Part shown: one piece after another, positions 1 through 64,000 of the stretch | How positions within the stretch are numbered: the stretch's first letter is position 1 | Layout: each line of letters begins with the position of its first letter | DNA from: Patiria pectinifera | Lineage: Eukaryota > Echinodermata > Asteroidea > Valvatida > Asterinidae | Assembly (NCBI GenBank): GCA_029964075.1 | Contig: CM057130.1 | Coordinates: 372,001-436,000, forward strand | Length of the DNA stretch: 64,000 nt | Direction: 5' to 3' | The notes under the pieces: model-generated | Told to the model about the DNA's origin: nothing | Database searches by the model: none | The model's input: only the letters and a program-made list of their open reading frames with translations | Program-made: the position numbers and the translations under genes

Positions 1-1793
1 CCCAATTCTCTTTATATCTTGTCATAGTTGGCAGATTGGATCGTGAATATTCTCCGAAAGAGTACCCGCCGTGTTTATGTCGATATTTAATACAAACTGA
101 AATGCAATCGGGGGAATCAAGCAGCAAATTTTATTGAATTATGCCATCCAAAGCATCAAATATCCAGGGTGTTTATTTCAACTTTCAATGGCGGCAAGAC
201 TCATTGGCTCCTGACCAAGATGCTCCATTGGATTGGATTGTTCCTCCCGTTCTACTTCAAGCTTCAAGTGCAGTTATTCTTGTCACCGATTCCTCTTTGA
301 TTTTTTAGGCTTGTGTTCTGTAAATGATGCGGTCAGATCAGAAAGTCAGACAGTCAAACATTTTCTTGGTCCAATTATTACCTCTTAGAATTCACATCAT
401 ACCCTGGATCGACGAGGCCTGCATTAGCCCTCCCATTCCCCACCACCCCACCCCCTCCTCCCTCTCCACCCCCTAAATGTCAGCTTACTCCAGGCTCTGA
501 AGTCAATCCCTGATGGTCCTCCCTGGTCTTGCCCCAAATTGCCCCCAAATGCGAGAAGATCTCTCTCCCTTAGCACCGTGACAGTCTGAGTATCTGAGGG
601 ACGCTTTGATGCCCTGGTTTTTAATAACCAAGAGACGCTACGCTGCGGAGGCAGGGGCGGGTTAATGGCTTTGAACTTTACAACGATGTGAACAGTTTGT
701 GAAAGCCGTTCCCCTATTTGACACCCACAGAGGATGCCGACGGAGACTTGGACTGAAGGAGAGGACTAATGAATCCAAGCTGCATAATTCATCTAGTCTA
801 GAACAGGCAGTTTTTTATTCTTCTTTAAATACAGGGTGTCAAATTGAAATTGTACTTCGAAATTACATTTTTTTTTTCGTGGGTTGTATGTGTGTGTTTA
901 TATGCTTTCAAGCTGTTTTAGGTTTTCCAGAGATTTATCAAGAAAACAACAGACCCCTAAACTCATAAAATCAACCAAACTTTTGTATCTTCTGTTAATA
1001 TAACAGTTGCCTGGATATTTGTGTGTGTATGATTCAAAAAGTGCAAGTCAACAGATGATGGATGGAACTGATTGATTTACTGGGTGATAAAAAAAAAGAT
1101 TCTTAAGAGCATTTTCATTTTACCAGAAACAATGACTGTGACAACAATGCCGCCATGACAATAACAACCACGACAGAAAAACAAGGACAATAGAGGCCAT
1201 GACGAAAAAGGAGACCATGAAAAATGTAAACATGGAAAAGGGCAACAAAGTCAATGTTAGACATGAATTGTATGACAAGAAAACATGACAAACCTGACAA
1301 TGCCGCCATGACAATAACAACCATGACATAAAGGACACCTAAGACAGTGGAAAGCATGAAGAAAAAGGACAACATTTCAAAGAAGCCATCACAGTGATGA
1401 CTATGACTAAAATGATAAGATAAAAGTGACAACCGTGACAAAGGTAAACCTACCAGCGAGATCTGAATGCAGAAGTACCCCTTCAGAAGTGACAAATAGA
1501 CAGATCATGGCCATTTAAACATCATTGCCACTGTGTGCTCAGCAGCTATGTGAAAATGTTCAAGGTTTGAGCACATTGTTTGTTTGTAATTGCCGCAATT
1601 TTCGTGAGCCTGTGTGCTTCCATGGTGTGTCCAGCACATTGGAGCTCTCGTTAGTAATCAAACAGCGCCCTCTTCCGCTTGTGCACAGAGCTCATAGCCC
1701 CCTCTATCAATGAGATAAATGAAGATCATTTTTTTCCAACCTGAACTTGCTCAACCTGGTTCCTAATCTCCCTCATTCCCCATCTCTATGCAG
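1..1793. other. Intron or upstream sequence of the neurabin-like gene
   Basis: No exon could be supported here. The stretch ends in a splice acceptor just before the first visible coiled-coil exon, so it is most simply the 3' part of an intron. It holds a pyrimidine-rich patch near 430-475 and a pair of imperfect direct repeats (near 1149 and 1302) sharing the words gccgccatgacaataacaac. The open frames on both strands across 1115-1495 are by-products of that low-complexity ATGACAA-rich sequence. Earlier exons (PDZ and PP1-binding regions, if this is neurabin) should lie outside the window. Confidence 0.5.
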
Positions 1794-2011
1794 GTCATGC
1801 AGGCCCAGGGTTGGGAAGCTGAAGAGACCCGACTGAAGCACCAGATTGAGATTCAAGACAAGCGACTGACGCTGCTGGATCAGAAGCTTGAGAAAACTGA
1901 GGCGGACTTGATCGAAGTCCGCAGACTGCTTGAAGAGAACCAGAATCAGTACTCGGTGCTGGATAAGAAGTACCACAAGGCCAAGAAACTCATCAAAGAC
2001 ATGCAGAATAA
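1794..2011 (+). CDS. PPP1R9A-like: Neurabin-like exon: coiled coil
   Basis: First exon seen, 218 nt, entered in phase 0 after ctctatgcag and left in phase 2 at a consensus gtaagt donor. It encodes a heptad-rich segment (VMQAQGWEAEETRLKHQIEI onward) ending KYHKAKKLIKDMQN, which matches the neurabin/spinophilin coiled-coil pattern. The donor is placed before gtaagt rather than at the in-frame TAA just downstream, because the next exon then restores a lysine codon and an uninterrupted coiled coil. Confidence 0.85.
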
Positions 2012-5000
2012 GTAAGTGAGGGACGCTTGGCTATGTGCCACTTTAAGATTGCACTTCAGTGAAGAAGTTAGCTTCAAATGTGTGCCATGGTAATTGTTTT
2101 TATCAGAACAATGCGACAAACAGGCTTGAGAAAACTGCCTGAATTGGGACAGCGGATTTGAGCCACTCATCATCTTTCCTTTAGTAATGAACTTCAGCCT
2201 TCCCTGTCTAGACTGTTTTCTCATCAAATGATTTTGCTGACCTTTCTCCATTATTTCCAGCAATCTTCAGCTGTTCATGCAAAATCAATGCAGTATTCAT
2301 TCACTCCAAAGAAAATATTTATTAAATTTTGGTTGATTTGGGGAATAGCTTTTGAGTTAAGCATTCCCTCAATTGTTGTTAATCCCAATGCTGCTGCTTT
2401 GGGGGATATTTATTCAGGCAGTCCCTTTCAATTTTTCAAAAATAAATTTCCTGTTCATATCGTTTCCTGCGTGCAGTAGGTCCCATTTACATACAGCTTC
2501 CAATGTTGAGTATCTATGATTGAAGGTTTTAGTTTTTCATTGTTAGAGATTCAACTAAGCTAGATTTGTTTTTGTTGTTTAAATTCAATAGAATCATTTT
2601 GGTTAAAGTTCAAAACAAATTGAACAGAAAATCAAAGTTGAACCTAACAAATAATTCCTGTTTTTTGTTTTGTTTTAGAAGTTCAGTATAGAACTGTTTT
2701 CAGAGTTTAAGGTTGATTCATTTTAGGCATCACTTAGGCTCAATTCCAGCCATCAGAAATGTCTTTAGTGACTCACTGCACGTGACTGTTGTAAATAAGA
2801 AGATTGAGGGGAAGTTGAGGTTGATGATAGTGGAATGCCTAATGCAGAACGTCTCGCTGACAGAGTCAGTGCAAGTTGGTCTTGTTTTGAAAAGTTCGAT
2901 ATGGCTGTTGGTTGGGAGAGTTTGTGAAGGAGCAAAGTGTCTTCCTCAATCCTGGTGAAGGCAGCCAATCAGACTTCGGTATTTAATAGAAAATTTGCTC
3001 ATGAGCATCTCAGAGATGCTAGAAAAGTATATATAACACAACCCCGGTACGAAGACCAATAGAGCATAGCAAGAGCAGCAGGATAGTGAGAAGATGTTAA
3101 CTTAGTACATTAGTACATGTAACAAATGTACATACATGTATGTACATATACACGAATATACATGCATATACGTGTATACAATGATACAATGAAATGCATC
3201 AGGGGTTGCTAGTTAAACTTGACCAAAACATCAAGTAATCTGTGCACGCTCTTGCTTCTATCACAGAGGTTTTCTTCAGTGGCAAAAGCATTGTGCTAGC
3301 TATTATTCAGATAATCCGTCACAGGTGCTTTGTACAATAGCGTGGACCATCTTTTCTCCATTGAAAGGAGCCTCGTGTGTGTATACCGTGATCACGTGCT
3401 CAGATTGGTCTATAGCCAGTCGGCATTTGCATACACAAGTTAGCATGAGTAAAGGGATACAAATATAAATGAAGAAATTGGAAAAAGAAACAAAAGTTTT
3501 CTATGTGCAGTGTATATAATGGACTGTGTAATACCAAGTTGAATATGTTTACGTAGGGTTATAATCAATGGTTGTACCCATGCAACATCTCCAGCCTTTC
3601 TAATATACTGCATGTAAACACTCCAATGCCTAGAACACTTAGCGGCAGGCAAAGATAAACCTCATCAATCTTAATATGCTAGTCCTAAAGGAAACGGTCC
3701 GGTACCGGTCTGATTGCCAAACGCTGGGTGGTTGTCAGCATTAACCACTTAACTGGTGTCACTTTGGTTCTGGCTATTAAATTGTCGTTGAGATCCTAGC
3801 TTTTTTTTATTACTGTTATGGCGATGACGTTGTACTTGAGAATTAAATGCATACTTGCGTCATTGGCATCGCTATTTCCAGCACGACTGCCTCATGTTCT
3901 GCAGAAAAGTGAATTTCCTCCAATTAAGGGGGGAGGGGAGTGGAGAATGGATGCGAATGATTTATGCTCTGCAGCGGAGGGAAGACCTCAAACATGAAGC
4001 CGGTTTTGATTAACCAGCAAACCACATTTGCATAATCTGAATTTAAAACAAAATTTGATGTTAAAAAAATGTATTCAGGAGTGAGAGGCCACGGCACTCT
4101 CTCAAGACAAAATCTATAAATGAAAGATTTTTTGTCTTTCAACGTAACAAACTTTGGTGTTGATAGATACAACAGTAGGCAACACATTATGAAAAAAATC
4201 AGTTTCTAAAATAAATGCCAATAGTAATCAACCTTCAACATTGCATGATTGTTACAAAGAAATCCATCTGGATGTGGTTAAAACCTCACTCTTTTTTTTT
4301 TGAAACCCTGCATAAAGAGTCCACTATAATTTCCTTTTTTTTCAGTCAATAAAGATCAAGATTTGAGTGTTTGACATTACTCGTCTGACTGATTCCACAT
4401 ACCATCCAGTAATCCTTTTACTTTCTTCTCAGGGAGGAGGAGTTTCAGACTAAAGAGAAGGAGTTTCAAGAAGAGAAAGAACGCATGAAACAGGAGCAGT
4501 TGAGAGAAAAGATGAAGTTAGAAGCAAAGGTAGCTATTGACAAACAAAGTCACTAATATATTTACTTTTTTACACTGGAAGATAAACACCATTTCACTTG
4601 TGGCGCAGTAGGCAACCCATCCACCTTACAGTAATCCTTGTCATGTCTTCCCATATTTTATAGATTTATAACCTTAGGCGATGTTGTCTTCAATAAATAA
4701 GAATAAATCAAATCCACTCGTATTTCGAGGAATGTACATGTAGCATGGACTAGGAAGACCTAGGCCCAACATCAGGTGGCTGCTTTGTGGAAAAGTGAAT
4801 ATTTCTTGCTCAGCGAAAATTTCGCAAGGCATTTTGGCTAAACTAATAGTTTCTGAGCTTACTATATTCATTACCAGTTCAATCAAAGTGACGGTCATCT
4901 TTCTCAATGTGCTTAGATTCAGGAGCTTGAACTGCAACTGTCCAAAGGATCAAGGAAGGTGAGAAGTCTGGAAGGATCGGATGAGATCCAAGCAGATCAA

Positions 5001-8000
5001 GATTCCAGCTCACCAGACAATGGAGGTAAACAACAACAACAACAACAACTGCAAATGTCGGCCATACTGCTATTTCTGGCTTGTTATTTTATTTTGGATA
5101 ATTCGCTTTCAACTTTCATGACAAGCAATTAATGCAGTCTGTATTGTTGGAGAACTTAGTTTTCCTCAGTTTTGCATCTTGTGAACTAATAATAAAGCTT
5201 TTAACTGTTTTTTTTGTTTTGTTGTTTTTTTAGTTTTCTTTTTCATGCCTTATTGACGTTGACCATGATGTTAAACTCATGATACATTTATAATTACGCA
5301 AAAATATCTTTAGAGATATTACTTTATGTATTCCTTGTAACTGAGCACATTTCTGTCATACCTTACCAATCATGTGTATCAAGTGAATATGGGTGACTCC
5401 TTTTCATGAATATGCAAATACAACTGTTACTGCAAGTATTGGTTAATGAATTCACATTCTAAAACTCCTCATGATTAATACATACGAGGTTACTTTAGGC
5501 AACGCCCTCTCATGAATATGCATTATGTGAACACCTCCCCTCAAAACCATTGCACAGATGAAGGTGTCATCTTGATCCGCCAATCTGGCTTACCGTCCTT
5601 TGAAGAGATTCTGGATGCAGCGGGTGGCAAAGCCATCCTCATGGATGACTCCCCCGAAGGTGAGACCAAACTCCGCCCCTCCATTTCCCACCTTCATCCA
5701 ACAGACATTCATCTCCACTCCCTGCCTAGCTCACATATTTTCATTGATTAGTTCATTTAAAGAACATAAGAGCACCTTTAACTTTCAACCATTCATATAG
5801 GATCACATCCCACACAATTAAGGATTTAAGTTCAAACATTCTTAAAGATTTATTCACAGCTCACATATGATGTAAATTGGTGCATAGTGTGTTTGTTTTG
5901 GGGGAGGCTGGGCCCAAAAAAACGTCGCTTGATTGATTTCTCACAGATTCCTTTACATATTCGAAAATAATCTATTATTATGCACAAATGTGTACCATTC
6001 TCATTTTAAGAAGTCATTAAAAAAAACAGACTGGAGTAGGTTTTAAAAAGTATTCTCGGCAGTTCATGCATGTGAGCATAGTGGCTCTTTCACGGGGACA
6101 AAGTAGCTGAAAATTTGTGGGTAGATGTTTGGGAATCTTTGCATGACAAGTATTAGAAACAACAAGCCATTTGCAAGCAACCTATGAGGCTATGCCCTTT
6201 GTGATTCAACTTTGAATAAAACTGGAAACTCTTTTTGAAATGTTGACATTTTGAATTAACCAGAGTGAACAGATTTGTATCACATGATTTAGTGCAAGCT
6301 CTTGCATGATTACATAAGACATCCAACACCAATACTCATCACATAAGAGTTGCCACACATACCATGACCATTCAACAGCAGAAGGTTCCTGGTACATTAG
6401 AGCTGTGTCCAAAATTATATGGCTATGGCTAAGTGACTTCCCATAGACATGTGTGTTACTGCCAGCCATAGGCAATTCATACACAGCCAGCGGCTTACCC
6501 TCAAATCATACGATGTAGGACCCAGCTCTATGGGTACAGTAACAGATCGGACTTGTAGTGAAGTAATCAACTCACAAGTAATATTGAAAAACAAGTTACT
6601 TAATTCGTAACTTGAGACTGGATGACTTGTGATTGACTTGTGATTGACTTGTGATTGACTTGTGATTGACTTGTGATTGACTTGTGATTAATTTTTGGCT
6701 GACCGCAAACCTGCAACAGTGTTTTACATCTGAGGAATTGAAATCCGTACCCAAATGTGATAAACGTATTTGTAACAAAAAATACCAACATCATTCAATT
6801 TAACTTGTACATCGCTAAGTCCACATCAGTCTTTCACAATTGAGACATGACTAGGGCATGGAGGTTGTTCCATTCCTGGAGTTTTTTTTGATATACGGTA
6901 GGCCTACACAGTTCTGATTTGGCAGTGAAATCTTTACTTACACCTGGTCATGTCTGAACACCAGAGGGCAGCAGGCATACCTTACCCTCGACAATCTGTG
7001 CATAGTTTCCCTATAAATTTACAACAACAAAAAAGCATTCCCTTGAGATCATAGTTCTTGAATACTATCAGCTGCAGGAGATATTTAGGATTCCAACTTT
7101 TGGTGGCCATGGTTCAATTATTGATTCTGTTGAAGGAAAGTCAAATTTTTAATATGAGGCCACATCTTAGAGTATTTCCAATTAGTGTGGACATTTCAAA
7201 ACTTCTAAATGATTCTGAAGAAAGAGATGAAGGCAAAAACCGGAGACAAGGCCAGATTCGGAAAACCCTTGGAGTAGATGAGTCTTTTAGTTACTTTAAT
7301 GGTTTCTGGGTATTCATTCACTTGCACCTACTAGTCTTCTATTGGTCAATTTTCATTCTCGTATTTAACCAATCTCCTACGGTCTTTTCGCTTATCATTT
7401 CCGCTCACTTCTTGCCCTTTACCTCTCTTTCACTTCCCTTCCAACGCACACCGGTATTTATATTCTTAGTTGAGTGGGAATGGGACTTTGACGGTGACCA
7501 GTTAATGTGTGGTAAGCTGAACTCGACAACACTCTATTTTTTCTCTCTCGCATTCTTTGTCGTCGTGTTGCATTCTAGATGTTTTTTTGTGTTGAAAGTT
7601 GAAAGTCTGTGGCATGCACTATTTCCTTGGATCAGCTGAATCCATCATTTCCAATATCCCATGTTTGCCATCAAACACTTGAATAACATTGTGAAACAGT
7701 CTCTGGAATTTGGAAATGTGTAGTTTTTGTGACTTCCATTTGCATGTTTTATGCCTGAGCTGTCGTTATTATCACCACCAATTTAACAGACTAATAATGA
7801 AACTGCTTACCTTGTTCCCATTAGGGCCTTATATTATTTTTTTTCATTTGAAATGTTCCATATTGAAAGAAAAAGGTGTGATTTTGTATTATAAAATACC
7901 TCCCACTAGCAAATAAGAAACTGTTAAGCTCTTTAATCATTAAATCCCAGGCAATCTTAGACTTAAACTGAATGCTTTTATTTATTCATATGGAGATGAA

Positions 8001-11000
8001 CTTTATTTTAAGTAACATGTGGAGCAGGTAGGATGTTTCTTAACTCGATAATGCCACGCTCTTAGTTTCCAATCCCCCGATTTGAATGGACCTTGCCATC
8101 TCGATCCATGGATCGTATCACCCAATCTAAATGCAAAACTAAGGATTTGATTAGCTCAATTAATTGACAGGTTCCTCTACTGATATGTAAAGTAGGACAA
8201 TTCTAATCAAATTAACTTTAAATAGACCTTTTTCCCTAATAAGTTAATCCAGTAAAAAATAATTGGATTTCAATTAAAATTTTAAATACATTTTTTCCTC
8301 ATTTGATACTCACTTAATACTGAAAACAATTAGTTGTCATTCGTAAGTTTCGACCTCAAAGTTGGACTGTCTTTTTTTTTATGAATTAAATAATGTTGAA
8401 AATGTCAACCCAGATAGTACACCAACATTAATTATGTTGTAGATTAAGTGAACCAATGTAATTGAAAACACATTTTTTTCATCCATCTTTTCCAATCTCT
8501 TCCCTCCAAAAAAAAAACCTACAACATCAAACTTATCAAATTACACTGTGTGACATTTCAAACTAATTATCCAATGCACTTTGTATTTCAATTTCAAACT
8601 CAACCGATGTCAAATCAACCTTCCCCGTAAGTGTAGTCAACTCAAAGCCTTCCAAAAGAAAATGATAAAATTTAGGTTTGATTAGGATTTAATGACAGAT
8701 TCCTTGTATGCCCCAGTAACTAAGCCTGTTCAAGAACACTGACGCCTAGGAATCTGTGTTTGTGAACTAGTTTATGAAGAAGACACCGGTCTGATTACTC
8801 CCTGCAAATTGGTCAGTCGCTGCTCCTAAATGTCAGGGTAACAGCTCACTGATTGCACGGTTGATAACGTAAATGTTACATGCTCTCCTTCTGTCTGGTA
8901 TCCACTTCATGCACATTGATTCCCCTGGGCTATAGATGTACCCATGGACGTGGATTATTGCCGCTTGTCAAGCAAATCATCAGTGGAAATCATCAGTTCA
9001 CCACCGTTAACCTTGCACCAATCAAAGCCTTGCAAGTAAGCAGGTGTAGATGGGAGTACACAGCACTAACCACTCTTGCAACAAGTGGTATAAGAACGCA
9101 AGAGTTTGGCAAAAGAAAGAATTGCTCCCAAATCTTGAAAAAGGCTCCCTCTGCGTGTCTTTGTCAGATTGTTAGTTCTGTCCAAATGACAATTGCTTTC
9201 ACAATATGATGCCAAGAATGGAACATTCTAGAATTGCTTGTATCATATTAGCTTGTATAATCACTGTAGGATTTGTATTCTTCAGAAAGATTTGTCTGTT
9301 TTGGCTGTTAGTTTTTTTATTCGCACCTGCATGTTTGTATTGCATGAAGTCTTGGAGATTAACGTCCCTCCCTTTTTTTCTGGCTTGAAAAACCTTTTTG
9401 ATTCATTTTGCATGTGATCGGTGAAAGTTGTCTGGAAAATATCAATGTTCCTTTGCTTCTTTCTTTTCATTTAGTAGGTTAACAAATATTCCATTTTGTA
9501 TATTCCCATTGAAAGCCTCCCTCTGTTACATGTACCTTGCCCCAACCCCACCCCACCCCAGCCCCACCCATCCCACCCCCTGTTGTAGTTGGTAGTCTCA
9601 ATCCATTTAATTTGTATTTGATCGACCTGTAGTTAGACCTCAGTGGTTTGAAGTATAATTTTATCATCACCGTTGATTCAGACTGTTATTACTCGTATTA
9701 GGACTTATTTTCATCAAAATCAAAATCATCAAAGAGTCATTGTCAGGTATGCCTTTAAAATCTGTGAGAGGCATTGCCAAGCCTGTAGGAGTTATTTGCA
9801 GCATCCATATTAAGAAGTGGTGCAAGTATACATGCACCTATGGAAACGGCTGACGTCAAGACACTGCACTGCTGCTGACCATAGTTGAGTAATGCAGCCG
9901 TAATCAAGGCTTGCAACGGTCCTAACGAAATCAACAGGAATCATTATCTAATGAAAACTAGTTATCAGAATCTGCAAGAATCAGATGAAATTCGAGCAGG
10001 CACCATTACGTTTGATATGTTCACAAGACCTGGGCCCAATTCAAATGCTCTGCATACCATTTAGTGAAAAAAAATGCCTGGCATACATGTACATTATACA
10101 ATGTGCTTGGATGAAATATATATTTACTGTACGGCTAGCGTATTCACAGAATAACAAGGAATTTAGATTGCACATTTGCATACATCCAGTAACAAAGGAT
10201 CGTGTAATTACTGAGTTAGTGAATAAGCTGTAAGCACAGAATGGCAATCTAAGCACAAAAGAAATCACCCCAACGCCAATGCCAAATCAACAGGAATGAT
10301 AACCAATTGAATAATCAGGTCTAAGCAAAATTGATAAAACAACTCATTCAACGGTGCCAGGGGTTTAATGTAAGTCGCGACATCATGTTTTTGAATTTCT
10401 TACTTCAGGTCCCATCATCCCTCTGGAGAGCAGCAGGAACTTCTCCCAGGCTCCGCCCACTAAGGTGGAGGAGGTGCATCCAGACAGGGAGGCAGAGGCG
10501 GAGGGGCAAGATGAGGAGGATGGAGAGGAAGAAGATTCTTCAGGAAACGAGGGAGGTTACGACGTGTCGCAGGACCTGGAGGAGGTTGAGCTTGAGATGA
10601 GTCTAGAGGCTGACTTGAAAGAAGCCCACATGCTGGTGAGAAGCTAGTCTGAACACTTGACTCAAAATGATGGGCCATGACAGGCCATTACAAATCTGAT
10701 AACGGCCAGTGCGTTGATTGTCAGATTAACCTAGGATGTAGGGGTCAACCTAATATAAATATCTACGCGCGTACCAATACGCTGCTGCATTAATCATGAT
10801 GCGTGAGTGTGCAGGAGAAGTAGGCCAATCAAACTAAAGGGGAGATGGCACAGCCAAGACATAGCAACCAATAAGATAATAGAAACATGGGTCCGTTGCC
10901 TGTCCTCATATACACGTGTGTTATCATGCCAGGTCTCCGGTCTGGTGAGATGCGAAACGGAAGTCAGGAAACTGCCCGAGGGTGTGGGGGGGGGGGATTG

Positions 11001-14000
11001 CCAAGATAAGTGTGTATGGGGGAGTCATTGAAGAAAGGTCATCTAGGAATGTGGGAGAAAGTTTAGACTGGAGTAGCGTTAATGGATTGGCATGGGTCCA
11101 ATAAAAAGAGAAGACTTTTCCATTCGAATGACGCATTTCAGTTGATGGATTTGTGTGGGTTACAAGGAGAGAAATGTTGCAGTCCATTGACGCAAGTTGT
11201 TCAAGAGATTTGTTTGGGTCAAATAAAGAAATCTTTTTGTTCAAATGTTGCATTAAACATTTACATATAAATAACGTTAATTCTTTTATGGATTAAGGTA
11301 CAAATTTATGGTAGCACCATGTGACAAGTTTTTTTGTGAGTTTGTGAGGTTCTGAAAAGAGCCCGGGGAAACTTAACGTTTCAGACAGTACACTATCAGT
11401 CGTTTTTGGATTTATTTGGGTCAATAAAAGAGACTTTGACATTCAATTGACGCATGACTTTTAATGGATTTGCGTGGGTCATGTAAAAAAAGAGACACCT
11501 GCAATGCGCAATCAAATGTCACCATTGAATTTTTGTAGGTCAAACAACGAGAAAACTTTGCATTTGTTCTTGTGACGTATTCATTGAAAATGTCACTCCT
11601 ACACAGTTTGTTTAATACTGGTCATTATGGTAATGGTTTGGCATATTGGCTTTCTGGAACCTGTTAAGCTGTGTCATTTCATTGTGGGTTTAAATGTTAC
11701 ACCTGGTGTTTTTTCATTATCTCATTGTTTGTTAATAACTGTCGTCAAAATTAAAGAACAATTTGACTATATTCCACTTAATTTTCCACTTTCGAACTTC
11801 CCCTATTGAAGATTTTATCTCAGTGGTGATAGCAGCAAAAAGTAAATTAGCACAGTTTATTTGCCACTGCGTATCAAGATCTCATTTCCCACCCAATTGA
11901 TTGTCTCCATAGCAACAGCAGCAGGAGTGGTTTGAGCACATTCCAGACACCGACATGCTGGATACCAGCATGGAGAAATCTAAGATACAGCTGGTCACTG
12001 GTAACAACAGCATGCTGGCCGGCCGAAAGAAACCCACCAAAGCCCACCTGGCCCAGAATGCATTGCAGTCTGGCAATCTGATCATGAAGCAGCCAATCAC
12101 AGAAGAGGTAATGGACACCAAGCTTGATCGTAATATGACGTCAGTTTGTAATGGACACCAAGCTTGATCGTAATATGACGTCAGTTTGTAATGGACACCA
12201 AGCTTGATCGTAATATGACGTCAGTTTGTAATGGACACCAAGCTTGATCGTAATATGACGTCAGTTTGTAATGGACACCAAGCTTGATCATAATATGATG
12301 TCAGTTTGTAAGGGGTATATTCTCACTGCTGTCACAAGTTTGCCTGAGTGGGATTTGAACATACAACCTCCTGCTTTCTAGAAAGCAGATGTCTTAACTA
12401 CTTGACCACCAAGCTTGCCCGGGTCGACCATCATTAAAACCTTTTTTGGTTTGTGTACACATACTTCACCCTTTGACTTCCCTGTCAATAATTCCGACCG
12501 CAGACTTTGAAAAAAATTTACCTATCGTAATAGTGATTTAGACTTCCCTTTCAGCAATTACATGTATGTTTCACCTTTACTTTGCATATGAAAGAATGTG
12601 GTTTTTAAACCTCTACTTCAGCTCAGGCCCAAGAATAACTTTTGGAGCTTTCATAAATCTAACCCATTGGAATACTCTCAAATGTTGAAACTATTGTAGA
12701 ATATAATGTTCCTGAACTAGAAAACTGGCCGATATTGAGCTGGGGACCCAGGTCTCGGACCCAGAAATCTCTAGATGCTGTAGATAAAGCCAAGATTTGG
12801 CAAAACTCCAAGAGTTAGATGTTTCCCTTTCAGAGCCCATAATAGGGGTAACTGGATCAAAATATAAACCCCCTGACTCAATTCTGGTTCATCCTTCTAA
12901 ATCAAAACCAGTCCACTTTCCAAACTGACTAATACATGTACTTTTGCCTGTTTTTCCTTTGACCTCAGTCATGACTCATAGCGTTTTGTCCTTCATGGAA
13001 GTAAATCAATTTAAGCTAGGGGTTCAGGATGTCAAAGTTGGAATCCTGTAGCTGTACGTAAACACAGAAACTAGTAGTACGTCATGAGCGTTGCTGGTCA
13101 CTCTTGATTTTAATCCCAACTGGTATGAAGTTAAGAGCACCTCACTAAACATTACTTGGACGTTAGGAATGAATTCACTTTGTGTGTCGGAGAGGCTGTT
13201 TCCTCCTTCATCACAATACTTGTTTCCAGTTTCACAAAGTGTTTGCGTTGTGTGTTGGAGAGTTAACGTTGGATTCAAACTTCTGCTCTCAGGAATCAAA
13301 CTCAAAGCTGCTATTTGTTCAATTTTAAAAGAAAAAGTTTTCGCCGTTTATGTCATAACTTTGGATTCATGTGTTAAGGCGAAATTCGGTTTGACCGGAA
13401 TCACCCAAATGATTGTTATAAGTCCCATGAGTTTTAACCCATCCAGTATAAGTTGTTTGTCCAAGTTTTGTGCAATGTTTTTATTCCCTGATGTAGAAAT
13501 GCGACAGGCCACCTTCAGTCTTCTGCTTTGACTTTCTGTGCGAGAAGCTGCTTAATCAACTGAATCACAAACCGTCGATTGTGAGTCTGCATTCAGCCAA
13601 AAGTTTGCAAGCTTGCCTGACCAAGCAACTGCATGAGAAGAATCACAGCATGCTCTCTTAATTTAGACCAAAATCTTAACAAATTTGTAATTGTTTTTCC
13701 CCTCTATTTGTAGCATCCAACGAGCAACGGAAGCCCCAGACAAGGAAGACATCCGGTCTCTGTCCCGAATCTGCCTTTGAATGGTTCCCCCTTGCTCAGA
13801 CACAGAGAACAGGCCAATCGGGGCTCTCCTACCTCCACCAGAGTTCAGGTGCTACCAGGGGGTACCACAGTGCAACCTGGGGACGGGAGATCATCACCCA
13901 AAGTGCCTCCAAAACAGAAGAGTAAACCGGATATACGGGTCACGACTGGTGAATCGTCGTAAGTTGATCACGTTTCGTTTCTCTTATCACCTCATAATGC

Positions 14001-17000
14001 TTGTGTTGCTGCATTTTGTGTTTTTGCCGGAAGGGACTTTTTTTTCAATCTTAGGATTGTGGAATGAATCACATTTTTACTTTGATAATAAGTAACTTTA
14101 AAAGAATTTGCCTCTTCATCTGAAACATGTGTAAAATAACAATATCCAATGTTGTTTCAAAGTAATTGACTTGATATTAAATGCGAGGCATATGCAGTTA
14201 GTTATCAGTAACTGCGTGTAAGGAACTAAGAAGTCAAAGCTGACTGCAGGCTTTTATCTTTAACGCTGCTGCATCATGTTGCATTTGAGTTCATGACAAG
14301 CCAGACATTCTGTTAATAGCATGACAAATTATGTCCTTGTCTTTAGGTTTTAACAACTCCACTGTTACAATCAATTGTTTCCAAAACAAACCAAACTTAG
14401 TCACTGTTTGAAGACTCACATTTCTAGTGTCCCAAATTACAACCATCACAGAAATTAACTGAAAACCCTAACCCTTTTGAGTGATTTACTAGGAACCTTC
14501 CTCACTCTTGCAAAATCCAACACCATATGGTAAACTCTACACCCAAACTGTTGGACTCTGATTATGGTGGTATGCCTGAGCCCATGTAAAGCATAATCAG
14601 TTTACTAGTGCAGTACTCACTCCAACAGATTCCAACAAAATGCGCAGTTGGATTTTGGTTGGGGGTGGTTAGGGTTAATTGAATGATTGTGCTGTACCTC
14701 TAAAGCTGTTTTATTATTGTCTGTTTTGCAAGATTATTTTGGCACTGCATCATCTCAAGCGAATGAATAAATAATTCAAACTGAGCCAGTTTTTCTTGGT
14801 TGTTGCAATAATGATTTGCATTTTTTTTAATTTCAACCCCTAATGTATCCTGTAAAGAAAAAAAATTGTTTCTTGATTTGCTTCTTCTTGTTTCTTTCCT
14901 CCGCCTTGTTTTTCTTTTCTCTTCTGTTTTTCTTCATCTTTTTGCATCTTTCTGCAAAAAAATTGCTTAACATGGCTATCATCAGCTTCACTTGCAGCCC
15001 CTGGATACGCAGGTAAACCTTGTCACAAAATGGCCGCCTTGCCTCACCAGTGCTGTTCTTTCCCTTTTTTTGTCCTCTTTCTAATCATCTTTGTTTTTGT
15101 TCTAGCATAAATTTCCCCCTTAAGTGATTGTTTTTTCCCCTGATTTTGCATGCTATTATTTTTCCTTTTTGTTTGGTGAGCATGGCTGTTTTCCAAGTTG
15201 TGTGTTAAACTTTCCTATTTGATAATTTAGATATTATAGTTTATCCTTGTTTAAAAACCTCAGCTATACCATATTTCTGAGTGTGATTTTGTTGATGTTG
15301 TTTTATAATCTTTTAGGTATTTTTTTTTTGTTTTTTGGGAAAGATAATTATTATCTTGTCCTGATTACAGTTTATATTATTATTACGGGAAATGGTTGTC
15401 CAACTGTAATGACCCCTAACCCAAACTATTCCCTTATCCTACCCCTACAAATGTTGGTATATTCATGTTTTGGACCACGAGCAATCAATCTAGCCTATAA
15501 ATTTGTGACATTAAAATAATTTGCCTCTAAATAGGAGTAATGTGACATTAGGGAGACATTGAAGTGTCTCACTAATGTGCAGTGTCTCCCTAAGTTATAA
15601 CTTATGATGGACAGAGCTGGTGAAGTTAATAGCCTCCGTTTTGCAATTCTGTAATTCCATTTTCAGATGTGTATGCGACAAAGGAGAGTAATTTGTATTG
15701 ATGTATAAAATGTTCTCTTTGTTTTATTTTTTGTTTCAATTATTCTCAGGTGTCAGAAAGGCTTATTACCGAAATCGCAGAAAAATCAAAATGTTATTCC
15801 CCTGTAGAATTTTTTTTTTTCTCTTCGTAAATATTTTAATATTAAAATAACACCCAACACCTCCTGAAATCTCTCATTTTGGGGACGGACAAACACAGCA
15901 GTCCTTTAGATTACCATATGGATGCCGTATATAGACAGCTAATCAGGTAAGGTACCCCGTCTCCCATCTATGCATCCAAGTACAAACATCGTGATTACCA
16001 TCCTTTTTTTTTATTTTGAGTACATGACATCATTTCGAAAGGACACTATTTTATTTCATTTGTAGGGCCTGCTGTCTAGATGATCGTGATGCCTGCAACG
16101 TTTTGTTTCTTTCTATGGATGATGCATGTTTTTCTTGATATATGCAGATCTCTGAAATTTCTCTATTGTCCGTCCATCTATTAAGGAAAAAAGCCAAAAA
16201 CAATGTCATTATATGTTCTTGACCCATTTTTCAAATCCTATCAAAATACTTTATAGTAATTAAATGTGAATTGGAAATAACAGCTCATAAGAATTTAAAA
16301 ATTGCACACATAATATTGTTCACAACTATAAGTCTTTTGCACTAATATTTATTACGAGGCTTCGCCTCACCCTTGAAGGTTGACTTTGAATAATTATTGG
16401 GCTTATTTTGAATTTATTGGTGAATTTAGAACTTGTTAAAACCTCTAGTCATGACTAATCAGTTCACAGAAGTCTACAATTCTTTATTTGTCTTGAAGTA
16501 TCACCTTTGCTGGCCTCTTTCTGTCCTGTGCCTCTTTCATCTCTCCTTAGGTTCAACTCCTCTCTCTTTCTAATTCCTTCAGAGTTTTGATACTCTCCTT
16601 GTCTCTTTAAGTTTCCATTCCGTTTAAATTTTCATGATGTTTTGATTATTGAAGCATGTTTTGAATGTTCATTATACCTTTAGCTTTGGTTGGTTAGACT
16701 AGGAATTATAAAAAAAAAAAGGATAGAAATGTTTTTAAAAAAGTGAGGAATTTGGAAGATGAATTTTAAAAATGCCCTTGTTTATAAAGTGATAAAATGT
16801 TTAATTCTCCATTGTATCCTAACTGGAACAGCCAAAATGCAACCAAAGTTTCTGTTGTAGGAAGGTTGATATTGTCATTACATTCCTTGATGACAGGTAG
16901 TAAGTTTTATGTTGTAGCTGTTCTGTTACAATCATGTCATCAGAATATGACCTTTCATTTTGATGTACTAGTGAATGTTAGATGTTTTAGATGTAGATTA

Positions 17001-20000
17001 GAGAAAGAATGAACTTTCTGTTTTGTATTTTAAACCGACGTGAGATCATGGTTCTTTAAGCCCCTGTAAACAGTGTTGATTATTTCAACTTTGAGAATTG
17101 TTTTGTGATCATCATTGAAGGGATTTGAATTTGCTGTTCACATTCAAAATTTAATCTGAAAGTAGAATCTGCAAAATGTATATCTATGTTTTAGGTCTCC
17201 TCGGTACCCACAATATTTTACAGAAGGGCTTCAAAATCATAACTTAAATATAGTCCACTAAAAAAAAACCCACTTTATCTTTTATGCATGAAAACAAACG
17301 TCTGAACCTTTTTACACTGGTTCCCATCTATGTAACACTTTGTATTCTGTCAACAAACAACATGAAGTTTTGTTGCAGCATGCCAAGTCTGGAGTATTCT
17401 ATTAATGTAGTAGTAGTCGCCTTTTAGAAAGGCTGGAAAGTCACTGAAGGTACATATAACTGGGGTGAGATTTGTCGGGATTTTTTAAAATCTAGAATTT
17501 GTGAGATTCTGTCATAAAGGTCTCTGTGCCTATGAATGCTTATAGCAGGTAAAGAAATCTTAACAAAAACAAGAGCTGTTTCAGCTGACTTTCCGAAACA
17601 GCTAACATTGCTCTTGGGCCCTCAGAGGCCCCCAAACACTCCGCTGATTATTTTGTGGATTGTTCATTTCCACCCAATCCCACCCCTGATGTATACATCA
17701 AAGTACAAAGAAGATAAGCAAAACAATACAAGCAATCAGGGGGATCAAGGATGTACGTAGGTAAATGTTGGAGTCGTTATCATATTCGTTCTCGCGCAAG
17801 TACGCGATGTGAAAACCGACTTGATCCAGCTAGGAGACCTTGGACGAAAATAGGTTGTATTAGTAAAATTCGTTTTTACCCATGTCCAACTGATTCTCAT
17901 CTATTCTGAGGCAATTTTGTCAGTGATTTTAATAAACAGATCTAATAATTGAACCTTTAAAACAGCTGATAAAATTAGACACAAATTGATACAGGTTTGA
18001 TTTCTGGATTTAATGATATATTTCTTCCTGTCCTTTCATCTTTGCTATAACCCAATAATTTTTTGACTCGCCAGCCGTGCTACTTGAGGAATAGGTTGAC
18101 TAGCCCGCCGCTGTTTTGATTAGCATTTGGCTAGCGGGCTACTGCTAATTTCGAACCCTGCTCTAGTGTACTTCTGCTAACATTTATAATTGCTTCAATT
18201 TATTGTACAGTCGCCATTTTGGTTGAAAAATAGAGTTTTGACTGTTGTGTTTATTTGAAATTACTAAATTATATTGACATATCCATCCTCCTTCATAAAA
18301 TGATGAATTTGATCAACCACTGTTGTGTATTACTGCATGCTTAACTTGTTTTTAGGCACACACTAAACACATCTCAAGTTCCTGCCTTTGTTACTTAAAT
18401 CAATATACGTTCGAACAAAAAATCTCAAATTGCCAGGAAATTCTACAAAACCACGCCCTCATTTATCCCTCATTTATTTATTTAGCTCTCCATCTACTCC
18501 CAAAAAATTTTAATTTTGAAGATTTAATAACTTCCCTGACATAATTTCTGTATAAACGTATGAGTAATTTCTGTAAATTAGCGAAAATAATCTGTAAAGG
18601 GCAATATTTACATTTCATCAATGGAAAACCTCCAACAAAGGCCATTGGTCTCTTAAATGTTGTCTTTCATTTGGTCTGTGTAATGATAGAGAGCTAGCTA
18701 GTGAAGGCAAGTCAGGCCAGACGTCGCCCCGTACCACCACCAAGTCCGGTCTACCCCCAGCCATGCCTATCCTACGCCTTCAACCCCCAGCCTCTGCTTC
18801 CGAGGGTTTCGGCGTGACCTTACTCTCCACTAGGTCACTGGAGCAAGAGGCTGAAGGCCAGGGTGGTCAGCATCAGCGAGAGCCAAGTCCTTCCAGTCCA
18901 AGGATCGAGGGAACCACTGAAGTGGAGAGATCAGACGCAGGTGAAATTTTGTTTTCAGAAACATTTCTCAGAATGTCTTCACCTCCAGCAAAATTATATC
19001 TTCAGTGATGCTGTTGGGTTCTTGTAGGCTTTGTTTAAAATGACAAAATGGGCTATGGCTATTTGCTGTAGGAACATAGCCACAAGCTTGCCAAAGCCAT
19101 AGCCATGGCCGCAGCTTAAGGGAGTCTCTTAGGGTGTGTATGAAACAATACAATGGGCTAAGGCTATGGCTGGCTGTGGCTGTTTACCATATCGCCATTG
19201 CCACTAAATGGCCATAATCATTGCCATGATCTAAGAGACAATACTCCCACCCTCATAGAATGTGCAGTTATCCTGTCTTCACAAGTGAACCACGCGCTAC
19301 ACTCAATAGTCTAGCCGTGGTAGGACTGTGCATTGTTAGTAATTTAGTATTCAATTATTTCATCTCGGACTTAATTGAATATTCAAATATTCAAATGTGC
19401 GCACCTGTGCTTGTCAAAACTGACCAAGAGCTTATTCAAATAATAAATAGAATAGGGTGCAGAATGGCTGATATTTGACCGATTTTAAGAAGACATTTGA
19501 GCTAATATTCCTCATGCAATCTCTCAAATCACGGGGGAAAGGGCATTCAACAAATATGTGGCTTTTGACAAACAATAAAACCACACAACTTATGCATGCA
19601 TTTTCATCATCTCAAGATCACTCACATTGTTCGAATATTTAAATAAATAAAAAAATTGTTCGGATATATGGTCGATTAATGAAAGTTTAAATATTTGGTA
19701 TATTGGGCCATAAACCATATCCTTTTAATGATCAGTGGCTGAATGTAGGTCCATCACTGCTTTGTCATCAGTTTACAATCAATTTCTTTTGTTATCTGTT
19801 CCTAAGGGCTTAAACATATCGGCAAGAGCCCAATACCAGTTGCTGCCAGCTCAGACATCTTTGACTCCATGCCCATGAGTGAGACGGGGGGCAAGAAGAA
19901 GAACAAGAAGGCAGCTAAATACCAGATATCGGCCCCGCTACAGAGTGTGAGTACAGGAAACTCATCCTCACTAGTCATCATAAGTCAAGTCATAAGGTTG

Positions 20001-23000
20001 CTATTCAACAGTGTTGTAATTAATCATAAGTTCATTACATGTGTGGTGACACGAAACAGGATGAATAACAAGGGAATGCCTTTGTCGCAGTGCATGTGAA
20101 TAGCTTGTGATTTGACTTGGGAATCCATGACGTGTCATGGACCTGACTAAAACACTGCAAGTCAGATGAACTGTGCCATCAGTCTGACTTTGCCTCGTGT
20201 GACATGACTCGTGAGTTTAGGTTCTACAGATTGAGACAGGCATGTGCAGAGAAATTCAATTATTCCCAGGTAAAACTTTGCACCTACGAACTTATCGTTA
20301 TTGTAAAGGAAAAAAAACACATCAGAATGAAAAGGTACATATCAGTAACTTTGCAGACTGGCCAAAATTGGATATTTTTATCTGGCAACGTTCCGCTTCA
20401 CATGCGTTCAGTGTTGCATGGCTGCATTTCAGGGAGTCTTTGTAGTTGATAAAAGGCATTGCCTCAAGCGAGCGAAAGCCAGCAAGTATCTGTCGGTGAC
20501 CTGTATGTATATAAAGTATGGTGGCCCTGAAGGGACATCGCATATCGCAAACGTGTGCGCATACGTATGCGATGTCGCGAAATTTATCGCGAATATGTGC
20601 GCACACGTATGCGATGTCGCGAAATTTATCGCGAATATATGCGCACACGTATGCGATGTCGTGAAATTAATCGCGAATATGTGCGCACACGTATGCGATG
20701 TCGTGAAACAATTCGCGAATATGTGCGCACACGTATGCGAATTTGTTTGCAATGTCGTGAATTTTATTGCATACCTTGTCGCATACCTTTCAGTAAAATT
20801 CCTAATGAACTGGGGAGTTGTAGCAGCTAGTCTGGAATCTAGACGTACTGTTAGATATAAATAGGGTCTGACTAATAAACCTTCGCGCGCACGCTGTTCC
20901 TCGTGCAATCGTTATTACTAGTACTGTCGAGCGCAAGCTTGCTACTTGCGCAACTTTGAAATTTGCGCGCGCAAGTTTAAAACTTGCGCGCGCAAACAGT
21001 ACGTCTAGATTCCAGACTAGCTGCTACAACTCCCCAGTTCATTAGGAATTTTACTGAAAGGTATGCGACAAGGTATGCACTAAAATTCACGACATTGCAA
21101 ACAAATTCGCATACGTGTGCGCACATATTCGCGAATTGTTTCACGACATCGCATACGTGTGCGCACATATTCGCGATTAATTTCACGACATCGCATACGT
21201 GTGCGCATATATTCGAGATAAATTTCGCGACATCGCATATGTGTGCGCACACATTCGCGATAAATTTCGCGACATCGCATACGTGTGCGCACACATTCGC
21301 AATAAATTTCGCGACATCGCATACGTATGCGCACACGTTTGCGATATGCGATGTCCCTTCAGGGCCACCATAATAAAGCCTTATACTGCACAATCCTGTT
21401 GATGCATGTGTGCTATACATTTCAAAGGTAAGCAGGTGAACTTTGGTCAACACTGTGAGAAGTCTGGCTGTTGGAGATTTGTTTCATTGTCTGGCCATTC
21501 CCCATATTGGTTTTACACAAGTAAGAAATTCAGTGTGTTATGGTGAAAAAATGGCATGTACATGTTGATCTAAGCCTATCCAGTCGACCATTACATGCCT
21601 AGTATGGTTGGCTGTAAGCCATTCCCATGAGGTACTGTAGCTACCTCTGTGGTATGAAGTGACCTTACTTTGTGCTTCTCCTTGGCATAGTACTGTCAGG
21701 AAGCATTCTCAATTCAACTTTTATGGGTACATGTTCTACAGTTGGGCCCAGTACAATAATAATAATAATAATAATAATATTCTTCCAGTCAAACCAGTGA
21801 GTTTGGCGGTTTTGAAACATCATCTTGTATTGGAAAAAAAACTTTTTCATTTTGCCGACGCGCATGGCTACGGCAACGCGCGCGCATACCAGAAACCGGA
21901 GACTTTTTTTTTTTGGCCTAAGGAACATCATACAAAAAAAAACAGATATAAAAGCCGAAAGAAAACATCGATTTTTAAACCAAGAGCATTGTGAAACAGG
22001 CCAAACACTATGTAAAACAAGTCAACAAGATTACGTCAACCGGATCAATCGAATAAATGATAAAAGTAACACATAATTGCATCAATGCATGAGTTCACTC
22101 CAATAAGCAGTTGCTGCAAAGTGGCTTGCTTATGGACAAGAACCATTTAGTTACAAGACCAGTTTAGAGCTTCTGTAACATAACTGGAATTTGTTCCCAA
22201 TTTTGTGTCAAAGATGGAGCCCAGCAGAAAACCCCACCAAATTGAGGATCGCCCAATCACAGAGTGGAACACGACACATGTGTCCCAGTGGCTGATGGGT
22301 AATGGCCTGGATGAGTACATTAATGACTTCACAGCGAACAACATAACCGGGCCAGCGTTACTTACTCTAGATGCTGCCAAACTTAAGGTTTGTGTTTTTG
22401 AATCATGCCACTTCCCCTCTCTAAACTTCCAGTGATATGGACTATTTGCATGAACATAAGATTAGGCTTCCGTCTCACTCATGAGAGCACTGATGTCCAA
22501 AAATGTGCACAAATATTTGTGTTCTGAACTTGCACATACCACACACAAACAAGCAGTGTCTTCGTTTAAGCACCTAGTGGAGCTGCTTAGGTCCATTTTT
22601 GGCCCAAATCGTGCACTTTGTGGTAAAAGCATGCAATTCGGCAAATGGGGTCAAAATGGGCTAGAATTCATTTTAAGATCGGGACCCATCCTGGATCTTG
22701 CCCATTTTGGGGGCGGAGCTTGATTTTTTTAAAAGGGGGTGCAAACAATACAAACTCATAAAAACTGTATTTAACATCCATTTTCCTTGTTTTTCTATGG
22801 TTTGAAATAAACTTAAACATAAAATATAACATTCTAGCATTCGAACACCAGTTAATTTCCACCCATTTTGTGGGCGTGGCCTAAATGTACAAAAGAGGCG
22901 GTATATATTAGCAGTTTGGTTCTAATATGGAAAACATTATTCGGTTTGGTAGTAAAATCCTGAAAATTGGCAGGTCCAATTAAAATGGGCTGAAAATAAT

Positions 23001-26000
23001 TTTAAGAGGTGAACACATCTTGGATCTTGCACAATTTTGGGGGGCGGAGCTTGATTTTTCAAAAAGGGGAGTGCAAAAAATAAAAAACTCAGAAAAACTG
23101 TACTTAACATCCATTTTCCTTTGTTCTTCATGCTTGAAATAAACTTAGACGTGAGAAATAACTTTAGGAGAAATAACACGTTCAAATTGTGCAGCAGCAG
23201 GATTCCAGTCGAACCAGTGAGTTTGGTGGTTTGAGACATCATCTTACATTGAAAGACATCATCTTACATTGCCGACGCGCATGGCTATGGCGACGCGCGC
23301 GCATACCAGAAACCAGAGCCTTTTTTGGCCTAATAATCGTTTACTTCGTTTCGTATGAATAAAAAGGAGTAAATGCTTCAGATTTCATATATGCACTTGT
23401 CATTTACAAGGCTGGGTTGGGGCAACCTTGAAATTATAAAGCAAAATAATTCTGCGCATAAACTACTGCATTTATTAAAGTTCATAAAGTACAAATGATA
23501 CCATATGTTTGTATGAATAAAACATGGCATTTGCTTTTTCTACCACTTTCGAAGCATTTACTCGCATCTGTATGAATGAAAATTAAGCAAACACTTTTAC
23601 TTAATACCATTTGCTCTTGAGTAAATGGCCTGCAAAATGTAAAGCTTTACACGTTTATAAGTTTGCAGAAAATAAAACTATCGTAACTGAGACGGAAAGC
23701 GGCACAGGGGAGGGTCACGTGCTGGAGGACCGATACAAAAAAAAGAGCATCAAACGTGACGAACGCAATGCCGTTTACGTGCACAATGCGCTGTGCATGG
23801 TCTACACGTGGATTGGGTTTTCAGTCCCTACCTGATTCCGTGGGTTTTCCCCAGACTATTCTTCTGGGGTTTTCCTCCCACCTCTAAAACTGTAATTTCT
23901 TCTCATTGTCTTCTCTCTACGGTTTGTTTCCGGGGTTTGCGAGCTACAGTGCCTGGGGCATGCACTTTTGAGGATCCTTGGTTTCATTACCAGAAAAATT
24001 GTTATTTATCGTTTACTTCGTTTCGTATGAATATAAAGGAGTAAATGCTTCAGATTTTAAATATGCACTTGTCATTTACAAGGCTGGGTTGGGGCAACCT
24101 TGAAATTATAAAGTAAAATAATTCTGCGAAAAAATTACTGCATTTAATAAAAGTTCATAAAGTACAAATGATACCATGTTTGTACGAATAAAACATGGCA
24201 ATTGCTTTTGCTACCACTATGAAGCATTTACTCGCATCTGTATGAATGAAAATTAAGCAAACACTTTTACTAAAAACCGTTTGCTAAATTCTGAAAATAA
24301 TTACTTTTTACCTTTAAGCTTTTGCTACACTATAAGCGTTTACTTCGTTTCTTATGAATAAAAAGGAGTAAATGCTTCAGATTTCAAATATTTACTTGTC
24401 ATATTTCAAGGTTGGGTTGGGGCTACCTTGAAAATATAAAAGCAAATAATACCATACGGTAGTTCGTATGAATAAAAACTGCCATTTGCATTACTCCCAT
24501 CTGTATGAATAAAAATTAAGCAAAGGCTTTTACTGAAAACCATTTGCTCTTGAGTAAATGGCCTGCAAAATGTAAAGCTTTACACGTTTATAAGTTTGCA
24601 GAAAATAAAACTATCGTAACCGAGACGGAAAGCGGCACTGGGGAGGGTCACGTGCTGGAGGACCGATACAAAAAAGCGCACCAAACGTGACGAACGTAAT
24701 GCCGTTTACGCGCACAATGTGCTGTGCATCGGCACCCATGGTCTACATGTCGATTGGGTTTTCAGTCCCTACCTGATTCCGTGGGTTTTCCCCAGACTAT
24801 TCTTCTGAGGTTTTCCTCCCACCTCTAAAACTGTAATTTCTTCTCATTGTCTTCTCTCTACGTTTTTTTTTCCGGGGTTTGCGAGCTACAGTGCCTGGGG
24901 CATGCACTTTTGAGGATCCTTGGTTTCATTACCAGAAAAAAAATTATTTATCGTTTACTTCGTTTCGTATGAATATAAAGGAGTAAATGCATTTTAAATA
25001 TGCACTTGTCATTCACAAGGCTGGGTTGGGGCAACCCTTCAAATTATAAAGCAAATAATTATATGTTAATCGCGTAAAATTAATATTAACAAAGTTCATA
25101 GAGTACAAATGATACCATGTTCGTATGAATAAAACATGGCATTTGCTTTTACTTCCAATTTTGAAGCATTTACTCGCATCTGTATGAATGAAAATTAAGC
25201 AAACACTTTTACTCAAAACCATTTGCTAAATTCTGAAAATAATTACTTTTTACCTTTAAGCTTTTGCTACACTATAAGCGTTTACTTCGTTTCTTATGAA
25301 TAAAAAGGAGTAAATGCTTCAGATTTCAAATATTTACTTGTCATATTTCAAGGTTGGGTTGGGGCTACCTTGAAAATATAAAAGCAAATAATACCATACG
25401 GTAGTTCGTATGAATAAAAACTGCCATTTGCATTACTCCCATCTGTATGAATAAAAATTAAGCAAAGGCTTTTACTGAAAACCATTTGCTCTTGAGTAAA
25501 TGGCCTGCAAAATGTAAAGCTTTACACGTTTATAAGTTTGCAGAAAATAAAACTATCGTAACCGAGACGGAAAGCGGCACTGGGGAGGGTCACGTGCTGT
25601 AGGACCGATACAAAAAAGCGCACCAAACGTGACGAACGTAATGCCGTTTACGCGCACAATGTGCTGTGCATCGGCACCCATGGTCTACATGTCGATTGGG
25701 TTTTCAGTCCCTACCTGATTCCGTGGGTTTTCCCCAGACTATTCTTCTGAGGTTTTCCTCCCACCTCTAAAACCGTAATTTCTTCTCATTGTCTTCTCTC
25801 TACGGTTTTTTTTCCGGGGTTTGCGAGCTACAGTGCCTGGGGCATGCACTTTTGAGGATCCTTGGTTTCATTACCAGAAAAAAAATTATTTATCGTTTAC
25901 TTCGTTTCGTATGAATATTAAGGAGTAAATGCTTCAGATTTTAAATATGCACTTGTCATTCACAAGGCTGGGTTGGGGCAACCCTTCAAATTATAAAGCA

Positions 26001-28836
26001 AATAATTATATGTTAATCGCGTAAAATTAATATTAACAAAGTTCATAGGGTACAAATGATACCATGTTCGTATGAATAAAACATGGCATTTGCTTTTACT
26101 TCCAATTTTGAAGCATTTACTCGCATCTGTATGAATGAAAATTAAGCAAACACTTTTACTCAAAACCATTTGCTAAAATCTGAAAATAATTAGTTTTTAC
26201 CTTTTAGGTTTTGCTACACTATAAGCGTTTACTTGTATGAATTTCTGAAGTCCTTTATCTACAGAACTGTAAGTCCGATTGGGTTGAAACTTGGTATGTG
26301 GCCAGACCGGGATGTGTTATAGGTAAAAAAAAAATGAAGTGACGTCATGATGACGCCATCCTGAGATTTTATATGAATATTTGAATTTTTGGACCGTTTA
26401 GCCATATCTCACGAACGCAACATGCAAAGTTAAAATTTCTTTTTTGTATTTGGTTTGTTAGGTAATAGGTATTTGCACAACATTTTTGAAAAACTTGGGT
26501 GGGTAGATAATGGTACTAGTATGCAAAGTCCGAAGTGACGTCACGATGACGTCATCGTTTGATTTTTTTAATGATTTTTTAAATATTTATGATTTTATTC
26601 TGCTTCCAAAATTGCACACTTTCTTTCATCGGATTAACATTAAACTTGGTTCAAACCAAGACCACATACAATGACAAAATGTGTTTTGAGAAGGGTTTTA
26701 AAGATGACGTCATTGCAGGGCATGTGACGTCATGTGATAAAATTATATTTTAGGAATTATTCTAAGCATTTGAACAACCTTTAACTGCATGAAGCACTAT
26801 GACAAGTGACTGCAAAAGGACCAACGAAACATAAACATTTGTAAAATGCGAAAATCCCTGTGTTCTGTTTGCAAACAGACATGGTGTCTTTTTTTTATTT
26901 TTAATATGACGTCACGTGACATGTGACGCCATATTAAAATTGCATATTTTGAAGGCCAATATCTACAGAACCACTGGTCCGATTGGGTTGAAAGTTGGTA
27001 TGTACCTAGACCGGGATGTGTTATAGATGAAAATTGAAGTGACGTCATGATGACGTCATAATGGGTTACGTGACGTCTCGTTAGAGATTAATAGATTTGA
27101 TCTTTAAAAATCAATATAAAATCAACCGTGAGAGACCTGAACATGATTTTCGTGGGATATGATAGAATTATCGAGGGTCTTCTTTTTTTATTATGTGCAA
27201 AATGTTATTTTGTAATAACGTTTTGCATGTAGTACTTTCAAAATCTAGGATATGAAAGCCGATTCATAAGCTTTCTTTTAGTACAAGAATCATTCAAATC
27301 ACTCATATGTACTTTTCAAGTTACGGAATTTTAAACACAACCACTGTTTTAAAGTTCTGTCCACGTATCACAAAAAAGGTAAGTGTTCTTTCAGCAAAAC
27401 GAAAACAATTCCAGCGCTATATGTGAAGTGTTTTCGTTTTGCTGACAGAAGTTTTAAGACGGTGTTTGTGTTTAAAATTCTGTAACTTGAAAAGTACATA
27501 AGTGATTTGAATGATTCTTGTACTAAAACAGAGCTTATAAATTGGGCTTTCATATCTTGATTTTGACAGTGCTTCATGCAGAACTTCATTAAAAAAAATT
27601 GTCCTGCCATTTGGGTTTCCTTTTTTTGACTTGCAACCGTTTAAACTTTTCTTTACAGTGCATGGTAAACATAGTTAACCGATGGAAAAGTTGTGTTTTT
27701 ACCAGCAAAAATGATGATTTTCCTCGTTTGAATCAAGCTGCTCTAATGTACCGCCTCTTTACATATTTAGGCCACGCCCGAAAAAGGGTGAAAATAACAC
27801 GTGTTAGAATGTTAGAATTTACATCCACTTTGTTTCAAAGCATGAGAAACAAAGTGGATGTAAAATACAGTTTTCTGAGTTTTCTATTTTTGCACTCCCC
27901 TTTTTGAAAAATCAAGCTCCGCCCCCCAAATGGGCAAGATCCAAGATGCGTTCACCTCTAAAAATTATGTTCAGCCCATTTCAATTGGACATGCCAATTT
28001 TCAGAATTTTACCACCAAACTGAATGATGTTTTCCATATTAGAACCAAACTGCTAAGATATACCACCTCTTTTACCATTTAGACCACGCCCACAAAATGG
28101 GTGGAAAATAACAGGTGTTAGAATGCTAGAATGTCTTATTTCATGTTTAAGTTTATTTCAAAGCGTAAAAAACAAGGAAATATGATGTTAAATACAGTTT
28201 TCATGAGTTTGTATTGTTTGCACCCCTTTTTTGAAAAATCAAGCTCCGCCCCCAAAATGGGCAAGATCCAGGATGTTCCCGATCTTAAAATGATTTTTAG
28301 CCCATTTTGACCCCACATGCCAAATTTCATGCTTTTACCACAAAGTGCACGATTTTTCGCTTAGCAGCTCCACTAACCATGCATATGGCGACAGTAATGT
28401 CCAAGAGTATGCCTTCCTTTTTTGGGGAGGGGGGATGGGGGGGGGAGAATGTTACTTCTGCACACAGTCCATATTGACACTTTCTATCTGTCAATCAAGC
28501 ATTGTGCATTGACCAATCAGAAAACACCTTGTGGTCAGGTGACCACAGTATCTTGGTCAAACTCGGTCACAAGCACCAATGGAAATGCACACAAATCAAG
28601 ACGGGCGGGGCTCATGGTGATCTTTGCTTCTTTATAATGAACATTGGAAACAATTTTTGCCCCTGTTGCAGACTTTGGGTGTAACAAACGGCGCTGACCG
28701 TAAGCTCTTCACGAAGAAGATCAAAGACATGAAGGCACTGGTGGAAAAAGAAAAGAAAGCCATCGCTAAGGAACACAAAAACCGGGAGAAAAAAGAGAAA
28801 AAAGCTGCCAAGAAGCTCTTTGCTACTGCCCAGTAA
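1794..28836 (+). CDS. PPP1R9A-like: Neurabin-like scaffold, 3' part of gene (spliced, 11 core exons)
   Basis: Neurabins are actin-associated scaffolds that hold protein phosphatase 1 near synapses and cell junctions through N-terminal actin-binding, PP1-binding and PDZ regions followed by coiled coils; neurabin-1 adds a C-terminal SAM domain. Seen here: exons 1794-2011, 4433-4529, 4923-5025, 5558-5659, 10409-10635, 11913-12107, 13714-13958, 18690-18940, 19807-19946, 22214-22387 and 28672-28836. All have AG/GT borders, the phases agree throughout, and they total 1917 nt (638 codons plus stop). The order is coiled coil, acidic linker, Ser/Pro/basic linker, SAM, charged tail. The words KKYHKAKKLIKDMQ and IPDTDMLDTSMEKSKIQL resemble vertebrate neurabin/spinophilin segments from memory. 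The SAM domain favours the neurabin-1 form. The 5' part is missing from the window. Optional exons at 14998 and 15899 keep the frame. Confidence 0.82.
2012..4432 (+). other. Neurabin-like intron, 2.4 kb
   Basis: AT-rich intron with no supported gene. It contains a MITE-like inverted-repeat copy near 3245-3415 (listed separately) and a short TACATGTA-rich stretch near 3100-3180. The small open frames in it show no domain and no splice support. Confidence 0.6.
3245..3415. repeat. MITE-like inverted repeat, copy 1
   Basis: Imperfect hairpin sharing with 38659-38850 the blocks gcattgtgctagctatt, tacaatagc, a GCCTCGTGTGTG block and a GTGATCACGTG block, ending with cagattggtctatag. The left arm is worn. 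Two copies 35 kb apart, one in a neurabin intron and one downstream of the lectin gene, indicate a dispersed short inverted-repeat family. The ends are approximate. Confidence 0.6.
4433..4529 (+). CDS. PPP1R9A-like: Neurabin-like exon: charged coiled coil
   Basis: A 97-nt exon between ttcttctcag and gtagct, entered in phase 2 and left in phase 0. It encodes EEEFQTKEKEFQEEKERM followed by KQEQLREKMKLEAK, an almost entirely Glu/Lys/Gln/Arg helix that continues the coiled coil of the previous exon. Confidence 0.8.
4923..5025 (+). CDS. PPP1R9A-like: Neurabin-like exon: end of coiled coil
   Basis: A 103-nt exon after gcttagattcag, entered in phase 0 and left in phase 1 at ggtaaac. It encodes ELELQLSKGSRKVRSLEGSD and then an acidic Ser-rich turn (QADQDSSSPDNG), marking the exit from the coiled coil. 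A CAA microsatellite follows directly in the intron (about 5030-5050). Confidence 0.75.
5558..5659 (+). CDS. PPP1R9A-like: Neurabin-like exon: linker
   Basis: A 102-nt exon after ccattgcacag, phase 1 in and phase 1 out at ggtgag. It encodes DEGVILIRQSGLPSFEEILD and then AAGGKAILMDDSPEG. I do not recognise a domain in it. It is supported by splice sites and by frame continuity with both neighbours. Confidence 0.72.
5660..10408 (+). other. Neurabin-like intron, 4.7 kb
   Basis: No supported exon. A 193-codon open frame at 7058-7639 has no recognisable domain and is Phe/Leu/Ser-rich, as expected from AT-rich intron sequence. The intron holds an 11-bp minisatellite (6623-6688) and a run of CCCC blocks (about 9538-9582) that could form a G-quadruplex on the opposite strand. 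The rest is AT-rich single-copy-looking sequence. Confidence 0.6.
6623..6688. repeat. 11-bp minisatellite (GACTTGTGATT)
   Basis: Six head-to-tail copies of gacttgtgatt with essentially no divergence. The unit is close to that of the larger array at 31954-32124 (GACATGTGATG), which lies outside this gene. Confidence 0.9.
10409..10635 (+). CDS. PPP1R9A-like: Neurabin-like exon: acidic linker
   Basis: A 227-nt exon after cttacttcag, phase 1 in and phase 0 out at ggtgag. It starts GPIIPLESSRNFSQAPPTKV, passes through a strongly acidic run (EGQDEEDGEEEDSSGNEGGY) and ends in a predicted helix (LEEVELEMSLEADLKEAHML). Its higher GC content than the flanking intron and long synonymous-looking purine runs support a coding role. 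Confidence 0.82.
10636..11912 (+). other. Neurabin-like intron with degenerate minisatellite
   Basis: No exon seen. Between about 11080 and 11590 a worn tandem repeat of roughly 60-80 bp recurs, built on the words tggatttgtgtgggtca, aataaaagagac and cattgacgcat in fixed order. A poly-G run lies at about 10984-10996. Confidence 0.55.
11913..12107 (+). CDS. PPP1R9A-like: Neurabin-like exon: conserved post-coil segment
   Basis: A 195-nt exon (65 codons, phase 0 both sides) between ctccatag and gtaatg. It opens QQQQEWFEHIPDTDMLDTSM, then EKSKIQLVTG, a basic patch (GRKKPTKAHL) and NLIMKQPITEE. The IPDTDMLDTSMEKSKIQL block resembles the conserved VPETTRLDSSL-like block after the spinophilin/neurabin coiled coil. 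Its donor site is also the first base of the 40-bp tandem array. Confidence 0.83.
12108..12307. repeat. 40-bp tandem repeat, 5 copies, starting at a splice donor
   Basis: Five near-identical 40-bp units (gtaatggacaccaagcttga, then tcgtaatatgacgtcagttt). The array begins at the GT of the preceding exon's donor, so every unit repeats a gtaatgg donor-like word and a TGACGTCA palindrome. The last unit differs at two bases (cgtaatatgacg to cataatatgatg). Confidence 0.95.
12330..12415 (-). repeat. tRNA-like sequence, probably a SINE head or tRNA relic
   Basis: On the minus strand the order tggtcaagtagttaagac, a near-palindromic ctgctttctagaaagcag arm, then gttcaaatccc matches A-box, anticodon arm and B-box of a tRNA. 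The T-arm and acceptor arms pair poorly and the central arm is an 18-bp palindrome with no proper 7-base loop, so a working tRNA is unlikely. Confidence 0.5.
12416..13713 (+). other. Neurabin-like intron remainder
   Basis: No exon or RNA gene seen. The open frames at 13024-13531 on both strands have no recognisable domain and no splice support. The 3' end runs into a pyrimidine-rich acceptor. Confidence 0.55.
13714..13958 (+). CDS. PPP1R9A-like: Neurabin-like exon: Ser/Pro/basic linker
   Basis: A 245-nt exon after cctctatttgtag, phase 0 in and phase 2 out at a gtaagt donor. It encodes a probably disordered linker rich in Ser, Pro, Arg and Gly (HPTSNGSPRQGRHPVSVPNL to PPKQKSKPDIRV). Such linkers in scaffolds often carry phosphorylation sites; that is inference. 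Confidence 0.78.
14998..15012 (+). CDS. PPP1R9A-like: Candidate 15-nt microexon
   Basis: The 15 bases cccctggatacgcag lie between cagcttcacttgcag and gtaaac. The length is a multiple of three and fits phase 2 on both sides, so inclusion would add five residues after the Ser/Pro linker without disturbing the frame. Very short exons are easy to find by chance, so this is a proposal only; neuronal genes of this kind often use microexons. Confidence 0.35.
15899..15946 (+). CDS. PPP1R9A-like: Candidate 48-nt optional exon
   Basis: 48 nt between acaaacacag and gtaagg, phase 2 to phase 2, open in the required frame and encoding SPLDYHMDAVYRQLI. The donor matches consensus well but the pyrimidine tract is weak. 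It would be a cassette exon because the frame is kept whether it is used or skipped. Confidence 0.5.
18690..18940 (+). CDS. PPP1R9A-like: Neurabin-like exon: Ser/Thr/Pro linker
   Basis: A 251-nt exon ending at gacgcag before gtgaaa, leaving in phase 1. It encodes SGQTSPRTTTKSGLPPAMPI, then an acidic and Gln-rich part (LEQEAEGQGGQHQREPSPSS). The exact start is uncertain: AG at 18688-18689 and AG at 18700-18701 both give the right phase, and the first is used here. Confidence 0.7.
19030..19220. repeat. GGCTATGGC/GCCATAGCC-rich intron segment
   Basis: Words of the type ggctatggct and its complement recur in both orientations over about 190 bases, so the segment can fold on itself. No ends or target duplications were found. 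Confidence 0.4.
19807..19946 (+). CDS. PPP1R9A-like: Neurabin-like exon: basic linker before SAM
   Basis: A 140-nt exon after gttcctaag, phase 1 in and phase 0 out before gtgagt. It encodes GLKHIGKSPIPVAASSDIFD, then SMPMSETGGKKKNKKAAKYQ and ISAPLQS. The lysine cluster lies just before the SAM domain. Confidence 0.75.
20517..21372. mobile_element. 856-bp foldback transposon with 42-bp repeat arms
   Basis: The element begins tatggtggccctgaaggg and ends with its exact complement. It is flanked on both sides by the 6-bp direct repeat ATAAAG (20511-20516 and 21373-21378), a target site duplication. Each arm (about 20517-20852 and 20997-21372) holds about five 42-bp units built on tatgcgatgtcgcgaaattt plus gtgcgcacacg. 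The loop of about 145 bp contains further GCGCGCAAG inverted words. It has no coding capacity for a transposase, so it is non-autonomous. Sea-urchin TU and Drosophila FB elements share this build of inverted arms made of tandem repeats. Confidence 0.9.
21784..21921 (+). repeat. Dispersed repeat, copy 1
   Basis: About 135 bp shared with 23205-23331 in the same orientation: aaccagtgagtttgg, acatcatctt, gccgacgcgcatggcta, cgcgcgcgcataccagaaacc and ttttggccta in the same order. Copy 2 carries a short internal duplication of the gacatcatcttacattg block. Confidence 0.75.
22214..22387 (+). CDS. PPP1R9A-like: Neurabin-like exon: SAM domain, first half
   Basis: A 174-nt exon (phase 0 both sides) after ttgtgtcaaag, ending before gtttgt. 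It encodes KPHQIEDRPITEWNTTHVSQ, then WLMGNGLDEYINDFTANNIT and GPALLTLDAAKLK. The W..hVsqWL...gL.eYi..F..n.i.G..LL.Ld...Lk pattern is the classic first four helices of a SAM domain, which mediates self-association or binding to other SAM proteins. Confidence 0.9.
23205..23331 (+). repeat. Dispersed repeat, copy 2
   Basis: Matches 21784-21921 over most of its length but lies inside the 5.8-kb element, so this repeat family exists both inside and outside that transposon. Confidence 0.7.
23331..26240. repeat. Three ~940-bp direct repeats
   Basis: Landmark word gacggaaagcggcac falls at 23691, 24624 and 25566, giving spacings of about 933 and 942 bp. The second and third units are nearly identical, to the point that the same 69-codon minus-strand frame (at 25013 and 25960) differs by only one residue. 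Each unit also contains a SINE-like block (gggttttcagtccctacctg and cctcccacctctaaaac). Confidence 0.85.
26240..27080. repeat. TGACGTCA-rich repeat block
   Basis: The phrase ccgattgggttgaaa, then accgggatgtgttatag, then gtgacgtcatgatgacg recurs twice here (near 26275 and 26977). A related form is at 57150-57320. It contains many palindromic TGACGTCA words. The small open frames across it are not supported as genes. Confidence 0.7.
27225..27582. repeat. 358-bp hairpin
   Basis: Arms of about 135 bp pair with each other (tagtacaagaatcattcaaa against its complement near 27500-27520; cttttcaagttac against gtaacttgaaaag), and the loop carries a second inverted pair based on cagcaaaacgaaaac. It is nested inside the 5.8-kb element. 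Confidence 0.75.
28672..28836 (+). CDS. PPP1R9A-like: Neurabin-like last exon: SAM second half and tail
   Basis: A 165-nt exon after cccctgttgcag, phase 0, ending at TAA. It completes the SAM domain with TLGVTNGADRKLFTKKIKDM (the LGV....R..l...I pattern of the last SAM helix) and continues into a Lys/Glu/Ala tail (KEKKAIAKEHKNREKKEKKA) ending KLFATAQ. The length and charge fit the neurabin-1 C-terminus. Confidence 0.9.
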   Translation, partial: TLGVTNGADRKLFTKKIKDMKALVEKEKKAIAKEHKNREKKEKKAAKKLFATAQ

Positions 28837-28923
28837 ATAAGTCATTTTAGAGTTGAGACTCTTGTGTGAGATATTACACACCATACATTGCAATAATCTG
28901 CCTCGGGAGGTTTGCCTTATTGA

Positions 28924-29502
28924 GAATGACCTGAGTGACTTCAGGATATGACCTGAGAGTAGTATGACCTGGAGAATGACCTCTGAATTGAACTATGACC
29001 TGAGGAGACAGAGATATTCAGGCCGACCTTATGAAGTGTGCCCTGAGGTTTGACCACAGGATTGAACTTACAACCTGAGGGAAGTGGCCTAGGAAATTGA
29101 CCTCATGAGGTGTGACATGAACTCTCACCTCATGCATGAACTATGACCTCCAGTATGACCTCCAGAAGTATGACCTCCAGAGCATGACCCTAGTAATGTA
29201 CCCTCCATGCTGAGGTCAAACAACATGGAGATAGTCCCAAGGAGTGTGACCTACGAGCAGCGATGACCTCATAATGACCTTGGGGTATGACCTCAAGAAT
29301 TCTTGAAGGTGATGACCCTTGGATGTATGGGAGACAGGTCTCAGTGTAATGTTTTCACAGAATGCCAGATTCATGCTCAAGGGGCTGTGAAACAAACAAA
29401 AAAGGATCTTCGTCAGCTCTCCTATCTGAGAACACAACTGACGAGACTGATCTTGTTCAGATTGACCTGATGCCAGTCACCTTGGAATGACCTTGCTTGA
29501 CC
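28924..29502 (+). repeat. TGACCT-rich cluster after the neurabin stop
   Basis: About 17 exact TGACCT words lie in under 600 bases, nearly all on this strand and in variable contexts such as tatgacctcc, aatgaccttg and tatgacctga. The complement AGGTCA is the nuclear-receptor half-site, but irregular spacing and same-strand bias fit a decayed short repeat in the 3' untranslated region just as well. Confidence 0.7.
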
Positions 29503-31953
29503 TGTGATGAGGTGCACCTGCAAGTTTCAGAGGAGCTCAACATCAACATTAGGGTTAAACCCTTTTGCTCGTACCCTTCCAGTTCCTTTTTTTGTTATGA
29601 GGCAAAAGCAGAGAGCAAGATGGAGAAATGGATTTGAATTCATCATAGAACACACCAAGGCCTTGCAAGATAGTAACTGCATAGCAAGAACATACAATTG
29701 GGGTAGTTAATATCATCATGATAAAAACAAATCCAAACTTGCTGCTGACACTTGCTAGATTTTTGGTACTGAAAAAAAAGGCCTTCTTAATGCGATGTCT
29801 CAAATGTAACTTTAAATTAAACTTTCATCTTTCCATCAAAGTTACGATATAAATGAAATGTGTTCTTAGCATACGAGTGAGCATGTTTGCAAGTATTTCG
29901 TTCGCATTCTGGTGTTCATAATATTTCACAAAAAGTAGCATACCTTTGTGAATGTGATTGGTGATTATTGCAGCTGTGTACTGTGCATTTATCCAACGGT
30001 TTGTGTTTGATTTCTGCCGTGTTGATAATTTCCAAATGAAATGAATGGCATTGTACGCATTACACGTATGTGAATTATTCTCCATAGGGGCACTGCTTGT
30101 TGCAGCAAAGCTTCATAGAAGAGTAGGTATTTTAGACAGTGATCAATATTACGGGAAATAATTATAGCTTTAGAAAACAATTTATTTGTTTATTCACTCA
30201 GATTAGATTTGTATAAAATTGTTTTCCAGACTAGTATTATATATTGGCTCGTCTATTTTTGATAAACACTTGGCGTGATTCTCTCGTAAAGGAAACAAGT
30301 CGTTCATTTTTTTTTTACATAGAATGATTTTGTAGTTTTTGCGTTCATTTTTAATCAGCGAGTGAATTTTTCAGTCAAAGAACCCTTGTCAAGTTTTTTG
30401 TTTCCACCTGCAGTGAACTGAAATCAATCATGGATTAAATTGAACATTAGGTAAAATTAACATTTTACTTGGTGTTATTTAATTCAAGTGGAAAATTTGA
30501 TGCGATTAATGACCGCAGACACACAGTTGATATGGTGCAATGGATCAATATGTCATATAATATTAGAATTTAATTTTGATAAAATAGTTTCATTTATGAA
30601 AACAGGTGGAAGGGCCAGAAAGCATTTATTTCAAGTAACAGAAAGGAGGCAATATCTTTGATTTATTTTTCATATTTTTTTTTATGAAGCTTATGAGACC
30701 GAGTAAGAATATCAAATCTGCACAATTCTTCCCTCTATCAGTAGGGAGTGATTTCTGTGTCTGATGGCTATCGTCAAATCTACAACTGCTTTTCAGTATT
30801 AAGGGCAAATTTCCCGTGGTCGCAAAAAAATAAAAGAGCTACGGTAAAAGATTTGGATTCATAATTAAATTAACGATCAATTATCAAAAATAATTTTGCA
30901 TTGTAGAATGCAGAAGGTCCACAAGTTTGACTTGTGATTCAGTAGAGTTTGGTAGTTGGAGGACGTACAACTTTATTAGGTGTACGGTCTTCTGGTAATC
31001 AAATCTGGTTCTGGAACTTTGGCTTTTTTTTTTTTTGGAAGGGGGGTTTGGTCTCCTGCTCAAGTTGCATTCACGTAATTGCCTCCTTTTCTGTTACTTC
31101 TTACAAGTAGGGTGCTGGCCACCTTTTGTACCGAACAATTATAAAGTCAAACAAATATATTGCCATATTCGTAAGTATTACATGTATATTGGTAGATTTG
31201 CAACGATACAAAAAATAGATGCTTTCACTAATAACAATAACAAAATGTATTGTTTTGATATTATTTGCATTTTTGATACTCAGCCGCCTCCAGCAAATTT
31301 GATAGACTTTTTGATATGATTTGATAGTTTTGTTTTTGGAGGTTTGTTTTGTAGAGTTTTGTTCAGGCCTTTGTCGCAATCATGTGATATAGATGTATGA
31401 ATAGTCACACTGTACAGCACAGTACTATGAAACGTGTTGCTGACCGATATTCTGTTAAGCTAAATGTAACGTCATTCATATACATTTTTTTAGGTGGCAA
31501 AGAATTCTGCTTAAGTCATTGGAAACAAGTCTTAGTTTTATTCAGATATCATTTTTTTATTTTAGATTTTAAACTTTTTGCTGGCTTCAATGTCTGACAA
31601 ATGGGTACATGCAATCAGCCCACTTTTGAATTCTTTCTTTCTTTTTATATTCATATTATGCTAAATATGTGAAGAGACTGTATCTTTAATCTCAGTAAAT
31701 CTGTCTGTTTTTATGTCTGTTTTGTATGAAACGTATACACTTGCGCTTAAGTAATGCTAATATTCTCAAACACTGTATAATTTTCTCTCGGGCTTAGTTG
31801 CCAGTATCCAGTATGTGCATGTACTTCTGGATGTGTTTTATTCTCATTCCAAGGGCCAGTGCTGTATTTCAGTCCTTCACAAGTCCTGACAGGTCCTCGT
31901 AGGTCCATCAAAAGTTCTTCAGTCACATTTGGCAAATCACAAGCTAAGTGAAA

Positions 31954-32124
31954 GAACTGTGATAGACATGAGATGGACATGTGATGGACTTGTGATGGAC
32001 ATGTGTTGGACATGTGATGGACATGTGATGGACATGTGATGGACATGTGATGGACTTGTGATGGACTTGTGATGGACATGTGATGGACCTGTGATGGACC
32101 TGTGATGGACTTGTGATGGACTGG
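31954..32124. repeat. 11-bp minisatellite (GACATGTGATG)
   Basis: About 15 head-to-tail copies with variants gacatgtgatg, gacttgtgatg and gacctgtgatg. Three overlapping minus-strand frames across it are repeat artefacts. The unit is closely related to the array at 6623-6688. Confidence 0.92.
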
Positions 32125-32874
32125 ACTTCAACACTGCCAAGGAGTAATTTCATCAAATTTGCTCAACAGTTTATTCTGCACTGCAGTTCCATGACGTTGA
32201 TCTCAGTCCATGTTCCTTACAGGCAACTTCATCAGAGGTGTCTTTTTACCACAAATGTCAGCAGTAATTGGTAGTGGACACTTCTGATTGAGTGCCTTGA
32301 GGAACAGGTTGCCCAGGTGATATCATTTTGGCCATGTACGAAACAGGTGTCCAGAACTGTGGCTATATCTGTTATCAGCTTGTCCCCCAGTCTTGAGCCA
32401 AGACTACTTGTTTCCATATGATGGAAGAAGACTTAAGACAACAGCTCAAGACTATGAGATGCACACGTGACCTTTTCCTGGGTCGCTTTTGTTGTTCACA
32501 GGTAAATACTACACCTGTAGAGGGCAGCAGATTAGTATGCACAGAACTTATTCTTCTACACACAATTCATGCTATGTAGCTGCATTATAGAAAATAAATC
32601 ATATGGCCAGTGCATATGAATGGGTCGTAAGAATACATACTATCACATCCAAGGAATTACAAGCAAACAGCAAAAGCATTTATTCAGGACCCAATGTTCT
32701 ATAACTGATTCATCACTCTTTTATTCAAAATGTCATATTTATTGGTAGCAAATATCTAGATGATGTAATTTGTTGTTCACCTTTCAGTGGTAAGCTTTGT
32801 TTACTGTGTTTTTGCAAGCAGTTATGCTACTGGATATGTAGGCGGATGTGTAGTGTGTGTATTTATTTAATTCT

Positions 32875-33130
32875 TAGTTCAACTGGGTAGCCCATTCAGT
32901 GGAATCCACTGGTCTCCCATGGGGCCCAGTAAAGAGAAGACAATGTGAAGAAATTACAGTTTTAGATGTGGGAGGAAAACCCCAGAAGAAATTTTATTCT
33001 GAGGAAAACCCACGGAATCAGGTAGGGACTGAAAACCCAACCCACATATTGGCCTAGGCAGGAATCAAACTCGGGTCAAAGTGCTGGAAGGCGAGGAAAG
33101 TACCTCTATGTTAATCTAACGCCCCTCTGT
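32875..33130 (-). mobile_element. tRNA-derived SINE
   Basis: On the minus strand a tRNA-like head (B-box-like gagtttgattcctgcc) is followed by the body words gggttttcagtccctacctg, attccgtgggttttcc, ggggttttcctcccacatct and aaaactgtaatttctt. The same body, without the head, recurs inside each ~940-bp repeat at 23.8, 24.8 and 25.7 kb. This order of tRNA head plus a shared central body is typical of invertebrate SINEs. Confidence 0.65.
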
Positions 33131-35663
33131 CACTAGTGTGGTCGTTAGTGTGCGCAGGAAGTTTGTTTTTATTTACCAGAATCTTGGGGTACTCTCTGCA
33201 TGTTTATTAAGCATGATTTACTGTAGTTATATTGGTCCCTTTCTTTCTCTCATATTTGCTACCTAATTTTCCTTGGCTGTTAATGAAGGACTTTCACTTT
33301 ATTACTTTTTCATCGTATTAAATTCGTGCGAGATTTACCAAGTTGGCTAGCCGTACGTCTGGTTTCCCAAAACATGGCTGTAATGAAAACCAAAAAAAAG
33401 AAAAGAAAAAGAAACATTCAGGACATCGAGAATGTGGTACCAGCTTAATGAATGGTACAAACAAACATTTACAGGAAATTTATCAATTTGATCTCTCCTC
33501 GTTTCTCCAAATTGTGATGGGAAAAACTTTGTAATAAATTACATCAAATCAACTGGTAGGTTATGTTCATGCAGAATTTCAAAATACAAAATGTTGCGAC
33601 TGATCTAAACAAATAAAGGGAAATTAACTTAACCGGTGCTTATTATTTCGAATTGACAAAGTTGACCTACATGACCTACATTTTATGTCAAAGTGTAATC
33701 TTGATCTTGCCCTTTTTATGAGATAAATGTGATTGAAGAAGGTAAAACAGAATTACAAATAAATTGTCAGCTCAAAAAGTTGGTGCTGATTTCAACCCAG
33801 CTGTATGATAATCCTTTGATATGATCGGCTGCTGGGTATTCCTAACCAATCACAAGGCTGTTGTACCTCAGCCTTGCTGGTGATTTGTTGGAAGATTTAA
33901 TGAGCGACTGACGCGCATGCGTCCAATTCATAACGAAAAAGATATCCGAACAAATGGCATGACCGTGTACAATACATGTAGAGGTGTATATATCTAGTAG
34001 TATGCTATAAAAGGGGGATTATTTAATCATATTTGTACATTATACGCGTGTGAGAAATACATGTAATGAGTACATGCATTTAAACATAGTGGTACTAAAT
34101 TCCTATCATCTCGTTGCGTAAAAGTTAAAATACGTAAAAAAAAAAAAATCCCATTTTTTCTAACGGTTTTATAAGCTTGTAATATAATTCTTCAGAATCA
34201 TCTTTTTTTTTGTAATTCGTGATTTAAACAACAAGAGCAAACATGTATAAAGATTGTACTTAATTAACCATTAGGTGTATTATTTTATCGACCTGTCTTT
34301 TATCATTATTAGGTCTGAAACCGGTAGATGAGCAAAATCTTCGATATTCTGTAGTGTAATTGACATGGATATTTTTTTCTTTCTGTTCAAATGATCTTTC
34401 ATTCTCTTGTATAGGGCACTGTGTATTCCAATTCAAAGTCGGTGTAGAAAATAATGAACAAAAAAATAATATAATTAGAGAAACTACAAAAGTCATATCA
34501 GTGTGTACGTATTTCGTTTTACCATATCAAATTGTTACTGTTTTTTTTGTTACAAACGGCTCTTTCTGGACGGGGTCCAAGTATGGGTATTTTCAGAGGT
34601 TGGTTATGAGATACTGAGTATTAAGTGGAGTGAGAGTATATGTGGTGTGTATCTTGTTTTGTTTTTTTAAATTGGTGTCGGGTTTGGTGGGTCTTGATCA
34701 CCATACACAATAAACCATTACCGCCATTGTCTAGATAGAAGACAAGTGTCAGTCCTTGCTTTTTATTGAAACAATAAGTCACACCCATAATGACCCAGTT
34801 TGAGGTCTTTATGTGCCGAGTTGGGCTGTGTATGCCGGCTTTCTCCCTGTAGCTGTGTCAACGGCACAACCTCTCTCTCTGTTTCCAACTCACATAATCA
34901 AAGAGATAGTCCTATAAATTTGTTTACAGGAAATCCTTTACAAGAATTTATTATTTAAAAAAAATTAAAAAGTGAACTCAATTGAAAAAGATTGAATAAT
35001 GTGTCTTTGATTGTAGATATTACAGACAAATTATAGAAGAAACCGGTTGGAGATTGTGGAAGATAATTGGAAATAAAATCCTGGCAAACGATTAACTTTG
35101 GAGGGCACTCGTACTGTTGCAATACAGCTGTTAATCACTGTTTAAGTGTGCCACTTGTCCCTGGGTACGTTTCCCATCTCATGTACTTGGGTGGTTTGGA
35201 ACTTCCTGTCGGAGACAAATAATAAAACACCACCCAAAGCTGCGATTCGCGTTCAGCAAAATCGTTTGAAGAACATCGGCATGAATACATGTCGGTTAAA
35301 GCTGGAAGTGGCATTGCAACGTGTGGAGAAAATTTTCATTCTCGGTGGTAAAGTGTTTCAAAAGAAACAAAAATGACCATGGAACTGCCTATTTCCAAGT
35401 GAATTATTAACTTTGCCGTGGTCACGTCATGGTCTGATTTGATCGAACATTATGCGTGTGTATTTTGACGTTCGAACAAAGTTGCACCAGCCATTGCATT
35501 GATAAACCTTATTCTTTGAACCAAAAAATGAGATGCGTTTTAGGTCACATTGATCTTGCCACAGATGTGGCGCACCGTTTTTGATTAATAGTCAAAATCA
35601 ACAGGAGATTGTAACACAGTTGAACTAAGTTTTGTTCAGTAGGCAGAACCTTCAAAGGATAGA

Positions 35664-35830
35664 ATGAATGTGCAGTTCAGCCTGGTTTTGCTATTGACGC
35701 TCTTCTCTTGCCGGAGTGAAACGGTGTGCGTCTGCCCAACCTGCCCCGACGGATGGTCGCTCATGGACAACTACTGCTACCGGTTTTACCCTCAGAGGGA
35801 GCAATGGCAAATGGCAGATGCAATTTGCAG
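35664..35830 (+). CDS. C-type lectin exon 1: signal peptide and domain start
   Basis: 167 nt from the first ATG of the frame (a second ATG lies four bases on but in another frame). It encodes MNVQFSLVLLLTLFSC and then the Cys-rich entry to the lectin fold (VCVCPTCPDGWSLMDNYCYR). It ends in phase 2 at caggtaagt. Confidence 0.9.
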
Positions 35831-38289
35831 GTAAGTTGGCCTAATTACGGTTTGTTACCAAATGTATGTGCTTCTTTCTTCGGTGAAGCTGAAAGTTTTC
35901 CAATTCGCTCTTTTCACACTTCCGCTATGGGCATGCAGAGGCTCGATCTGGCAACGTTGTACACAATAAATGTAGCCGGTTCAGCGATTCCCGTGTCGGG
36001 GTTCAGATCACTGAACCGGCTATTTTTATTGTGTAAAGTTGCCAGATCGAGGCTCTGCATGCCCAATGCATGAAAAGAGCGAATAGCAAGGTTTACCCAA
36101 GACCCAGCTCTGATGAAGTTATGGTGCTGAAATCTACTGGGAAGGGCCTACTTCGAAATAACTGCTTATTGTGTTCAGCGTATTAATGCAATGCAGTACT
36201 GATCTAATTGTCAACATGAGCGGTATCAAAACTATGGTAGAGAGAGGCTTAGCATTTTAAGTCATCCTGGAGCTTTTTCGTAATAAGGGAAATGCCGCCT
36301 CCCTCAGAAGTGGGCAAGGCTTGTTAGTAAACCATAATCCTTCAATCTATGTTCTGGGGTCGCACTGGTTGAACTTTGTTTTCTTCTTATGTCTGTTGTT
36401 GCGTTCGGCTGTCTATTTAGAACCATATTTAATTTGGCCTTTTTGTTTCCCATGCAGTCAGGTAGATGAGGCCAAGTCTTCATCACTGGTGTCCATCCAC
36501 AGCGTGAAAGAGAATAAGTTTGTTGGCAAGCTTGCTGGGAAGGCACGGTCGTGGATTGGTCTGAATGATAGGTGAGAAGCATTTATCGTAGGCTAATATG
36601 AATGAAAGATGATACCTAATTGAAAATTCATACAGGCCTCAGCCCTCATCAACCATAAACATTATTCAATCTACACAAACTTCATCACCATCATCGCCAT
36701 CGTCGTCACCACCACCATCGTATCTTTACCATCACCACACTGATCATAACCACCATTTCTGCTATCACTTTCAATAGCGACATAATATTACAACATTATT
36801 TCTATGAAAAAAAACAACTCCAAAACGTATCGCTATTACGCGAAACATAACGTTGATGAAGTAAGATGAGGCAAAGTTGCTTTACCAAGATTTACCACGC
36901 CCACTTCGGGTCAACATGCAAATTTGAGGTCAAAGTACTACATTAGTATATAACCCTTTTAACCGGCATTTGTACGAATTCGTACGATATATGAATATGC
37001 ATTTCGAAACCTGACTGTATAATGAACCCCTACTCAAAAATACGTCAATTGAGGGCTTTACGACTCCACCCATCTAGCGGGTGCCGCGCGAAGCGTGGCA
37101 ACCCGTTAGTCATTCATAAATACCTAAAGCTGTTTACCATTCCTATTGGTCGTGAGCCCGTCACGTTGGTGGTTTAAAACGGTTGATAAAACACTGACTG
37201 GTTGTAAACACTTTTTCCCGGTGTCACATGAAATTTGGACAACTATGAAATTAGGTCCCTTTTACCCTTTTATTGGTTAAACCCTCGCACGTGACCAGCC
37301 ACTCTCCTAGTCACTCTTTAGGTCCGTATTTCATAGTCCTAAATTCACACGCGTTTTGCGCCACATTGCGCAGTACGCGCCATACACGCGCCAATCTCCA
37401 ATATCAATGTAAGGAGATTCTTAGTACTACTCGCGCGAGGCACATAGCTAGAGGGTTGTTTCACTAAAACATGAAATAAAATTGTTCAACAAAATCGTTG
37501 GAAATTTATAATTTTTGACTGTGGCTAATAGCTTTTGCACATTCAGGAAGTCGTGCGTACTTCGCGAGCGAACAGTACAGTCAGTACGCTCACCCTGTGT
37601 GTCCCGTCCACGGCAAAGGAATCTAATAAAACCACAGAGCTATATTAATTTAATATAGCTCTATGAATAAAACCTAGACACAACATTTGATCTCGCGTCT
37701 GTGAGCAACATGCTGCGCGTGTAGAATATGTCAATTATTACACGAACGCCCTTCATTGGCGGGACGTGTCGCACAAGAGAGGGGGTCTCAATACGCGCGT
37801 TATTTGAAATCATCGGCTGCGTGCGTACCTTATGCGCTTAACATATCGGCTCAGGCCGCGTGACGCAGCCTGTTTTGCTCACACAATTCATAACGTAAAA
37901 GCAGTAAATGTCGTGTCTAGGTTTCATAAAATGTCTATGGTCCACGGGGCTTTCGAAAATGGTAAAAACACGCCCTCTTTTGTTGGCGTACGGAGCCCAT
38001 TGTGTCCACCATCTCAAAACCTTATCATTCCATATGTCCTCTCAAACTCAAACCTAGACTCAAACCTCATTATTATTCGTGTAGGATCACTGAGGGGAAG
38101 TTTGAGTACACGGACGGGTCTCCGTTTACCTACGACGCATTCCCGCCTCCTGAGCCAAACAATGCAGGCCGAGGCGAAAACTGCGTAGAAATCAACAATA
38201 GTGGCACCCTCGGACGATGGAACGATCTCCGGTGCAGCGTACTATTACCGTTCATCTGCCAAATGTGGCCTACGTACAAAGAAAAGTAA
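35664..38289 (+). CDS. Secreted C-type lectin, 161 residues, three exons
   Basis: Exons 35664-35830, 36458-36571 and 38085-38289 splice with clean GT/AG borders (phase 2 at both junctions) to 486 nt. The product starts with a signal peptide (MNVQFSLVLLLTLFSC) and is then one C-type lectin domain: CPDGWSLMDNYCYRF, the WIGLND motif, the Ca2+/sugar-binding EPN (in PPPEPNNAGRGENC) and WND (in LGRWNDLRC), and the final Cys pair (RCSVLLPFIC). EPN with WND predicts calcium-dependent binding of mannose or GlcNAc-type sugars. A small single-domain secreted lectin of this kind would act outside the cell, for example in immunity or adhesion (inference). An AATAAA lies at 38624. TAA is read as the stop, although the bases gtaagg overlap it and could be a donor. 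Confidence 0.9.
35831..36457 (+). other. Lectin intron 1 with hairpin element
   Basis: 627-bp intron. It contains the 182-bp hairpin at 35903-36084. The open frame running out of exon 1 into the intron (reaching 36073) is an artefact. Confidence 0.75.
35903..36084. repeat. 182-bp hairpin (MITE-like)
   Basis: Ends attcgctcttttca against tgaaaagagcgaat. The arms pair through gggcatgcagaggctcgatc, tggcaac, ttgt and gccggttca, with a loop of about 20 bases near 35985-36005. The stem is long and nearly perfect, so it is young or under selection. No target duplication is evident, and no second copy was seen in this window. Confidence 0.85.
36458..36571 (+). CDS. C-type lectin exon 2
   Basis: 114 nt after tttcccatgcag. 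It encodes SQVDEAKSSSLVSIHSVKEN and then KFVGKLAGKARSWIGLND. The WIGL motif is the core strand of the lectin fold, and SLVSIHS is the usual helix-strand block before it. Confidence 0.92.
36572..38084 (+). other. Lectin intron 2
   Basis: 1.5 kb without exons. It contains an ATC/ACC-rich microsatellite (about 36670-36760) and a 27-base near-perfect palindrome at 37636-37662 (agagctatatta arms). The stretch 37060-37850 is CpG-richer than its surroundings. Confidence 0.6.
37636..37662. repeat. 27-bp palindrome
   Basis: agagctatatta and its exact complement separated by three bases (att). Could be a short hairpin or the joined ends of a small inverted-repeat element; no other copy was noticed. 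Confidence 0.7.
38085..38289 (+). CDS. C-type lectin exon 3: sugar-binding site
   Basis: 205 nt after ttcgtgtag, ending at TAA. It encodes ITEGKFEYTDGSPFTYDAFP and then PPEPNNAGRGENCVEINNSG, followed by RWND and the last Cys pair. All calcium-site residues expected for an EPN-type lectin (E, N, E, N, D) are present. Confidence 0.92.
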
Positions 38290-40837
38290 GGCCTTATGAC
38301 CCTCGTGTACATCACCATCATGGCCTGTTGACTTGAATGATGTAGTCTATGTTCAAGGCGGGATTTTGATATATTCCACTTACGCACATTGGTCTCTACA
38401 AAAGCATCATGGCATTGTCTTAAATTCCATCTGAAGTCCCGTTTTAAAAAGAAAGACTAGATGTTTATAAATGATCTTCTCTCCAAAGATACTGCCGTCT
38501 TTGATTAATTGGATTGTCACGTGACTATTATGCAAACATAACATAACGTGTGTGATAGGTGACAAGCGGCAGAGATGTGCCCTCTGAGCCTCCAAAACAC
38601 CACGTGATCAAAGAATACTGTGAAATAAAATCCAAGATGGCGGTATCCGTCCGGCAGTCTATAGACCAATCTGGGCATGCTGTCATATCTATCACGAAGG
38701 CCCCCTTCAATGGCGAAAGCATTGTGCTAGCTATTGTTAAGATACACAGGACAGTTGCCTTGGTACAATAGCATGCACAATGGTTCCTCGATTGAAAAGG
38801 GGGCCTCGTGTGTGAACAGTGATCACGTGACCAGATTCGTCTATATATAGGCATACACACGCTGACTCCTCTCCTTTCGATTGATGGTATCACTTCGTTT
38901 TCCTCCGCATAAAGTTTTAATTAATGTAGTGAGACGTCTTTTACGAGGCACCGTACAATTGGCACACAGCTTAGAAAAATGTATACAAACGCGCACTCAG
39001 TGCCGTAAACAGCGAATATCATCCCTTTTCTGCCTGCACACCAAAGTGTGCATGGAGGCCTAGTTCACAACAGCTGTACACTGGCCAGGCGTTCGGGGAA
39101 CCGTTGAATCTTAGGAACCTCACTTTGAATCTGGAAACTTTAGAAATACAAACTTTGTGATTTAATATATTTTATCATTGGCAACTGTGTCACAACTTAT
39201 AGAGCTAGAAACTGAATCTATTATCTTATCAATACTTTTTGTAACAGTTCTTTTTGAAGGTTAAAATTGAGATCAGGTGTTAATTTAAACTAATGTAATC
39301 TATTTTTGTGAACAAGTTCATGAGACCAAGCATAATTTGACTCCTGCTTTGAGTTGTTTCTGTTTGTCTTGGGTTGTTCTTGGCGTCCTTAAAATCTAAT
39401 CATTTGAGCGGACCTCCTTACTGGCGTACCGCTACATTAATCAAGATAATTATGCTCCTATAAGATCGCTAGATATGCTCTCTGTTGAAATTGCACAACC
39501 ACCAAGAAATTAAATCAGGTCTGGACTTGATAAAGGTTTCAGCGTCGTCAGTAATATGCCACTTTTATTTTGCCACCACCACTTTAGCATTTTAAATATA
39601 CTTGTTTCCATTGATTAAATACATATAAAAATATAATGATCAGGTACCTCCCCCCCCCATTATAATGCCCTCCCACCACGGTTCATACTCGTTAGTATCA
39701 CATTCATATGTTGGTTGAAGAGACGTCCATTGTACAGTGCAGTTTCTTGCCACCATTTCAAATTCGTATAATAGATCGATTTTAGTATTTAAAAAAAATA
39801 ATAAACCATTAAATTACCATATTTTAGGTGCTGAATTAATTGTCATTTAAACTGTGTAAATATTTTGCTATTTCTTTATATTTTCACTACGAATAAAAAA
39901 ACGATTGTAATCTTTCAAAGAGATTCAGCATGATAAAAAAAATTCCCCAAATGATTAAACATACATACAATTAAACATGTGATATGATAATCATGCCTTG
40001 ATATTTGGATAATATGGAAATGACAACAGAGTGGCAATCGTGTCAATTCAGTCGTGAAAAAATATATGTTTTTCTATTTCTTATAATTTCACAAAGACCA
40101 AAAAGCGACTTTAGTATTTCAAAGCGATCTGCAGCATAACAACATTCCCCAAATGATTAAAGATGCTTACAGCTAAACATTTCAGATTCCATCCATACCT
40201 TGATATGTGATTAACGGTGGTTTGAATGGCAAATCAAGTCAATTCAAACTTTTTCGCCAAAAATCACAACTCTGACAAATTATTATTATTGTTTATTCGG
40301 CAAAGGCCTAAAAACAAACAAACAACGAAAATCCCAAAATACCAACCCAAGAACGAAAGCCAGACTCGTATGCCTGAAAAAGTTTACCTAAAAACTGTGA
40401 CCCAAAGGCCTTCAATTCAAATACATCTGGCTACACACAAGATATAAATATGGAAAAAAGCTATAGAAAGCTATAAAAACTATGTACCATGAGCTAAACA
40501 AAGAAAGGAAAGGCCTACGCACAATCATTCAAACTGATTAGTGATGTTGGAGCATTTGTTGGACGGTACAACATGTGAATATACCATGTGGAGCGAGAGT
40601 CTCCAAAAACAGCATTGGTTCTAAGAACAACCAGAGGTGTTAACTGGACGTTTCAGTCATTGTGCTCTGACCATCATCAGGATAATGCCTAAACCCTAGA
40701 AAGGAAATCTATGTATCTAAGAACTACTTTTGTTTTTGATAGATAGTCACTTCTGCTATAGAGATCAATAACATGGCTTGTCAGTTGAACAAAGACTGGA
40801 ATTGCGATGTGACTTGATAATCTGGATGTCAACAACT
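38290..40837. other. Intergenic region between lectin and DRE-TIM/EF-hand gene
   Basis: The two genes converge here, so this stretch holds both 3' untranslated regions. AATAAA for the lectin lies at 38624, and a minus-strand AATAAA (TTTATT at 40292-40297) could serve the other gene. A MITE-like copy lies at 38659-38850. The rest is AT-rich with no supported gene. From about 40620 the sequence belongs to the duplicated segment. Confidence 0.55.
38659..38850. repeat. MITE-like inverted repeat, copy 2
   Basis: Better preserved copy of the family at 3245-3415. The arms pair from ctatagaccaatctgg through gaaggcccccttcaatg to attgaaaagggggcctcg and ctatatatag, with a loop containing gctattgttaagatacacag. 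It also contains a CACGTG word in the right arm. Confidence 0.7.
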
Positions 40838-41282
40838 CTAGTCCTTAAGGAGTTCATCCCTCATGGCAGGGATGAGCCCCTTCCTGAACGTGATATCCAA
40901 CAGCTCCTGGGTATCCTTGATGTTTGGGTACTCATGCAAGGCCCACTTGAGATACACCAGAAACTCGCTCCAATCCACCTGCCCGTCTGCATCCATGTCA
41001 ATGGCCTGCAGAGCTTGACGGGTGTCGGAGCACCGGTAGCAGGCAAAGTAGGGCGCCATGAAGCCATTGTAGAAGGAGTCGTACTGCAGCAGTTCATCAC
41101 CTTGCACTTCATCTTTCAGGTCCCAGGTGTCCCAGATCTCACGTACCTCGGAGAGCATCCTCTCGCCGTGCACGTTGTTCAGCTTCATCTTCTCGATGAT
41201 GTCACGCATCTTTTCGGTGACTTTGCCTCCGGCCCTGTCGAAGAGGAGAGCCAGGCCAACCTCACTCATGTACTCTTCCTTC
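40838..41282 (-). CDS. DRE-TIM/EF-hand gene, exon 4
   Basis: 445 nt after the acceptor cactccag, ending at TAG. It encodes KEEYMSEVGLALLFDRAGGK, an all-helical stretch with Cys-rich YFACYRCSDTRQ, and the EF-hand IDMDADGQVDWSEF, ending MRDELLKD. FDRAGGKVTEKMRD before it may be a degenerate first EF-hand, since EF-hands usually pair. The long plus-strand frame across this exon is an antisense shadow. Confidence 0.88.
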
Positions 41283-44200
41283 CTGGAGTGATACAAACAT
41301 GGAACAAAGTAAGCGTCATCAATGACAACGTGTCAAGTGTTATGGCTCAAATTATGGCATACAATTACACAAATTACCTGTTGTTTCGAAGATCCTCCAG
41401 CATGACTTCTTTCATCTTTTGAGCTTGGTCAAGGGTGAACAGCGGATCGTCGCCGTAAAGCTCAATCAACTGCAGACGGATCATCTCATTGGATGCCAAA
41501 GAAGTGATCCTCTTGGGCGCCTTTTCTCCAAAGAAGTCAGCCAAGTCAAAGTCTTCCTTATTCAGCCCCAAGACGAAGTCCAAGGCTCTCTCCCCATACA
41601 CCGGCTGCTTGAGGTGCGGGTCTTGGCCGGTGGTGATCCTAGTCACGTTGATGGCTGCCTTCCGAAGGTAGGAGCAGTTGTAGCTCTTAAGGATCTTCTT
41701 GTTGCCAAGGCGGATGAGGTTCATCATAGTGACGCAGGTTGATGCGTTGCCCATGGCAGCGCCTTCAATGCAGATACTGCCCCAAGTACCATCCGCACCA
41801 CACATCAAACTCTAGAAAACATAAAGATTTGAGATTCAGAATCATATAATTAGATATCAGCATTTTTATTCCAAACCTGAATAAATTCGCACATCCAAAC
41901 TTTGTCACTAATTAAAACACTCGGGCGCTATAAAAAAGGTTTCCCAAAGTCATGGAAAAATCCTGGAATTTTGTTGTTATACAAGGAGGCATGGACAATT
42001 GATAATACAAGAAAAAAGTCATGGAAAAAATCATGAAATCATGACTTCCAGTTGCATTCCAGTTTATTATACCTCCTCTTTATGCATGTATGTTCTGTAC
42101 TCTCTGTGTAAAACATTCCTAGGTTGACAGTTAACTTGTAGCACAGTTATTAAGTTAAGCACGCCTTGAGTTGTTACATGATAGCTTGATGTAAAGAAAT
42201 CCCTGGCGGCCAGTCAACCTCTTTATGGCGTTGCGCTTTGCATGTTCAATGCGCCACTGTGGCTCAGTGGACTTGTGTTTTAAACAGGGAGCGGCGTCCC
42301 TTGCCTCAGTGTGACGTCTGGCCAGCGTAATGGCTCTTAAGAAGCTAAAACAGTGTAGAAATTGGTCACAGAAAACCCTTATTTAGTCCTGGACGAGTCA
42401 TTTGAATATTGATGTATTTTTCCGACCGACATTGATGATATTTGCTAGTGAACAATAGTCTTCTGTAATCTCGGGCAGTAAGCATTTTTCATTGAGTGAA
42501 TGTAAAACAAATAAGTGGATATCATCGTCCACTTCAAGTTAACCTGGAGGGGCATTACTGGCCATACGTGTTCTGATTGTTGAAAAATGTTCGTTAAATG
42601 TATCAGCAATGTTGGTGAGATCATCTACAAATTCAATTCCCCATCCTGGGAAAGAATAGTCTTTGGAATAGTTTTCTGTTTGTTGGAAAGAACATCTATT
42701 AGTGTTTTCCATATAATCGATGAGTTGCCTTTATTTTCCTCGATGGTTGATCTAAAGTATTCGCTTTTCTTGCTGCAAATTTTTCCAGTGCAGTGGTCAA
42801 GTTTCGCAGCTTTTAGTATGCGTTCTAATCATTTTGTGAGCCTGAACGGTTAGCGATTTTATTTGCACGATCTCGCTGTCGCATAAGTTTTAGAATTTGC
42901 CCATTGAGCTAAGGCAACGATGCACCACGAATACGTTTTGATTTCATTGGTGGAATGTTGTTCATAATAATACTCATAAACAAAGAGTGCCACATGGACC
43001 ATGGTTCATTTACATCTTGACAATTAAGCACATGTTCCCATGGGGCATTAAGGAGGTCGTCTTGAAAAGCGTCACTGTCTTTATCTTTAAAACACCTCAA
43101 GTTTATTGAACGGCCTTCTTTGGGGGGGGGGCTTTCCAAATATGGAGACTGTAAATATGATAGTGGTCACTAATAAGGACAGGTAGGACACCACTTTCGC
43201 TTACAAGTTCAAAATGAGAGCTAAACATTACATCAATTGTGGTTTTAGTAAATTCATTAACACGGGTAGGTTCATGTATACGTTGCGTCATTCGGAACAA
43301 ACTAAAACAGGTAGATTGTCGGTTCTGGTTTGCTTATTTTGTATTTTGCAGATACCTTCGTTTTTCTAAAAAAAAAAATTCCATCTGCAATGTGTGCAAT
43401 CGCTCGACATTTTGGCGCCCGGGTATACTCCAAAAGCAGGTTTTACTTGATGATAGTAGACAATATTGTCTCTGTATTATGAAGCCCGAAAAGGGACAGG
43501 GTGGAATTTTTTTTGGCATTTGCTAATTCGTTCGCACGAATTCCTAATTGGTTCGCACGAATTCCTAATTCGTTCGCACGAATTCCTAATTGGTTCGCAC
43601 GAATTGCTAATTCGTTCGCACGAATTGCTAATTCGTTCGCACGAATTGCTAATTCGTTCGCACGAATTACTATTTCGTTCCCACGAATTGCTAATTTGTT
43701 CGCACGAATTACTATTTCGTTCCCACGAATTGCTAATTCGTTCCCACGAATTGCTAATTCGTTCGCACGAATTACTATTTCGTTCCCACGAATTGCTAAT
43801 TCGTTCGCACGAATTACTATTTCGTTCCCACGAATTGCTAATTCGTTCGCACGAATTACTATTTCGTTCCCACGAATTGCTAATTCATTCGCACGAATTA
43901 CTATTTCGTTCCCACGAATTGCTAATTCGTTCGCACGAATTACTATTTCGTTCCCACGAATTGCTAATTCGTTCGCACGAATTACTAATTCGTTCCCACG
44001 AATTGCTAATTCGTTCGCACGAATTACTATTTCGTTCCCACGAATTGCTAATTCGTTCGCACGAATTACTATTTCGTTCCCACGAATTGCTAATTCGTTC
44101 GCACGAATTACCAACTCGTTCCCACGAATTACTAACGCGTTCCCGGATCCACGAGTTTGATGTCTGGTGGACCCCCGTGCACCCCCCCCCCCCCCGAACT

Positions 44201-47200
44201 AATTTTCACCAATTTTTTCGGGTGCTTCAAGGGTCTTGATTTTGTGGGGGTGCCTTGTAGACCATATTTGCGCCCATCCTGGCCGCCATCTCGAATTCGA
44301 AGCATGAAAGCAAAAAAAAGGATACCCGAAATAAAACCTGTGAGAGTCAAAAACATAATTAATTAACAATTTTATTGATGCTTTTATCACACTTTTTGGC
44401 TTATGTAGGTTTTCCCGGCCAACTTCACCAATTTTTCATTCAATTTAACGCCTGGCTTGTTCAGTTTAGATTGAAATTGAAAAATCACGCAGATCGTCAT
44501 TCGACAATCAAAAAGAATCATTCGATTTCACTATCCGAGCAATCTATCGCCTTTTAGCTTCACTCGTCCCTGTAAAAGGTGCATTAAAAGTATCGTGTTG
44601 TTCATTCAAATTCGTCTGAACCAGTAGTAAGCGGTTGATCGGGCATTCCTTTTCATTAATGAGCAATCATTATTTCACATTTTTGTCAAGATGTTTTAAG
44701 ACTTCCTGCATGTAAAATTCTGAATTATCTCGGCCCCGGCGTAAATCATATCTGATGTCTTCAATCCGTAAATGTGCACCTCTATTTCTTAATTAAAGGG
44801 TCCGTGAATGATTTTTTTCTCATGAATACATTTTGTGCAACTTTCTACTACTCTAAAATGTATGAAAGATATTTTGACATCCTTTTTTTGGTTAGTCTTA
44901 TTGCACGTCTTTAACATTTAAAAGTTCCATGCTTTTCTGTTGCTGTGATGTGATTTCAGGAAGACACTGTTCAGTTTAGGGGGTTTCTTTCAAATTATTC
45001 ACCCAAAATTTGCTAAGAAAACACTTTTGAGAAAGGATTGCTCATTGGCTTACTGCCAAGTATACTGACACAACAAAGAATCACCAAAGAAAAGAAATCG
45101 TAGCAACTTGTTTTGTGCTGAAATAGCCCAGTAACATTTATCTGCATAGAATGACATCAAAATCTTGTTGATGCGTGAATATGGAACTTTGCATCATCAT
45201 AAAAACGGAGAAAGCACCAAAAACACCCTTCAAAATGGAAAAAAAACAACATTGATAATAAGGTTAAAATGTGACACAAAGATGTGTTTTCCAGGTTTGC
45301 ATTGAACAACTACTTTGCATGGGCCCTTTAATTAAGTGTTCGGTCAGACATACGCAAGAAAATATTTAAGAAATTACCCAAGAGAAGGGTTCCCCATCGT
45401 ACAACCATTGCCATATTGTAAATTTTACAGTCGCTAAGATGTTTTGGGGAAACTCAACCTCGGAGGAAAATGGGAAAATATATCACTTAAAAAAATCTTA
45501 TTAATTTGAATGACCTCATAATGAAAGTGATTGCCCATAAACGAATAAGAAACGAAAAACATGGTAATACGTTATAAGCGCACCGACGTTTGCTAATTTG
45601 AATTCGTCAACCGTCAAAAGGTTGACATTCAGTCAAAAATCTTGGCTGCTAATGCCCCCCAAATTAAAGAGAAATTTGATCATAATGTGCAAAACTCACG
45701 CGAAATTGAATGGCTGATAATGAAACTAGGGAAAACCTATATATGATTTTTCCAATTTTTTTTCCCCATTTTGGCGACCATATTGGCCGCTATCATGCAT
45801 TTGATAAAGCATGATATCGAAAACACGATACCAGAAATGAATTTGGGAGGGTACAAAACATATAACTAACAATTTCACTTGTGATTTTATCATGTTATTA
45901 GGCTGCCTTTTTTCATTTTTACCAATATGGCGGCCTTATTAGCTACCAAATTGGCCGCCATCTTTAATTTGAAGCATTATAGGAAAAGAAAATTCCAGAA
46001 ATGAGTTTTTGAGAGTCTAAAACATAATTATAACTAACCATTTTATTTATGCTTTTATCACATTATTTGGCTGATATATGTCTTTTTTCCCCCAGTTTTT
46101 ACCAACTTTGGCGGCCATATTGGCCGCCATCTTGGATATCTCCTTCTCATCGGATTTGTTTTACTGTTAACATCCAAAATGTGTTTTAGGACGCTAAAAG
46201 GCACCCCCAAAATTGGTGAAAGTTAGTTCTTGGGGGTGCACGGAGGTCCCCCATACATCTATATCTCATGGATCCGGGAACGTGCCGTGCCAATTCGTGC
46301 GAACGAATTAGGAATTCGTGCGAACGAATTAGGAATTCGTGCGAACGAATTAGGAATTCGTGCGAACGAATTAGGAATTCGTGCGAACGAATTAGTAATT
46401 CGTGCGAACTAATTAGCAAATGCCAAAAAAAATTCCACCCTGTCCCTTCCCGGGCTTCATACTGTGTCTTTGTGTTGAAAGTAGACAGTATTGTTATTAA
46501 CTTGAAAACATAATGTCATGGAGTATGGTTATGGCACAAATCAAAAGGTCTGGTTCTGAATTTCTTGTCGGTTGGAATTCCTTGTAATTATAATATGTTT
46601 ACCAGCCTGTAATCACGGCGATGTTATGCCTCAGCTTATCAGTCATGCATATACGGCAGCTAATTTAAAGTGAAAGGGATAAAGGATATTTTGAAGGGTT
46701 TCATAACAAACGAGGTAAACGACGTCGGCTAAAAAGTACACATTTTGTGATAAAGGAAGTTGTGAGCGTTCACAACAATCTAGGAAAAGGATGGTGCGGT
46801 GAGGCCTCAATAAGTGGAGCGTGTTCAGGTTTTGTGTCGGGGTCGGTGCACTCTTTAAGTTTGGTGAAATCATACCGAATCAGACAACACCCCCCCCCCC
46901 CTGCCTATGGGCCTGCACTTTTGTGGGAGAATTAGAATCACTGATGGTCAATAAACAGCCAAAACATGCCGGCAGATGTTGAGTGTTTTTTTGCTGATCA
47001 CTTCGAGTATGGTTCTCCTTGGTTTACGGACAAACATGCACGACGTGCAGGGGCGTAGCACGGTCATTTTTATTGGGGGGGGGTTAAAAAAAATTAAAAA
47101 GGGCACTTGTACATCCGTTGTGAAATGTAAACAGGTTTTTTTTTCTCCGGACACTTGGCCTCCGTAAATACACAAGGCCTTGTGTATGAGACAAGTGCAA

Positions 47201-49821
47201 ACTAACTACCGGCCTATTTCTATACTGCCGATTATCTCTAAGATTCTAGAAAGATGGATACATTCAGCAGTGTATTCTTACCTTGATGATAGTAATCTGA
47301 TTGTTGTCAGTCAGGGTTTAGGCCCTCACACTCAACTGAAACCACATGGAGCGTGGGTAATGACAGGCACTGTGTTTAGAGATATAAGTAAAGCATTTGC
47401 GGGCCCCGAACACCACGCCGCAATTTTTGGACCCACTGTTTGGGTTGCCAAATATTTTTTTTGGCCCCCAAAAAATTGTGTTCTGGATCCCCCCTTGGTC
47501 CCGACTGAATCTCCGAGACCGCAATACTTTTTTCCCCGATGAAAGTGACCGCATCAATGAGACGATCAATTGAGACGAGTCAGCAAAATTATACAAAACC
47601 ATTGGTTCGTCCTCAACCTATACACGTATATCCAATAACGCTGTTGACCGTCAATCCCTTTCACAAAAGTTTGTGAAGGACACGCAGATTCGCCAAGTAT
47701 TGTTGGTACATCATTTGTTATTCCGTGTTGACAAAGGGTCATTTGGTAAACAAACTCGTCCAATGAGAGCTCAAAAAGCATGCCCCTGGTCATCGAATAA
47801 ACAAAAGCCTTCAAAGTTAGAGTTCAAAGAAGTTGGAGCTCGCGCGGACTGGTGACCTCCAACTGGACATATTATTCAAAACTCCCTAAAAAGTAAACAT
47901 TTCTTCGGCGTCTTCTCTCGACTTTTCCAGGGCATGAGCTAAACTGCAGCGCCTCATGTGCACTATGGGGGAAACCTTTAGTTTCACACCAGAAAGAACG
48001 TTAGTAGGCAAGAAATCTGACCTACCTCGAGCTGTGAGGAGTCGGCATAACCGTACTTCTCGTGGATGTGCACCAGCAGTTTCCCCTTCCATTCGTTCAT
48101 ATCCATGATCTTTCGGATGTACTTGGCCCAGTTTGCGCACTCCTCTGGCACACAAAGGCCTCTGGCCTCTTCGAAGATCAACCCAAAAGGTCGGACATCT
48201 TCTGGCATCTCGGCAAGGAACTTGACCAGCTGGAAAGCCCGGACGGGTTGTACAGGCATCACATCGGACATGTCTCGCAGGTTGATCAACACCTTGGCGT
48301 CTCGATGCAGGTTGTCGTACACCCACATGATCCATTTCTTGACAAGCGCGCACAGGTCATCCATGGTGAATTTACTGAAGTCGTAGACGCCGTCGCTCAG
48401 GTCCACCTCCAGGATTGCGTTCCAGAGACCCGTCTCCTGCATCTTTTGCAATCCCACAGGAATCTTCTCGGTGTTCGGTATCCGATTTTTCACACCTTTG
48501 GAGAGAAAAAAAAAGAAAATTACGAACAAACTCTTGACACGATGAGCAAAATATTTACGTGTCAGCATTAATAAAACACGTATTTTAAAATACCGTTTTA
48601 AGACGAATTCGTTGGGGTTCGGGCTACATTTAGGTCTGGCCGGGCTGGGCTGTATTGAGGTACCGGGCCGGGTGGTTTGTATGTAATAAAGTATGGCGAA
48701 GATACAGGAGACTGGGCTCCCTGGATAACGGGTGACTGATATTCAGACTAGGTGCTTTCCATTGAGTCCCAGTATGCCATTCAGAAGCGCAGGCGGCATG
48801 CGGTGTGTAGTCGATTAAATGTATTTTACCCCGTTTTTCCATTTGACGAGGGGAAACCCCACTAACCATGATCGAAGTAATAATTTTAAATGATTTATTT
48901 TAAAGAAAACTCAAAAACACAATTTTGAACGAAATTTCGACGATTCGGACGCCACTATGTTTTGATTCTTCGTCTACTTCACACACTGTCTCTTATTTCC
49001 TCGACAGATTTCTGACAGTGTTTGTTCCGGACCACGTCTCTCCTAATACTTTTTAATGAAAGCCTGATTAAAAAAACGAAATTTTGGTAAGAGGTGTTCT
49101 CGAAATTTGACGTTTATTTTAGACCATCCTTGTATTTTTTTAAAACAATTTTGGAACAAGTATATCTTACATAAAGAGTGGTTTTGCTTACAGTTTTATG
49201 AACATTTTTGTTTTAGATGTCATGCAAAAACCCGAACAAAATGGCACACGTGGAGAATTCGCGATTAACATGCCAACGGGTACTAACCCGTTATCACGCC
49301 TCCTACCAATTAAGGCAAGTCCGCTCGGTGAATTTTGTACCTTAGCTCAGATCAGACGTTTATCCTTTCGTGTAGGATTCGTGATGTACATACAACTTCA
49401 AATTAATTAATGCAAGGGTTATTTAGTGGTGTGGTGGAGTAAGGTCGGTGAGGATTATTTTGATGGGTTTCCTCTGCCTACCTTCGGTTATCTCTGAGAA
49501 AGCGTAGAGTCCTTTACGGTCCTCTCCCTTCTCCACCAACTGCTTGACGAAGACGTCATCTACGCGTGTCATGTGGGAGAAGGAGGCCACGATAACATTT
49601 TTGAAGCCACACCGTTTCACCTCATCATACACCTTCCATTTATCCTCCAGAGTGTGACCGCGCAGCTGGCCCACTGTGCTCTCACGGATCGAGTTATCCA
49701 GGACGAACAGATCTAGATCTCGCAGAGTCTGGTACTTCTGGGTCTCTCTCTCAACGTCTTGAGTATAACCGTCAGCCAGTCTCTTCGCGCTATACCAAGT
49801 GTTCTCAAGAAATTTAAGCAT
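40838..49821 (-). CDS. DRE-TIM (HMGL-like) protein with C-terminal EF-hand, 562 residues
   Basis: Four exons on the minus strand (49482-49821, 48026-48495, 41378-41811, 40838-41282) splice with GT/AG borders and phases 1, 0, 2 to 1689 nt. The start ATG at 49821 has an in-frame TAG ten codons upstream. Residues about 35-400 resemble the HMG-CoA lyase/isopropylmalate-synthase (DRE-TIM) barrel: LDNSIRE (41-47) matches DTTLRDG, HIHEKYG (256-262) matches the HxH metal site, and GADGTWGS...GNAST fits the glycine-rich strand. The third metal-region residue (usually N of HxHND) is E here. Residues 510-521 (DMDADGQVDWSE) are a perfect EF-hand loop in a helical C-terminal domain. The substrate is unknown. 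The pairing suggests a calcium-regulated enzyme or enzyme-derived protein (inference). Confidence 0.8.
41378..41811 (-). CDS. DRE-TIM/EF-hand gene, exon 3
   Basis: 434 nt between ttatgttttctag and gtaatt. It begins SLMCGADGTWGSICIEGAAM and continues GNASTCVTMMNLIRLGNKK, the glycine-rich barrel end with a GNA word seen in HMGL-family enzymes. It then runs into a helical linker with QPVYGERALDFVLG and FFGEKAPKRITSLASNEMIR. Confidence 0.88.
43515..44150. repeat. 21-bp satellite array, left arm (~30 units)
   Basis: Units gaattgctaattcgttcgca plus c, with regular variants (cctaattg, actatttcg, ttcgttccc). In the middle the variants alternate, giving a 42-bp higher-order period. Because 21 is a multiple of three, several frames stay open on both strands (up to 257 codons); these are not genes. 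Confidence 0.95.
44265..46130. repeat. Imperfect internal repeats of the foldback element
   Basis: Copies near 44270-44400, 45770-45930 and 45930-46075 share ggccgccatc, gaaatga, gagtc(t)aaaacata, taactaaca or taattaaca, and gcttttatcacat in the same order. The stretch between the first and second copies is AT-rich and without clear repeats. Confidence 0.7.
46285..46412. repeat. 21-bp satellite array, right arm (~6 units)
   Basis: Units ggaattcgtgcgaacgaatt plus a, the reverse complement of the left-arm array. The right arm is about five times shorter than the left, so arm length has changed by unequal exchange or loss. Confidence 0.92.
47195..47404 (+). pseudogene. LINE reverse-transcriptase fragment
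   Basis: Reads NYRPISILPIISKILERWIH, then SAVYSYLDDSNLIVVSQG and, after an internal deletion, TGTVFRDISKAF. NYRPIS-L...K--E- and the F-DISKAF word are hallmark reverse-transcriptase motifs of non-LTR retrotransposons (CR1/L2/jockey-like group). Both ends are missing. Confidence 0.82.
47636..47850 (+). repeat. Dispersed repeat arm, left
   Basis: About 210 bp that recurs in inverse orientation at 52810-53015, sharing gattcgccaagtattgttgg, gtgttgacaaagggtcattt, ggtaaacaaactcgtccaat and aacaaaagccttcaaagtta. The extension agaagttggag...gcggactggtgacc (to about 47865) recurs inverted near 50100-50145. Confidence 0.8.
48026..48495 (-). CDS. DRE-TIM/EF-hand gene, exon 2
   Basis: 470 nt between ttctctccaaag and gtaggt. 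It encodes VKNRIPNTEKIPVGLQKMQE, the strand ILEVDLSDG, AKVLINLRDMSDV, GLIFEEARGLCVPEECANWA and the metal-site strand LLVHIHEKYGYADSSQLE. The alternation of strands and helices and the closing HxH fit barrel strands 3-7 of the family. Confidence 0.88.
49482..49821 (-). CDS. DRE-TIM/EF-hand gene, exon 1
   Basis: 340 nt from ATG to the donor gaaggtagg. It encodes MLKFLENTWYSAKRLADGYT, then LFVLDNSIRESTVGQLRGHT and the strand KNVIVASFSHMTRVDD. DNSIRE is the DRE-type metal/catalytic motif, followed by the expected helix (LEDKWKVYDEVKRCGF) and strand. No signal or targeting peptide is obvious, which suggests the cytosol (inference). Confidence 0.87.
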
Positions 49822-52809
49822 GTTGGCTTTGGCTGGTTGTACCGTTTGCTAGTTAGAAATCACGACAGGAAGCAGATTTGTTTCGATGTACTTAACAGAG
49901 TTGCCGGCCACTCTTTCGTCGAACCTTTCCCTTCAGCGCAAATTGGCGAACTATGCACTACATGCAGCCTGTGTGAAGTTTAATACTATTACTAATCGTG
50001 AGTATAGCACTGCAGTGCCGGGTCATGCCGAGCGGGGGGTAAGTGGGGCATATTTACCAATCCCCAATATTTTGTAAAGACTGCCCTTTTACTATTGTCC
50101 AGTTTGTGGTCACCAGTCCGCGTGACCTCCAACTTCTTAGAACTCTCTTGTGCGCTTTCACGTTGACTGCCTGGCCGCCCACCGTGCTGGCTTTTCTGCG
50201 TGTCTAGACTGTGCGAGGTCAGCGAGGCCAACGTAGGGGTTTCGTTTACGTGTTCTACTCGGCCGTTCGGCAAAAGCGTTCACCAAACGTTAGTATGGGG
50301 TGACCTTGGTAAAATATTTTGTGTCCATAGTGCGTGGCCACCAAGTGCCCCTATTCTTTCATATGCTTCGCTTGCCGCCCCTGCGCCGAGTGCAACGAAT
50401 ACTCAGAAGGACTACACATTAGTATGCCTAGCGCGGTCTGACCAATCGAAAGTCTACACTGCGTGGCATTTCCCGGCTATGCGTAAAACCGTCACTGGCA
50501 ACGCGTACTGCAGCCTGCTCCACATCCTGGAAACGAGGTTGAGTCTACGGTGCTCGCTATTTGAAGCGCAAGCATGTGACGTCGCGTGATAGAGTGCTGT
50601 TGCTTCCATAATGTGTTTACAGCTCCATGCTTCCACCACCAAGGCTGAGCGTTGTGAGTTCGCTGCCCGCCACGTATAATTCAGTGTCGCGTTATAATTT
50701 CGGGGGCCTGTTTGGGGTCAACGAAGGATCGATGCATTGCTTCAAATATCGCGATCTTAAACGAAGTCACAAAAAAATCGACGAAAAAGTGTCCGCCCCG
50801 GCGGAAGACACCCACATTTTTCCACGGACGTGAAGCCGCGGTCTCGGATCCTTTCAGAAGCAAACATTTCTCGGAGGCCGAGTAAAACTTGCTCTTATAT
50901 ATAGATGGTTGAACCAACTTGAATAAAAGTTTAATCGCAGACGGTCTCGCAAATTGTAAGAAGTTTCAAGTTTACGTTTGTTGAAGAGTCCAATACTGAA
51001 ACTTAATTATGACCTTCCTCCATGATTCAGACCGTTTGTAATTTTATGGTAACACTCAACATTTTCATTTTAAATGACACCTTCACGTTTCATTGCATTA
51101 TGATTTATTGTCAAACTGTTCAACCAGCCTTCGCCTGTGTACTACAGTAACCTTTTCACTACGTTTTCCAAATGCGACTGCCTCACAAAAAGCCAATTTA
51201 ACAGACCAACGGCAACATTTACAGACAGTTGCCATGGTACATAATTATCATGTGCGTAAATCGACAGGGGACAGGGGGACCCCCCCCCCACACACACACA
51301 CACATTTTGAGGGGGCACATTGTTTGGTCCCCCCCCCCCCACACACACACACTTTTTCTTCCCCGAATAAAAATATTGTAGCCTACAATAATGATTCTAT
51401 TGCTCAGAATACATGTAGTTGATTCAATTACTCAAAACTCAAAACTTTCACAGATGATCTTTTGCTCAAAGTCAAATTGGTTTTAGTGATCAGAAATTGC
51501 CTCAGATCACACCACAGAAATTGCTATTCTTTAACTGCATGTCTCCCCAACTATATCCCCCATTTACATTTAACTCCCCACATTTTCATCCCCAACACTA
51601 CGCCCTACCCGATCTATGATCGGGTAAATCAGCTTGTACATAATATGCCAAGTCTTAATAAAGTTCTTTTTTTGCCAAATGTACGTGGGGTGGGTGTGTG
51701 GGATGTTGAGTGAGTGCATGAGACCATGTTTTATTTTGTTTGCTTGTTTTCTATAATGTTTGTTTATTATTTGAATATTTACTTTTGTGGGGGTGGGCGT
51801 GGTTATCTTGAAAGAAAACATCTCTAAGGGTGGGGAGGAAATGTTTCATATGCATTGAAGGTTTTACTTAGCAGACTAATGTCTTCAATGGACAACCTCC
51901 GATCCACCATCCCACCTCACCCCCTTCAACCCCCCCCCCCCACCACCCACCCCCCTCACCATTCCAGTTAGGGTTACGTTTAATTAGGGTTACCCTCCGT
52001 TAGGGTTAAGGTGTCCGTTAGGGCTATAAAATCCGTTAGGGTTGCCCCCGTTGGGGTTAGTACCCTCCGTTAGGGTTAAGGTTGGACTGAGCTCGGGTTA
52101 TATTTCTATAACCAGTTTCATAGTCTGAATATCATGTACAACAATTACCACATGCACTTTAAATGAAGCTATATGCCCTGTACAAGCCTTCTTCTGTTCA
52201 CAGTCCAGAAAACTGTCTCCCGAAGCTTGTTCTTGTCTCTCTGTCGACTGCTACGACGAAAGTAAACACAAGAAACCATGTTTAAATCCCCCGCCCGCAT
52301 GAGTACTTGGTGCCGCCATCTTGAAATATAGGGTGCACTGAACCAATTCAAGCCCCATTGAAAACAGTGTAAAATCAACAAAGTTCAGGGCCAAATAACA
52401 TGCAAGCCGACATCACTGGGGTTTCTCAAACAAAAATTTGATTATTGTCTTGTACTTCATCTTTTCATTTCTTTTCAATTTTGGGTAGATTAGCCGATTA
52501 CATTTTTAAATATTCACACCAAAACAAAATCACTTCCCGAAAAGTGATAGTTCCCAAGCCTGCATGTAGCCGTTTTACAAGTGGCATCCTTCCACTTTCT
52601 CACGCAAATAGGACCCATTTTGCAACCGTAATTTTATCAAGCCTGCCCTCAGATGGAAGCCCAAAAACCAGGGAGTTGATCCTTGGCTACATTTACACAA
52701 TTCCACCGTTTTAAAAGCCAAACGGTCTCCGTTTTCAAAAGAAACTGTGGAGTCACTTTTTTTATGCTAATCAGCTCGCGTAGAAATTCTCACTTGAATT
52801 AGTTCACTG
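49822..52809. other. 5' flank of the DRE-TIM/EF-hand gene, repeat-bearing
   Basis: No supported gene. 49830-50900 is less AT-rich than most of the window and should contain the promoter, though no TATA box was fixed. 50085-50145 is a repeat fragment related to 47815-47870. 51265-51530 is a partial copy of the repeat nested at 54191-55111 (C-runs, CA-runs, then cagaaattgcctcagatcac). 51900-51955 is C-rich and 51965-52092 is a TTAGGG-like array. Confidence 0.5.
51965..52092. repeat. Degenerate TTAGGG-like array
   Basis: Nine or so words of the type ccgttagggtt separated by short irregular spacers. The hexamer core equals the animal telomere repeat but the period is about 15-25 bases, so it is a decayed interstitial array or a minisatellite that contains the hexamer. 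Confidence 0.6.
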
Positions 52810-53015
52810 CACCCCTAACTTTGAAGGCTTTTGTTTATTCGATGACTAGGGGCCATGCATTTTGAGCTCTCATTGGACGAGTTTGTTTACCAAATGACCC
52901 TTTGTCAACACTGAATAACAAGTGACGTACCAACAATACTTGGCGAATCTGCGTATCCTTCACAACATTTTGTGAAAGGGATTGATGGTCGACAGTTTTG
53001 TGAGAGGGATTGACG
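52810..53015 (-). repeat. Dispersed repeat arm, right
   Basis: Reverse-complement match of 47636-47850 with scattered differences. The two arms enclose exons 1 and 2 of the DRE-TIM/EF-hand gene. An extra internal duplication of the gaccgtcaatccctttcaca word is present here. Confidence 0.8.
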
Positions 53016-53675
53016 GTCAAGAGTTGGATGCCATAATAATAAGGAGCCGGATGGGAATTTCCCCGTGTTTTCTCCCAAAAGGGTTTTTCGCGGGTTTTCA
53101 GCCCCTGCTGTAATCAGCGTATATAATTATAGCAATTTTTTTCTTGATGCTACAAGATAGATCCATTTTATTTGTGTTCACTGAATTCACCGTATAGTAA
53201 AGCCTGTTAGTGATGTTGTTTCACATGGTACATGCAGTTATAATAGTTTTACAATACATAGTATTGTTGTGGCGCTCTTATTGAATACAACATGTACCAG
53301 ACGTGGCGCTCTCTCAAAAAAAATTTGTCTAGCCCCCAAAAAGAAATTTCATTAAAAAAAATGCACTAGCAAAATGTAAGAATGTGACGTACATGCGAAC
53401 GGTCTCCCCTAGATAAACAGTCGTGTGGTTGCGAAGGCGAAAGTGTGCCGGTTGTTAAGCAAAGCTAATCCGATTACGTACTTAGACGTTGTAACAGAGC
53501 ATAGAGCGTCCTTGCTCTATGAACAGAGCATGCTGTGAAATTCGTGAACCCAAAAACGTGGCTTTTTGAACGTTGTGTTTTTCCGAAAATATGCTCAGTA
53601 TGATTGAAATGTTAAATTTTAACGGAAGAAGAAATACTAAACTTCATGCCAATGGAGAAAAAAATGACCGTCATC

Positions 53676-55189
53676 CAGTGGCGTAGCCACCGGGGGCAGT
53701 GGGGGAGGCGACCGCCCCCCCCCCCAGTCGCCCCCCCCCACTGAGATTTTGAGTTTCTAAAAAAAAATTATCATTGATCTAAATCTAAATAGTCGCGAAT
53801 GATCCACATGATGACCACTGAGAAACGACCCTTCGACCGGCGACCGCGGACCAGTAAGCTGACAACCGGCGTGACATAGCGCATAATGATAATCTAAAAT
53901 GCGTATTAACACCCACTGCACTGCTCGCTCACACTACGGAACACGTATTATAGACAGGTAGTCCGTGGGTCACACAGTTTCAGTCAGCGGTATCACGCGA
54001 ATCGGCCACGCACAAACTTTTTCCTCCATTCATATAAGCTAAATAATAATAATAGACCAATTAAAATTCCTTCAAATCAGTTGCGTAGGGGCAGCCACCC
54101 CCATGAAACCTTGTCGCTCCCCCAGTCGCCCCCCCCCCCCCACTGAGATTTTGAGTTTCTAAAAAGATTATCATTGATCTACATGACGCCATGGGCGTCA
54201 ATCCTGGGGGGACAGGGGGACTGGGTCCCCCCCCCCCACTTTTTGAAGGGTGGGGGACACAATATCAAATGTCCCCCCCCCCCCAGATTTTTGAACTCGT
54301 GTCTCATTTACAGGGGCCTATTATGTACTACAATGTATCTTCTGCTTAGAAAATATTGGTTAAAGTGGTCAGAAATTGCCTCAGATAGCACCACAGAGCA
54401 TTTAGAATCCAAATTTTTTCGGGGCCCTTAAGCGTGCCCCAAACCCCACGCCTATAGCTCAGAATTCTGGTAGCTGATTCAATGACTCCAACCTCGAAAA
54501 CATTGTTCAAAAATTTTTCTTATGCCTTTAGCTGAGAAAACCTCGAAAATAATGTTTAGATTATTATCTTTTGTGCTAAGATAATTACAATGTATTGGTT
54601 AAAGTGGTAAGAAATTGCCTCAGATCACACCACAGAGCATCGAGAATCCATTTTTTTTCGGGGCAATTAAGCGGGCCCCGAACCCCACGCCTATAGCTCA
54701 GAATACAGATAGCTGATTCAGTGACTCCAACCTCGAAAACGAAGTTCAAATAATTATCTTTTGCTAAGAAAATATTAGTTAAAGCATGGAGGAAGGTGGT
54801 AAGAAATTGCCTCAGATCACACCACAGAGCATCGAGAATCCAATTTTTTTCGGGGCCCTTAAGCGGGCCCCGAACCCCACGCCTATAGCTCAGAATACAG
54901 ATAGCTGATTCAGTGACTCCAACCTCGAAAACGAAGTTCAAATAATTATCTTTTGCTAAGAAAATATTAGTTAAAGCATGGAGGAAGGTGGTAAGAAATT
55001 GCTTCAGATCACACCACAGAACATCTAGAATCCAATTTTTTTCGCTTCGCGCTCGCATCAGTTCTGATCAAGGTATGTCCCCCCCCCCTTTTTGAGAAGC
55101 GATTGACGCCCCTACATGACGCCCCCCCCCCCATGAAATGGTCCAGCCCCCAGCGCCCCCCCACTGAAAAATTCCTGGCTACGCCACTG
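53676..55189. mobile_element. 1.5-kb hAT-like non-autonomous element
   Basis: Terminal inverted repeats cagtggcgtagcca and tggctacgccactg (the right copy reads ctggctacgccactg), flanked by the exact 8-bp direct repeat CCGTCATC at 53668-53675 and 55190-55197. An 8-bp duplication and a CAG(T/G)GGCGTAGC end are characteristic of the hAT superfamily. No transposase frame remains. A second repeat is nested inside at 54191-55111, and the flanking CCCC-rich words (cccactgagattttgagttt) occur twice within it. Confidence 0.88.
54191..55111. mobile_element. Nested repeat element inside the hAT-like element
   Basis: Bounded by (at)gggcgtcaatc and gattgacgccc, and flanked by the 12-bp direct repeat ctacatgacgcc (54179-54190 and 55112-55123). 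Its body contains about three tandem units (196-238 bp) sharing agctgattcagtgactccaa, cctcgaaaac, aagaaattgcctcagatcac and accccacgcctat. The 157-codon minus-strand frame here is produced by these units. Related partial copies lie at 51265-51530 and about 56840-56900. Confidence 0.72.
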
Positions 55190-55197
55190 CCGTCATC

Positions 55198-56103
55198 GAT
55201 GTCAAAAAGTCAATACTGGTTACTGGTAAAGCTGAGCTTAACGTCGGAAAGAAATCGTTAGAAACCGTCCCCAAATCTAATCTATGTAATTATATCAATT
55301 TCCAGGAATTCCTCCAAGTTATTATTTCACGAGTAGTTGGACACTTATATAATCGAAGTATGTTCCGAATTTCAGCTGAATCTGTTGTTGAAAACGCTAG
55401 TGTTACACCTTGAACTATCTCCAAAGAAAATTTGGATGAGGATTTTCTTGCCATCCAACCCACGTGCATGTTCAGAAAAGGGCCGTTGGCGCTATATGGT
55501 TGACTGATTTCGGCCGGCAACACAATGACAAAAGGCGTATTGGCATATTTATTAGCGTCACTTGGCGTGACTTGACGTGGGTCTCGGTATCGACCAATGG
55601 AAGTCGGCAAAAAAGGTGACATTTATCAATTAACAACTCCTGAAGGAGGCTTTTCTCCAAATTGTTACTGCACACCATAATGGATAGGAACCTTCTTAAT
55701 TTTCGTGAGGCTTGGAAAGATTGACAAACATTGCTAACGCCAGTGTTTCAACTTTAAAAATGCAAGTAGCCAGACCTATTTTCCCAATTTCAACGAAAAG
55801 TAGTGAACATATCACAACGATTTTTAGCACATACTTGGGTCATTATAAGAGAAATAAACCCTGAAAGTTGCATGAAAATACGGTCTTCCAAACGGGGGCA
55901 TTTTGTTGATTTGCAAAGATTTCGTCCGCCAACGTGAACATTGTCTGTGTGCATATTGTTTCATTAAAAGAAAGTATTACGTATCCTTTAGAAATCGGCC
56001 TTCGGACCACACGGCTAGCCTTTCGCCAAAGCCATTGTGGCTTTAGCCGGCATTATTAGACCGAGCGAGCGATTTCTTTATGGGGGGGGGGGTCAAACGA
56101 CAT
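55198..56103. other. Intergenic region
   Basis: No gene, RNA or clear repeat seen. The small minus-strand frames at 55290-55678 carry no recognisable motif. Confidence 0.45.
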
Positions 56104-56830
56104 GATATTGTTACGCCCCAACTATAGTTGGGACTGTCCCAACTATAGTGCGATAGTTGGGTTGGCCCAACTATAGCTAGGACTGGAGTTCCATGGTCAT
56201 GATGGTGCACAGGGCACCTTGTATTCGTCATGCATGTGTGTTGCATACAGGGCCGGCCTGCCACGTGGCACTGCCTAATTGGATGAGTTGTCCAGCTGTT
56301 TTTTTTAGTCCAGCAACATTTTGCAAAATTCAAAGATTGGCGTGGCCGGCCAACTATAGGGCCCCACCCATACATAGCTAATGTCAAAGCGGTCCCAAGT
56401 AAAGTCGGACGTGTAACAGAGCTGTAGGCATGGTAGGGAATGTTTTATAGTCGTACATCAATGTAAACTTTAGTTGGGACCGCAAAATAAAATGACTGGG
56501 GTGGCCCAAGTATAGATTAGCCCCGTCAATAATAGCTAATTTTAGTGGTCCCGGTACAGTCAGACATGTATCAGAGCTGTAGGGAACGTTTAATAGTTGT
56601 ACATCAATGTAAACTACAGTTGGGACACCGCATAATAGAAAGATTGGAGTGGCCCAACTATAGATGGGCCACCTTGATGACTCCCAACTATAGTTGGGAC
56701 CCCTTGATGACTCCCAACTATAGTTGGGCCAGCCCAACTATGGAACTACAGTTGGGACCGTCCAACTATAGTTGGGACAGGCCCAACTATAGTTGGGACC
56801 GATACCATAGTTGGGGCGAGACAATATCAC
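56104..56830. mobile_element. Inverted-repeat element rich in CCCAACTATAGTTGGG
   Basis: Ends gatattgttacgccccaact and its near-complement (agttggggcgagacaatatc) define about 727 bp. Inside, the 16-base perfect palindrome cccaactatagttggg occurs at 56117, 56683, 56713 and 56782, with many half-copies between. A 30-bp tandem (ccttgatgactcccaactat onward) lies at about 56671-56730. The outside right flank is related to the 54191-55111 repeat. Confidence 0.7.
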
Positions 56831-57129
56831 CCACTTTAAAAAGTGTGGGCGGGAACTTGTCCCCCTGTCCCCCTGTCCCCCACCGATTGACGCCCATGTC
56901 ACTTGTTGCGTCATGTTGGTTCCCAGCATGCCGTGCGCGATTGTAAACGTTGCGGAAAAGCCTATGTGGGTTTTTTTTCCTTTTGGATTAGCCTTTGTTT
57001 TTGCTCAGGTTGTTTTGACTTCTTGAGCTTTCTATCACACAATCCTATAGACTTTGTACACGTCTTTTCTCATCGTCTCTTTGGGCATTTATCTTTGTCA
57101 CACATCATTCAAAGTTAATATAGGCATAG

Positions 57130-57425
57130 TCATTATAGCAAAGTTCTGTCCCGAAGAGTGACGTCGTGATGACGTCATTATGGGTCGTCATCTTGAAGGT
57201 GCAAACTCCTATAGTGAACTATCCAGTTAATTTGAATGTTGGTATGTATAATAGACCGGGATGTGCTATAGATGAAATTGAGGTGACGTCATCATTACGT
57301 CATCATGTGAGTTTATATAGATTTTGAAGTTTTGAAGATTATTATGTTATTTATTTATACCTTTATTTATCCAGGGTAAACCCAAACAGCAAAAAGCGGT
57401 GTTTCATCAGGGCTCTTAGGTTTTT
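57130..57425. repeat. GACGTCAT-rich repeat and LINE tail fragment
   Basis: 57150-57320 repeats the accgggatgtg, tatagatgaaa and gacgtcatcat words of the block at 26240-27080. 57345-57400 on the minus strand reads gggtttaccctggataaata, aaggtataaataaataa, resembling the 3' tail of a CR1-like LINE. Confidence 0.55.
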
Positions 57426-58087
57426 ATAGGGGGGGGGGGGGGGCTCGCAGCATTCTTTCAATGGGGGTGCTGTTCAAAACAGATGAACACTATACAAATG
57501 TACATGTATTTCAGAATGGTACCACCGTCACCCGGCAGGCTCTGTACGTATTTTGTGCACAGGCGAATATTAATACCAGTATAATTTTCTGTGTGTCAGA
57601 GCGGGGGTAACTTTTTTTATAAATTTCTATAGAAAAAAAAAGAAATTTTGACAGGGCTGTTTTTTTACCCCCCCCCCCTTGATACCCGCCTGGCAACCAA
57701 TGCATTATGGGATTCAAAGTGAAGTTCGAGCCTCATATAGCTGCCACGTTTCGACACTTTGAGACATTTCTATATGCAAGTATTTTCCCTCTATAGAGTG
57801 AGTGTATTTCTGATCAGTGCACGAAGTACACGTGGAGACAAAAAAGACACCTGGTTTAGCGTCGATGTAGGATTATTATAGATTGATTGTAATTTCCAAC
57901 CACCCACGTGCTTGCTGCTCATTTGTTAGGTGTTGGGCTATGAGCCCAACAACTGTGATTGTAACCGACTATTTTTGTTCTCCTGGACCCGTAACATCAT
58001 TGCTTTCATTAGAACGTCCCTGTTCCATTTTCGGCTTTTCGCACTCTCCGATCCAGTAACAAGCATCTACTGCATGAGCCAAAATCA
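57426..58087. other. Intergenic region
   Basis: Contains G and C homopolymer runs (57430-57443 and 57668-57678). No supported gene. Confidence 0.4.
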
Positions 58088-58440
58088 CACCGTATTTGGG
58101 GAGACAGGTCATTCTCTGTAGCAGCACATCGTCTGTGGAAACGGCTACCTATTCACATCAAAACTTCAGAAACCATCCAGTCCTTCAAAACAGCTCTCAA
58201 AACTCACCTCATGTCGTTAGCTTTCAATTAATCCCTTGCGTTTATGTTTATTTTGTTTTTTTCTGCTCTTACGTTGCTTACCTTAATTTGTTTAGTCTGT
58301 TTATCATATTGATTTTGTTTACTTAACTTTTGCTGCTGTTTTGCTTGTATAAAATTATGTATAGCGCCTTGAGCTCCTCACGGTTGATATGATCGCGCTC
58401 AAATGCCCATTATTATTATTTATTTATTTTTCGTAACCGC
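58088..58440 (+). pseudogene. LINE ORF2 C-terminus and 3' tail
   Basis: In frame from 58089 to the stop near 58229 it reads WGDRSFSVAAHRLWKRLPIH and then IKTSETIQSFKTALKTHL. The (Y/F)GDRSFSVAAPRLWNSLP motif, the SFK..LKTHL word and a tail containing gcgccttgagc followed by ATT repeats are the standard 3' end of CR1/L2-type LINEs in invertebrates. It is 5'-truncated, the usual state of such copies. Confidence 0.85.
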
Positions 58441-60251
58441 TGACGAGGACGGACACCCGACTCGGAACAAGAAGGAAACACAGATAACTCTTCATTTTTC
58501 CAAGTATTAAACTGTGGAATCAAACAGGAAAAAGTGCTTTGGACGTGTTCAACTGTAGACTGACAACTGTAGCAATGTTACAACACTTAGAACAGTCTGT
58601 TCTAAGTTCAAGGAAAACTGTTCTTCTGAAGTACAAGTCCGATCGGGTTGAAAGACTGTACTTCTGAAGTAGAGTCTTATGTATGAACCTACTTGCAACT
58701 TTTTTACTGAAGTAAATATAATGATAAATACGGGTAGAACCTTTTTTATCTAGTAAAAGTATCTCAAAATTAAATGGAATAAAAGGAAAGCAAATATTTG
58801 ACTTAACCTCTTTAAGTAAATTACGAAAAGACTTTTTGACGGCCTTGACGACACCACCATATACTCAAGAAAGTTAGTCCTAAAACTGAATTTTAACATA
58901 AAGCCCTCTAAGCTATAGACAAGCACCTTTATCGTCAAGTGGGTCAGGCACAAAGTTAGCCCCTTTGTTTACCGAGTGTTTGTACAAAATGCAATTGTTA
59001 CCAATCGTAATTCTGTGGTTCTTCCACAAAACATTACTAAGAGCAGTTAAAAACTGGTAGTAAATAAAAATGCCAGTTTTTGATCCCAGATGCTGCGGGT
59101 TAATCCATGGAGTATCAAACGGATCTACCCTTCGGGCGGGATGGATGGAAATGACACTCATAGAAATGTAAATCAATGGAAATTTATCCGAGTGCTCGCA
59201 CGTAACTAATCCCTACCATCGGTGGACAGAAACCGGTCGACATACCTCATTATGAATGGTTCATGGTTGATACCTTAAGCCTGGCTTGAAGTGTTAACTT
59301 GCTCTCCTCGTGCTATTTTCAAAGTTTCAATTTTTCAATTGTTAATTTTCTTTTTGTTTTCATCCAGCTACATCAGAAGAAGTTGCTGGTATTATCAAAA
59401 GATTACCAAATAAATATATTAGTGGTTTTCATTCAATTTCGCCTACCGTTCTCAAACATAACGCTGTAAGCATGCCATTGTTGTCTTTATTGCCATTTGT
59501 ACTGTTTTTATTTCTTTGACGTTCTTTCCCCAAATCCCAGCTTTGTAAACGTCTTTCTTTATTGCCTCTTTGGCATGTATCTTTGTCACAAATCTTTCAA
59601 AGTTGGCATAGGCATAGGCATATTTGTTTGACATTATTCACTAGTTATTTGCACGATTTATGTAACTGAAGTAAATGCTCCCGTTTTCAAGTTACATTAA
59701 ATTATCATTGCACTTCCGGTAACACCGGAAGTAAAGGTCAAATAGCTTTGCGCCTGGGACTCAAATCGCCAGAGTCAAGGTCTAAAACATAGCTAAAAAT
59801 GAGAGCGAAACTCTATTCCGTTATAAAGTTATAATTTATTTTTTGATATTTTGAGGTTACCCTTGTAATTTGATTTTGCCAAGCATCTTCGGATGAGGGT
59901 TCAAGGTCCGTCTATGCTTTATCGTCATCCCATGAACCGTTTGGAAGAAATTTGGTTCGTTTTGATTTTGAGGCTACTGTATGTATTTTAAATTCACTTT
60001 GACCTTCCGGTTGACCCGGAAGTAAAGGTCAAGCATGATCACTTACACGATACAAAATGTGTTTTTTTTTTAATAATGGTCCATCTGATTACAACGTATG
60101 AACATGATCGATTATTTGTTCAAGAGTTTTAGGGGAAAGAAGATGGTCTTGTTTTGTCAACGAAAATTGGTTGTAATTTGACACCCGATGACGTCATCAT
60201 TACGTCAGAGTAATATGCGCCACTAGGGATCAGGTTGAAAGTTCATTGTTT
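58441..60251. other. Intergenic region with CCGGAAGT-bearing repeats
   Basis: No supported gene. Two similar units lie at 59711-59740 (cacttccggtaacaccggaa then gtaaaggtcaa) and 60001-60034 (gaccttccggttgacccgga then agtaaaggtcaa), followed at 60188-60206 by gatgacgtcatcattacgtc. These look like pieces of the same dispersed family as the GACGTCAT blocks. Confidence 0.5.
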
Positions 60252-62958
60252 CTGAGAACCAGAGGGTTTAACTGGACGTTTCAGTTTGTGTGCTATGACC
60301 ATCATCAGTAGAATGCCTAAAGAACTACTTTTGTTTTATAAAGATAGTCACTTCTGCCTAGAGATCAACAACATGGCTTTTCAGTTGAATAAAGACTTGA
60401 ATTTCGATGTGACTTGTGATAACTTGATGCTCTGGATGCTCTATCTAGTCCTTAAGGAGTTCATCCCTCATGGCCGGGATGAGCCCCTTCCTAAACGCGA
60501 TATCCAACAGCTCCTGGGTATCCTTGATGTTGGGGTACTCATGCAAGGCCCACTTGAGATACACCAGAAACTCGCTCCAATCCACCTGCCCGTCCGCATC
60601 CATGTCAATGGCCTGCAGAGCTTAACGGGTGTCGGAGCACCGGTAGCAGGCAAAGTAGGGCGCCATGAAGCCATTGTAGAAGGAGTCGTACTGCAGCATT
60701 TCATCACCTTGCACTTCGTCTTTCAGGTCCCAGGTGTCCCAGATCTTACGTACCTCGGAGAGCATCCTCTCGGCTTGCACGTTGTTCAGCTTCATCTTCT
60801 CGATGACGTCCCGCATCTTTTCGGTGACTTTGCCTCCGGCCCTGTCGATGAGGAGAGCCAGGCCAACCTCACTCATGTACTCTTCCTTCCTGGAGTGATA
60901 CAAACACGAATGGAACAAAGTCAGCGTCATCGATGACAACGCGTCAAGTGTTATGGCTCAAATTATGGCATACAATTACACAAATTTCGAAGATCCTCCA
61001 GCATGACTTCTTTCATCTTTTGAGCTTGGTCAAGGGTGAACTGCGGATCGTCGCCGTAAAGCTCAATCAATTGCAGACGGATCATCTCATTGGATGCCAA
61101 AGAAGTGATCCTCTTGGGCGCCTTTTCTCCAAAGAAGTCAGCCAAGTCAAAATCTTCCTTATTCAGCCCCAAGACGAAGTCCAAGGCTCTCTCCCCATAC
61201 ACCGGCTGCTTGAGGTGCGGGTCTCGGTCGGTGGTGATCCTAGTCACGTTAATGGCAGCCTTCCGAAGGTAGGAGCAGTTGTAGCTCTTAAGGATCTTCT
61301 TGTTGCCAAGGCGGATGAGGTTCATCATAGTGACGCAGGTTGATGCGTTGCCCATGGCAGCGCCTTCAATGCAGATACTGCCCCACGTTCCATCCGCACC
61401 ACACATCAAACTCTAGAAAACATAAAGAAGCCAGATTTGAGATTCAGAATCATATTATTAGATATCGGCATTTTTATTCCAAATCTGAATAAAATCGCAC
61501 ATCCAAACTTTTTCACTACTTAAAAACACTCAGTCGCTATAAACATGGTTCCCGAAGTCATGGAAAAATTCTGGAAAATCCTGAAATTTAAAGCTATTAT
61601 GGAAAGTCATGGAAAAGTCATGGAATTTTGTTTGTTATACAAGAAGGCATGGATGATTGATAATACAAGAAAAAAAAGTCATGGAAAAAATCATGAAATC
61701 TTGCACAGCCATTATATGATTTATAATATTTGGCATTTTGGCTATGGTAGACTTCCAGTTTGCATTCCAGTTTATTATACCTCTGAGTCCTCTTTATGCA
61801 TGTATGTTCTATACTCTCTGTGTAAAACATTCCTAGGTTGACAGTTAACTTGTAGCACAGTTATTAAGTTAAGCACGCCTTGAGTTACATGATAGCTTGA
61901 TGTAAAGAAATCCCTGGCGGCCAGTCAACCTCTTTATGGCGTTGCGCTTTGCATGTTCAATGCGCCACTGTGGCTCAGTGGACTTGTGTTTTAAACAGGC
62001 AGCGACGTCTCCTTGCCTCAGTGTGACGTCTGGCCAGCGTAAAGGCTCTTAAGAAGCCAAAACAGCGTAGAAATTGGTCACAGAAAACCCTTATTTAGTC
62101 CTGGACGAGTCATTTGAATATTGATGTATTTTTCCGACCGACATTGATGATATTTGCTAGTGAACAATAGTCTTCTGTAATCTCGAGCAGTAAGCATTTT
62201 TCATTGAGTGAATGTAAAACAAATGAGTGGATATCATCGTCCACTTCAAGTTAACATGGAGGGGCATTACTGGCCATACGTGTTCCGATTGTTGAAAAAT
62301 GTTCGTTAAATGTATCAGCAATGTCGGTGAGATCATCTACGAATTCAATTCCCCATCCTGGGAAAGAATAGTCTTTGAAATAGTTTTCTGTTTGTTGGAA
62401 AGAACATCTATTAGTTTTTTCCATAGAATCGATGAGTTGCCTTTATTTTCCTCGATGGTTGATCTAAAGTATTCGCTTTTCTTGCTGCAAATTTTTCCAG
62501 TGCAGTGGTCAAGTTTCGCAGCTTTTTGTATGCGTTCTAATCATTTTGTGAGCCTGAACGGTTAGCGATTTTATTTGCACGATCTCGCTGTCGCATAAGT
62601 TTTAGAATTTGCCCATTGAGCTAAGGCAACGATGCACCACGAATACGTTTTGATTTCATTGGTGGAATGTTGTTAATAATACTCATAAACAAAGAGTGCC
62701 ACATGGACCATGGTTCATTTACATCTTGACAATTAAGCACATGTTCCCATGGGGCATTAAGGAGGTCGTCTTGAAAAGCGTCACTGTCTATATCTTTAAA
62801 ACACCTCAAGTTTATTGAACGGCCTTCTTTGGGGGGGGGGGCTTTACAAATATGGAGACTGTAAATATGATAGTGGTCACTAATCAGGACAGGTAGGACA
62901 CCACTTTCGCTTACAAGTTCAAAATGAGAGCTAAACATTAGATCAATAGTGGTTTCAG
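60252..62958. repeat. Segmental duplication, copy B (2.7 kb)
   Basis: Same-orientation copy of 40620-43245 with substitutions and small indels throughout, including non-coding parts. It carries exons 3 and 4 of the DRE-TIM/EF-hand gene but not exons 1 and 2. Confidence 0.9.
60445..61412 (-). pseudogene. Duplicated 3' part of the DRE-TIM/EF-hand gene (broken)
   Basis: Exon-3 copy (about 60985-61412) and exon-4 copy (60445-60889) align with the functional exons, but two lesions are visible. The codon CAA after CSDTR is TAA (60622-60624), which would remove the EF-hand. A 10-bp deletion at the exon-3/intron border (acacaaat joins ttcgaag) removes the splice donor and about seven exon bases. Exons 1 and 2 are absent. 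The EF-hand loop itself is still well preserved (DMDADGQVDWSE becomes DMRTDG... by small changes), so the copy is young. Confidence 0.9.
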
Positions 62959-63039
62959 TCTTTTTACGTGCCAGCATCCGGGGTGCGTTATACGTGTCCG
63001 GATGGTCCGGGTATATGCGCGTGGGACTTGACTAAAGGC

Positions 63040-63590
63040 TAGACCTACCCCCGACACAAAACCTGGACACGCTTCACACCATCCTTTTCCTAGATTGCTG
63101 TGAACGCTCACAACTTCCTTTATCACAAAATGTGTACTTTTTAGCCGACGTCGTTTTACCTCGTTTATTATGAAACCCTTCAAATCCTTTATCCCTTTCA
63201 CTTTAAATTAGCTGCCGTATATGCATGACTCATGAGCTGAGGCAATAACATTGCCTAGGTTACAGGCTGGTAAACATATTATAATTACAAGGAATTCCAA
63301 CCGACAAGAAATTCAGAACCAGGCCTTTTGATTTGTGCCATAACCATACTTCTTGACATTATGTTTTCAAGTAAATATCAATACTGTCTACTTTCAACAC
63401 AAAGACACTGAGACAATATTGTCTACTTTAAACAAGTAAAACTGTCACATGACCTGCTTTTGGAGTATACCCGGGGCCCAAAATGTCGAGCGATTGCACA
63501 CGTTGCAGATGGACTAATTTTTTAGAAAAACGAAGGTATCTGCAAAATACAAAATAAGTAAACCAGAACCGACAATCTACCTGTCAGCAC
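63040..63590 (-). repeat. Inverted, foldback-free counterpart of 43290-46850
   Basis: Reverse-complement match to 43290-43471 joined directly to 46466-46850: acaggtagattgtcggttct at one end and the gacacaaaacctg words at the other. The 2986-bp foldback element is missing at the junction near 63395-63420. The segment lies in opposite orientation relative to the neighbouring duplicated segment. Confidence 0.85.
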
Positions 63591-63630
63591 CTTCAACCGG
63601 GTGCATACATATGTTCCCCAATACCTATCT

Positions 63631-63731
63631 CCCCAATACCGACGTTCCCCGAAATCCTTAGCCTAACCCTAACCCTAACCTTAACCCCTAACCCTAATCA
63701 ACAAGGATTTCGGGGAACATCGGTATTGGGG
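63631..63731. repeat. Hairpin with telomere-like loop
   Basis: A 29-base stem (ccccaataccgacgttcccc then gaaatcctt) pairs with 63703-63731 with a single mismatch. The 43-base loop is cctaaccctaaccctaacc followed by related words, the complement of TTAGGG. A further inverted pair (tacaatcc near 63738 and ggattgtaggtattgggg near 63901) surrounds the stretch 63737-63920. Confidence 0.85.
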
Positions 63732-64000
63732 AACCTACAATCCCGGCCAAAATGGTTGGGACACTTCCTGAGCCTGCCACGGTCACCCACTCCCCCGCTC
63801 CCCCGGTCAGTGTTATTCTCTCCAGCTGATGGAGCACACACCGCGCAATGAGAGACAAAAGTGAACGGGGGCCGGGGGGGGGGGCACCGAGATTTGGCCA
63901 GGATTGTAGGTATTGGGGAACATCGGGTAGACCCCATTTCGACCAAAGTAGTTATACCAGTTCTGTTGCGTGCTCTCTTAAGCCGAGAGTTGAGTTTTTT
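63732..64000. other. Right end of window
   Basis: Non-coding as far as can be seen, with a poly-G run (63876-63885). The 82-codon minus-strand frame here lies across the inverted repeat and has no recognisable domain. Confidence 0.4.

Follow-up and report, generated by a model that had tools for sequence, protein, structure and literature searches.

Within the window, by which we mean the whole 64,000-nucleotide stretch of Patiria pectinifera DNA analysed here, a minus-strand gene at 40838-49821 fits the published description of ilborin, and we favour, with moderate confidence, the reading that its product is a Ca2+-regulated DRE-TIM metalloenzyme acting on a small oxo- or hydroxy-acid and not a synthase of the isopropylmalate/homocitrate type. 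The elements that carry this reading lie at the sequence level: the gene and its domain order, an aligned metal triad with its neighbouring Arg, a perfect Ca2+ loop, an EF-hand domain shared with a bacterial protein, and a missing acetyl-CoA base. What is new here is a gammaproteobacterial relative with the EF-hand domain, two relatives that lack it, the missing post-barrel histidine and a second copy of exons 3-4.

The gene has four exons with GT-AG introns in phases 1, 0 and 2, which join into a single 562-residue open frame ending in TAG, at the location and with the exon number given in the preliminary description. The product consists of a DRE-TIM (HMGL-like) barrel, a linker and an EF-hand domain. 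The features, with the short motifs checked at the level of single bases, are as follows:
49482..49821, minus strand: exon 1, residues 1-113 and the first base of codon 114, carrying D42-N-S-I-R46-E47
49698-49681, minus strand: DNSIRE (D42-E47)
48026..48495, minus strand: exon 2, remainder of codon 114 to residue 270, mid-barrel, with H256-x-H258
48070-48062, minus strand: HIH (H256-H258)
41812..48025, minus strand: intron 2, 6.2 kb, into which an inverted-repeat element about 3 kb long has inserted (roughly 43473-46463)
41378..41811, minus strand: exon 3, residue 271 to the first two bases of codon 415, with the barrel end (GADGTW, GNAST) and linker
41799-41782, minus strand: GADGTW
41751-41746, minus strand: GN
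40838..41282, minus strand: exon 4, from the final base of codon 415 through residue 562 to the TAG stop; the linker ends here and the EF-hand domain follows, starting at about residue 435
40964..40999, minus strand: canonical EF-hand loop DMDADGQVDWSE, with D510, D512, D514, G515, V517, D518 and E521

Exons 2, 3 and 4 match a bacterial protein, L008, with 43, 58 and 63% identity (E-values of 3e-42, 1e-50 and 1e-67), and exon 1 matches two bacterial proteins that lack the EF-hand domain, L015 (E = 8e-16) and L013 (E = 2e-11), both of which also match exons 2 and 3. Because of these low E-values the similarity is beyond chance, and since exons 2-4 all match L008 and exons 1-3 match L013 and L015, the four exons fit one protein. 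Wrong joining of the exons was considered and rejected; neither outcome that the preliminary description named as counting against it, profile searches without HMGL-like similarity or exons 1-2 and 3-4 in different genes, is seen in these data. The repeat element inside the 6.2-kb intron 2 could suggest two misjoined genes, or a misassembly as the source of the EF-hand part, but this is highly improbable given that a single bacterial open frame (L008) covers exons 2, 3 and 4 end to end, that L013 and L015 cover exons 1, 2 and 3, and that the published ilborins, 560-610 aa long, have their domains in the same order (PMC8864356).

The window also contains a second, decaying copy of exons 3-4 at 61412-60445 on the minus strand:
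60987..61412, minus strand: exon-3-like part, with a 10-base deletion across the exon end and the donor, so that the donor is gone
60445..60889, minus strand: exon-4-like part, in which the CAA codon at 60624-60622 has become a TAA stop, six codons ahead of the EF loop
The two copies have diverged by dN 0.016 and dS 0.070. The four-exon gene looks intact, and its neighbouring second copy is decaying.

Ilborin was described in 2022 from a sponge larva, with ilborins A-D of Halisarca dujardini and their orthologues (Borisenko et al. 2022, PMC8864356). It is reported as the major protein of the larval flagellated cells, is predicted to be cytosolic and has been recorded from several marine phyla as well as two cyanobacteria; ilborins have an N-terminal aldolase-type TIM barrel and one canonical C-terminal EF-hand (PMC8864356). 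The window protein agrees in its length (562 residues, within 560-610 aa), in a barrel related by sequence profiles to homocitrate synthase (HCS) and HMG-CoA lyase (HMGL), in a single canonical EF loop, in Arg-Glu and two His (R46-E47, H256 and H258) and in the remote match to 2ZTJ; HHpred matches to HCS 2ZTJ and HMGL, with the same types of ligand, were reported independently in the ilborin paper (PMC8864356). The ilborin numbering (Arg35/Glu36, His205/His207, Ca2+ site 514-526) differs from that of the window protein (46/47, 256/258, 510-521) by an offset that is not constant, and the bacterial ilborins of PMC8864356 are cyanobacterial, whereas L008 is gammaproteobacterial. By architecture, length and residues, compared with the published description only, the window gene fits ilborin. 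The earlier statement that no named animal enzyme has this pairing of domains has to be corrected, since the same architecture received its name in 2022 (PMC8864356).

The window protein matched the Pfam HMGL-like model (PF00682) with 20.2 bits (E = 4e-4), below the cut-off of 29, and L013 matched it with 26.8 bits (E = 4e-6). Among solved structures, the profile of the family (the window protein, L008, L013 and L015) matched homocitrate synthases 3a9i and 2ztj best (E = 4e-4), followed by isopropylmalate synthase (IPMS) 3eeg (E = 3e-3). The profile alignment places R46-E47 against R12-E13 of 2ztj, a segment that alone scores just 0.8 bits, and H256/H258 against H195/H197. In hhalign the family Arg-Glu was likewise aligned with citramalate synthase; the small-profile probabilities (citramalate synthase 97.5%, HMGL 53%, LeuA2 42%, HMGL-like 2.9%, and LeuA1, DmpG and PC 0.1%) come from profiles too thin for ranking the groups. 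R46 and E47 are invariant in all three family rows that reach the N-terminus, and H256, H258, E143, N185, D188 and E222 in all four. The features of the DRE-TIM superfamily, an acidic residue after the invariant Arg together with HxH, are thus present by alignment. Judged by the alignment with homocitrate synthase, it would be E47, beside R46, and not D42 that supplies the acidic metal ligand, and E47, H256 and H258 would complete the putative metal site. MAMS, a relative of IPMS, has Asp90, His288 and His290 as metal ligands and requires Arg89 (PMC11532901).

Two residue changes had been put forward as signs of an unusual enzyme. The suggestion that activity may be altered because the motif reads DNSIRE fails, because Arg-Glu is the form found in homocitrate synthase (DSTLRE); the ilborin paper makes the same point for its Glu36 (PMC8864356). 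The E of HIHE, taken earlier as a telling change, lies at an unconstrained position, since the four aligned family members have E, K, A and S there. Two residues ahead of HxH, 2ztj has Glu and the family has Leu; an argument that we had built on this difference was rejected, since 66 reference rows, IPMS/citramalate-type and others, carry Gly, Ser, Ala, Val or Pro at this place. With HMG-CoA lyase the window protein presumably shares an HxH strand followed by x-x-Y-G and the GN, and it has a Cys (C284) near the place of the lyase loop Cys. The lyase has its Cys in a glycine-rich loop before GN and is not known to have a linker or EF-hand part. In the family, C284, eight residues before N292, is Cys in L008 and Pro in L013 and L015, and the residue following G291 is Asn in the window protein and His in all three relatives, so that L008 reads GH in place of GN. 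At the position of E47, HMG-CoA lyase has Asp (PMC8864356).

The MAMS study names His388, 98 residues after the metal ligand His290, as the likely general base of the acetyl-CoA-condensing subgroup (PMC11532901). A post-barrel His 92-100 residues after HxH was found in 68 of 77 reference rows, 64 of which have the motif H-x-x-G-x-H at 93-100 residues, with four LeuA2-type rows at 92. The pattern D-x-[TS]-[LI]-R-[DE]-G occurs in 66 rows, of which 64 have H-x-x-G-x-H and the two exceptions are labelled DmpG and HMGL-like; the nine rows without the post-barrel His are labelled HMGL, HMGL-like, DmpG or PC. None of the four family rows has a His 86-130 residues after HxH. This absence is a real departure that the preliminary description had overlooked. 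The linker of exon 3 is the counterpart of the post-barrel subdomain of IPMS and HCS, but without its histidine.

HCS (PDB 2ztj), IPMS and citramalate synthase resemble the window protein in barrel family, Arg-Glu or Arg-Asp, HxH and the post-barrel subdomain, and differ from it in the His after HxH. An acetyl-CoA-dependent synthase of the homocitrate, isopropylmalate or citramalate type whose regulatory domain, the sensor of amino acids, has been exchanged for the EF-hand domain would agree with the nearest profiles (those of the same three enzymes), with the R-E of HCS and with the position of the C-terminal domain. We regard it as improbable, because the likely general-base His of the subgroup is absent in all family rows and the scores stay far under the NCBIfam equivalog and subfamily cut-offs (best 15.7 versus 455 bits). 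Judged from its sequence, the barrel is probably not an acetyl-CoA-condensing enzyme of the IPMS/HCS/citramalate kind.

The 12-residue loop D510-E521 is perfect, with D at positions 1, 3 and 5 and E at position 12, as noticed earlier and confirmed here at base level; it is the single canonical loop and aligns with DMDHDGDVDWSE of L008. Three Pfam EF-hand models matched the whole protein with E-values of 0.001 to 0.007 (best 19.2 bits, below the cut-off of 28), and with the open frame around exon 4 the best three of six models gave 2e-4 to 1e-3 (best 21.3 bits, again below 28). EF-hand matches among solved structures were weak (E of 0.11 or more). The Pfam profiles and the bacterial exon matches bear out the proposal that an HMGL-like barrel and an EF-hand are combined in one animal-type gene. 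From the position of the domain, we take it to stand where IPMS-type synthases have their LeuA-type regulatory domain.

L008 is an open frame of the Gammaproteobacteria MAG SW42618_bin_3 (JAAXKB010000050.1), 54% identical to the window protein over 450 aa, a span that takes in the EF-hand domain and its loop; the whole EF-hand domain is present and 63% identical. Its 5' end is cut by the contig before R46/E47, and its N-terminus thus lies outside the comparison. Downstream it is adjoined by a class III cyclase/AAA gene. Animal contamination was rejected as its source, as L008 is an intronless open frame beside that gene on the same strand; it may be misbinned from another bacterium, its G+C being 0.512 versus 0.535-0.561 in five other pieces of its genome. 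L013 (435 aa, genome G457) and L015 (430 aa, genome G531) come from genomes of the same order as that of L008. They share the barrel and linker, D-x-S-[LI]-R-E, HxH, GADGxW and NL-x-R-x-GN with the window protein, but are only 27-30% identical to it and have no EF-hand domain, ending at residues 433-435 of the window protein, where this domain starts. Both adjoin PAS-GGDEF genes, which share 70% identity.

In an IQ-TREE tree with 33 of the 77 collected reference rows, the four family members formed one group apart from the references (support 100/100). For this tree the EF-hand domain was removed from the window protein and L008, references were cut at 480 residues and the PC row was trimmed; the program flagged unusual composition in the window protein and four references, and long branches in three references. 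The group labels (LeuA1, LeuA2, CimA, HMGL, DmpG, PC) are motif-based, with only three proteins checked against NCBIfam.

Searching the genome contigs with the whole protein gave no relative, which is weak evidence of absence, as the same search missed L008. Matches were absent or weak in viral contigs, searched with a 97-aa piece and with the family alignment, and in phages and plasmids, searched by tblastn with the window protein. A DNA-pattern scan of the viral contigs gave four loci and no convincing relative, the best BLAST match having an E-value of 0.019 across 26 residues; in the genome contigs a tighter pattern gave three loci, two by chance and one real. In profile searches of three phyla (398, 201 and 198 genomes), matches at E <= 1e-6 came from 22, 45 and 48 genomes, respectively. 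L008 scored 830 bits, and all other matches listed had at most 43 bits in frames of 342-877 aa; these are presumed to be ordinary IPMS/citramalate relatives.

Structure predictions had low confidence (mean pLDDT 50.7 and 47.8) because the alignments lacked depth. The low-confidence model of L008 has the counterparts of E143, N185, E222 and H256/H258 in predicted strands and that of D188 one residue past a strand. Foldseek placed IPMS, HMG-CoA lyase, MAMS and HCS within the first seven ranks, with no hit at E <= 0.001 in the whole list, a ranking that at most does not contradict the assignment.

In the mechanism that we propose, a divalent metal would be held in the barrel by E47, H256 and H258, and R46 would position a small oxo- or hydroxy-carboxylate. 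The barrel would most likely make or break a C-C bond beside a carbonyl. The C-terminal EF-hand domain would occupy the place of the regulatory domain of related synthases, and Ca2+ bound at D510-E521 would act through the linker to switch the barrel or tune it. Metal binding, Ca2+ binding, catalysis and the regulatory link are what we infer here; the Ca2+ gating suggested by the preliminary description was a sensible guess.

A barrel without the catalytic His could also have lost its activity. A sensor or scaffold, in which the barrel binds metal and carboxylate without turnover as a Ca2+- and metabolite-responsive signalling component, would agree with the lack of this His in all four family members and with the nucleotide-signalling neighbours, PAS-GGDEF genes beside L013 and L015 and a class III cyclase/AAA gene beside L008. 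We consider this the less likely reading, as the residues of the metal triad, the Arg and several more carboxylates do not vary in any row that covers them, and the bacterial neighbourhoods seen are three only. It is rather doubtful, though conceivable, that ilborins derive from a bacterial metabolite-responsive family whose barrel partnered GGDEF or class III cyclase proteins, the EF-hand being added in bacteria before transfer to animals. If so, the animal protein would integrate Ca2+ and metabolite signals, and we know of no other protein of this type in animals. For the Ca2+-regulated metalloenzyme that we favour, the absent acetyl-CoA base narrows the candidate reactions of ilborin, and the bacterial relatives with and without the EF-hand make the role of the barrel alone, and the contribution of Ca2+, testable in bacteria.

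The barrel and EF-hand gene proposed in the preliminary description consists of four exons:

49821-49482, minus strand, exon 1
48495-48026, minus strand, exon 2
41811-41378, minus strand, exon 3
41282-40838, minus strand, exon 4

Read at base level, the junctions are of the GT-AG type (GTAGGC/CCAAAG, GTAGGT/TTCTAG and GTAATT/CTCCAG), and splice phases 1, 0 and 2 give a single 562-residue frame closed by a TAG stop. Both proposed domains were recovered by profile search: the Pfam model HMGL-like (PF00682) matched at E 4e-4 and 20.2 bits, short of its curated cut-off of 29, and three EF-hand models matched at E 0.001 to 0.007, all under their curated cut-offs. NCBIfam yielded nine weak matches (best 15.7 bits, cut-off 455), every one a 2-isopropylmalate, citramalate or isopropylmalate/citramalate/homocitrate synthase model. 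Relatives were required to secure the domain assignment. Exons 2, 3 and 4 are 43, 58 and 63% identical to L008, a gammaproteobacterial frame with an EF-hand domain, and exons 1, 2 and 3 matched L013 and L015, two EF-less bacterial relatives (E 8e-16 to 6e-8). The four exons therefore fit one protein, and an assignment of exons 1-2 and 3-4 to different genes is very unlikely, since bacterial proteins match across both pairs. Exon 4 encodes the end of a linker, also present in the EF-less relatives, and the EF-hand domain. The HMGL-like barrel and EF-hand of this gene are real but remote. Intron 2 contains an element of ~3 kb with inverted ends (approximately 43473-46463), each end of which has a minisatellite of ~21 bp.

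Within the window, tblastn placed a second match to exons 3 and 4 at 61412-60445, enclosed in a duplicated stretch (40629-43249 versus 60257-62959) whose two long blocks share 93 and 97% identity and whose two short ones share 88 and 91%. In this second copy, 10 bases across the exon-3 donor are deleted, and a CAA codon has become TAA six codons upstream of the EF loop. Across the compared exon parts, 12 of the differences are silent and 11 are replacements or nonsense changes (dS 0.070, dN 0.016). The second copy is a decaying tandem duplicate; its first exons were not found within the window and would lie beyond it. The intron 2 element has no counterpart in the second copy (near 63409), where the pieces flanking it (43307-43472 and 46464-46796) are inverted.

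Elsewhere in the window, 20543-20852 and 20995-21304 form an inverted pair of 310 bp with 97% identity, another fold-back-like structure, and 23554-26234 is a direct tandem repeat of ~0.94 kb units that are 91-95% identical. A C-type lectin exon lies at 37966-38286 (+) (Lectin_C, E 3.9e-10), and 36261-36572, which had no Pfam match, resembles an upstream lectin exon by eye. The tRNA-like stretch at 12340-12415 (-) (Rfam 33.5 bits, none by ARAGORN) is possibly a tRNA-derived repeat. By eye, the open frame at 47168-47539 (+) looks like a reverse transcriptase fragment; it has no Pfam match.

Protein-level searches of prokaryote contigs, viral contigs, phages and plasmids with the whole window protein or a piece of it found no relative. 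A degenerate DNA pattern (H-x-H-[charged/Asn-type]-x-x-G, 12 codons, G-A-[DN]-G-x-W) gave three loci in prokaryote contigs, one of them a true relative, L008. It lies on a 6123-base contig titled Gammaproteobacteria MAG, as an open frame of 456 aa with its 5' end cut off, 54% identical to the window protein across 450 aa including the EF-hand domain. Downstream, on the same strand, a 1358-aa frame encodes class III cyclase (Guanylate_cyc, E 4e-16) and AAA (AAA_16, E 1e-16) domains. With L008 as query, only its own genome matched among 369 of its class (E <= 1e-10), and its own and G457, the genome of L013, among 97 closer relatives (E <= 1e-5). A profile search of the order of G457 matched 4 of 244 genomes (E <= 1e-8): those of L008, L013 and L015 (G001, G457 and G531) and G475, where the match was short. 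This last is a short frame, L016 1465-1866 (-), covering only profile positions 294-396 (barrel end and linker), and seems to be what is left of a family member. L013 (435 aa) and L015 (430 aa) have no EF domain and end at window residues 433-435. Both adjoin PAS-GGDEF genes, 70% identical to one another; their remaining flanking genes are dissimilar by eye. A SpoIIAA-like gene (L015 3861-4244 (+), E 8e-28) follows the PAS-GGDEF gene in G531. In three sampled phyla (398, 201 and 198 genomes) the family profile matched 22, 45 and 48 genomes at E <= 1e-6; L008 scored 830 bits, and all others among the matches listed scored at most 43. As 1513 of 97,973 genomes were sampled, the rarity of the family is a sample estimate. 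The cyclase genes near bacterial members, in three neighbourhoods, a small number, suggest a link to signalling.

In a tree of 37 rows (33 of 77 references, EF domains removed) the four family members, the window protein, L008, L013 and L015, form one group (support 100/100), within which the two EF-bearing members pair (99/98). The branch between family and references is long (4.47), so the tree does not place the nearest subgroup. AlphaFold2 models were poor (pLDDT 50.7 for L008 with the window exon rows, 47.8 for exon 4). In the better-scored stretch of the L008 model (residues about 30-145) strands alternate with helices, and counterparts of window E143, N185, E222 and H256/H258 sit in predicted strands of that poor model. 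Foldseek ranked 2-isopropylmalate synthase (IPMS), HMG-CoA lyase, the IPMS relative MAMS and homocitrate synthase (HCS) at positions 1-7, none at E <= 0.001. This outcome is compatible with a barrel, short of proof.

The best solved-structure matches of the family profile were homocitrate synthases 3a9i and 2ztj (E 4e-4), which align DSTLRE with window DNSIRE, by itself worth 0.8 bits, and HGH with HIH; hhalign with citramalate synthase pairs the same residues. R46 and E47 are kept in all three family rows reaching the N-terminus, and H256, H258, E143, N185, D188 and E222 in all four. The position after HxH is E, K, A or S, and N292 is His in the three other rows. An ordinary citramalate synthase on a Burkholderia stagnalis megaplasmid (L017 3998-5707 (+), above the NCBIfam cut-off) reads D-C-T-L-R-E, thus also with Glu at the position of E47. 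In MAMS, the metal is bound by Asp90, His288 and His290, Arg89 is required, and the likely general base is His388, 98 residues past His290 (PMC11532901). An H-x-x-G-x-H motif occurs in 64 of the 77 reference rows, its last His 93-100 residues past HxH; the four LeuA2-type rows have a His at 92 (GSHQDA), and nine rows, labelled HMGL, HMGL-like, DmpG or PC within this analysis, have no such His. None of the four family rows has a His 86-130 residues after HxH; the nearest, window H336 at 78 and L013 H337 at 85, are not common to the rows. By alignment, the metal site of the window protein is complete and the acetyl-CoA base is gone from the family. This combination argues against an IPMS/HCS-type synthase and leaves a lyase, aldolase, transferase or ligand sensor.

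The statement that no named animal enzyme has this pairing was overturned by ilborin, found in the full-text literature, which combines both domains and is the major protein of flagellated cells of the sponge larva (PMC8864356). In that paper, Halisarca ilborin is 569-586 aa long (table 1). Orthologues of 560-610 aa are listed from sponges, cnidarians, ctenophores, one flatworm and echinoderms; choanoflagellates and chordates yielded none. The domain structure recurs in two proteins of cyanobacteria. HHpred led its authors to HCS 2ZTJ and HMGL, with Glu36 remarked as HCS-like, and they proposed Ca2+-regulated energy metabolism (PMC8864356). Full-text searches returned no second ilborin paper and no report of HMGL-like or HMG-CoA lyase-like proteins with an EF-hand; of four papers listed for homocitrate synthase with an EF-hand, the ilborin paper alone appears, from the listing, to concern such a fusion. 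Searches worded around ilborin and the EF-hand, with supplements and most subscription journals outside their range, brought up no earlier account of an EF-less sister in bacteria, of the GGDEF neighbours or of the missing histidine.

We infer that the barrel would hold a divalent metal through E47, H256 and H258 and a carboxylate substrate through R46, and would carry out enolate-type chemistry. The EF-hand domain occurs in some members, the rest of the family being barrel and linker, and its gain rather than loss is the simpler reading; on binding Ca2+, it may tune the barrel.
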